From contig QBUL01000180.1 in NCBI GenBank assembly GCA_013180605.1, positions 4,899 to 39,398 on the forward strand: a stretch of 34,500 nucleotides of DNA. The letters run 5' to 3'. The notes under the pieces were generated by a model, which had not been told where the DNA came from, did no database searches, and saw only the letters and a program-made list of their open reading frames with translations. This document shows, piece after piece, positions 1 to 34,500 of this stretch (position 1 is the first letter of the stretch; the number at the start of each line of letters is the position of its first letter). Source of the stretch: Candidatus Methanophagaceae archaeon GoMg1. GTDB taxonomy: Archaea; Halobacteriota; Syntropharchaeia; Alkanophagales; Methanospirareceae. Both the position numbers and the translations under genes were made by a program.

Positions 1-2
1 TA

Positions 3-389
3 GGTGTGAACCTGTATGAAGTAGAAGATGGTGATGTCGTAACCTACTATTATGGTAGAATGAGCACGGCACCCGATAACTCCCCGATGGTGATACGAAT
101 TCATGTCCAGAGTCCTGTGTCGATAAACGAAACAGAGTACCGGAAGATGATACCTCAGCCAGTTAACGTCAATAAAATCCACTATAAGTTTAAAGTAGTG
201 GATGAGGAGTGGGTAGCCATATGGACCAATGAGATACTGTATGTGCAGGAGAAGACGAAGTATTCGATTGCGATATACTTAGATAGGGAGGGATATGTGA
301 CGAGCGTGGATTTCGAGCGATGGGGTTTCCCAACAACAGAGATTCCGTATGACCTTGCAGTTCGATCATTGGATAAGTTACACCCGTAA
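3..389 (+). CDS. Unrecognised protein, 3' part (open to the left edge)
   Basis: The reading frame is open from the left edge (first whole codon at 3) to the TAA at 387-389, so this is probably the C-terminal part of a longer protein. A GTG at position 6 could act as a start, but no ribosome binding site can be seen upstream because the window begins there. The visible 127 residues are rich in alternating hydrophobic and charged residues, as in beta-sandwich domains, with a segment VVDEEWVAIWTNEILYVQ and many Tyr and Val residues. I see no membrane segment and recognise no family. The stop overlaps an ATG (TAATG) that opens a Thr/Pro-rich frame, a composition typical of linkers in archaeal surface proteins, so the two may once have been one gene. 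Function unknown. Confidence 0.5.
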   Translation, partial: GVNLYEVEDGDVVTYYYGRMSTAPDNSPMVIRIHVQSPVSINETEYRKMIPQPVNVNKIHYKFKVVDEEWVAIWTNEILYVQEKTKYSIAIYLDREGYVTSVDFERWGFPTTEIPYDLAVRSLDKLHP

Positions 390-697
390 TGATTGAGAGA
401 ACAGACCCGAATGATCCAAATGACTATCCGGGTGCAGTAGCCACAACGCCAACGTCAAGTCCCATGCCCACACTAAAATCAACAGCAACGCCTACAATAC
501 CGCCAACAGTAGCACCAACAACTGCTTGCAATGGCATATCTGGCGCTGAGAAGGAAGAGAAAGTAAAAGCAAAACAAAAAAGAGGGGGAAACGATGAGAA
601 GGAGCGGAAGCGTGAATGTATGTGCATTGTTATTAGCGAGTGTTTTGTTAATAGCAGTGCTGTCTCTTATCTCCATCTCAATCGCCTGTGCAAGTAG
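389..697 (+). pseudogene. Thr/Pro-rich frame, possibly the shifted tail of the preceding gene
   Basis: This 102-codon frame begins at the ATG that overlaps the preceding stop. Its first 60 residues are a Thr/Ser/Pro/Ala-rich linker (for example TPTIPPTVAPTT) followed by a short Lys/Glu-rich stretch. That composition matches linkers before surface anchors in archaeal exported proteins. The last third overlaps the start of the next gene at 594 in another frame and looks like non-coding translation (Cys-rich, no anchor). A frameshift between about 377 and 389 would join it to the upstream protein. It could also be a separate small product. I see linker composition only; no function can be given. 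Confidence 0.3.
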
Positions 698-3092
698 CTA
701 CATTACTCCCAGGAACAGCGTGACAGAAGACGCATCCGATAAGTTTTCCGTAGATATTTGTATGGATGAGAGCAAAGAGGTGGAATTCGGCGTTTCTTCC
801 GGTTTGATTTATGAATGGACATGGTCAGTGAATGAAGAAGCAATAAAAGAATCCGAAGGAGAAAGCTCAAATTTATCTTATGTATTTGAAGATTACGGCA
901 TTTATAACGTCTGCGTTGTGGGAGAAGGAGAAACAGTCCAGACATGTTGGAACGTTACGGTTTCGCTAGTAATAGGAGAAGAAAACGATGTTCGTGAGTT
1001 AGATGGTCTTGAAGATTACGCTTTCCAAATTTCAAAAAGACCTGAAAGAATCATTTCTATGGCGCCGAGTTGCACAGAGATATTATTTGCCGTAGGAGCT
1101 GGTGATAGTGTCGTCGGGGTTACGGAATACTGTAATTACCCCCCTGAAGTAGAAGAGAAGAAGGAAAAAGGAGAAATAGAAGAGATAGGAGGTTATTCAA
1201 CACCAAGCTTAGAGAAAATCGTGAATTTAGAGCCGGACTTGATAGTTTCTGCCTATGGAAACCCATCAGAGCTTTTATACTGGTTAGTAGACAAAGAGGA
1301 ACATCCAGGCATTGAATATCCGGTTTATGCACAAAATCCAAAGAACATTGAAGATATATTTTCACATATAAAAACAACCGCGGCGATAACGAGAAGAGGG
1401 GATAACGCCATTTCATTGCTTAACTCACTCGAAGAAAGAATGAAACGTATAACCGAGAAAGTAAAATCATTGGAAGAGGAGCAGAGACCGAACGTATTCT
1501 ACACCTGCGGCGATTTCTGGACGCCGGGAAATGATACGTTCATAAATGACGTTATCAGTGCTGCGGGAGGTAAAAGCACTGCTGCCGGCTATGGTTCTGG
1601 ATATTTCCAAATACGTCCTGATAACCTCGTTGAGGAGAATCCACAGGTGATTATCTGTCCATCAGAAAATGCACGTGAGCAAATACTGAACGATGAACAG
1701 TTGAGAGAGCTAAATGGAGTGAAATACGGCAGAATTCACGTAATCAACGACAATGTAATATGCAGACCTGGTCCGAGGATAGTAGATGCCGTTGAAACCG
1801 TTTACGGATACTTATCTGCGCTGCTTGAACCGGCTAAGACGTATCCAATGTTACAATACAATGCACAAAGGACAGGAAATGTTCCTGGAAAAGGACCTGT
1901 GACATCAAATCTCTTGTGGCAATCTCCTAATGAAACGCATGGCTGCATACAGGCAGGACCGGTTATTCATGATGGCAAGGTGTACGTAGAGACGTGGTAT
2001 TCAGGTATGGGAGGAGCGGATCCCGATGAAACCAATGCTCTTTTCTGCTTGGACGAAGACACGGGTGAAATATTATGGATGAACAAAGGCGTTTATGGTG
2101 CCTCTACGGCGGCAATAGCAGACGGGAAATTATTTGTAGGAGCGAGGAATGGAAACATAACGTGTGTTAATGGGACAGATGGAGGAATATTATGGAGTAA
2201 GAAGATAGAAGAGAGCCCAGCATGGTATGGAGTTGCATCTTCTCCACTTGTGTTCAATGAGCTGGTATATATATTGAGCTTCTCTGATGGCACGCTTCAT
2301 ACTTTCTCTTTTGATGGAACAGAGCTTTGGAATTACTCCACGGGGGGGGAAATATTCTGCTATTCCTCGCCTTCCGCTTATGGCAACAAAATATTCTTCG
2401 CCGGTAATTCGGGCGAGCATGCCTTACATTGCGTAGACTTAAACACGAGAGAAGAGGTTTGGAATTTCACAACGAAAACGGAGATAAGGGGCTCTCCTAC
2501 TATTTGGAGCGAAGAAGGCATGGTTTTCTTTACTACTAAATATATACCTACAAAGAAATATGGGATTTACGCTGTTAATATAACCACGGGCGAGGAAATT
2601 TGGCATAAGAAGCATAAATCAAGTTGGGCTTCTCCTGCTTTGAGCAATGGCAAACTATTCATCGGTGGCTCGAGTGCTGACACCACATTCTATTGTTACG
2701 ATGCAAAGAAAGGCGCTTTAATATGGAAGAATGAGGATATGGAAGGAGCGATACAGTCGTCACCGGTTGTTGTCGGTGGGAAAGTGTATTTGGGAACGAG
2801 TGAGGTTGATGGAAAGGTATATGCATTGGATGCAAACAGCGGATCAATCATTTGGAACTATACGCTTTATACTCCTCCAGGATTTGGAGGGGGATATAAT
2901 GTAGCGTCACATCCGGCTATTTCTAACCGCACCTTGTTTATAGGAGTGGACAACATAGGTGTTCTTGCGTTTAGAGACCTCAGCACAATATGTGATACCA
3001 CTGCTCCAGAAAATCCTTATTACAGCATCTCTGGCATCCATCGTAGAAATATAACGCCATCGCATGACGTTTACGCAACCAGGTTAAAATGA
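594..3092 (+). CDS. Exported BtuF-like corrinoid-binding protein fused to a PQQ-type beta-propeller
   Basis: An 832-aa exported protein. Residues 1-35 form a signal peptide with a long Leu/Val/Ile core. Residues about 45-125 look like a PKD/Ig-type domain (YEWTWSVN, GIYNVCVVGEGE). Residues about 149-411 match the periplasmic binding fold of BtuF-type corrinoid binders: SMAPSCTEILFAVGAGD near the start, VVGVTEYCNYPPEV, then VNLEPDLIVSAYG and a closing RPGPRIVDAVE. Residues about 415-800 carry repeats such as LFCLDEDTGEILW, YDAKKGALIW and YALDANSGSIIW, which are blades of a PQQ-like propeller. In this family the binding domain would hand corrinoid to BtuCD; the propeller is an addition whose role is unknown. 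A ribosome binding site (AGAGGGGGA, about 578-587) supports the ATG at 594. The C-terminus stops soon after CDTTAPENPYYSISG without an anchor, so it may be truncated. The stop overlaps the next start (ATGA). Confidence 0.82.
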   Translation: MRRSGSVNVCALLLASVLLIAVLSLISISIACASSYITPRNSVTEDASDKFSVDICMDESKEVEFGVSSGLIYEWTWSVNEEAIKESEGESSNLSYVFEDYGIYNVCVVGEGETVQTCWNVTVSLVIGEENDVRELDGLEDYAFQISKRPERIISMAPSCTEILFAVGAGDSVVGVTEYCNYPPEVEEKKEKGEIEEIGGYSTPSLEKIVNLEPDLIVSAYGNPSELLYWLVDKEEHPGIEYPVYAQNPKNIEDIFSHIKTTAAITRRGDNAISLLNSLEERMKRITEKVKSLEEEQRPNVFYTCGDFWTPGNDTFINDVISAAGGKSTAAGYGSGYFQIRPDNLVEENPQVIICPSENAREQILNDEQLRELNGVKYGRIHVINDNVICRPGPRIVDAVETVYGYLSALLEPAKTYPMLQYNAQRTGNVPGKGPVTSNLLWQSPNETHGCIQAGPVIHDGKVYVETWYSGMGGADPDETNALFCLDEDTGEILWMNKGVYGASTAAIADGKLFVGARNGNITCVNGTDGGILWSKKIEESPAWYGVASSPLVFNELVYILSFSDGTLHTFSFDGTELWNYSTGGEIFCYSSPSAYGNKIFFAGNSGEHALHCVDLNTREEVWNFTTKTEIRGSPTIWSEEGMVFFTTKYIPTKKYGIYAVNITTGEEIWHKKHKSSWASPALSNGKLFIGGSSADTTFYCYDAKKGALIWKNEDMEGAIQSSPVVVGGKVYLGTSEVDGKVYALDANSGSIIWNYTLYTPPGFGGGYNVASHPAISNRTLFIGVDNIGVLAFRDLSTICDTTAPENPYYSISGIHRRNITPSHDVYATRLK

Positions 3093-5350
3093 AAGAAAAG
3101 AAGAAGGTTTTCTCTTTATGGAATGGTGGAAAGAATAGCAGTTTAGCATGTTATAAAAAAGGGTTATTTGTCGCATTTTCTGTATTATTGGTTTTAATCT
3201 CTCTTTGGGGAACATGTGGGGGTAGCAAAATCGCCCTATGGAACAGCGTGACAGGCGATGCATCTGATAGTTTTTCAGTGGATATTCATATAGACGAGAG
3301 CAAGGAGGTGGAATTCACCGTTTCTCCTGATTCGGTTTATGAATGGACATGGTCAGTTAATAGCGAAGAAGTAAAAGAATCCGAAGGAGAAAGCTCAGAC
3401 TTATCTTATACATTTGGAGAACACGGCATTTATAACGTCAGTGTCGTAGGGGAAGGGGAAAATGGGACTGAATGTGAATGTTGGAACGTTACGGTTTGGC
3501 TGGCAATAGAAGAGGAAAACGATGTCCGGGAGTTAGACGGGCTTGAGAATTATCATTTACGGATTCCAAAAAAGCCGGAGCGAATTGTTTCTATGGCGCC
3601 GAGCGCTACGGAAATACTTTTTGCCGTAGGAGCTGGCGACAGTGTCGTCGGCGTTACAAGCTTTTGCAATTATCCCCCTGAGGTAGCGGATAAGGTAAAT
3701 AACGGGGAAATAGAGGTGATAGGCGGATATTCAACGCCAAGCAAAGAGAAAATCGTGAATTTAGAGCCGGATTTAATTGTCAGTGCTTATGGAAATCCGG
3801 CGGATATTATATATTGGTTAATAGACAAGGAGGAACATCCCGGCATTGAATATCCGGTTTATGCACAGCATCCGAAAAATTTCGATGAGATATTTACTCA
3901 TATAAAAATCACAGGAGCGATAACGAAATGCGAGGATGAGGCATCTTCTCTTGTGAATGAGCTAAAGGAGAAATTGAACGCGATAGAGGAAAAAACAGAA
4001 TTATTAGAGGAGGAACAGAGACCACGAGTATATTATGCCATGGGGAGTCTTTTCATGACTACTGGAGAAGGTACATTTCAACACGATATTATTAAGACGG
4101 CAGGAGGGAAAAATATAGCCGCAGAATATCTTCCTTCATGGGGTCCATTTAGTATCGAGCATATCGTAGAAGAAGACCCCCAGATTATCATTTACAGCAG
4201 CCACGGCAGCGAGTCTCTTGTACCCGAGCAAATAAAGAGTGCTGAACTGAAAACCGTAGATGCGATAAAAAACAATCGAATATACCCAATTAATGAAAAT
4301 ATAGTGTCAAGGCCAGGTCCGAGAGTGGTAGACGCAGTGGAAAGAGTTCATGGGAATCTATCCGGGCTTTTTAATATTCCCGGTGAAGGAAGCACAAAGA
4401 TAAAAGGTGCTTACTTTGACGTTCCTTTCATGAATTTAGAGATTTCAACGAAGGGAGATAAAAATCGTGCATTAAGGTGCAATATCACAAAAATTGAAGA
4501 AACAGAAGTGCAGAAGAAACTGCCAATAGGAAAAGAAGTTGATTTTGGCAAGAATTTTACCATCAAGGTGGAAGCAGAGAAGGATTTAGAAGAAAGATGG
4601 GGCATTGGTTTTTATAACGTGAATGAAGAAAGTTGGGAAGTTTATGAGGTCGTTGAGGAAGAGGGAGACGGCTATGGCGACGACGAAGATGGTGACCGTT
4701 CATCGTATGAAAAGGAAAAGAAGGCTATAAAAGCAGGTGAAGAAAGGACGATAGAATTAGACGATGAATGCGTGATTAACATCACAATAAAAGCAAAAGA
4801 AGATAAAGATGTGGAATTCACGAATATCTCTGTGAATGTATCAAAAGAGCTGAGCATCTCCCGCCCTCCTGCAATAGTTTATAGATATTTTAATATCACT
4901 GCGGACAATCTAACTGGAAGCGTGGAATGGCTGAAGCTGAACTTCAGCGTGAACGAATCATGGATAGCTGCCAATGCTGATAATAATACGACTGCAATCT
5001 CACTGTTCTGCTATGACTACATCAACGATACATGGGCTGAACTGAGTACAAGTGAAATAGGTGAAAGAGATAGCAAAGTCTATTACACAGCGACAAAAAC
5101 ATCCTTTGGAACATTTGCAATTTGCGCCCCGTTAAAGTTAGAGAGTGAGCAATCTCAATTACCTGCGCCTGAGGTCGAAGTAACGCCTTCGCAGACATCT
5201 ATGCCTGCACAAGGCACGCCTATACCTACCTCTACACCTACACCAAAGCCATCACCAACAGAAACGTCAGAAACATCAGGATTTGAAGCGGTGTTAGCGG
5301 TTGTTGGACTGCTTGCGGTAATGTATCTTTTGAGAAGAAAAGAGAAATGA
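3089..5350 (+). CDS. BtuF-like corrinoid-binding surface protein with PGF-CTERM anchor
   Basis: A 753-aa tandem paralog of the preceding gene. After an odd N-terminus (residues 1-23) comes a hydrophobic segment at about 25-45, a PKD/Ig-like domain (YEWTWSVNSEE), and a BtuF-type binding domain at about 162-430 (SMAPSATEILFAVGAGD, VVGVTSFCNYPPEV, VNLEPDLIVSAYG, RPGPRVVDAVE). Residues about 440-580 are an acidic domain of unknown type. Residues about 585-690 match the PGF-pre-PGF domain (RPPAIVYRYFNIT, then SFGTFAICAP). A Thr/Pro linker leads to a terminal GFEAVLAVVGLLAVMYLLRR, the PGF-CTERM signal for archaeosortase processing and lipid anchoring. It should capture corrinoid at the cell surface for BtuCD encoded downstream. 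The start ATG lies inside the upstream stop. Residues 1-23 resemble the start of a PP-loop ATPase rather than a signal peptide, and there is no good later start codon, so this end may be chimeric. Confidence 0.85.
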   Translation: MKEKKKVFSLWNGGKNSSLACYKKGLFVAFSVLLVLISLWGTCGGSKIALWNSVTGDASDSFSVDIHIDESKEVEFTVSPDSVYEWTWSVNSEEVKESEGESSDLSYTFGEHGIYNVSVVGEGENGTECECWNVTVWLAIEEENDVRELDGLENYHLRIPKKPERIVSMAPSATEILFAVGAGDSVVGVTSFCNYPPEVADKVNNGEIEVIGGYSTPSKEKIVNLEPDLIVSAYGNPADIIYWLIDKEEHPGIEYPVYAQHPKNFDEIFTHIKITGAITKCEDEASSLVNELKEKLNAIEEKTELLEEEQRPRVYYAMGSLFMTTGEGTFQHDIIKTAGGKNIAAEYLPSWGPFSIEHIVEEDPQIIIYSSHGSESLVPEQIKSAELKTVDAIKNNRIYPINENIVSRPGPRVVDAVERVHGNLSGLFNIPGEGSTKIKGAYFDVPFMNLEISTKGDKNRALRCNITKIEETEVQKKLPIGKEVDFGKNFTIKVEAEKDLEERWGIGFYNVNEESWEVYEVVEEEGDGYGDDEDGDRSSYEKEKKAIKAGEERTIELDDECVINITIKAKEDKDVEFTNISVNVSKELSISRPPAIVYRYFNITADNLTGSVEWLKLNFSVNESWIAANADNNTTAISLFCYDYINDTWAELSTSEIGERDSKVYYTATKTSFGTFAICAPLKLESEQSQLPAPEVEVTPSQTSMPAQGTPIPTSTPTPKPSPTETSETSGFEAVLAVVGLLAVMYLLRRKEK

Positions 5351-5514
5351 ACGAAATGGAGATAACAAGATTGATGAATGACCTGAGGAGGCTACTTCAG
5401 AATATGTCTGAATTTGAAGGAGGCAAAGGAGAAATAGAGGAAAGGCTTGAGGAGATAAAAAGTGAGTTGGGTTCGTGGTTTATTGACGGCTATCTGCCTT
5501 ATCAGGCGCCCTAA
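5347..5514 (+). CDS. Small coiled-coil-like protein, GSWFI family copy 1
   Basis: A 55-aa protein whose ATG overlaps the stop of the BtuF-like surface protein (ATGA), which suggests translational coupling. It is charged and helical, with ITRLMNDLRRLLQN near the start and IEERLEEIKSELGSWFI in the second half, then YLPYQAP. No signal peptide or membrane segment is visible. A clear relative lies at 25725-25898, right after the second CobN-like gene: both share ITR, LLQN, IEERxEEIKxELGSWFI and a closing YQ. Conservation at the protein level in two places following large surface-protein genes argues that this is a real gene. I do not recognise the family; a small cytosolic helper of the surface system is only a guess. 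Confidence 0.72.
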   Translation: MNEMEITRLMNDLRRLLQNMSEFEGGKGEIEERLEEIKSELGSWFIDGYLPYQAP

Positions 5515-5556
5515 CACTTTCTTTCTAAAGAAAGAACCTATACTAAGAAAGGAGAA
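5512..5556 (+). repeat. Family 2 hairpin element
   Basis: The stop of the small gene runs into CTTTCTTT at 5517-5524, separated by CT from its exact inverse AAAGAAAG at 5527-5534, then ACCTATACTAAGAAAG. The same layout (TAACAC, TTTCTTTCT, AAGAACCTGTGCTAAGAAAG) follows the related small gene at 25898 and recurs near 31440. It may act as a transcription terminator or processing site. The end of the element contributes AAAGGAGA, the ribosome binding site for the radical SAM gene at 5566. Confidence 0.55.
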
Positions 5557-5565
5557 AACACATCT

Positions 5566-6330
5566 ATGAATATTTACCATATAAGCTACACATCAAAATT
5601 TGTAGGTGAAAGGATGGCAATGCTGTCGTTTAAAGGCTGTAACTTCGATTGCATTGGCTGTATCCGGAAGAGAAACGAATGCGACATCTATGCGGAGGAA
5701 AGGCGATACATTGATTGGACTTTTGAAAATATAGTAAAGGAATTAGAGGAGTTAAATCCACACAGGATATATCTTGGCGGATACGAACCTACACTCGACC
5801 CGGATTTAATAAGGACAATCGAAAATCTCTCAAAACTTGATGCTCATATCGTGTTAATGACAAATGGAAGCAAAATAGACGATGGATATGCGATAGAATT
5901 GAAAGAAGCGGGGGTAAACGAAGTTATTGTCGGTGTAAAGGCATTCGATAGGAAAAAGCATCTTTATTACACAAAAAGAAGCAACGAGGAGGTGCTGAAT
6001 GCGATAAAGAATCTGGCAGCGATAGAGGACGCTTATTTCAGACTGCAGGTAGAGACGATTTTGCTTCCAGAAATAAATGACCCGGGGGACATAGAAGAAC
6101 TGGCAATTTTCATCTCGCAGATAAATCCAACCATTTCTCTCTTCATCGAGCCTTGGATACCTATGGAGGGGGTGGAGTTTGAAGAACCCAAGAAGGTAGA
6201 TTTAATTGATGCGGTTTCAAGAGCGATGAGGCATCTATACGTCGTATCCTACCACCCTTTGTATTCCGAGATAAAAGAGATACGGAAAACGCCAAGGAAG
6301 GCGAAATTTATTGAATTTCTACCAGATTAA
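5566..6330 (+). CDS. Radical SAM protein of unknown substrate
   Basis: A 254-aa soluble protein. Cys25, Cys29 and Cys32 form the CX3CX2C motif (GCNFDCIGC) that binds the 4Fe-4S cluster and S-adenosylmethionine in the radical SAM family. YLGGYEPTLDPDLI is the SAM-binding GGEP-like segment (here GGYEP), and VLMTNGSKID follows as the usual second strand. The length fits a minimal radical SAM barrel resembling activase-type members, without an extra SPASM cluster domain. A strong ribosome binding site (AAAGGAGA) precedes the ATG. It lies between the BtuF-like genes and btuC-btuD, so a role in corrinoid metabolism or in modifying a neighbour is suggested by context only. The reaction cannot be named from sequence. 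Confidence 0.8.
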   Translation: MNIYHISYTSKFVGERMAMLSFKGCNFDCIGCIRKRNECDIYAEERRYIDWTFENIVKELEELNPHRIYLGGYEPTLDPDLIRTIENLSKLDAHIVLMTNGSKIDDGYAIELKEAGVNEVIVGVKAFDRKKHLYYTKRSNEEVLNAIKNLAAIEDAYFRLQVETILLPEINDPGDIEELAIFISQINPTISLFIEPWIPMEGVEFEEPKKVDLIDAVSRAMRHLYVVSYHPLYSEIKEIRKTPRKAKFIEFLPD

Positions 6331-6466
6331 AAAAAAATAAATCGTTAACACAGATTAACACAAACCTTTCTTTCAAAAAGAAAGCTTTACCAAAGAAATT
6401 TATTTTTCTTTTTTTGAAAAAGAAAAAGTGTTGCGTAAATCAGTGTAAATCCGTATCTTAAATAGA
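6331..6466 (+). repeat. Family 1 interspersed repeat, copy A
   Basis: Right after the radical SAM stop comes an A-run, then ATCGTTAACACAGATTAAC; at the far end are GTAAATCAGTGTAAATCCG and TCTTAAATAG. These two arms are rough inverse complements, so the element can fold. Copy B at 29609-29738 has the same outer sequences in the same order. Between the arms lie TTTCTTTC/GAAAGAAA-type family 2 hairpins. No gene is seen in this stretch. The btuC start at 6499 follows after GGGGTTATAGGTTATAAAC. Confidence 0.6.
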
Positions 6467-6498
6467 AAGGGGGTTATAGGTTATAAACAAGAACAAGG

Positions 6499-7542
6499 AT
6501 GGTAAAACCAAAAACAGCATATTTAAAAAAATTTATCCACTGGAAAATGGTTATGGTCTATTTAATTGCAATTTTAGGCGTGAGTGTCGTGCTGACAACG
6601 GCAATCGGTCCTGTTTATGTGCCGCCGCTGGAAATAGTATCTTTATTGGGAAGCAAACTCCATCTCTGCGAGGCTGCTTCTATTCCGCATAAGTATGAGG
6701 TAATAATCTTCCAGATAAGACTGCCGAGGATATTTTTGGGGTTATTGGTTGGTCTTTCACTGGCAACCGCGGGGACAACGCTGCAAGGATTGTTTAAGAA
6801 TCCTATGGCAGACCCGTATATAATAGGAATAGCTTCGGGGGCTGCAGTTGGTGCTGTCTTTTCAATGTTGATGCTCCCAAGCTTCTTATTCATTTACACC
6901 AGACCGTTCATGGCTTTCTTAGGTGCCATGTTCACCACTTTTTTAGTCTATAACATTGCGAAGGTGGGAAGAAGAATTCCTGTAGATACCTTATTGCTCA
7001 CGGGAATAGCGATTTCGCTATTCTTAGGCGCTGTTTTATCTTTCATGATGTTTGTGGCAGAGGATTTACACAGCATTTTTTTCTGGTTGATGGGCGGATT
7101 CTGGCTCGCCAACTGGACACAGGTGAAAATAACCGTTTTGCCTGTATTCGTTTCTTTCTTTTTGATTTATATCTTTGCAAAGGACCTGAATGCAATGCTG
7201 CTCGGCGAAGAATCCGCACAGACACTGGGTATAAATGTAGAGGCAGCGAAGAAAATCCTGCTGATTCTTTCGGCGTTCATCACCGCTGCTGCGGTATCTT
7301 TTGTGGGAACAATTGGATTCGTTGGCTTGATAATCCCTCACATCACGAGAATCCTCGTTGGACCTGACCATCGGATTCTGTTTCCCGCTTCCGCATTAGT
7401 AGGAGGAATCTTTCTGGTGTGGACAGATGCACTGGCTCGGTTATTAGGCGAAATGCCCGTAGGAATAATCACCGCTTTCTTTGGTGCTCCTTTCTTTATT
7501 TACCTGCTTAGAAAAAGGAAAGGAGGACCTTATTTCACATAA
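6499..7542 (+). CDS. btuC: Corrinoid ABC transporter permease BtuC (FecCD family)
   Basis: A 347-aa integral membrane protein of the FecCD/BtuC family, which forms the membrane channel for corrinoid (or siderophore) import. About ten hydrophobic segments are visible. Family signatures include RLPRIFLGLLVGLSLATAG near residue 80, GLFKNPMADPYIIGIASGA, LTGIAISLFLGA, and VSFVGTIGFVGLIIPHITR, the last being the coupling region that contacts the ATPase. The length is usual for the family (about 330-350). It is followed by the ATPase gene at 7605 and preceded at a distance by two BtuF-like binders, which makes corrinoid the likeliest substrate. The ribosome binding site (AAGGATGG context) is weak, but the ATG at 6499 gives a normal N-terminus. 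Confidence 0.9.
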   Translation: MVKPKTAYLKKFIHWKMVMVYLIAILGVSVVLTTAIGPVYVPPLEIVSLLGSKLHLCEAASIPHKYEVIIFQIRLPRIFLGLLVGLSLATAGTTLQGLFKNPMADPYIIGIASGAAVGAVFSMLMLPSFLFIYTRPFMAFLGAMFTTFLVYNIAKVGRRIPVDTLLLTGIAISLFLGAVLSFMMFVAEDLHSIFFWLMGGFWLANWTQVKITVLPVFVSFFLIYIFAKDLNAMLLGEESAQTLGINVEAAKKILLILSAFITAAAVSFVGTIGFVGLIIPHITRILVGPDHRILFPASALVGGIFLVWTDALARLLGEMPVGIITAFFGAPFFIYLLRKRKGGPYFT

Positions 7543-7604
7543 TGCGCTCAATAAAGAGAGGAAAATCACAAACAAAACTTTTTATGAAGAAGTGTTGAAG
7601 CAAA

Positions 7605-8873
7605 ATGCCCTTAGAGATAAAAGATGTGGATGCGCATTACGGGAGCACGAAAATACTGGATAGCATTAATTTTAGTGCATCTCACGGCGAACTCATGGGG
7701 ATCATCGGTCCGAACGGCTCAGGAAAGACGACTTTGCTGCGAACAATCAGTCGTATCTTGAAGCCAAAGGTAGGAGCAATATTGTTAGAGGGCAGGGACG
7801 TGCAGGGAATGAAGGACCGTGAATTTTCAAGAAATTTCGCTGCTGTGCCACAAGATACAACGATAAATTTTGATTTCTCTGCTCTGGATATCGTGATTAT
7901 GGGCAGAAGTCCTCATCTGGGTAGGTTAGAGCTGGAGACTGAGAAAGACATAGAAATAGCGAGGAGGAGTATGGAACTTACCAACTGCTGGCGGCTCGCG
8001 GAAAGACCGATTACGGAATTGAGCGGTGGTGAGCGACAGCTTGTTATAATTGCAAGAGCGCTTACGCAAGAGCCTAAGGTATTGCTTTTAGATGAGCCTA
8101 CTTCTCACCTCGACATCAAGTATCAAATAGAAATAATGGGCCTTCTGAAAAGATTGACTTCGGAGGAAAAGCTGATTGTTATTGCGGTTATCCATGACCT
8201 CAATTTAGCTGCACGGTATTGCGACCGCTTAGTATTATTGCATAAAGGAAAAATTGTTTCTTTAGGCACGCAAGCCCAGGTATTAACTGCTGAAAATATA
8301 AAAAATACCTTCGGTGCTGATGTCATTGTTAAAAAGCATGCATTAACTAACCAGTGCTACGTATCGCCCGTACCTTCTCCTTTAAAACATGAAAATAAAA
8401 ATGAAGCAGGTCGTGTTACAATACATCTTATCTGTGGAGGTGGAGAAGGCGCATCGCTAATGCATGAACTCTCTGTGAAAGGCTACAGCGTGACTGCGGG
8501 TGTGGTTAATCTGCTGGACACCGACTACGAAGTTGCTAAGCTCTTGAACATCCCCATAGTAACAGAAGCTCCTTTTTCTCCGATAACGCAAGAAGTTTTT
8601 CAAGCGCATTTAACGCTGGCGGATAAAGCGAATATGGTCGTATTATGCAATATCCCTTTTGGTTCAGGCAATTTAAAGAATCTTGAAGTGGCTGAGGCGG
8701 CATTGAAAAGAAAGAAAGCGTTGGTAGTGTTTGACACCACAAACATCGAGAAGAGGGATTTTACAAATGGCGAAGCGGCTAAACGATTCATCGCATTGAA
8801 AAACAAAGGTGCATTGACGGTTAAGAATGAAGAGGAAGTGCTTAAAATTACCAGACAAGTATTCAAAGACTAG
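7605..8873 (+). CDS. btuD: Corrinoid ABC transporter ATPase BtuD with C-terminal extension
   Basis: A 422-aa ATPase that powers BtuC. The N-terminal 260 residues are a complete ABC domain: Walker A GPNGSGKTT (about 35-43), Q-loop AAVPQDTTINFDF, signature LSGGERQ, Walker B VLLLDEPTSHLD, and H-loop VIHDLN. Residues about 270-422 form an extra domain opening with VTIHLICGGGEGASLMHELS and containing LADKANMVVLCNIPFGSGN; it looks like a small nucleotide- or ligand-binding alpha/beta domain. As I recall, several archaeal BtuD-type ATPases carry such an extension, so it may sense corrinoid, but that is inference. The start ATG lies 62 bp after btuC and the ribosome binding site is weak. The stop at 8873 is followed by a promoter region. 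Confidence 0.88.
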   Translation: MPLEIKDVDAHYGSTKILDSINFSASHGELMGIIGPNGSGKTTLLRTISRILKPKVGAILLEGRDVQGMKDREFSRNFAAVPQDTTINFDFSALDIVIMGRSPHLGRLELETEKDIEIARRSMELTNCWRLAERPITELSGGERQLVIIARALTQEPKVLLLDEPTSHLDIKYQIEIMGLLKRLTSEEKLIVIAVIHDLNLAARYCDRLVLLHKGKIVSLGTQAQVLTAENIKNTFGADVIVKKHALTNQCYVSPVPSPLKHENKNEAGRVTIHLICGGGEGASLMHELSVKGYSVTAGVVNLLDTDYEVAKLLNIPIVTEAPFSPITQEVFQAHLTLADKANMVVLCNIPFGSGNLKNLEVAEAALKRKKALVVFDTTNIEKRDFTNGEAAKRFIALKNKGALTVKNEEEVLKITRQVFKD

Positions 8874-8950
8874 TGGAAATCGAGATGTGTATTTGTATTA
8901 TGTTGCGGAGTATCTTGAGTTATAATTATAAAATTGGGCAGGAAATATGT

Positions 8951-9064
8951 ATGAATGTTGATATAGATATAGAAAAATCGGCGGGACCTTCAACCGTTGT
9001 GCTTGTTACGCTGGAGGAGGAAAAAATGGAAATGCTGAAGAAATTGGTTAAAAGAGATGTTTAA
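8951..9064 (+). CDS. Possible 37-aa small protein
   Basis: The ATG at 8951 lies about 25 bp after a TATA-like sequence (8921-8930), the spacing expected of a leaderless archaeal transcript. The product is acidic at the start (MNVDIDIEKSAGPS), then hydrophobic (TVVLVTLEEEK) and basic at the end. A longer form from GTG 8871 is possible but reads poorly. No homology is recognised and no second copy exists in the window. It may be chance. Confidence 0.25.
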   Translation: MNVDIDIEKSAGPSTVVLVTLEEEKMEMLKKLVKRDV

Positions 9065-9100
9065 GTTGTGGGTAGGGTATTGTAAGCGCAATGGTTACCC

Positions 9101-9150
9101 ATTTGGGTTATAACTGTTATCAAAAATTTGAAAATAGAAACCTTTATATA
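9101..9150 (+). promoter_or_regulatory. Promoter of the cobalt-transport operon with GTTATAAC palindrome
   Basis: ATTTGGGTTATAACTGTTA at 9101-9119 contains the perfect palindrome GTTATAAC. It is followed by TGAAAATAGAAA (a BRE-like purine stretch) and the TATA box CTTTATATA at about 9142-9150. The same ordered blocks occur at 15036-15083 upstream of the first CobN-like gene. The TATA box lies about 75 bp before the cbiM start, so the message would have a leader of about 50 nt. The palindrome may be a regulator site shared by the two operons; the regulator is unknown. Confidence 0.65.
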
Positions 9151-9223
9151 CGTCTAACCTGCTATCTACTCATAAAATGAAGAAAGGGGATGAAAAAAGA
9201 AGTACAGAGGTGATAAAAAAAAC

Positions 9224-9871
9224 ATGCATATATCTGATGGTGTTCTGTCGGCACCGGTGTTGGCTGCGGGATGGATAATAACCGCAATTTTTATAGCGTT
9301 AGCGATTTGGTGGAGCAAAAAGAAAGGAATAGAAGTGGAGATGATACCAAAGTTATCCGTGATGACAGCGGTATTTTTTGTCGTTTGTCTTGTTCATATA
9401 CCAATAGGACCGACTTGCGTGCACTTTATGCTCGATGGTTTACTTGGGATAATGCTTGGAATACTTTCATATCCCGCTTTTTTCATCGGACTTGTCCTCC
9501 AAGCGTTTCTTTTTCAGTTTGGAGGGGTAACAACTATCGGGATAAATACGGTGAATGTGGGGATACCCGCATTGATTGCTTATGTCATATTTCAGAGAGG
9601 AATGAAGTCAGAGCTGTTATCGTCGAGGAGGGGATTTTCAGCGGGGGTATTTGGCGCTATTGCAGGAGGAGTTGCAGTGCTTCTGGTTGCGGTTTTCACT
9701 GCTGGTGCTCTTATTGCCAGTGGTGAGCAATTTACCGGAGTTGCAGTCGCACTTGTAGTCACACACATTCCCGTAATGATAATAGAAGCAGCAGTTGTTG
9801 GTTCTGTCGTTGCTTTTCTGGCAAGAGTTAAACCAGAGCTGATAGGAAATTTAGGGGGTGATAAGAAATGA
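9224..9871 (+). CDS. cbiM: Cobalt ECF transporter substrate-binding membrane subunit CbiM
   Basis: A 215-aa membrane protein whose N-terminus MHISDGVLSAPVLAAGWI is the hallmark of CbiM/NikM: the free N-terminal Met-His and a later His are known to chelate the metal in this family. Seven or so hydrophobic segments follow, with HIPIGPTCVHFMLDGLLGI and FGGVTTIGINTVNVGIPAL as conserved blocks. It is the substrate-specific S-component that works with CbiQ and CbiO. Cobalt rather than nickel is inferred from the cobalamin genes all around; the sequence alone cannot settle this. The ribosome binding site AGGTGAT lies 9 bp before the ATG. The next gene overlaps by 4 bp (ATGA), so this is an operon. 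Confidence 0.93.
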   Translation: MHISDGVLSAPVLAAGWIITAIFIALAIWWSKKKGIEVEMIPKLSVMTAVFFVVCLVHIPIGPTCVHFMLDGLLGIMLGILSYPAFFIGLVLQAFLFQFGGVTTIGINTVNVGIPALIAYVIFQRGMKSELLSSRRGFSAGVFGAIAGGVAVLLVAVFTAGALIASGEQFTGVAVALVVTHIPVMIIEAAVVGSVVAFLARVKPELIGNLGGDKK

Positions 9872-10329
9872 AAAGAAAGTTCGTTGCTATTTTAGCTCTG
9901 CTTTTAGTGCTCTCCTGCGTAAGCATAAGTGAAGTGAGTGCCCACCGTTTGTTAATAGACCATGAAATAGGAGAAATAGGGATAAAAGCTTATTTTGAAG
10001 GTGGGAGCCCCTGTCGAGATGCAAACGTAAAAGTATATGATAATGAAGGCAATTTATATCTGGAAGGCGTAACAGACGACAAAGGGAAGTTTGGGTTTCC
10101 TCCGAAGATAGGCATGGAAGAATACACGGTGGCTGTTGATGCAGTTCACATGCCTGGTCATAAAGCAGAAACGGTGATAAACCTGAGTCAAGCAGCAGCG
10201 GGTGCTGGTAGTGCTGGTGGAACAGAAATGCCGTTATACACGAGAGTTATCGCAGGATTTGGGTATATAATTGGTTTAGCGGGAGCTGCAATGGTGTATA
10301 TGAACTGGAGGCGGGACAAAAAAATATGA
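9868..10329 (+). CDS. NikL/CbiN-like exported partner of CbiM
   Basis: A 153-aa protein with a signal peptide (residues about 1-25, ending near EVSAHR), an extracytoplasmic beta-rich domain (about 26-105), a short Ala/Gly linker and one membrane helix (about 125-145) followed by RRDKKI. The domain resembles carboxypeptidase-regulatory-type folds (ANVKVYDNEGNLYLEGVTDDKGKFGF). This layout fits the accessory proteins NikL or CbiN that sit beside the M-subunit in nickel/cobalt ECF transporters and load metal onto it. The His right after the likely cleavage site (AHRLLIDHEIGE) is typical of NikL. The start overlaps the cbiM stop. Assignment to the group is fairly safe; the metal is inferred. Confidence 0.75.
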   Translation: MKRKFVAILALLLVLSCVSISEVSAHRLLIDHEIGEIGIKAYFEGGSPCRDANVKVYDNEGNLYLEGVTDDKGKFGFPPKIGMEEYTVAVDAVHMPGHKAETVINLSQAAAGAGSAGGTEMPLYTRVIAGFGYIIGLAGAAMVYMNWRRDKKI

Positions 10330-10375
10330 AGGGAGATAAAAAGACGGGAGTGGTAAGTAGATATTTTTAAAAAAA

Positions 10376-10383
10376 AGGAGGTG
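10376..10383 (+). promoter_or_regulatory. Very strong ribosome binding site
   Basis: AGGAGGTG is a near-perfect anti-16S match 11 bp before the ATG at 10395. It follows a run of A residues and suggests that the helical His-bearing protein is made in larger amounts than its operon partners. Confidence 0.6.
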
Positions 10384-10394
10384 AAAAAAAGAAT

Positions 10395-11126
10395 ATGAAC
10401 ACGAAAAGAATGGTTGGAATTGTTGCAGTGGCAATAGCAATGCTGTTGGTCATAACGAGCGCTTCGCCAGTCATGGCGCAAGATGTATCCACATTGGTGG
10501 AAAAAATAGACAAAAATATGGCGGAGCTTAAAGAAGCCGCAGAGGTCATGCACGAGGAGACGAAAGTGATCATCCATGGTGTCGAAGGTATGCCGGATGA
10601 AATGAAAGCTACGGCTAAGACAGTTCATCTGAGCAGCCACGCTCTCAAGCACATTGAGGTTTATATGGAAAGCTATATCGGGAAGCTTGACACCTATAAA
10701 GCCGAGCCTGAGAAGAACAAAGCAAAAATGTTGGTTACTGTGGGAAAAATCGAAGCACTTCGGAAACTGTATCAAGACACTATAGATGCAGGTGACTTTG
10801 TAACTACTATGAGGTTGCCGGTTACAGGTAAATCGCCGTATGACTTGATACATGTACTTATAGAGAACCCGGATGTCCAGGCATCACCGGAAGCCATAAG
10901 TGCTGCAGGCGATGTACACACTGCTGTGCATGATCTCGACGATGCAGCCCAAGCTATGAGGCTCAATTTAGAAGAACTTGAACATGCATTAGCAGAACTT
11001 GAAGAACCAACGACAGCAGCAGCAGCAGCGCCGACACCCGCACCGAAAGCGCCGGGATTCGAAGCAGTATTCGCAATTGCAGGTATTTTAGCAGTTGCCT
11101 ACATGGTGTTTAGAAGGAACAGGTGA
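10395..11126 (+). CDS. Surface-anchored helical His-bearing protein with PGF-CTERM tail
   Basis: A 243-aa exported protein of no family I recognise. Residues 1-28 are a signal peptide (ending near SPVMAQ). Residues about 30-200 are strongly helical and coiled-coil-like and carry nine histidines in short segments such as VHLSSHALKHIE, VMHEETKVIIHG and DVHTAVHDLDD. An Ala/Pro/Thr linker leads to PGFEAVFAIAGILAVAYMVF plus a basic end, the PGF-CTERM signal that places it on the outer face of the membrane. It sits inside the cobalt ECF operon, between the CbiM partner and cbiQ, where other lineages encode metal-delivery proteins. A cobalt-capturing role is a reasonable inference from place and His content, not something the sequence proves. 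The strong ribosome binding site supports the start. Confidence 0.8.
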   Translation: MNTKRMVGIVAVAIAMLLVITSASPVMAQDVSTLVEKIDKNMAELKEAAEVMHEETKVIIHGVEGMPDEMKATAKTVHLSSHALKHIEVYMESYIGKLDTYKAEPEKNKAKMLVTVGKIEALRKLYQDTIDAGDFVTTMRLPVTGKSPYDLIHVLIENPDVQASPEAISAAGDVHTAVHDLDDAAQAMRLNLEELEHALAELEEPTTAAAAAPTPAPKAPGFEAVFAIAGILAVAYMVFRRNR

Positions 11127-11157
11127 TTACTGCTATAAATAAACAATTTTTCCCTTA

Positions 11158-11178
11158 TTTTTTTTTTGGGGGGGGGGG
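11158..11178 (+). terminator. T10 tract followed by G11 tract
   Basis: Ten T residues (11158-11167) are followed directly by eleven G residues (11168-11178), 32 bp after the stop of the His-bearing protein gene. An oligo-T run on the coding strand is the usual archaeal intrinsic termination signal, so partial termination before cbiQ is plausible. The G-run is unusual and may be prone to length change or sequencing error. Confidence 0.45.
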
Positions 11179-11238
11179 AAAAGCAGAGGTAGAGCATGGG
11201 TGCTTCAATGGCATATATTTGGAGGAAGGTGAAGAGAA

Positions 11239-12015
11239 ATGATAGAATATCCCGAGATAGACAGGTATGCATCGCTTGATTCGCCGATGCATCGCTTTGA
11301 CCCGAGAGCAAAAGTAATTGCCTTCCTTTTTCTTATTTTTTCTATCGTTCTCCTCAATGATTTAAAGCTTGTTCTTATTGGCTTTATCGTTTCTATCCTC
11401 TTTCTCATCGCTTCAAAACTACCGTTTCATTTTGTTATTCAGCATTTGAAAGGGGTCTCTTTATTTATCCTCCCTTTTCTTGTCATTATGCCCTTTACAG
11501 TGAAAGGGAATGAAATCTTCAGCTTCTACGCTATAAAAGTGACCTACGAAGGTTTAAGATATGGTATTTTAGTAGTTCTAAAGGCTTTTTCTGCGGTTAT
11601 GCTCATTTTCCCGATGATTGCGACCACGAAGTTCGAAACGACGCTGAAAGCACTGGATAAGTTAAAGGTACCGAATATTCTCGTCCAGATGCTTATGTTT
11701 ACGTATCGCTACCTCTTTGTTTTTGTGAATGTGTTCCAAAGGTTATTGATCGCGATGGAATCAAGAGGGTTCAAACTGGGAACTAGTTCATACGCATTGA
11801 GAACGATAGGTAACGCGCTGGGAATGCTTTTTGTTCGAAGTTACGAGAGGGCAGAACGCGTATATTTGGCAATGCGGTCACGCGGATATGCGGGGAGCCA
11901 GAAGACGCTGGTGGGATTTAAAATGTGTACGAAGGACTATGTATTGGCAGTTTTTATTATTGCGTTTGCGGTTTGTTTGCATATAGTTTGTTATGCAGGA
12001 GTAGGAGTGGTGTGA
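11239..12015 (+). CDS. cbiQ: Cobalt ECF transporter transmembrane coupling subunit CbiQ
   Basis: A 258-aa membrane protein of the CbiQ/EcfT family, which couples ATP hydrolysis in CbiO to CbiM. Five or six hydrophobic segments are visible. The two coupling helices carry the family Ala-Arg-Gly-type motifs: AMESRGFKLG near residue 170 and AMRSRGYAG near residue 210. The N-terminus SPMHRFDPRAKVIAFL is typical. The ribosome binding site (GGAGGAAGGTGA) fits the ATG at 11239. It is followed 6 bp later by cbiO, and the M-accessory genes lie upstream, so the order is the usual one of the operon with one extra gene inserted. Confidence 0.93.
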   Translation: MIEYPEIDRYASLDSPMHRFDPRAKVIAFLFLIFSIVLLNDLKLVLIGFIVSILFLIASKLPFHFVIQHLKGVSLFILPFLVIMPFTVKGNEIFSFYAIKVTYEGLRYGILVVLKAFSAVMLIFPMIATTKFETTLKALDKLKVPNILVQMLMFTYRYLFVFVNVFQRLLIAMESRGFKLGTSSYALRTIGNALGMLFVRSYERAERVYLAMRSRGYAGSQKTLVGFKMCTKDYVLAVFIIAFAVCLHIVCYAGVGVV

Positions 12016-12021
12016 AGAAGA

Positions 12022-12936
12022 ATGAGAAAAGAAGCGATAACCATAAGGAACCTCTGTTACACTTATCCCGACGGTACAAAAGTGTTGGAAGATGTAAGTT
12101 TGGAAGTGTATGAGGGCGAAAGAATTGCGATAGTGGGACCGAACGGAGCAGGCAAAACGACTCTTTTGCTGCATCTTAATGGAATACTACGTGGTAGTGA
12201 TGGACAGGTAGACGTGTTCGGTAAGAGCGTGGACAAGGTGAAAAGAGAAGAAATAATAAAGGATGTGGGTATTGTTTTTCAGGACCCGGATGACCAGTTG
12301 TTCATGCCCACGCTATTCGATGACTTAGCTTTTGGTCCGATAAACATGGGTTTAAAAGAAGATGAGGTGCGGGAGCGAGTAGAAAAAACCATTTTGTCGC
12401 TTGGACTCATGGGTTATGAGAACAGGTGTCCACATCATCTCAGTGGTGGCGAGAAGAAAAAAGCAGCGCTGGCTGCGGTTATGTCCATGGAGCCGAGGAT
12501 ACTGGTGCTTGACGAGCCGACTGCCAATCTCGACCCGAAGAGCCGTGCAGAGTTGATAAAAATAGTGAAGGACCTGAACGAACGAGAAGGGATTACCGTG
12601 ATAATGGCGACGCATGACGTAAATGCTGTCCCGGCACTTGCCGACCGTGTGTTCGTGCTGAACAAGCGGGTGATTGCGGAAGGCACGGCACAGGAAATAT
12701 TTTCGGATGGCGACCTGATGAATGCGAACAATCTGGGGGTGCCCGAAGTGTTCAAGCTGTTTGAAGTGCTGCGGTGTTTTGGCTACAACTGCGAAGAGCT
12801 GCCGCTGTCAATAGACGAAGCGATTGAACACCTGACGAGGACGGTGGAGGTTAATGGTGGGCACATTCATCTGCATATCCACGAGCATACACATGACGAG
12901 GTGAAGAAATTGAGGAGTAAGTATGAGCACCATTAA
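12022..12936 (+). CDS. cbiO: Cobalt ECF transporter ATPase CbiO with His-rich tail
   Basis: A 304-aa ABC ATPase. Walker A is GPNGAGKTT (about residues 39-47), the Q-loop region reads GIVFQDPDDQLFMPT (typical of ECF ATPases), the signature is LSGGEKKKAALA, Walker B is ILVLDEPTANLDP, and the H-loop is ATHDVNAV. It energises CbiM-CbiQ. The last 30 residues are an added His-rich tail (GGHIHLHIHEHTHDE and a closing YEHH) that could bind cobalt or nickel at the cytosolic face as a sensor or buffer; that is inference. The ATG follows cbiQ by 6 bp. A T-rich stretch (CTTTTCTTTTTT, about 12938-12949) after the stop could end the transcript. Confidence 0.92.
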   Translation: MRKEAITIRNLCYTYPDGTKVLEDVSLEVYEGERIAIVGPNGAGKTTLLLHLNGILRGSDGQVDVFGKSVDKVKREEIIKDVGIVFQDPDDQLFMPTLFDDLAFGPINMGLKEDEVRERVEKTILSLGLMGYENRCPHHLSGGEKKKAALAAVMSMEPRILVLDEPTANLDPKSRAELIKIVKDLNEREGITVIMATHDVNAVPALADRVFVLNKRVIAEGTAQEIFSDGDLMNANNLGVPEVFKLFEVLRCFGYNCEELPLSIDEAIEHLTRTVEVNGGHIHLHIHEHTHDEVKKLRSKYEHH

Positions 12937-12983
12937 ACTTTTCTTTTTTAGAACCCAGACAAAAAATATGGAGGTGAGGAGAA

Positions 12984-13724
12984 ATGGCAGAGATAAGTAA
13001 CCTTGTTACAGTAGGTGTGCTTATAGGCGTAGCAATTCTAGCATTAAAAACAGGCTTAGGATGCGGTTTCGCCAGTTTAAAGAGAAGGGAGATTGTTTAC
13101 ATAGCGTTTATTTATTTTAGCGCCTCTATCGTCCTTAGCTATTTAGTGGGGGTTATCGCTTTGGATGTAACGCAAAATATACTTGCAACAGGTGTTATAA
13201 TGCATCTTATCATCGCAACAGGACTCATGTATTTCGGTATAAAAACGAAGAGGGAATGGCTTTCTTATGGCAATGACCTTTCAAGGAAAACTTTCCTATT
13301 GCTCTCTGTTCCATGCCCGGTATGTTTAACAGCGACATTTTTAGCTTGTTTGATGCTATCTCAGCTCACCGACATCAGCAACCTGTGGATAGGTACCCTA
13401 GTGGGCGTGATCTTCTTTATCGGTGTATGCTTCTTTTCATTTGCGGTTTCTTCAATCGCAAGGGTTTTCAAAATCAAAAACCCTTCCACACTTGGAACGG
13501 TTATGTTATTATTTGGTCTATTTTACCTTTTATCGCCTTTAATAATCCCTGCATATATTCAGGCTCAAAGCATTCCAATCCCTAAGTTCTCGGTAGATTA
13601 TCACAAGATTTTTATTTCATTCTTAGTGATGACCTTTCTTATAGGGCTTGGATTTTTAATGGATAAGCATAAAAGATTGAAGAAGAAAAAAGGGGGCGAA
13701 ACATGGATGCATCTTCAGGAATAA
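12984..13724 (+). CDS. DUF2162 family polytopic membrane protein
   Basis: A 246-aa protein with about seven or eight membrane helices and a basic cytosolic end (KHKRLKKKKGG). It matches what I recall of DUF2162, annotated as a predicted transporter in methanogens and found next to MotA/ExbB-like, DUF2149 and CobN genes. A pair of cysteines, Cys111 and Cys114 in VPCPVCL, lies at the start of a helix, and LGCGFASL occurs near residue 28; paired cysteines could bind metal or form a disulfide. The ribosome binding site GGAGGTGAGG (about 12970-12979) is strong. The 3' end overlaps the next gene by 22 bp, so the two are translated together. Substrate unknown; metal or tetrapyrrole movement is a guess from context. 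Confidence 0.78.
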   Translation: MAEISNLVTVGVLIGVAILALKTGLGCGFASLKRREIVYIAFIYFSASIVLSYLVGVIALDVTQNILATGVIMHLIIATGLMYFGIKTKREWLSYGNDLSRKTFLLLSVPCPVCLTATFLACLMLSQLTDISNLWIGTLVGVIFFIGVCFFSFAVSSIARVFKIKNPSTLGTVMLLFGLFYLLSPLIIPAYIQAQSIPIPKFSVDYHKIFISFLVMTFLIGLGFLMDKHKRLKKKKGGETWMHLQE

Positions 13725-14320
13725 TCGGGGCAATGTTCATGATTTCGAACTCGCTGCTCTATCCCGTAATTATTATACTGCTTGGGCTGGTGGCATGGTC
13801 GATTATTTCCATCGGGCAGTTTTTGTCAGAATATGCATCGAGAAGCAGGGATATAACTAAGCTAAAGGCGGGATGTAGTGATGCAACGAAATGTATCCAG
13901 GAGCGAGATTACAAAAAAGCCGCAGAAGCTCTGAAGACAAGTGGCTCTAATGACCTACTCAGAGATTTTTTAGATGACATTGCAGAATGTCTAAAAGAAA
14001 ACAAATTCTCGGTCGAGGTAGAGAAGCTGCTTCAGGACTATGAACTAAGGATAACAAGAGAGCTTGAAAAGGCGAGGTTGGTGGTAAAGCTGGGACCTAT
14101 GTTCGGCTTGATGGGCACATTGATACCGTTAGGACCCGCGCTAATGGGGCTCTCAACAGGAGATATCCAGCAGCTTGTAACTAATATGGTTGTTGCATTT
14201 AGCACTACGGTTCTCGGGCTTCTTACCGGTGGTATAGCATATGCAATCTTAATAGTCAAAAAGAGATGGTACACGCAGGATTTGAGTGATATGGAATACG
14301 TGGTGGAGATGTTAAGATAA
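13703..14320 (+). CDS. MotA/TolQ/ExbB-like proton channel subunit
   Basis: A 205-aa membrane protein with the ExbB/TolQ layout: one helix near the N-terminus (about residues 12-36), a large cytosolic loop, then two helices close together (about 130-152 and 162-186). The segment LVVKLGPMFGLMGTLIPLGPAL and the following AFSTTVLGLLTGGIAY are the signature of the MotA/TolQ/ExbB channel family, which uses ion flow to drive a partner protein. No TonB, outer-membrane receptor or flagellar gene is nearby. The partner here is probably the DUF2149 protein encoded next, and the driven machine probably the surface CobN-like proteins. Start ATG overlaps the DUF2162 gene; ribosome binding site AGGGGGCG. 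Confidence 0.85.
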   Translation: MDASSGIIGAMFMISNSLLYPVIIILLGLVAWSIISIGQFLSEYASRSRDITKLKAGCSDATKCIQERDYKKAAEALKTSGSNDLLRDFLDDIAECLKENKFSVEVEKLLQDYELRITRELEKARLVVKLGPMFGLMGTLIPLGPALMGLSTGDIQQLVTNMVVAFSTTVLGLLTGGIAYAILIVKKRWYTQDLSDMEYVVEMLR

Positions 14321-14321
14321 A

Positions 14322-14666
14322 ATGAGAAGGCGGAGAAGGCGGTTGATTTTGGATGATGATGAAGACCCGCTGGGTGGGGTGGCAAACCTGTTTGACGCCG
14401 CGATGGTCTTTGCCGTTGCACTGCTCATCGCACTCGTAATGTCAGCGAGTGTGCCGGAGCTCTTGAATCCAACTGCAGATATAACCGTGGTGAAGAATCC
14501 CGGAAAAGAGAACATGCAGGTGATTATCAAAAAAGGGCAGGAGATAAAGGTGATGAACATGACAGAAGAATTGGCGGGCGGTCAAGGTATGAAATTGGGA
14601 ACTGCATACCGGTTGGCAACCGGAGAGACAATATACGTGCCGGAAAATGCGACAGGGAAGAATTAA
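14322..14666 (+). CDS. DUF2149 protein, ExbD-like single-helix partner
   Basis: A 114-aa protein that starts one base after the ExbB-like stop. It has a basic cytosolic start (MRRRRRRLI), an acidic stretch DDDEDPLGGVANLFDAA, one membrane helix (about residues 24-46), and an outside domain of about 65 residues. This is the ExbD/TolR topology, and it fits DUF2149, which accompanies ExbB-like and CobN-like genes in methanogens (from memory). The acid residue before the helix (FDAAMVFAVALL) is in the position where ExbD has its key Asp. I infer that it transmits motor movement to the outside domain of the next genes' products. Confidence 0.78.
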   Translation: MRRRRRRLILDDDEDPLGGVANLFDAAMVFAVALLIALVMSASVPELLNPTADITVVKNPGKENMQVIIKKGQEIKVMNMTEELAGGQGMKLGTAYRLATGETIYVPENATGKN

Positions 14667-14736
14667 CTAACCCCTCAGCTTACACAACACTTTTTCTTTT
14701 TCACAAAAAACTTTTTTGCGAAGCAAAAGCCTTTAC

Positions 14737-14769
14737 AAAACTTTTAAGAAAAGTTTTATCAAAAACGCT
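14737..14769 (+). repeat. 33-bp repeat shared with 25915-25947
   Basis: AAAACTTTT, a 3-base loop, AAAAGTTTT and ATCAAAAACGCT occur here and at 25915-25947 with no other difference than the loop, which is AAG here and CTT there. The two loops are inverse complements, as if the hairpin tip had flipped. It belongs to family 2. Confidence 0.65.
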
Positions 14770-15035
14770 TCGCGGAAATACAAGTTTCTTTGGTAAAGCT
14801 TTCTTTTCTAAAGAAACATTCATGACCCATAGGGACATCCATGAGCATGAAAATAATAAAGTATTTTCATACCAAAGGTTTGTGCTAAAAGAAAAAGAAA
14901 TATGTTACGTCCGCTTCACTTTCCTTATTCCATCATACGTTTCAAAATTTCTTTCTCGCGGGAATCTCGTAGTTTCTCTTTTATCTTCCTCTGTACTATT
15001 ATGAGGATAAAGATGACCCCTTAACTTTGTTATCT

Positions 15036-15083
15036 ATTTGAGTTATAACTCTTACCATAATATGAAAAATAGAAAGTCTTATA
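15036..15083 (+). promoter_or_regulatory. Promoter of the CobN operon, twin of the cbiM promoter
   Basis: ATTTGAGTTATAACTCTTA (15036-15054) again contains GTTATAAC, here within a longer palindrome GAGTTATAACTC. TGAAAAATAGAAA (15063-15075) and the TATA box CTTATAT follow in the same order and spacing as at 9101-9150. A start of transcription about 25 bp after the TATA box would fall near 15105, giving a leader of only about 15 nt before the ATG at 15119. Confidence 0.65.
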
Positions 15084-15118
15084 TGCTGTTTCTAATCTTA
15101 CTCTCATTTGAGAGAAAA

Positions 15119-18100
15119 ATGATGAAGAATAAAAGTTGGGAGTTAGCGGTGTTGCTGGTGTTAGTGCTGTTCATGGCGCAGATATTTACGCCATTTGTGG
15201 TCGCACAGGCACAGTTGGAAGTGGACTTCGTTACGTCCCTTCCAATCAGCACGCAGACAGGTGCAGAAGGAGCGTTTTGTTTCGTCAATCTATCTGCTGG
15301 CACCTATACACTCACTGCGTATATAGAAAGTGGAAGGGGCAATGCCCTGGGCTCTGTAACCGCTACACTTGGTGAGGGCGAGCATATCGAGTGTGTGACA
15401 ATCAATGCAAGCGTGGATCAGGCAACCGATGAGGCTTTAAACGCTGCCAAGAACGCTACTGGTTCTTACAACTCTTCTGCACTCTCCGGGACTGGGTCTA
15501 TCAGTGGAAACGCTAGAATCTTAATGGGTCCCAATTATGTGGGCATTCCCGGCATAACCGTTCTTATCACCGGTTATGAGGATAGTTTGGAAGATTATGT
15601 CCATCAGGAATCCGCTCCTACGACAACAACTTGCGAGGGTGGCTACTTCAGGTTCAAGAACCTTCCAGCCGGTAATTATACACTCACAGGGTATGCAGCA
15701 GGAGAGAATCCTATGGGTGTAATGTGTTATGCGGTCGGTAACGTCACTTTAGAGCTTTTTGAGGGCGATACGATCGATGATGTTCTGGTGAGATTGGAAC
15801 CCAACGATGAAGCGGGTGTAAATGCTGCCAGAGCACTGAATGCAAGCTACCTGAATAACGGCTTAGGGGGCAAGGGGATGATAACGGGAACTGCGCTCAT
15901 TCACATGGGTGGGCCATACTTAGGGATTGCCAATACCACGGTTGCTATTACCACCTACACAGGTAATGGCTCGCTTGAAGATGTTGTAGGTGTCTTGCTT
16001 GAGAGTACAGAATCACCAAAAGTCATAACTGACGAGAACGGGCTCTTTGAGTTCACCAATCTTCCGGCTGGTAATTACACATTCATCGCGCACAAGTACA
16101 TCCCTTCTATGGCTCCAGGCATGCCAGGCATCAACAAGACAGTCACCTTTACAGTTGAACTCAGAGAAGGGGCGCATTATTCTACGGGTGAGCGTCTCCT
16201 CGATACCACAGACGATGCCGAATTCGTAGCGGCACTATCACAACGCAAAGTGCTCTATGAACGCAATGGCACGGTAGGAAGTGGTATCGTTAATGGAACT
16301 ATTCTATCAGTTGGCATAGCTGGTGTTGCATCTCCATCAGAGGGGGTGACGGTATATCTATACACCTATGATGGTGAGGGCTCACTCTCAAGAGTAAACA
16401 AGGAAGTTGTATCGAACGAGTTCGATGCGCCTAAGGTGATCACGGATGAGGATGGTGTATTCACTTTCTCCCATCTACCTGCTGGGAATTATATGATAAC
16501 CGCACTAAGCCCTTCTGGTACCGCAATCGGGAGTTTCACCACAGACATAGAGGCAGGTGAGCATATTAGCAATATTGAGTTATTATTAACCGGAACCCCC
16601 GACTGCGAAACCGCTAATGCCATCAAAAACACAACCTACGTTAATTCCGGAGGCTCCTATGGCACGGGTTCAATCTCTGGCACGGTGCTCATGGAGATGC
16701 CACCGGGATCTTCCAATGCGCAGCCTGTATCCTCTGCATTGGTTATCATAACCAGCTACACCGGTGACGGGAATCTCGGAAGCGTAAATAAAGAGCTAAA
16801 GATGGCGTTTTTCTCGATATCTGATGCCGATATCTTTTTGATCAAAAGAGCAGCAGAAAATATCGGGCTGAATATAAGCGTGTATAATAATTATAATGTC
16901 CCTTTGGACCTGAATCTAACAACTTATGACGTGATATTTGCATCCCGGTTGTACACAGAACCGATACAGAACGTAGTTGTGCCCATACTCGATGCAGCAA
17001 AAGAGCACAATGTATCTGTAATATGCACCCATCCTGCTGATTTGAGCAATATTGACCTTGTTGAGCACCCATACATCATGCAATATTGGAGCAGCCGTAA
17101 CACCAGGAACATGGAGCGACTCCTGGTTTATCTTGGTGTCGAGTTCTGTGGCCTGGATAGTGTGATTGAAGAACCGAGCGTCATCCCTAACGAGGGAATC
17201 TACCATCCGGATACCGATAGAATCTTTGACAGCTTGAACGAGTATCTTGATTGGTATGAAAACGATACAGGCACTCACCACATTTACAATCCCGATAATC
17301 TGACGTTAGGGCTTGTGTTCTGGAAGGAACGATATGGTACAGGTGAAATAGGCGTAGTGGATAAGTTCATCCGGGAAACAGAGGCGCGAGGCGCGAACGT
17401 AATCGCTGCGTATCCACCATTTCTGCTATTTGAAGAAAATATGACTGGAATCTTCATAGATGACGGTGAGCCGGCAGTTGACGTCATGATAGACCTTGGG
17501 TTGGGAATGGGCCCGCTAACAGTGATGGTAAAACAGCGTGAATATCTCGAACTCTTAGACGTCCCGGTAATGAAATGTGTTGAATTGTATTCAACCATAG
17601 AGGTATGGGAGAATGGTACCACAGGCAAGGGTCCTTATTTCAATATGCAGATTCCGGTAATGGAAATTGCGGGAGAGATAGAGTTTATTGTTGTCGGTGG
17701 CAGAGTGTACAATGAGACATACGATGTATCGTTATTACAACCCATTGATAGCCAGGTAGAGTGGGCTGTGGACCGGGCACTCTCGTGGAGCAATTTGCAA
17801 TATACGAATAACAGCGAGAGAAAGGTTGCAATCATATATTATCACCATTCTGTGGGCAATGATAGCTGCCTGGTTGCGGCAAACCTCGACGTTGCGCCAA
17901 GCATCGTGAATATTCTTCATGCTATGGATGACCGTGGCTATGCACTCGGTGAGAATATCCAGACAGACAAGGAACTGCTGGATTTGGTGCTGAAACAGGG
18001 TAGAAATATCGGGATATGGGTGCCTGATCAGATAAAATACGTGGCTGAGAACTGTGACGTAGTGCTTGTACCGGAAGATGAATATTTAGCCTGGTTCAAT

Positions 18101-21100
18101 GAACTACCGGAGCAGAAACGGAGGGGGGTAATCGAGCGCTGGGGTCCGCCACCAGGTAAGATCCTGGTCTATGAAAATGAATCCGGTAAGTACATCATGA
18201 TACCAAAGATTTCGCTCGGTAACGTTCTGATCGCGCCACAGCCATCGCGTGCAGGAACGCAGAATATGACTGCTCTGTATCACGATAAATCCGTGCCGCC
18301 CACGCATCAGTATATCGCATTCTATTACTGGCTGAGCCATGACTATGGTGCAGATGCAATCGTGTCTGTCGGCAGGCACGGAACACAGGAATGGCTGCCG
18401 GGAAAGGGTGTTGGGTTATCGGTAGAAGATTGCTGGCCCGCGATTTTGATCCAGGACATGCCCGTAGTCTACCACTACGAAGTAGAGGGGATCGGCGAAG
18501 GCGTTATGGCGAAGAGACGGGGCAATGCGGTTATGATCGATCATCTGACACCTGTGATCGTTGCAGCAGGACTATACGGGAATCTATCAAATCTCGAACA
18601 GACGATACCGCTGTACGAACAGGAGGAGAATGGCACGCTCAGGAACAAGTATAAAGAGCAGATATTAGAGATGTGCCGAGATCTGAATCTCGATCACGAT
18701 TTGGGCGTTGGTCTGGGCGAGATTGCTGCTGGCAATGAGACTGCCTTTGATGAGTTCCTTGATGAGATGCATGATTATCTACTGGAGATAAAGAGAGAGT
18801 ACATGCCCTACGGCTTGCATATTATGGGAAAACCGCTCTCTAACGATAGCATTGTTGATATGACCAAATCACTGCTCGGATATGAATTCAGGGATTATAT
18901 CGAAAGTATGAACATCTCCGTGAACCAGACGAGAATGCTTCTTGAGGCAGTGATAATTAAGGGAACATCACCGAAAGAGGCACAGGAGAAGGTGTTGGGT
19001 AGATTAGAAAATGTTACCGAGTCCGTATCAGAGAACATGACCGCATTGGCAAAAACAACCACAGGTGAGGATGGTAATTACACGTTCTCTAACCTCGCTG
19101 CAGGGAATTACACTATATCCGCGCTAAAATATATATCTGGAATGAGCTGCTGGTTCATAGGCGGTATAAATACCAGTGTGGACGATGGTGAACATCTCAA
19201 CGGAATCGAGGTCTGGCTGACATTCGGAGATGAGGCAACTGCAAACGATATATTGAATATGACTGATGATCCGGATAGCATAGCCGGTGCTTCCTCGATC
19301 TCTGGTGTAGTACTCGCGCAGGGCCGTTATGGTGTAACGCCAATGGATGGCGCAACGGTAATTATAAGCAGACAGGATGCATCAGATGATGCGATACCAG
19401 AGGAGACACCACTTACAAACTTCTTGAATCTCGCGGTAGTGTACGCCGAGAATCTTCGTGAATGCATGATTGAAATACCAAGAACGTTAGACGCACTTGA
19501 AGGGCAATATATCCCTCCAGGGCCGAGTAACGACCCAATCAGAAATCCGGATGTGTTGCCGACCGGGCGGAATTTCTATGGTTTTGATCCTAATATCGTG
19601 CCAACGGAACCTGCATGGGAGGTGGGTAAGGAACTGATAGATCAATTGCTCTCTAAATATTATAACGGAACTGATGCAAGTTATCCAAAGAAGATCGGCT
19701 TTGTTATGTTCTCATTTAATACAATGAAGGATTTGGGCGTGCTTGAATCTGAACTCTTCTATCTGCTGGGTGTGGAGCCTGTATGGGATAGAAACAAGAA
19801 CGTCATTGATGTTCGTCTTATACCGATAGAGGACTTGGGTAGACCAAGAATAGATATCGTTGTCACCATGAGCGGTATATATCGCGAGAACTGGCCGCAT
19901 CAGATCGAGTTAATCAATAAAGCGGTACGCATAGCATCTGAATCGGATGATTCGCCCTACCACAGGAACTATGTGAATGAGAGTACTCAATCAACATATA
20001 ACTGGCTGATTGAGCACAACTATACCGAATCGCAGGCACGAGAGCTCTCATTGACACGTATTTTCGGACCTCCGGATGGTGTGTGGGGTGTTGGCGGATT
20101 CACTGGCGCCATTGGAGGAAGTGGTACATGGGAAAACGAAAGTACGCTTGCAGACCTCTATATCCGGAATATGGGCAATGTGTATGGCGATACGATCTGG
20201 GGTGAGCAACACGTAGACCTATTCAAGCAGAATCTCAACGGAACGGAGGTAGCACTATTCGGGTGGGCATCGCATTCCCACAGCGTGCTCGGCATTGACC
20301 ATACTTTCGAGTTCTTTGGTGGACTGAGCATGGCGGTTCGCGAGATTACAGGTAAGGCACCTGATATGTACATAAGCAACCTCAAGGATCCAAATGGCGC
20401 AAAGTTAGAGTCGTTGAGTCATGTCATTTTGAGGGACTTGCGTTCGATGTACTTTAATCCCTATTGGATCGAGGGCATGATGGGACATGATTATGCGGGT
20501 GCCAGAGCGATAACAGAGATCATGGCGAACCTCTGGGGCTGGGATGTCACATGCCCTGATGTCATAACGGAAGAGATGTGGAACGAGATGTATTCGATCT
20601 ATGTACAGGACAAATATGACCTGGGGCTACAGGATTGGTTCGATGAGAACAATCCATGGGCTCAGCAATCCATCACTGCGAGGATGCTCGAAGCGATAAG
20701 GAAAGGTTATTGGGATCCATCAGAAGATGTAAAGACCAACCTTGCAGAGACATATCAAAAATCAGTCGAAGAATACGGTGTTACATGCTGTCATCATACC
20801 TGTGGCAATCCGCTGTTTCAGGATTACCAGCAGGGCATAGTTTCAATTCCTGAACAATCTACGGAACAGAGCACGTATTCCACTGGTGGCGGGTCTCGTA
20901 GAATTACAGAAGAAGAAAACGGTGAAACTGTCACAAATATGACAGAAACTACCGGTGTGGGCAAAACAGGAGAAGAATTGAAGAAACAGCCGGAGAAAGC
21001 ATCGGAGAAGAGAGGAAAAGTAATGAAAGAGGAGAGGCCAGTGGAATCATCGGCATTCGCTGTATCTAGTGCCCCGTTGATGGGAATTATAGCAGTGATT

Positions 21101-21154
21101 GTGGTTTTAGTGCTGATTGGCATTGGATTGGGACTTAAGCGGAGGAAAAGGTAA
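15119..21154 (+). CDS. CobN1: giant surface CobN-like metal chelatase with interleaved regulatory-type domains
   Basis: A 2011-aa protein related to CobN, the large subunit of cobaltochelatase, but exported. The start at 15119 is chosen because it matches CobN2 (MMKNKS...) and lies after the promoter. Signal peptide about 1-33. Residues about 45-490 hold four carboxypeptidase-regulatory-like repeats ([12 protein letters not shown] type). A fifth such domain begins at about 514, is interrupted by the first CobN half (about 561-1309), and resumes at about 1311 ([17 protein letters not shown]). A sixth starts at about 1391 and runs into the second CobN half (about 1430-1904). The chelatase loop [12 protein letters not shown] (1085-1096) is intact, with His1087 and Glu1091. 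A Cys/His cluster TCCHHTCGN includes Cys1890, Cys1891 and Cys1895. A charged linker leads to a membrane anchor (about 1980-2004) and RRKR. Outside location and the ExbB/DUF2149 genes upstream suggest chelation or dechelation at the cell surface; substrate unknown. Confidence 0.85.
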
Positions 21155-21156
21155 AA

Positions 21157-24100
21157 ATGATGAAGAATAAAAGTTGTGGGTTAGCGGTGTTGGTGTTGTT
21201 GGCGTTGTTCGCGGCGCAGATATTTGCGCCATTAGCGGTTGCACAGGCACAGTCGGAAGGTGATGAGACGACTGTGAATGAGAACTTGAGTTTATCTGCG
21301 AGTGCGTCAGAATATACCAGTGCGAAAGCTATAACTGACGAATCAGAGAAGAATGAAATAACCTTTGTGCTTGGAACGGATGAAAATTTAATCTCGCTTG
21401 AAAACGCATCAATGGATGCTACTGTGAACGCTACAATTGAAGTTATAATATACAATGCAACAGAATCGAAATTGGCGAATTTCAGCAACGGAAGCGTTGT
21501 TTTTCTCGCTTCTCTTGACAACGAAACCGTTGCGAGCATAAGTCAGACGATAAATGAAAGTGCGTATGTGTTTGCATATAATCTCAGTACAAATATAAGC
21601 ATTGGGTATGTTGAGGATATAAACATCACGAAGTACTGGGTCTATGGCAGTGATGAGAACATCGAGAATCTCATTTTATACATGAATAACACCTTTTATG
21701 GTGGCGATACAGCGGTGAGTTCGCCTGAGCCGCCTGAGGGTAGGGCTAAGATTGCGTTTGTACTCTCCCAACCGTGCGATATAAGCCTTGTGAATCTGGT
21801 ATCTAACGATCATTTCATCAGCGATATGATGAATGTAACAACTTATTCCGCGCGCTCGGGTGATAATCTAAGTTTCAATTTGAGTGGTCAAGATGTAATT
21901 CTTTTATATCATCTTATGCCTGCTGTGGTTGAAGAATTGACTAAGACAGTCAATGATGCTAAAAACAACAGTGCAGATGTTATCGCGATCAGCCCCTCTG
22001 AACAATCATTCGATATGCACAATGTGAACCTCTCAGATCCAGAATATTCAGACATCAAGAAGTATTTAGAATATCCCTCAGAGGAGAACACCAAACGTCT
22101 TATAGTATTTATAGGTGTTAAATTCTGTAATGTCAGCGAAGAGATATTACCGCCAATATCAAGACCAATTTACGGAATCTACCATCCTTATGCACCAGAG
22201 ATTTTTACGAATACGACCGGTTATTTCGAATGGTATAATTCCACTGGTAGATATAATTCATCAAATCCAACAGTAGGAATTGTAACTGGCAGTTATAAAC
22301 GTATGGACAGAGATTCTGCGTTGCTGAATGTGTTGATAGAATCATTTGAATCGAGAAATGTGAATGCTATCGTCTCAACGTATACGTACCACGACCCAAA
22401 TTCTACAGAGTATCTGATGGAAGATGGTAAGCCGGTTGTGGATAGCGTTATTATCATATCCCGCGGGAGTCGGCTCTATTATAAAAACGCATCAAAAGGC
22501 ATAGCGGATTTACAGCAGTTGAATGTTACTGCACTCAATGGGATTCGATTATTCTATAGTATGACCCAAGAGGAATGGGAAGCAGGTCCGCACGGTCTCC
22601 CACCAATACAATCTTATCAGGTAGCTTTTGCAGAGTTGGATGGTATAATCGAGCCGATTGTTATCTGTGGAAAGGCAATTGATCCGATAACTGAAGTTGA
22701 ATATAACAAACCGATCGAGTACCAGATCGAATGGCTGACTAATCGAACAATTTCGTGGATGAGATTACATCGCATGGATAATTCAGACAAGAAGATCGTC
22801 ATACCGTACTATAGCGCAGGTGGAGGCAAGGCGAATGTTGGGTCAGACATTGATTATTATCTTGATACGCAAGCGAGTCTTACGAATCTGTTAGTTGCAA
22901 TGAAGAAGAGGGGCTACGATCTTGGAACTAAACCATTGCCAAACAAAACAGAGCTTGCTGAGTTGATGGCACATCAAGGTAGCAATTTCGGGACATGGGC
23001 ACCCGGAGAACTGAATAAAAGGGTACAGCAGGGAAATGTAATACTGATACTGAAGAGCGAATACCTCGACTGGTTCGATGAACTTCCTGAGAATAAAAGG
23101 AATGAAATGATAGAGCGGTGGGGAACTCCACCTGGTGAGATCATGGTTTTTGAAAACAAAACCGGACAATATCTTGTCATCCCAAAGATTCAGTTTGGTA
23201 ACGTATGGCTTGCCCCGGATCCCACATGGGGATGGCTTCAGAATGAATCTGTGATGTACTATAACGGTTCGATACCACCGACTCATCAGTGCCTTGCATT
23301 CTATCTCTGGCTGAAGAAAGAATTCGGGGCTGATGCAATCTTTGCTATATTTACGAGCATAGAAGCGATGCCCGGCAAAGAGTGCGGTCTGTCAGCACAC
23401 GATTGGGGTGCCATTCTTCTCCAGGACATGCCGTTGATCCATGTACTTCCGATGGATGCGGAGGGAATATTTGACAGACGGCGGGCTAACATGCTCATTG
23501 TGGACTTTATGACGCCAACGATCGTTCCATCTGGCTTGTATGGAAATCTGTCGAGTTTGCAACAGGGGATAAGTTTCTATAATCAAGCAGCAGATGAAGT
23601 ATTGAAAGGGAGATATATGGATAGGATATTGGAAGAATGCCGGAATTTAAGCATCGATAGAGACTTAGAAGTTGATCTTAATGTAATTGCAAGCAACACA
23701 ACGGTATTTGAAGGATTTCTTATTCGATTGAGTAACTACTTACAAGAGTTGAAGACCGAATACATGCCATACGGTTCGCATACATTGAGCGAACCGCCGA
23801 CCGGTGATAGTTTGGTGGCACTGGTGGAGGCAATGCTCGGTGACGAATTTAAACATAATGTTTCTGTGATAAATTCATCCGAAGGACTTACAACGAGGCT
23901 GCTAACTGAAGTATTACTCAACGATTTAAGTCCCGCTGATGCACAAAATAAGGTCTTGGGGACTGTATCGTTAGGCATCACACAAGATTTGAATCTTGCA
24001 GTAGAATATGCAAACAGGATAGCTGCATGCACTATCGAAATACCAAGGATATTGGATGCTCTGGAAGGTAAATATATTCCACCTGGTCCTAATGGCGATC

Positions 24101-25713
24101 CCATAAGGAACCCGGACGCTCTGCCAACTGGAAGAGACCTATGTACCTTCGATGAGCGGCTTATACCAACAGAAGAAGCGTGGGAAGTTGGTAAAGATAT
24201 GGCAGACCATTTATTGGCGCAGCGTATTAATGAGACCGGAAAGTATCCACGAAAGATAGCGTTTTTACTTTGGTCAATAGAGACATCGAGGCATCAGGGC
24301 ATAATGGAATCAGAGATATTTTATTTACTTGGTGTAAAGCCGATCTGGGACAAGAGGGGGCGTGTGAAAACAGTTGAACTGATAAGTTCAAGTGAACTCG
24401 GGAGACCGCGGATAGACGTAGTTGTTACGACCTCGGGGTCATACCGAGATATGTTCTCCGGCAAAATCAAATTAATCGATAAAGCAGTTCGGTTAGCTGC
24501 TCAATCGAACGATACTGAGTATCCCAATTATGTCAAAGAAGATTCTGAATTGATCTATCGGGCATTGATAGGCGCGGGCTATAACGTATCTGAGGCACGT
24601 AGTCTTTCGATGGCACGGATATTTTCTCCTCCGCCTGACTCATATACACCGGGACTACAAAATGCAATCCCGGCAAGCGATACGTGGGAAGATACAGAAA
24701 AGCTTGCAGAACTCTATATTGACAGGATGGGTTACGTATACGGAGAAGAGATTTGGGGCGAACATCTAACCGATCTGTTCACGCAGAATCTCAATGGAGT
24801 AGAAGTAAGTGTTTTCAGCCGCAGCTCGAACGTTTACGGCGTATTAGACCACCCGATGGTTGCTACTTACTTTGGAGGATTGAATTTAGCTGTTAAGAGT
24901 GTCTCAGGAAATGCACCTGATATGTATATAAATAACCTAAGAGAGCCAAACAATCCAAAAGTCGAGACATTGAGTCGATTCTTAAATAGAGAACTCCGTG
25001 CAAGATACTGCAATCCGAAATGGATTCAAGGAATGATGGAGCATGGATACGATGGAACAAGGTATATGGCACAATTCACAGAAGACCTGTGGATGTGGGA
25101 TGTCGTTACGCCAGACCTCATCACAGAAGATATGTGGAATCAAGTCTATGACGTATATATCCAGGACAAATACGATCTCGGAACAAAGGACTTCTTCGAC
25201 AGCAACAACCCGTACGCACAACAATCCATCACCGCGAGAATGCTCGAAACGATAAGAAAAGGCTATTGGAATCCATCAGAAGACGTAAAAACAACCCTTG
25301 CAGAGACATACCAGAAATCAGTCGAGGAACACGGTGTAACATGCTGCCATCATACCTGTGGGAACCTGCTGTTACAAGATTATATGCAGGGCGTACTTTC
25401 GGCTCCGGAACAATCTCCGGAACAGAAAACATATTCCGGAGGTGGCGGGTCTCGTAGAATTACAGAAGAAGAAATCGGTGAAGGTGCCACAAACATGACA
25501 GAAATGGTGGGCGTGAGTAAGGAGGGGGAAGAATTGAAGGAACCGCCAGAGAAAACAGCGGAGGAGAAGAAAGGAAAAGTAATGAAAGAGGAGAAGCCTG
25601 CGGAATCACCGGCATTTCCTATATCCGGAGCCCCGTTGATGGGAATTATAGCAGTGATTGTGGTTTTAGTGCTGATTGGAATTGGATTAGGGCTTAAACG
25701 AAGGAAAATGTAA
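21157..25713 (+). CDS. CobN2: surface CobN-like paralog with a degraded chelatase loop
   Basis: A 1518-aa tandem paralog starting 2 bp after the CobN1 stop, with its ribosome binding site (GGAGGAAAAGG) inside the CobN1 end. Signal peptide about 1-33, then an Asn/Thr-rich glycosylation-prone region (about 34-195) in place of the CobN1 repeats, and one uninterrupted CobN-like region (about 195-1410). The loop that in CobN1 reads [12 protein letters not shown] is shortened here: residues 729-741 are [13 protein letters not shown], so the His and Trp are gone and two residues are deleted while Glu736 remains. The cluster TCCHHTCGN is kept (Cys1396, Cys1397, His1398, His1399, Cys1401). The charged linker and terminal membrane helix are almost the same as in CobN1. 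It is probably a non-catalytic partner or a binding protein. Many NxS/T sites fit a surface location. Confidence 0.83.
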
Positions 25714-25724
25714 GAGATAAGAGA

Positions 25725-25898
25725 ATGGATGAGATAACAAGAGTGATAAAGGAGCTGTTCTGGCTACTTCAGAACGTGAATATAGCTGAAGAAGATTATA
25801 ACGTCGGAATCGAGATTGAAGAACGAATTGAGGAAATAAAACAAGAGTTGGGCTCATGGTTTATCAGCGATTATCCAAAGCTTTATCAGGGCTCATAA
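25725..25898 (+). CDS. Small coiled-coil-like protein, GSWFI family copy 2
   Basis: A 57-aa protein that starts 11 bp after CobN2, with GAGATAAGAGA upstream as a weak ribosome binding site. It carries MDEITRVIKELFWLLQN, IEERIEEIKQELGSWFI and a closing YQGS. It is a paralog of the protein at 5347-5514: same size, same motif order, and an element of the same family after its stop. It is charged and helical, with no signal or membrane segment. Retention of the protein motifs despite changes in the DNA suggests selection for the product. It may be a cytosolic or assembly factor for the surface corrinoid proteins; this is inference from its two positions only. Confidence 0.72.
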   Translation: MDEITRVIKELFWLLQNVNIAEEDYNVGIEIEERIEEIKQELGSWFISDYPKLYQGS

Positions 25899-25982
25899 CA
25901 CACTTTCTTTCTTTAAAACTTTTCTTAAAAGTTTTATCAAAAACGCTGTGCAAAAAGAAAGAACCTGTGCTAAGAAAGAAAT
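25896..25982 (+). repeat. Family 2 hairpin element after the small gene
   Basis: TAACACACTTTCTTTCTTT leads into AAAACTTTT (25915-25923), CTT, AAAAGTTTT (25927-25935), ATCAAAAACGCT and then AAAGAACCTGTGCTAAGAAAG. It combines the ends seen at 5512-5556 with the 33-bp core seen at 14737-14769. The rest of the spacer up to cbiA at 26082 holds no gene. Confidence 0.6.
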
Positions 25983-26081
25983 TAATAGGTGGTGTATCAA
26001 CATCAGTTAAAATTCGCCTCCAAAATATTTGGTAAGACGCGCGTATTAAATGAGAATAGAAAGAATTGTATGGAGTAAGAA

Positions 26082-27434
26082 ATGAGTGGATTAAATGAGA
26101 GAAGCATGAAACAGAAAAGTTCGGCTTTCACAGTCGCAGGAACGCACAGTGGAGTGGGAAAGACCACGCTCGCTGTCGGGCTTATTTCCGCGTTTCGTCG
26201 CCGTGGATACGATGTCCAGCCGTTCAAAGCAGGTCCTGACTTCATAGACACGAGCCTGCACACGCTTGCCGCGGGAAAACCGTCAAGAAATCTTGATACG
26301 TTCATGATGTCCCGTTCTGCGGTTATCCAATCATTCAGGAAGAACACGTCGAAAGTGAACATCGTTGAGGGCGTTATGGGCCTCTTTGATGGCGCTTCCG
26401 CAGCCGCTGGAGGGCAGGGGAGCACCTCGCACCTTGCGAAACTATTGGGCATCCCGGTAGTCCTCGTTGTTGATGCGTCCGGGCTTGCGGGGAGCGTTAG
26501 CGCATTAGTCCACGGGTACATGACCTTTGACCCTTCGCTAAAGTTCGCAGGCGTCATCTTGAACCGAGTTGGAAGTGAACGGCACAGGGAACTACTTGAA
26601 GAGGCATTACGAGGAGTCACGACTGTTTTTGGGGCTATTCCCAAGGACGAAGCAGTGAAAATCCCGGAAAGACACTTGGGGCTTTTTATGGCTCATGAGG
26701 TTGACCGCACGGTATTAAACGGCTATTCAAAGCTCGTAGAGGAGAATATAGATATGGATATCTTGCTTGAAGCGACAGAGGTTGAGATTCCAGATGCAGA
26801 GCCGGAGCCAGAGTCACAATTAAAGGCTGTTGATGGCGTCAGAGTGGGCGTAGCGATGGACGAAGCGTTCTGTTTCTACTACCCGGAGAACTTAGACATC
26901 TTGCGTAATTTCGGTGCGGAAGTCGTCCCATTCTCCCCGCTTCGGGACGCTTTACCTGACGTTGATGCTTTCTACATCGGTGGCGGCTATCCTGAACTAT
27001 ACGCAAAGCAACTGGAAGAGAACGGTTCTTTACGTGAGGCGCTTGTTGATGCGATCCGGCATGGGTCACCGCTCTACGCGGAATGCGGTGGCTTGCTTTA
27101 CTGTCTTGAGCAACTCGAAGACAAGAAAATGCTTGGCTTATTCAAAGGTTCAGCAAAACTCACAAACCGGCTCCATGCTGTGGGCTATGTCGAAGCCGTT
27201 GCCGTAGCGGACAGTCTTCTTTTTTCGCGCGGTGCGAGATTCCGCGGGCACGAGTTCCATTATTCCACGGTGAACGGAGTTATGGCGGAATTCGCATACG
27301 AACTTCTAAAAGGTGTCGGAATAGAGAGCAAACGGGATGGAATCTTCAGAGAAAACGTTCTCGCTTCATACACGCATCTTCACGCATTGGGAAACGAGAA
27401 AGCGTTCCTCAGGTTTCTGGAGGCTGCGAGGTGA
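26082..27434 (+). CDS. cbiA: Cobyrinate a,c-diamide synthase CbiA
   Basis: A 450-aa cytosolic enzyme that uses ATP and glutamine to amidate the a and c side chains of cobyrinate. The N-terminal ATPase domain starts TVAGTHSGVGKTT (P-loop at residues 20-28), followed by VQPFKAGPDFIDTSLH and NIVEGVMGLFDG, all typical of CbiA. The C-terminal domain is a class I-like glutamine amidotransferase with the nucleophile Cys335 in YAECGGLLY, a GRF-like HEFHYST segment and a closing SYTHLHA. Length is usual. The ATG at 26082 follows GGAGTAAG; an inner Met (26109) is possible. The next gene starts 4 bp after the stop. Confidence 0.93.
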   Translation: MSGLNERSMKQKSSAFTVAGTHSGVGKTTLAVGLISAFRRRGYDVQPFKAGPDFIDTSLHTLAAGKPSRNLDTFMMSRSAVIQSFRKNTSKVNIVEGVMGLFDGASAAAGGQGSTSHLAKLLGIPVVLVVDASGLAGSVSALVHGYMTFDPSLKFAGVILNRVGSERHRELLEEALRGVTTVFGAIPKDEAVKIPERHLGLFMAHEVDRTVLNGYSKLVEENIDMDILLEATEVEIPDAEPEPESQLKAVDGVRVGVAMDEAFCFYYPENLDILRNFGAEVVPFSPLRDALPDVDAFYIGGGYPELYAKQLEENGSLREALVDAIRHGSPLYAECGGLLYCLEQLEDKKMLGLFKGSAKLTNRLHAVGYVEAVAVADSLLFSRGARFRGHEFHYSTVNGVMAEFAYELLKGVGIESKRDGIFRENVLASYTHLHALGNEKAFLRFLEAAR

Positions 27435-27438
27435 TAAA

Positions 27439-29010
27439 ATGGCGAAAAGGATAATGGTGCAGGGCACGGGGTCGGGCGTGGGCAAGAGTGTGATTGTGGC
27501 GGCGCTTTGCCGCATACTCACACAGGATGGATACAAAGCCACTCCGTTCAAATCGCAGAATATGTCGCTTAACAGTTATGCTACTGCAGATGGTCTTGAA
27601 ATAGGAAGAGCGCAGGCATTCCAGGCGTTCGCCGCTCGTAAAGAGCCGACAGTGGAGATGAACCCTATTTTATTGAAACCCACAAGCGACACGGGCGCTC
27701 AGGTTATCGTGCGAGGGAGGCCCATAGGCAATATGACGGCGAAGGAATACCACGACTACAAACCCAGAGCATTGAACCTCATAGAGGACTGTTTTGAGAA
27801 ACTGAACCGTGAAAACGACGTGGTGGTGATAGAAGGTGCAGGCAGTCCCGCAGAGGTGAACCTTCGCGAGAACGATGTCGTGAATATGAGCATCGCAAAA
27901 CTTTTAGACGCGCCCGTTGTGCTCGTTGGCGACATAGACAAGGGAGGCGTCTTTGCGTGGGTCGTGGGAACGCTGGAGTTGCTTGAGGAAGAAGAGCGGG
28001 AGTTGGTGAAGGCTATTCTGATAAACAAGTTCCGCGGGGATATAGACATACTCAAACCAGGACTGGAGTTCCTTGAGAAGCGAATCAATAAACCCGTGAT
28101 TGGCGTTATTCCTTATTTCCAGGATATATGGATACAGGAAGAGGACTCTGTATCCTTGTCAGTGGCGAAAGGGAAAACGACTGTAACGAGCGAGGAAAAA
28201 GCGATAACGATAGAAGTCGTTCAGTTGCCGCACATAGCCAATTTCACTGATTTTGACGCTTTAGAAGTTGAGGATGACGTTTCGCTACGTTACGTTGGCG
28301 GTGGAGAAAAATTAAGCGAGCCTGATGTGATAATCATACCAGGGTCAAAGAACACGATAGGCGACCTGTCGTACCTAGAAAATAGCGGATACGCATCGCA
28401 GATAGTTGATAAGGCGATGAGCGGGAAGTGTGAGGTTTTTGGAATCTGTGGCGGCTATCAGATGCTCTGTAGCTCCATAACGGACCCGGAAGGCGTAGAA
28501 TCAAAGCTCGGAGCGACCGAAGGGCTTGGGCTGCTGCCTGCTACAACGGTATTTGAAAGTCATGCACGGAAAATGACGAATCAAGTGCGGGCGATGGCTG
28601 ACTTGCCGTTCTATAGTGGAGAAATAGCGGGATATGAAATACACATGGGCAGGACTTATTTCTCCGAGGGTAAGATAAAGAATGCGTTCAGGATATTCGA
28701 GCGTTCAGGAGAAAAGGTTATAGACGATGGTGATGGAGGTGGCGGTGCTGTTTATGGTAACGTTATCGGGACTTACATACACGGGATATTCGATAATGAT
28801 GCTTTCAGACGAGCTTTTTTGGACCACGTGAGAGCGATAAAGGGGCTGCTTCCGTTGCGTGCGGACGAAACCAAAAGCAAAGACAAAAATACGCGCGGGA
28901 TTGATTGGGATGCGGAATACAATAAGTTAGCAGACGTCGTGCGGAACAATGTTGATATGGATAAGATATACGATATAATTTTTTTTAGCAGTAGCGAGAG
29001 GTATGGATAA
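27439..29010 (+). CDS. cbiP: Cobyric acid synthase CbiP
   Basis: A 523-aa enzyme that amidates the b, d, e and g side chains of adenosylcobyrinate diamide with glutamine and ATP. It has the P-loop GTGSGVGKS (residues 9-17), the family stretch PFKSQNMSLNSYAT, and VVIEGAGSPAEVNL in the ATPase domain. The amidotransferase domain has Cys337 in FGICGGYQML and His448 in GTYIHGIFD. An upstream start exists in frame, but it lies inside cbiA and reads as unrelated sequence; GAGGTGA just before the ATG at 27439 decides the start. It is slightly longer than usual, with a Lys/Asp-rich insertion near 470. Cotranscribed with cbiA and cbiT. Confidence 0.93.
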   Translation: MAKRIMVQGTGSGVGKSVIVAALCRILTQDGYKATPFKSQNMSLNSYATADGLEIGRAQAFQAFAARKEPTVEMNPILLKPTSDTGAQVIVRGRPIGNMTAKEYHDYKPRALNLIEDCFEKLNRENDVVVIEGAGSPAEVNLRENDVVNMSIAKLLDAPVVLVGDIDKGGVFAWVVGTLELLEEEERELVKAILINKFRGDIDILKPGLEFLEKRINKPVIGVIPYFQDIWIQEEDSVSLSVAKGKTTVTSEEKAITIEVVQLPHIANFTDFDALEVEDDVSLRYVGGGEKLSEPDVIIIPGSKNTIGDLSYLENSGYASQIVDKAMSGKCEVFGICGGYQMLCSSITDPEGVESKLGATEGLGLLPATTVFESHARKMTNQVRAMADLPFYSGEIAGYEIHMGRTYFSEGKIKNAFRIFERSGEKVIDDGDGGGGAVYGNVIGTYIHGIFDNDAFRRAFLDHVRAIKGLLPLRADETKSKDKNTRGIDWDAEYNKLADVVRNNVDMDKIYDIIFFSSSERYG

Positions 29011-29011
29011 A

Positions 29012-29620
29012 ATGAGTGGCATGGAACAGAATTTGGGAGTGAAGTGGCAATATAAATCGACGGGAATACCTGACAACCTGTTCTCGAGGTCAAAAGCAGG
29101 CTTAACACGAGAAGAAATCCGCTCGATTATCGCATCAAAAGCGAGGATAGAAGGAAACGAAAGAATTTTAGACGTGGGTACAGGTTCCGGGAGCGTGTCC
29201 ATCGAATTCGCGCGGTTAGGTTGCGATGTTACGGCAGTAGAAAAGGACAAAGAGAATTTTGAGGTTGCGAGAAAGAACACAGAAAGATTTGGGTTGAAAG
29301 ATAAAATCAAGCTCATTTTTGGCGCGATGGAAAAAGTTGATTTGAACAACCGTTTTTTTGATGTCATCTTCTTTGGAGGCACGGATAATCTTGAAAAATC
29401 GTTTGACAATGTGTTCAAGCACTTGAAAACGGGAGGCAGGGTTATTATTGCAGCAGTCAGACTTGAGACCGTGGTGGAAGCCATAGGAGTATTGAAGAAC
29501 AGAGGTATCAATCCAGAGGTTCTGAATATCTGCTTGAACAAAGGCAAGGATTTAGGCGGCAAAACCGCCCTTGCACCTTCTTATCCCGTATTCCTAATTT
29601 ATGGAGATAAAAAAAAATAA
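29012..29620 (+). CDS. cbiT: Cobalt-precorrin-6B C15-methyltransferase/decarboxylase subunit CbiT
   Basis: A 202-aa class I methyltransferase. GIPDNLFSRSKAGLTREEIRS near the N-terminus is typical of CbiT, and ILDVGTGSGSVSIEFA is the SAM-binding glycine loop. VTAVEKDKEN supplies the acidic residue that holds the ribose, and IFFGGTDNLEK resembles the family's substrate-side loop. It methylates C15 and decarboxylates the C12 acetate in the anaerobic corrin pathway. GAGAGGT at 28996-29002 lies 9 bp before the ATG at 29012; an alternative ATG at 29003 overlaps cbiP. The last residues (DKKK) are encoded by the A-run that begins the family 1 repeat. Confidence 0.9.
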   Translation: MSGMEQNLGVKWQYKSTGIPDNLFSRSKAGLTREEIRSIIASKARIEGNERILDVGTGSGSVSIEFARLGCDVTAVEKDKENFEVARKNTERFGLKDKIKLIFGAMEKVDLNNRFFDVIFFGGTDNLEKSFDNVFKHLKTGGRVIIAAVRLETVVEAIGVLKNRGINPEVLNICLNKGKDLGGKTALAPSYPVFLIYGDKKK

Positions 29621-29738
29621 ATCGTTGACACAGATTAACGCAGATTAACACAGATGAAAAGATTAATGCCGTTAAAAAAGGCATAGCCACCAAAAGAAAA
29701 AATCTGTGTAAATCAGTGTAAATCTGCGTCTTAAATAG
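29609..29738 (+). repeat. Family 1 interspersed repeat, copy B
   Basis: The A-run and ATCGTTGACACAGATTAACG at the left match copy A (6331-6466), and AATCAGTGTAAATCTGCG plus TCTTAAATAGAGG match its right side. The left arm (CACAGATTAACGCAGATTAA) and right arm (AATCTGTGTAAATCAGTG) are inverse complements in large part. In the middle GCCGTTAAAAAAGGC is a small hairpin. It overlaps the end of cbiT and lies between cbiT and cbiL. Confidence 0.6.
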
Positions 29739-29768
29739 AGGAAAATTATACTTTATGTACAACGAGAA

Positions 29769-30503
29769 ATGAAGCTCAGCAAGTTGTATGGAATAGGCGT
29801 GGGGCCAGGCGACCCGGAACTGCTCACAATTAAAGCGTATAAAATACTCAAAGAAGTGGATATGGTAGTTACTCCGCGGTCAAGCGAGGATAAAAGGAGT
29901 CTTGCTTTGCTCACGATTGAAGGGATTATAAAAGAGAGAAAGAACAAGCCAATTGTTGTTGAACCTGTATTCCCAATGACGAAAGACCAGGCGAAATTGG
30001 CCTTCTATTGGGACAAGGCGCGGGAAGATGTGTTGAAAAATATGAAGGGGTGTGAAACAGTCGCATTCATCACGCTGGGTGACCCCAGCCTGTATTCCAC
30101 GTTCTACCGGTTCCTGGAGATTTTCAGAGACATCGTGGATGAGGTAGAAGTAGTACCGGGGGTAACATCCTTCTCAGCTTGCTCTTCTATTGCTAAAGCA
30201 CCGATTGCAGAAGGGAATGAAATCGTTTCCATTGTCCCCAACGTAAAAGGGAACGAAAATGCGGTGCAGATAATTCAAAACTCCGATTCCTTGATATTCC
30301 TCAAGCCGAAAAATATGGACGAGATAAAAACTATGCTGGGCAATAAAAAAGCCATTTTGGGTGTCAAGGTTGGGTTTGAGGATCAAAAAATGGTTTTTGG
30401 GAAACTCAATGAATTACAACAACCGGGTCATTACCTCTCTACGCTTATCGTGAAGAAGAAACCACAAGATTACACGAGATTAACACAGAAGAGAGAAAAA
30501 TGA
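29769..30503 (+). CDS. cbiL: Cobalt-precorrin-2 C20-methyltransferase CbiL
   Basis: A 244-aa tetrapyrrole methylase that adds the C20 methyl group in the early anaerobic pathway. Signatures are YGIGVGPGDPELLTIKA at the start, VAFITLGDPSLYSTFYR in the middle and VEVVPGVTSFSACSS, all of which point to CbiL rather than another cbi methylase. The SAM-binding GVGPGDPELL loop is intact. The last 15 or so residues (PQDYTRLTQKREK) are unlike the family and come from the left arm of repeat copy C, so the natural C-terminus has been replaced or extended. The ATG at 29769 has only a weak ribosome binding site. The stop overlaps the ATG of a GxxExxY-like remnant. Confidence 0.9.
   Translation: MKLSKLYGIGVGPGDPELLTIKAYKILKEVDMVVTPRSSEDKRSLALLTIEGIIKERKNKPIVVEPVFPMTKDQAKLAFYWDKAREDVLKNMKGCETVAFITLGDPSLYSTFYRFLEIFRDIVDEVEVVPGVTSFSACSSIAKAPIAEGNEIVSIVPNVKGNENAVQIIQNSDSLIFLKPKNMDEIKTMLGNKKAILGVKVGFEDQKMVFGKLNELQQPGHYLSTLIVKKKPQDYTRLTQKREK
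30462..30490 (+). repeat. Family 1 repeat, copy C, left arm
   Basis: CACAAGATTACACGAGATT followed by AACACAGAA is the same arm as in copies B and D. It codes for the last residues of CbiL in frame. Confidence 0.6.
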
Positions 30504-30664
30504 AAGACATGAATGAAAAGTGGCTTTATAAGGACTTAACTCAGGGGATTATCGGTGCAGCGATGGAAGCTCATCGTGAGTTAGGCTCTGGTTTTCTTGA
30601 ATATGTTTATGAATTATTAAATTTTGGTAGGAAGAGTTTGGAGGTGAAAAGAAGAATCTTGTGA
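30500..30664 (+). pseudogene. Remnant of a GxxExxY-family protein
   Basis: A 54-codon frame starting inside the cbiL stop. It contains GIIGAAMEAHRELGSGFLEY followed by VYEL, the conserved start of the GxxExxY family (PDDEXK-like, usually about 125 residues). After VYELL the sequence departs from the family and stops, so the nuclease-like core is missing. It is bracketed by the two arms of repeat copy C (30462-30490 and 30655-30686), which suggests that it belonged to a repeat-bounded insertion that has since lost most of its middle. The frame could still be translated, but it is unlikely to be functional. Confidence 0.65.
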
Positions 30665-30686
30665 GAATCTGTGTAATCTGGTGGTT
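30655..30686 (+). repeat. Family 1 repeat, copy C, right arm
   Basis: AATCTTGTGAGAATCTGTG followed by TAATCTGGTGGTT is the inverse complement, with a few mismatches, of the left arm at 30462-30490. The cbiF ATG comes directly after it, so the repeat supplies the whole translation-initiation region of cbiF. Confidence 0.6.
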
Positions 30687-31439
30687 ATGAAGACGAAAGT
30701 AGTTTTTGTTGGCGCAGGACCGGGCGACCCCGAATTACTCACGTTAAGGGGGAAGCGAGAGATAGAAAGTGCTGACGTGATAATCTACGCAGGTTCACTT
30801 GTCCACAGAGACATTTTAAAATATGCGAGGAGCGATGCGATACAGATAGATAGCTATGGTAAGACCAGGGAAGATTTATTCGCACTGTACAAGAAGTTTG
30901 CCGTTGAGGGGAAGAAAATAGTGCGGCTTCATACCGGCGACTTGAGTTTCTATTCCGCTATTCTGGAACAGATGGAATACCTCGAGTCAATTGATATAGA
31001 TTTTGAACTTGTTCCCGGAGTTACGGCGTTCTCTGCCGCATCAGCATCGTTAAAACGCGAACTCACTTCGCCCGGCATATCGCAAACGCTGATAATTACA
31101 AAACCGTTTGGGAAGACCGGCAAGCCCGCAGAGGAAAGCATAGCGGAACTTTCAAAGCACGGTGCGACAATGGTCATCTTTCTCGGTGTGCATCTCATTG
31201 ACGATGTCGTTTCAGAGCTAAGGGTTGGCTATCCCCCGGAGACACACGTAGCAGTGGTTCATAAAGCGTCGTGGGCAGAAGAGCGGATAATAAGGGGCAC
31301 TTTAGATGATATTGCCGTGAAGGTGAAGAAAGAGGATATAAAGAGCCAATCGGTGATAATAGTAGGGGACGTGCTTAATAAGTCGGGCGTTTCAATATTG
31401 TATGGAGGTGAAAAAAATCACAAGATTACACAAGATTAA
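30687..31439 (+). CDS. cbiF: Cobalt-precorrin-4 C11-methyltransferase CbiF
   Basis: A 250-aa tetrapyrrole methylase that methylates C11 of cobalt-precorrin-4. The N-terminal VVFVGAGPGDPELLTLRG binds SAM; VIIYAGSLVHRDIL, IVRLHTGDLSFYSAILEQME and FELVPGVTAFSAASASLKRE are CbiF landmarks, and GATMVIFLGVHLID follows. The ATG at 30687 fits the family start; a GTG two codons upstream lies in the repeat. The last residues (KNHKITQD) and the stop are encoded by the left arm of repeat copy D, so the tail is repeat-derived as in CbiL. It is separated from cbiL by a repeat-bounded remnant, but transcription may still continue through it. Confidence 0.9.
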   Translation: MKTKVVFVGAGPGDPELLTLRGKREIESADVIIYAGSLVHRDILKYARSDAIQIDSYGKTREDLFALYKKFAVEGKKIVRLHTGDLSFYSAILEQMEYLESIDIDFELVPGVTAFSAASASLKRELTSPGISQTLIITKPFGKTGKPAEESIAELSKHGATMVIFLGVHLIDDVVSELRVGYPPETHVAVVHKASWAEERIIRGTLDDIAVKVKKEDIKSQSVIIVGDVLNKSGVSILYGGEKNHKITQD

Positions 31440-31601
31440 CACAACACTTTTTCTTTTTTGCAAAAAGAAAACCTGTGCTAAAAGAAAAACTATGGAAATA
31501 TTTTTAGTCAAGGTTTTTACTGAAGGTAAAAAAAGTTGTTGGTAATGCTTTTCTTTCTAAGAAAAAGGTTTCTTGTGAAAATCTGTGTAATCTGTGGTTA
31601 C
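31419..31601 (+). repeat. Family 1 repeat, copy D, with family 2 hairpin inside
   Basis: Left arm CACAAGATTACACAAGATT (31419-31437) continues as AACACAA; right arm TCTTGTGAAAATCTGTGTAA (31571-31590) continues as TCTGTGGTTAC. The arms are inverse complements. Between them lies ACACTTTTTCTTTT and AAAACCTGTGCTAAAAGAAA, the family 2 pattern, so one family appears nested in the other. No gene is seen in the interior. Confidence 0.6.
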
Positions 31602-31623
31602 GGAAGGAGTCGAACAAAAGCCT

Positions 31624-32028
31624 ATGATTGCTATCTTCTCACTTGCTCAGGAATCCGTTGCAATTGCCGAAAAGGTGAAACGTGTGCTGTTAGCCGAAGG
31701 ATTCGATGCAGAGCTGATATGCTCGGAACTGATTTATTGCGAAGGTGGTAAGAAAGTAAAAAGCGTTTACCGTGCCATAAAGGAAAGTTTCAAGCAGAAG
31801 AAGAATATTGTTGCCATTCTTCCTATGGGTGTGGTAGTGAGGGCAATAGAACCGAAGAAGAAGACCGAAGACCCCTGGGTGGTGTGCATAGACGAGAAAG
31901 GTAGATGGGTTATACCCGTGCTGAACGGGCATAGAGGAGCGAATAAATTCGCAGAACTCATTGCTGCAGGGATATCGGCACAAGCGGTAATAACAACTTT
32001 GGAATGGCCATCTCCTACATCACCTTAG
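31624..32028 (+). pseudogene. cbiG: CbiG, N-terminal part only
   Basis: 134 codons match the N-terminal and first central part of CbiG, the cobalt-precorrin-5A hydrolase that opens the ring lactone and releases acetaldehyde. IAIFSLAQESVAIAEKV is the usual start, and VAILPMGVVVRAIEPKKKTEDP followed by VVCIDEKGRWVIPVLNGHRGAN corresponds to the GMGIVVRAIAP / SGHLGGAN blocks. CbiG proteins run to 300 or more residues; this one leaves the family pattern right after AVITT and stops 9 residues later (LEWPSPTSP). The next kilobase holds no CbiG C-terminal part in any frame that I can see. AAGGAG lies 14 bp before the ATG; a GTG at 31594 is the alternative. It may be broken, or the missing domain may be encoded elsewhere, since CbiG is split in some archaea. 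Confidence 0.7.
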
Positions 32029-32316
32029 AATAAAATCAGGGCATCCAAGAATTTCTGAATAATATAACCTTCCGTAATCAATGATTTAGTAACTTAACTT
32101 TGTAACTTCTTTGGATAAAGAAGGAGAAAAGTTATATCGAGTAAATGGGAAGAATAGCCTGGTAAAAGACTTGTTAAATCAGGAAATGGACTTGATTGAC
32201 GAATATTCTGAAATGGAGATGGTTATTCCGGTTAAATGAAAAAATAAAGAGAGTAGAGCTTCTAACTTGACAACCTTAACGCCGCATCAAATGGGGAATA
32301 TGTCCAACCCAATTTT

Positions 32317-32514
32317 CTACTCCAGATTCTTCACCTTCTTTGTAACCTCGGTGATCATGCTATGATCTTTTAGATTGACATGATAGACCTTGCCGTATTT
32401 GAACAGTAGATCAATCGGTGTGTGCTTACGGTTGAGTTCCGCCTCCTTCAAGAGCTGCTCCCGTCTGCAGTGGATAGAGAAGAAAACCCTGTCGAGAACC
32501 GAGGATCTTGCCAT
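32317..32514 (-). CDS. Small minus-strand frame, unrecognised
   Basis: 65 codons from an ATG at 32514 (reading leftwards) to a TAG at 32317. The product is basic and plausible as protein (DRVFFSIHCRREQLLKEAEL, then TEVTKKVKNLE), but I recognise no family. It is the only candidate gene on the minus strand. It may be the end of a decayed mobile-element gene. Confidence 0.3.
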   Translation of the reverse strand: MARSSVLDRVFFSIHCRREQLLKEAELNRKHTPIDLLFKYGKVYHVNLKDHSMITEVTKKVKNLE

Positions 32515-32586
32515 CGAGATCGAGTTTAGCTAATCGAGTGACACAGCGTTTTTATCTATGAAAGATGTGATTTGTTCCCAAAATAT

Positions 32587-32808
32587 ATGGTGCATAAGAA
32601 GCAGGGAAAAAATATTGAGACAAATTATTATATTTTAGATTTTAGAAATACCTATAAACTAAATTGCGAAAAGATAAAAACACTGGAAGATGCACCATTA
32701 GAATCAAAATGTTTACAATTACCCATTCAAGCAAGATCTGAATTGCGAGATAAGATTGCTTACTATTATGCAAGAATTCCGAAAGAAGATAAGATATTAG
32801 AGGATTAG
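32587..32808 (+). CDS. Small frame, unrecognised, possibly a fragment
   Basis: 73 codons from ATG 32587 (TTG 32572 is also possible). The C-terminal half, with LEDAPLESKCLQLPIQARSE and DKIAYYYARIPKEDKILE, reads like a real helical protein domain and not like chance translation. The N-terminal half is Lys/Asn/Tyr-rich. No ribosome binding site is evident. I do not recognise the family; it may be the tail of a larger gene whose front has been lost. Confidence 0.4.
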   Translation: MVHKKQGKNIETNYYILDFRNTYKLNCEKIKTLEDAPLESKCLQLPIQARSELRDKIAYYYARIPKEDKILED

Positions 32809-33012
32809 CGAAATAAAAAAGTAGGAACATTTAATGTGATAATTACATGTATCATGGCTTCTGCTCACGACACTCCGTCTGCTTCGCTTCTCGTCCCTCT
32901 GCGGAGGGTGCGTATAACAGAGCGTATCCGGTTTCGTGCCTTTTGGGACTTCATCTAAATCCAGCCATCGGCTGGAGTTCAGATACACTCGGAACGTCAT
33001 CTGCCATTTATC

Positions 33013-33020
33013 TTTATAAA
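33013..33020 (+). promoter_or_regulatory. TATA box of the nucleoside phosphorylase gene
   Basis: TTTATAAA lies about 26 bp upstream of the ATG at 33043, the distance from TATA box to transcription start in archaea. The message would be leaderless or nearly so, in line with the absence of a ribosome binding site before the ATG. Confidence 0.6.
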
Positions 33021-33042
33021 ATTTTAGAACATACAGTATGAC

Positions 33043-33831
33043 ATGCAAACTACATACCACCTGACTATCAGTAAAAATCTTGTAAGTGATGCGCAATGGT
33101 TGGTCACATGTGGAGACCCAGAGAGAACCGATAAAATTGCCGCTCATTTAGATGATTCTGAAATAATCGGCAATAATCGAGAATATAGAACCTGGATAGG
33201 AACGCTACAGGGTACGAAAGTAGCAGTAATTTCACATGGTATAGGTGGACCGGGGCTTTCAATAATGTTAGACGAGGCATTTAAGATTATGCCGGTATTA
33301 AAAGGGGTAATTCGTGTTGGCACGTGTGGCGGTTTAAGTAAGGAAGCATCAGCAGGCAAAGTCGCCATTTCAGAAGGTGCGGTAAGATTAGACGGGGCAT
33401 CTTCACAAATTATTCCTGACCCGGAATATCCCGCCGTCCCTGACATCAAGATGACATACGAATTGATTCAAATGGCGGAAAAACTTGCGATTCCTTATGT
33501 AAGTGGAATTACCGTTTCTACGGCAACACTTTATACTGGTCAGGGTAGGAAGGATGGATTTCGTGGATACCAGCCCAATGAGGTCAGATATAGCGATGCC
33601 GTTACTTATTGGAGCAGGCTAAGTGCGGTAAATATAGAAATGGAATGCTCATTGCTTTTTATTATGGGAAGACTGTTTAATGTTCCTACCGCTTGTGTGA
33701 CCGGCATTATTGATGAACGATTGAACCGTGGCGATATTATCGTTGAGCAAAGGGATATAGCAATAGAGAGGGCAATAAAACTTGTTATAGAATATCTAAG
33801 GAGTCGGGTTTTCGATAATGTGGGAAAATAA
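33043..33831 (+). CDS. Nucleoside phosphorylase, uridine phosphorylase-like
   Basis: A 262-aa cytosolic enzyme of the PNP/UDP family, which splits nucleosides with phosphate into base and ribose 1-phosphate. Early LVTCGDPERTDKIA is the phosphate-binding GDP-R motif; VAVISHGIGGPGLSIML and KGVIRVGTCGGL follow, and VNIEMECSLLFIMG is the EMExx active-site segment that contacts the ribose. The layout is closer to uridine phosphorylase than to purine-specific trimers, but the base cannot be fixed from sequence. It has its own promoter and is not functionally tied to the B12 genes. Its 3' end overlaps a possible upstream ATG (33818) of the next gene. Confidence 0.88.
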   Translation: MQTTYHLTISKNLVSDAQWLVTCGDPERTDKIAAHLDDSEIIGNNREYRTWIGTLQGTKVAVISHGIGGPGLSIMLDEAFKIMPVLKGVIRVGTCGGLSKEASAGKVAISEGAVRLDGASSQIIPDPEYPAVPDIKMTYELIQMAEKLAIPYVSGITVSTATLYTGQGRKDGFRGYQPNEVRYSDAVTYWSRLSAVNIEMECSLLFIMGRLFNVPTACVTGIIDERLNRGDIIVEQRDIAIERAIKLVIEYLRSRVFDNVGK

Positions 33832-33832
33832 T

Positions 33833-34237
33833 ATGAAAAAACATATAAGTGCAAAACTGGCTGGAAACACACTTTTAACTTCTTTAGCATTGTTAGAAGT
33901 ATTCCATGTTCTCGTATTGTTAGAGATAGCGCCATATGAAATAATATGGGGCGGGCAGATAAAAGATACATCTTCTTTAGTTGTTTTTGAAGGTATTGCT
34001 TTAATTCTGCTTTTATTGTTTGCAATAATCGTTGCAATTAAAATAGACTATATTAAAGCTAAAAGATTAAAAAAGCTTGCCAATATCGGTGTCTAGGTGA
34101 TATTTGTATACTTCCTTTTAAACACTATTGGAAATTTATTATCAGGGGTTACACTTGAAAAAATGATATTCACACCAATAACGATAATATTGACTGTTTT
34201 TGCATTTAGATTAGCAATTGAAAAAAATAGAATTTAA
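33833..34237 (+). pseudogene. Small four-helix membrane protein interrupted by an in-frame TAG
   Basis: The frame from ATG 33833 (or 33818) runs to a TAG at 34094-34096 and then continues in the same frame without a break to a TAA at 34235-34237. The first part has two membrane helices (LTSLALLEVFHVLVLLEI and FEGIALILLLLFAIIVAI) and ends KLANIGV; the part after the TAG has two more hydrophobic segments (FVYFLLNTIGNLLSG and FTPITIILTVFAFRLAIEK). Together they give a compact protein of about 135 residues, as I recall for a family where a Trp follows NIGV. A change of TGG to TAG would explain this. Either the gene is broken by a nonsense change or the TAG is read through. Function unknown. Confidence 0.6.
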
Positions 34238-34393
34238 CGAGAGCCTGCAGCTAACAGCGGATAAAAGAGAAATCAAAGATTTTCCCAAATTGCCTTCGGC
34301 AACTTATTTTATCCTCAATACGTTATATTCAATCGTAGGACAATTATTATTTAAGGGGATTTCTGCGTTAACATTTTGAAATAGAAATATTGT
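34238..34393 (+). other. Non-coding spacer with a long hairpin
   Basis: TAAC (34252-34255) pairs with GTTA (34322-34325), GGATAAAA (34259-34266) with TTTTATCC (34307-34314), and TTGCC (34290-34294) with GGCAA (34298-34302). The whole folds into one long interrupted hairpin. It has no coding potential that I can see. Confidence 0.5.
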
Positions 34394-34500
34394 ATGTGTT
34401 TAGCCACTCAGCATCAACTTCAACCTCAACATCTGAAAGGTGTTGAGCCCTTGCTGCGCCCACGTTGTCAATACTGTCATGATTCTTTCATGAATAGATG
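34394..34500 (+). CDS. Open frame running off the right edge, unrecognised
   Basis: From ATG 34394 the frame is open to the window end (35 codons). It is rich in Gln, His and Leu and contains a CxxC pair in PRCQYCHDSF, as in a zinc-binding start of a protein. No ribosome binding site is obvious. Too short for a family call. Confidence 0.3.
   Translation, partial: MCLATQHQLQPQHLKGVEPLLRPRCQYCHDSFMNR

Follow-up and report, generated by a model that had tools for sequence, protein, structure and literature searches.

Introduction

Small proteins made from metal-responsive promoters are known from bacteria, where MntS and the Fur-regulated Fbp are examples. In cyanobacteria, NblA, a helical hairpin of about 60 residues, is induced by starvation and serves as an adaptor in phycobilisome degradation. 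Among methane archaea, MtrI and MtrR of Methanosarcina mazei are small soluble proteins that regulate by protein contact (PMC12774963, PMC13370731). MtrI, a helical protein of 68 residues with a stand-alone gene (MM_2401), inserts its C-terminus into the corrinoid-dependent Mtr complex, has termini that read MKCEAC...DVED according to the primers, and is reported in Methanosarcinales families only, not in ANME-1 (PMC12774963).

Here we describe the GSWFI proteins, which were recognized from two short genes in a stretch of 34,500 nucleotides (hereafter the window) from Candidatus Methanophagaceae archaeon GoMg1 (contig QBUL01000180.1, positions 4,899 to 39,398). Like MtrI and MtrR they are small and belong to methane archaea, and MtrI provides a precedent for the insertion of a tail by a small archaeal protein. 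In contrast to MtrI, with its MKCEAC start and DVED end, they possess no conserved cysteine and end in YQ[AG]S; judged by termini and distribution, they are not members of the MtrI family. The resemblance to NblA, a helical hairpin of similar size that acts as an adaptor during nutrient shortage, is an analogy of logic only. NblA comes from another phylum, and its profile was absent among the Pfam matches listed, both in single-member scans and in the best 25 of 60 families for all 55 members. MntS and Fbp share small size and metal-responsive promoters, but they are single proteins for which no sequence relation was found, whereas GSWFI forms a set of paralogs across several metals.

The two window copies and their neighbours

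A preliminary description of this DNA had proposed that two short reading frames, each behind a large surface-protein gene, form an unannotated small-protein family. Both are present with the sizes and coordinates that it gave (Table 1), and the ATG of copy 1 indeed sits inside the stop of the BtuF gene (ATGA overlap). The two products align with 31 identities (60% identity), including the blocks it had named as common to both: ITR, LLQN, IEERxEEIKxELGSWFI and YQ. Their Smith-Waterman score is 115, while 5000 shuffles reach 50 at most, and nonsynonymous differences (pN 0.25) are less frequent than synonymous ones (pS 0.53). The contig, 39 kb long, carries a third copy outside the window, 3.6 kb upstream of it (G000:C2:1304-1471). 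The product of the BtuF-like gene also matches the NCBIfam model for PGF-CTERM-anchored substrate-binding proteins, at a score under the model's cut-off. In genome G017, the counterpart of copy 1, which likewise lies behind a BtuF gene, is decaying: it is truncated to 34 residues followed by stops (L049:10552-10657).

Table 1. Position of the GSWFI genes, their upstream neighbours and the candidate operators in the window.
Feature	Position	Strand	Remarks
GSWFI small protein, copy 1	5347..5514	+	55 aa; last gene after the BtuF/PGF-CTERM gene; family search, selection test
GSWFI small protein, copy 2	25725..25898	+	57 aa; 11 bp past the CobN stop
BtuF-like substrate-binding protein with PGF-CTERM anchor	3089..5350	+	Pfam PF01497 and PF18204; upstream neighbour of copy 1
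CobN-like chelatase subunit with C-terminal membrane anchor	21157..25713	+	PF02514, C-terminal sequence; upstream neighbour of copy 2
Candidate corrinoid/cobalt-cluster operator TTACCCATTTGGGTTATAACTGTTATCAAAAA	9095..9126	+	Before CbiM; motif also before copy 3, the BtuF-PQQ gene and CobN
Candidate corrinoid/cobalt-cluster operator, 7 mismatches	15030..15061	+	Precedes the CobN transcription unit whose last gene is copy 2

A radical SAM gene (5566-6330) starts 51 bp downstream of copy 1. Together with the leader-like helix and conserved C-terminal block of the small protein, it would fit a RiPP precursor matured by the radical SAM protein. This appears extremely improbable, as the radical SAM gene is confined to BtuF clusters (again at L049 and L076) among the neighbourhoods listed, which show no maturase conserved beside the small gene, and the radical SAM protein stays below every maturase cut-off.

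The sequence GAACCTNTNCTAAGAAAG, which follows both window copies, was considered as a common regulatory element and rejected as a dispersed intergenic repeat. More specifically, GAACCT[GA]T[GA]CTAAGAAAG lies at window positions 5534-5551 and 25961-25978, inside an A/T-rich inverted repeat (ACACTTTCTTTCT...AAAGAAAGAACCTGTGCTAAGAAAG), and about 22 copies with at most 1 mismatch are found in the host genome. Rfam models identified no RNA in the window.

A large family under purifying selection

An iterated HMM search of the fetched loci returned 72 matches, about 62 of them full length, describing proteins of 40-60 residues with 1-4 copies per genome. Within the host's family (ANME-1/Methanophagales), most genomes have matches at E<1e-3, often 2-4 in each, and the named relatives are Methanophagales/ANME-1 assemblies together with a few bearing other labels. 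The query matters here: a scan of the genome collection with P0001 alone was insensitive and gave 0 matches, whereas alignment A3 as query gave 23. Pfam, NCBIfam and PDB searches revealed no convincing relative, and the viral collection contained no GSWFI relatives. Weak Pfam matches (DUF5623 in 12 members, EncFtn-like, MazG) were set aside, being absent below E 0.1 when ten diverse members were scanned singly. GSWFI is a large, previously unnamed family found in methane-oxidising (ANME-1) and probably some methane-producing archaea, and genes this short are easily lost during annotation.

Across 22 pairs, dN/dS ranges mostly between 0.16 and 0.77 and is below 1 in all informative pairs but one; the single value above 1 (2.84) carries little weight because the two sequences concerned are very closely related and offer too few synonymous changes. 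Copies 1 and 2, like nearly all the informative pairs, bear the mark of purifying selection. The proposal of an unannotated family has thereby withstood both checks suggested for it, with homologs abundant in relatives and synonymous and nonsynonymous rates unequal.

A predicted helical hairpin with a constrained C-terminal tail

The predicted fold is a two-helix hairpin followed by a tail. AlphaFold places the helices at residues 3-21 and 27-44 and leaves the tail loose, at modest confidence (pLDDT 68, pTM 0.42, final residues <50), and a Foldseek search with this fold returned nothing significant, only chance helical matches. Conservation is highest at the C-terminal end, at K, E, L, G, W (invariant), F, Y, [AG] and S, and the tail follows the consensus ELG-S-W-F-I-x-x-Y-x-L-Y-Q-[AG]-S-COOH. 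Exactly 11 residues separate the invariant Trp from the C-terminus in 52 of the 55 sequences, and the final residue is S or A in 54 of 55. This constant distance suggests that the free C-terminal end is recognized by something.

These features also bear on the possibility of an acidic metal-buffering or chaperone peptide with an MntS-like role. Acidic helices and a location in metal operons would suit such a peptide, but no conserved Cys or His column, as expected of the ligands of a soft-metal chaperone, occurs across the 55 sequences, and the residues conserved best (W, F, G, L, Y and the C-terminal Ser) are not ligands. We therefore regard a buffering role as very unlikely.

Genomic neighbourhoods

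In the commonest arrangement (group A, about 30 loci), a DtxR/MntR-type regulator, an IdeR/DtxR box, the small gene and a DUF2325 gene (PF10087) follow one another, sometimes then joined by FeoAB; variants carry ZnuA/ABC-3 (L095) or FeoA/FeoB (L072). No surface protein adjoins the small gene in this group. Group B comprises BtuF clusters, with BtuF-like genes adjoining about 10 members, and in group C the small gene follows CobN at a gap of always 11 bp, in five genomes (the window, L063, L093, L097, L098). Group D is formed by the tungstate protein WtpA, which exceeds its NCBIfam cut-off, and its permease, while CobT marks group G and CbiX-like proteins group I. No obvious metal link was seen at the DUF362/DUF2334 group (L042-L047, L050), at L056/L058 or at L100.

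Overall, a metal gene is present within 3 kb at 39 of the 50 loci with flanks, compared to 32 of 580 control positions (5.5%) in ANME-1 genomes, a ratio inflated to some degree since the metal-gene query proteins were mostly taken from GSWFI neighbourhoods. This biased query set does not account for the number of different metals involved. The common denominator of the contexts is metal and metal-cofactor acquisition, and the surface BtuF and CobN genes are one context among several.

The pairing with CobN and BtuF that was first described consequently holds for part of the family, namely the five genomes that keep the CobN spacing and the members beside BtuF-like genes, and fails at the roughly 30 loci without an adjacent surface protein. 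The helper role built upon it is not borne out by this largest group, where the gene stands between a DtxR/MntR-type regulator and DUF2325 behind an iron-type operator. In its most explicit form, such a helper would sit in the cytosol, bind the basic inner tail of CobN or BtuF, and aid assembly or coupling. The constant spacing after CobN and the stop-start overlap with BtuF in the window speak for it, but most members adjoin the DtxR regulator and DUF2325 instead, and the tail does not change with the neighbour, which makes this role rather unlikely.

Two metal-type operators

A perfect TTAGGNNNNCCTAA, the 14-bp IdeR/DtxR consensus proposed in PMC8464063, lies 33-42 bp (about 35) ahead of the small-gene start in group A, behind a TATA-like element, placing the operator of a DtxR/IdeR iron regulon at the promoter. 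The 887 kb of fetched loci contain 25 perfect sites against 1.3 expected, all just upstream of a GSWFI gene (23 assigned by script, two, at L066 and L120, by eye). At other sites, both in these archaea and in others, the sequence also stands ahead of FeoA-FeoB, FeoB, a DtxR gene and DUF2325 with no small gene beside it, and is thus an iron-type box not dedicated to the family. GSWFI genes are not its only setting genome-wide, and a reversed-pattern control gives a comparable count, so that our claim rests on its position and not on count alone. Since the regulator resembles MntR as well as iron-type DtxR, the metal that group A senses is deduced from FeoAB.

At three loci (L202, L211, L201) the DUF2325 gene comes directly after the iron-type box with no GSWFI gene between, suggesting that this operon can lose its small gene. 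The only perfect TTAGGNNNNCCTAA found in the host genome (G000:C155:9138-9151, L153) stands before a gene for a secreted membrane-anchored protein and is accompanied by no GSWFI gene; the same protein is present in G023 (L210).

The proximity to regulators raises the possibility that the small protein is an anti-repressor or co-regulator of a neighbouring metal-sensing winged-helix protein of the DtxR/MntR or ArsR type. DtxR is encoded directly upstream at about 20 loci, including L054 and L057 where DUF2325 is not adjacent, and an ArsR-like HTH, recognized by eye, comes after host copy 3 and after the L127 member. We nevertheless consider it unlikely, as the CobN, WtpA and Methanotrichaceae-like contexts have no such regulator beside the gene. 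Gene order in group A could also point to a leader or attenuation peptide governing the downstream gene, given that the small gene is the first ahead of DUF2325 at a spacing of about 14-41 bp. Frequently, however, it closes the unit and no co-directional gene lies close behind (L097, convergent groups), and selection acts on helix 1 and tail alike, rendering a leader peptide highly improbable.

In corrinoid clusters a second motif, TTACCCATTTGGGTTATAACTGTTATCNAAAA, was found before the small gene in host copy 3, L049, L076-L083 and L060, and likewise before BtuF (L049, L077, L039), CbiM (window 9095) and CobN (window 15030; L063). The 39-kb host contig holds 4 sites with 0-8 mismatches; in a 400 kb control, just 2 sites come within 11 mismatches. 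These sites were recovered by a matrix including the host's own site and by a longer consensus; the strict form found none in the window, and with a matrix from other genomes alone, in an earlier weight-matrix test, the motif was only suggestive. From the window (9095-15061) and L004, it appears to be an undescribed operator that several ANME-1 genomes use for BtuF, CbiM, CobN and small genes in common. We assume that its control of copies 1 and 2 would run through the operon, both being last in their units. The site at 15030-15061 overlaps the TTG start (15038) of a 2038-aa CobN reading frame, and the true CobN start is therefore probably further downstream.

Candidate shorter relatives outside ANME-1

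Short reading frames ending in ELGEWMAAEYY[TA]PHQAS were found in two further families, beside genes that we take to be methanogenesis marker 14 and mtrH. With their profile, matches extend to a family (f23), presumably Methanotrichaceae, with members such as ...YLKEIGDWLVEEYYEPHQAS, and in several of its genomes a double-CxxC zinc-type protein of ~50-115 aa is encoded within about 10-20 bp after the small gene. An hhalign comparison of the Methanotrichaceae-like and f20 short relatives with the ANME-1 set gave a 91% probability of homology and E 1e-6 over 28 columns, with weak E-values for single genomes.

Discussion

A family under selection, its constrained tail, its linkage to metal operons and two metal-type operators form the basis on which we tentatively favour one explanation: GSWFI proteins may be small soluble regulators or adaptors that are made at metal or metal-cofactor shortage and dock with their shared tail on a common partner. 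Regulation of the GSWFI genes is supported, while their mechanism is something we infer. Under metal limitation, each paralog would be made from the uptake operon of one metal: an iron paralog behind the DtxR box with DUF2325 and FeoAB, a cobalt/corrinoid paralog behind the second operator with BtuF, CbiM and CobN, and a tungstate paralog with WtpA. The tail ELGSWFIxxYxLYQ[AG]S-COOH, near-constant in every context, would bind one partner common to all paralogs, since the neighbours are unrelated yet the tail is unchanged. A differing first helix, or the amount or timing of expression, would give each paralog its own client or signal.

A bolder version, which we hold to be doubtful, is that these paralogous adaptors, one per metal, run a metal-sparing response in ANME-1 and related methane archaea. 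The common tail would then dock on one central machine (e.g. Mtr, methyl-CoM reductase or the proteasome), throttling or dismantling metal-rich enzymes.

The candidate shorter relatives occur in complete genomes, apparently of cultivated Methanothrix, where direct testing is feasible. ANME-1 archaea account for much of the methane consumption in marine sediments and rely heavily on iron, cobalt, nickel and tungsten, and to our knowledge the way in which they sense and ration these metals is largely unknown. As a multi-copy family linked with the operons for iron, corrinoid/cobalt and tungstate, GSWFI offers a concrete handle on metal sensing and rationing in ANME-1.

Follow-up and report, generated by a model that had tools for sequence, protein, structure and literature searches.

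The window analysed here, a stretch of 34,500 nucleotides from Candidatus Methanophagaceae archaeon GoMg1, encodes a six-gene module that corresponds, by gene content, to the S-T-U-V half of the hmu operon of Bacteroidota and is therefore not a new kind of arrangement. The module can be read, with a confidence that we put at about half, as a proton-motive-force-coupled tetrapyrrole (de)chelatase or receptor of the cell surface that would serve the salvage of cobalt, nickel or corrinoids. In this ANME-1-type host, the archaeal version of a bacterial apparatus for removing iron from extracellular heme lies beside cobalt and B12 genes, and the module bears on how anaerobes extract cobalt, nickel and iron from tetrapyrroles.

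All six genes are located on the + strand. They encode a multi-helix membrane protein of the DUF2162 family (12984..13724; PF09930, 4.6e-58); an ExbB/TolQ/MotA-like ion-channel subunit, the counterpart of HmuU (13703..14320; PF01618, 4.2e-10); an ExbD-like DUF2149 protein with one transmembrane (TM) helix and a small external domain, the counterpart of HmuV (14322..14666; PF09919, 1.1e-34); two large CobN-like proteins, CobN-A (15119..21154; PF02514, 1090.6 bits) and CobN-B (21157..25713; PF02514, 1039.3 bits); and, 3' of CobN-B, a helical protein of 57 amino acids (25725..25898). The open frame of CobN-A extends from a TTG at 15038, but the ATG at 15119 is the probable start because its 'MMKNKS' resembles the start of CobN-B, yielding a protein of 2011 amino acids. 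The 57-aa ORF has no NCBIfam match and belongs to no known family; it is present 3' of CobN at 61-67% identity in the ANME-1 relatives L059 and L078 (tblastn) and, judging by this conservation, is a real gene.

Upstream on the same strand are genes for two BtuF-like binding proteins, a radical SAM protein, a FecCD/BtuC permease and an ABC ATPase (594..8873), followed by those for a cobalt/nickel ECF importer consisting of CbiM, a NikL-like subunit, a PGF-CTERM protein, CbiQ and CbiO (9224..12936); downstream, also on the + strand, are cobB/cbiA, cobQ/cbiP, cbiT, cbiL, cbiF and the N-terminal part of cbiG (26082..32028), which belong to the cobalt-early corrin pathway. The original prediction had placed this same list of parts between cobalt-uptake and corrin genes, and the family matches, coordinates and membrane anchors bear it out. 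In ANME-1 relatives, the module adjoins CbiMQO, Cbi genes and a gene for a B12-type DUF71 protein with a GEYHT motif. The gene order is repeated in many archaeal genera and several bacterial phyla, so that the arrangement is not due to chance.

CobN-A and CobN-B each contain a hydrophobic segment at the N-terminal and at the C-terminal end and none between, and are accordingly predicted to be exported, membrane-anchored and non-cytosolic. PF02514 covers positions 2-1088 of 1090 in both proteins, and the best PDB match of both is HmuS (cryo-EM structure 9d26; 1.3e-148 for CobN-A and 6.4e-140 for CobN-B), ahead of CobN and ChlH. CobN-A consists of a signal segment, several carboxypeptidase-regulatory-like beta modules, the HmuS/CobN body and a C-terminal TM anchor, with one further module, a beta-sandwich, inserted in domain IV (residues about 1312-1455); CobN-B consists of a signal segment, the CobN body and a C-terminal TM anchor. 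CobN-A keeps the superfamily-invariant histidine of domain III (GRHGTQEW; motif HGTQEW at 18377..18394, equivalent to HmuS His-538), and its domain V motif DHTFEFFGG (20297..20323) retains the histidine and glutamate of the HmuS motif LSLDHxxEFMGG (His-1209 and Glu-1212), the other motif positions being different. By alignment, the active site of CobN-A is of the HmuS-type His/His/Glu form. The domain III histidine and an intact domain V motif are kept by CobN-A and most of the anchored CobNs. A tail motif, CCHHTCGN, that is near-invariant among archaeal anchored CobNs is found in CobN-A (20786..20809) and in CobN-B (25342..25365).

The heme site of HmuS is a different matter. The heme ligands Met-79 and His-254 (HGR) are absent at the aligned positions of both CobN-A and CobN-B, whereas in the Bacteroides and Prevotella HmuS sequences used as the control for this alignment both residues are present. 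The Met-rich insertion in domain IV of HmuS is likewise unmatched, its place being taken by the beta-sandwich in CobN-A and by a short linker in CobN-B (as judged by module rather than by methionine count). Most archaeal anchored CobNs carry DNDDYFQY as in Mycobacterium CobN, unlike HmuS.

CobN-B belongs, by its sequence, to a catalytically degenerate subfamily. At the site of the otherwise invariant HG(T/S)xE[WF] motif, it has TSIEAM (23353..23370), so that the catalytic histidine is absent; this residue is missing also from eight other members of its clade. The domain V site (24847..24879), where the alignment shows DNDDYFQYLGG/DHxxEFMGG to be replaced, lacks the glutamate and the spacing of the HmuS motif. 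The CobN-B-type proteins form a single clade (support 99) that spans three archaeal groups and evolves under purifying selection (dN/dS of 0.11-0.16). Given this old clade and these ratios, CobN-B is not a decaying copy, nor are CobN-A and CobN-B recent duplicates, since they are placed in different supported clades. The existence of a conserved subfamily without the catalytic histidine contradicts the invariance reported for this residue. Both the loss of the histidine in CobN-B and the HmuS-type active site of CobN-A had been overlooked in the original prediction.

In the phylogenetic tree, 78 motor-linked anchored CobNs, including HmuS, are separated from 27 cytosolic CobN and ChlH proteins with a support of 99. 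The survey of archaeal co-occurrence that the original prediction had proposed, carried out on 296 genomes of the host phylum, identified anchored CobN together with DUF2149 in 78 genomes, DUF2149 without anchored CobN in 7 and neither in 210 (raw counts, uncorrected for phylogeny); the single genome with anchored CobN and no DUF2149 (1/79) is a fragmented assembly. Family searches of the host genome, which is 86% complete, detected no CobT and no real CobS, with an AAA match of 18 bits only; matches to PF01078 (Mg chelatase) are weak, and the best of these is a LonB-like protease ORF, hence not a chelatase motor. A classical cobaltochelatase is rejected because of the lack of CobS and CobT and the position of these proteins on a separate side of the tree. 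The proposed tie of an exported, anchored CobN to an ExbB/ExbD-like motor, rather than to CobS and CobT, is upheld by the hydrophobic segments and by the co-occurrence in 78 of 79 genomes, and neither a CobS/CobT set in the 86%-complete genome nor a predicted cytosolic location speaks against it. The host is kin to ANME-1/Methanophagales.

The ExbB-like protein contains the motifs GPMFGLMGTLIPLGPAL and FSTTVLGL, both near-invariant among 94 sequences, and Asp25 within the TM helix of DUF2149 is invariant in 43 sequences. With an ExbB-family channel (PF01618 match) and a single-TM partner carrying a conserved membrane aspartate (D25) both present, the pair is probably an ion motor of the ExbB/ExbD type. 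DUF2149 is 50.5% identical to Bacteroides HmuV; its predicted model (pLDDT 61.5) is too poor for use, and profile searches against PDB returned nothing useful for it. The host genome encodes only two MotA_ExbB proteins, each beside DUF2149, and contains no match to ExbD (PF02472) or to the plug of TonB-dependent receptors (PF07715), which indicates that the motor does not serve an outer-membrane receptor and probably serves CobN. The ExbB-DUF2149 motor is not specific to CobN, since it is encoded also beside giant surface proteins where CobN is lacking; a second motor of this kind is accompanied by BtuF/BtuC as well.

DUF2162 occupies the place of HmuT in the module. Across 46 sequences, K22, G26, D98, P110, C111, P112 and C114 are invariant, and C27 and H74 are near-invariant; the conserved cysteines suggest a role in metal or electron passage. 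HmuT has no Pfam match, and its profile similarity to DUF2162 is weak (hhalign probability 39.5 over 93 columns), so that membership of HmuT in this family is doubtful. The AF2 model of DUF2162 (pLDDT 84.6) has no fold match in PDB at E<=0.001, and neither a CcdA/DsbD-like electron carrier nor a HupE/NicO-type metal permease was recovered; for the latter, a HupE-like protein of Runella also failed to align.

Under the preferred reading, a class I chelatase-fold protein of the CobN/HmuS/BtuS family would sit at the external membrane surface, where the proton-motive-force-driven motor of ExbB-like channel and DUF2149 probably moves it, standing in for the ATP-driven CobST/ChlID motor of the cytosolic chelatases. 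The anchored CobN most likely would capture metal-tetrapyrroles outside the cell and then open, strip or hand them over, with freed cobalt or nickel entering through the adjacent ECF importer and corrinoids through the BtuF/FecCD-like system. Catalysis would fall to CobN-A, whereas CobN-B, which has lost both catalytic motifs but evolves under purifying selection, would act as a non-catalytic receptor or scaffold; DUF2162 would serve the transfer of metal or electrons through the membrane.

We know of no enzyme that takes cobalt out of a corrin ring, which favors a version in which the anchored CobNs only bind external corrinoids or other metal-tetrapyrroles and the motor drives their release to the BtuF/FecCD importer, with no metal moved into or out of the ring. 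The BtuF/FecCD-type genes upstream, the second motor beside giant surface proteins and BtuF/BtuC, and an entire subfamily without the catalytic histidine, CobN-B included, are consistent with such binding, as is the B12-type DUF71 in relatives (PMC3541065). Nevertheless, CobN-A and most anchored CobNs retain the catalytic residues of domains III and V, and the closest characterized relative does remove metal (PMC12583661), so we regard pure binding as unlikely, if still a serious contender.

The retained DHxxEF motif of CobN-A would also fit a heme de-chelatase that, like HmuS, strips iron from external heme, the iron being imported separately, and BtuS proteins of Methanosarcina barkeri, for which an action on heme was proposed, vary with the iron source (PMC10846266). 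This motif is not heme-specific, however, given its presence in cytosolic archaeal CobNs (DLDHYYEF), and with the heme-site ligands missing and a neighborhood of Co/Ni transport and corrin synthesis rather than heme genes, such an activity appears improbable. Extracellular insertion of cobalt into a corrin that lacks metal is more improbable still: the DD-F-Q-Y motif of Mycobacterium CobN is common to most anchored CobNs, and a late chelatase for salvage has been suggested in haloarchaea (PMC8305020), but the cobalt-early pathway, CbiG included, is encoded in the window (PMC8305020), CobS and CobT are lacking, ATP is not available outside, and the corrin is made inside. Among the insertion, removal or capture originally envisaged, insertion is therefore the least likely.

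The 2025 HmuS paper considered it unclear how archaea use HmuS/CobN homologs, as complete hmu operons are missing, and assigned HmuU/HmuV to powering the TonB receptor (PMC12583661). In the archaeal loci, the S-T-U-V half is retained with neither an outer membrane nor a detected receptor, which points to a motor that serves the chelatase or its membrane partner. Tentatively, and with considerable doubt, one might generalize that extracytoplasmic tetrapyrrole chelatases run by an ExbB/DUF2149 proton-motive-force motor instead of an AAA+ ATPase are widespread; that in ANME-1 and methanogens, pairs or triples with at least one active CobN, in some cases with an ancient pseudo-chelatase, harvest cobalt, nickel or corrinoids; and that HmuU/HmuV would in that case give HmuS this same motor function rather than energize TonB.

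Among known systems, the closest is hmuSTUV of Bacteroidota, which has the same gene set and in which HmuS is a demonstrated heme de-chelatase (PMC12583661, PMC10434189). As in HmuSTUV, an exported anchored CobN-like protein, a multi-TM protein, MotA/ExbB and DUF2149 are encoded in one operon, as also in Bacteroides and Prevotella hmuRSTUV (PMC10434189), with DUF2149 about 50% identical and HmuS the top structural-database match of both CobNs. Unlike hmuYRSTUV, the archaeal locus has no HmuY, TonB receptor or outer membrane; its motor genes precede CobN, DUF2162 replaces HmuT, the CobNs, without Met-79/His-254, are in tandem with one devoid of catalytic motifs, and the neighborhood consists of Co/Ni and B12 genes. 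The arrangement is thus not new, all the more so as a 'BtuS' type of CobN for metalloporphyrin salvage was proposed in 2003 (Rodionov et al., cited in PMC6460266). The archaeal proteins resemble the BtuS family in being CobN-related, exported and anchored, without CobS/CobT, and BtuS is annotated in M. barkeri (PMC10846266); the earlier BtuS-family studies that we consulted describe neither motor genes in archaea nor a degenerate subfamily. A B. fragilis btuS1/btuS2 double mutant still produced protoporphyrin (PMC6460266), at odds with PMC12583661.

CobNST and ChlHID share the chelatase fold, and the CobN DD-F-Q-Y motif recurs in most archaeal anchored CobNs, but these complexes are cytosolic, depend on ATP-driven AAA+ partners, fall on the other side of the tree and lack motor genes. 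Plasmid pSZ77 of Trichlorobacter (Geobacter) lovleyi encodes DUF2162, ExbB, DUF2149 and CobN in the archaeal order beside B12 genes, its CobN having the DNDD motif and the Cys/His tail; it differs in that TonB receptors and a separate ExbB-ExbD-TonB set flank the cluster (PMC3403914).

All six features originally listed between positions 12984 and 25898 are present on the forward strand and closely ordered: DUF2162, a multi-helix membrane protein (12984-13724), a MotA/ExbB-like channel (13703-14320), the ExbD-like DUF2149 (14322-14666), CobN-A (15038-21154 as an open frame, probably starting at ATG 15119), CobN-B (21157-25713) and a 57-aa ORF (25725-25898). In the window, these genes are preceded by ABC genes of the BtuF/FecCD type and by an ECF importer for cobalt/nickel that has a NikL-like subunit, and they are followed by cobB/cbiA, cobQ/cbiP, cbiT, cbiL, cbiF and the beginning of cbiG. 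The cbiG frame (31594-32028) encodes the N-terminal part alone (144 aa, matching approximately the first 130 positions) and may be split or frameshifted. The second BtuF-like ORF (3089-5350) starts with KVFSLWNGGKNSSLACYK, which resembles KVFSSWSGGKESCLACYK at the head of the B12-type DUF71 proteins encoded ahead of DUF2162 in relatives and is perhaps a gene-fusion remnant. An identical 21-bp element, AAAAGTTTTATCAAAAACGCT, lies on either side of the CobN pair (14749-14769 and 25927-25947; none expected by chance) and looks like a piece of a longer AT-rich intergenic repeat.

The source genome (2.34 Mb, 86%-complete) belongs to the same family as ANME-1-THS and G60ANME1 and thus comes from ANME-1/Methanophagales kin. 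At each terminus, CobN-A and CobN-B have a strongly hydrophobic segment, with basic residues after the C-terminal one, and there is no further such segment in the interior, as read from hydropathy rather than from dedicated signal-peptide prediction; the third CobN of this genome (contig C121) and other cytosolic-type CobNs lack both segments.

For the link between the anchored CobNs and the motor, we surveyed 296 genomes of the phylum (at least 90% complete, except for the window's own) using a profile that included the Cys/His tail, with anchored CobNs scoring at E 1e-58 or better and others at 1e-38 or weaker. In this tally, which was compiled from hand-transcribed presence lists and is uncorrected for phylogeny, 78 genomes encode both anchored CobN and DUF2149, 7 encode DUF2149 without anchored CobN, 210 encode neither, and a single, fragmented genome encodes anchored CobN alone; 95 genomes have other CobNs only. 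DUF2149 is found in 26 of the 116 genera. Among 80 named loci retrieved via DUF2149, ExbB is adjacent in all 72 with enough sequence, DUF2162/HmuT is present in 61 of 70, and 48 of 60 have CobN no more than 2.5 kb away.

The homologous HmuU and HmuV of Bacteroides have been assumed to serve the outer-membrane receptor (PMC12583661). However, searches of the window's own, 86%-complete genome detected no TonB-receptor plug, CobT or ExbD, and the two MotA_ExbB genes that it has in all each adjoin DUF2149. Trichlorobacter lovleyi possesses its own ExbB-ExbD-TonB in addition to the DUF2149-type motor. Together with the co-occurrence and adjacency, these observations argue, without proving, that genes of this type belong functionally with the chelatase or its partner in the membrane, not with the outer-membrane receptor. 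At six loci, one of them in the window's own genome (contig C170), a second ExbB-DUF2149 motor lies not beside CobN but next to giant surface proteins with CARDB, PQQ propeller, beta-helix and alpha-toroid domains (and one weak match to Cobalamin_bind, below the cutoff); several of these loci have BtuF/BtuC and B12-type DUF71 genes next door, and this arrangement is possibly a motor-driven archaeal corrinoid receptor.

The anchored archaeal CobNs fall into three active-site groups by motif comparison with HmuS, the Bacteroides heme de-chelatase, whose sequence was assembled from PDB alignments (residues 32-717 and 932-1388). The largest group carries HG(T/S)(Q/H)EW and DNDD[YF]FQY, with domain V as in Mycobacterium CobN. 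CobN-A, a 95%-identical relative and Methanococcoides seepicolus carry DHxxEF, the HmuS His-1209/Glu-1212 pattern, which is not heme-specific because cytosolic archaeal CobNs carry it too; the full heme-ligand pair Met-79/His-254, kept in 5/5 bacterial HmuS controls, was found in none of the archaeal proteins compared. In CobN-B and eight further proteins, the domain III His is gone (F..F[ST] in its place), and DHPMVA[ATS]YFGG or a near variant is present. This third group forms a clade with support 99 whose members come from ANME-1, Methanoculleus, Methanofollis and Methanosarcina, and the two informative comparisons gave dN/dS of 0.11-0.16; judging from the sequences, it is therefore a maintained pseudo-chelatase, and it departs from the invariance reported for His-538. 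A CCHHTCGN tail directly before the anchor is common to nearly all archaeal anchored CobNs. In Methanosarcinales, two or three tandem anchored CobNs with differing active-site motifs often follow one motor (eight loci). In the motor-linked CobNs of Planctomycetota (four loci), the domain III His is retained, but domain V reads SNK[Y]xWYKGG and the tail is Gly-rich in place of CCHHTCGN, which makes them a further active-site variant.

In ANME-1 relatives, the module adjoins CbiMQO, CbiT/L/F or CbiA/P, and in seven of these a B12-subgroup DUF71 gene, marked by the His in GEYHT (Glu in Dph6), stands immediately before it. Elsewhere, it is found in Runella inside a hyp hydrogenase cluster, in Azospirillum close to nikR and FecCD genes, and in Trichlorobacter close to B12 genes. 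Zinc starvation induces a Pseudomonas cobN operon (PMC4542158), and a CobN1 of the Methanothermobacter type becomes abundant only when nickel is limiting (PMC12350162); either may or may not be of the motor-linked type. The common thread of the CobN contexts is metal scarcity, with the metal itself varying.

The original observation is thus confirmed, and its interpretation as a motor-driven surface chelatase is supported in part: the exported-type anchors and the near-strict pairing with DUF2149 are evident from the sequences, and for coupling, chemistry and substrate we infer the following scheme. The chelatase head and body most likely would catch an extracellular tetrapyrrole or metal-chelate; the proton-driven ExbB/DUF2149 unit would provide conformational work, as the counterpart of CobST/ChlID inside the cell; and metal or corrinoid would then be passed on to the ECF or BtuF/FecCD importers. 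DUF2162, in which Cys111 and Cys114 are invariant and Cys27 nearly so, could be a carrier of metal or electrons; its predicted model matched no PDB fold.

The top solved-structure match of both CobNs is HmuS (9d26; 1.3e-148 and 6.4e-140), above CobN and ChlH. In a quick-method tree of domains V-VI (105 sequences, SH-aLRT support only), a split with support 99 separates all motor-linked CobNs, HmuS, and Planctomycetota and proteobacterial forms (78 sequences) from cytosolic archaeal CobN, Mycobacterium CobN and ChlH (27 sequences). The hmu operon of Porphyromonas and Prevotella encodes HmuY, a TonB receptor, CobN-like HmuS, hypothetical HmuT, MotA/ExbB HmuU and DUF2149 HmuV (PMC10434189); the gene order is identical in Bacteroides finegoldii and Prevotella nigrescens, whose DUF2149 is approximately 50% identical to that of the window. 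For metalloporphyrin salvage, a 'BtuS' type of CobN was proposed earlier (Rodionov 2003, as cited in PMC6460266). In Methanosarcina barkeri, the iron source affects the BtuS proteins (PMC10846266). The kind of system is therefore already known; to it, the present analysis adds an archaeal S-T-U-V module that lacks a receptor, the finding that anchored CobN and DUF2149 are almost strictly paired, and a putative pseudo-chelatase subfamily.
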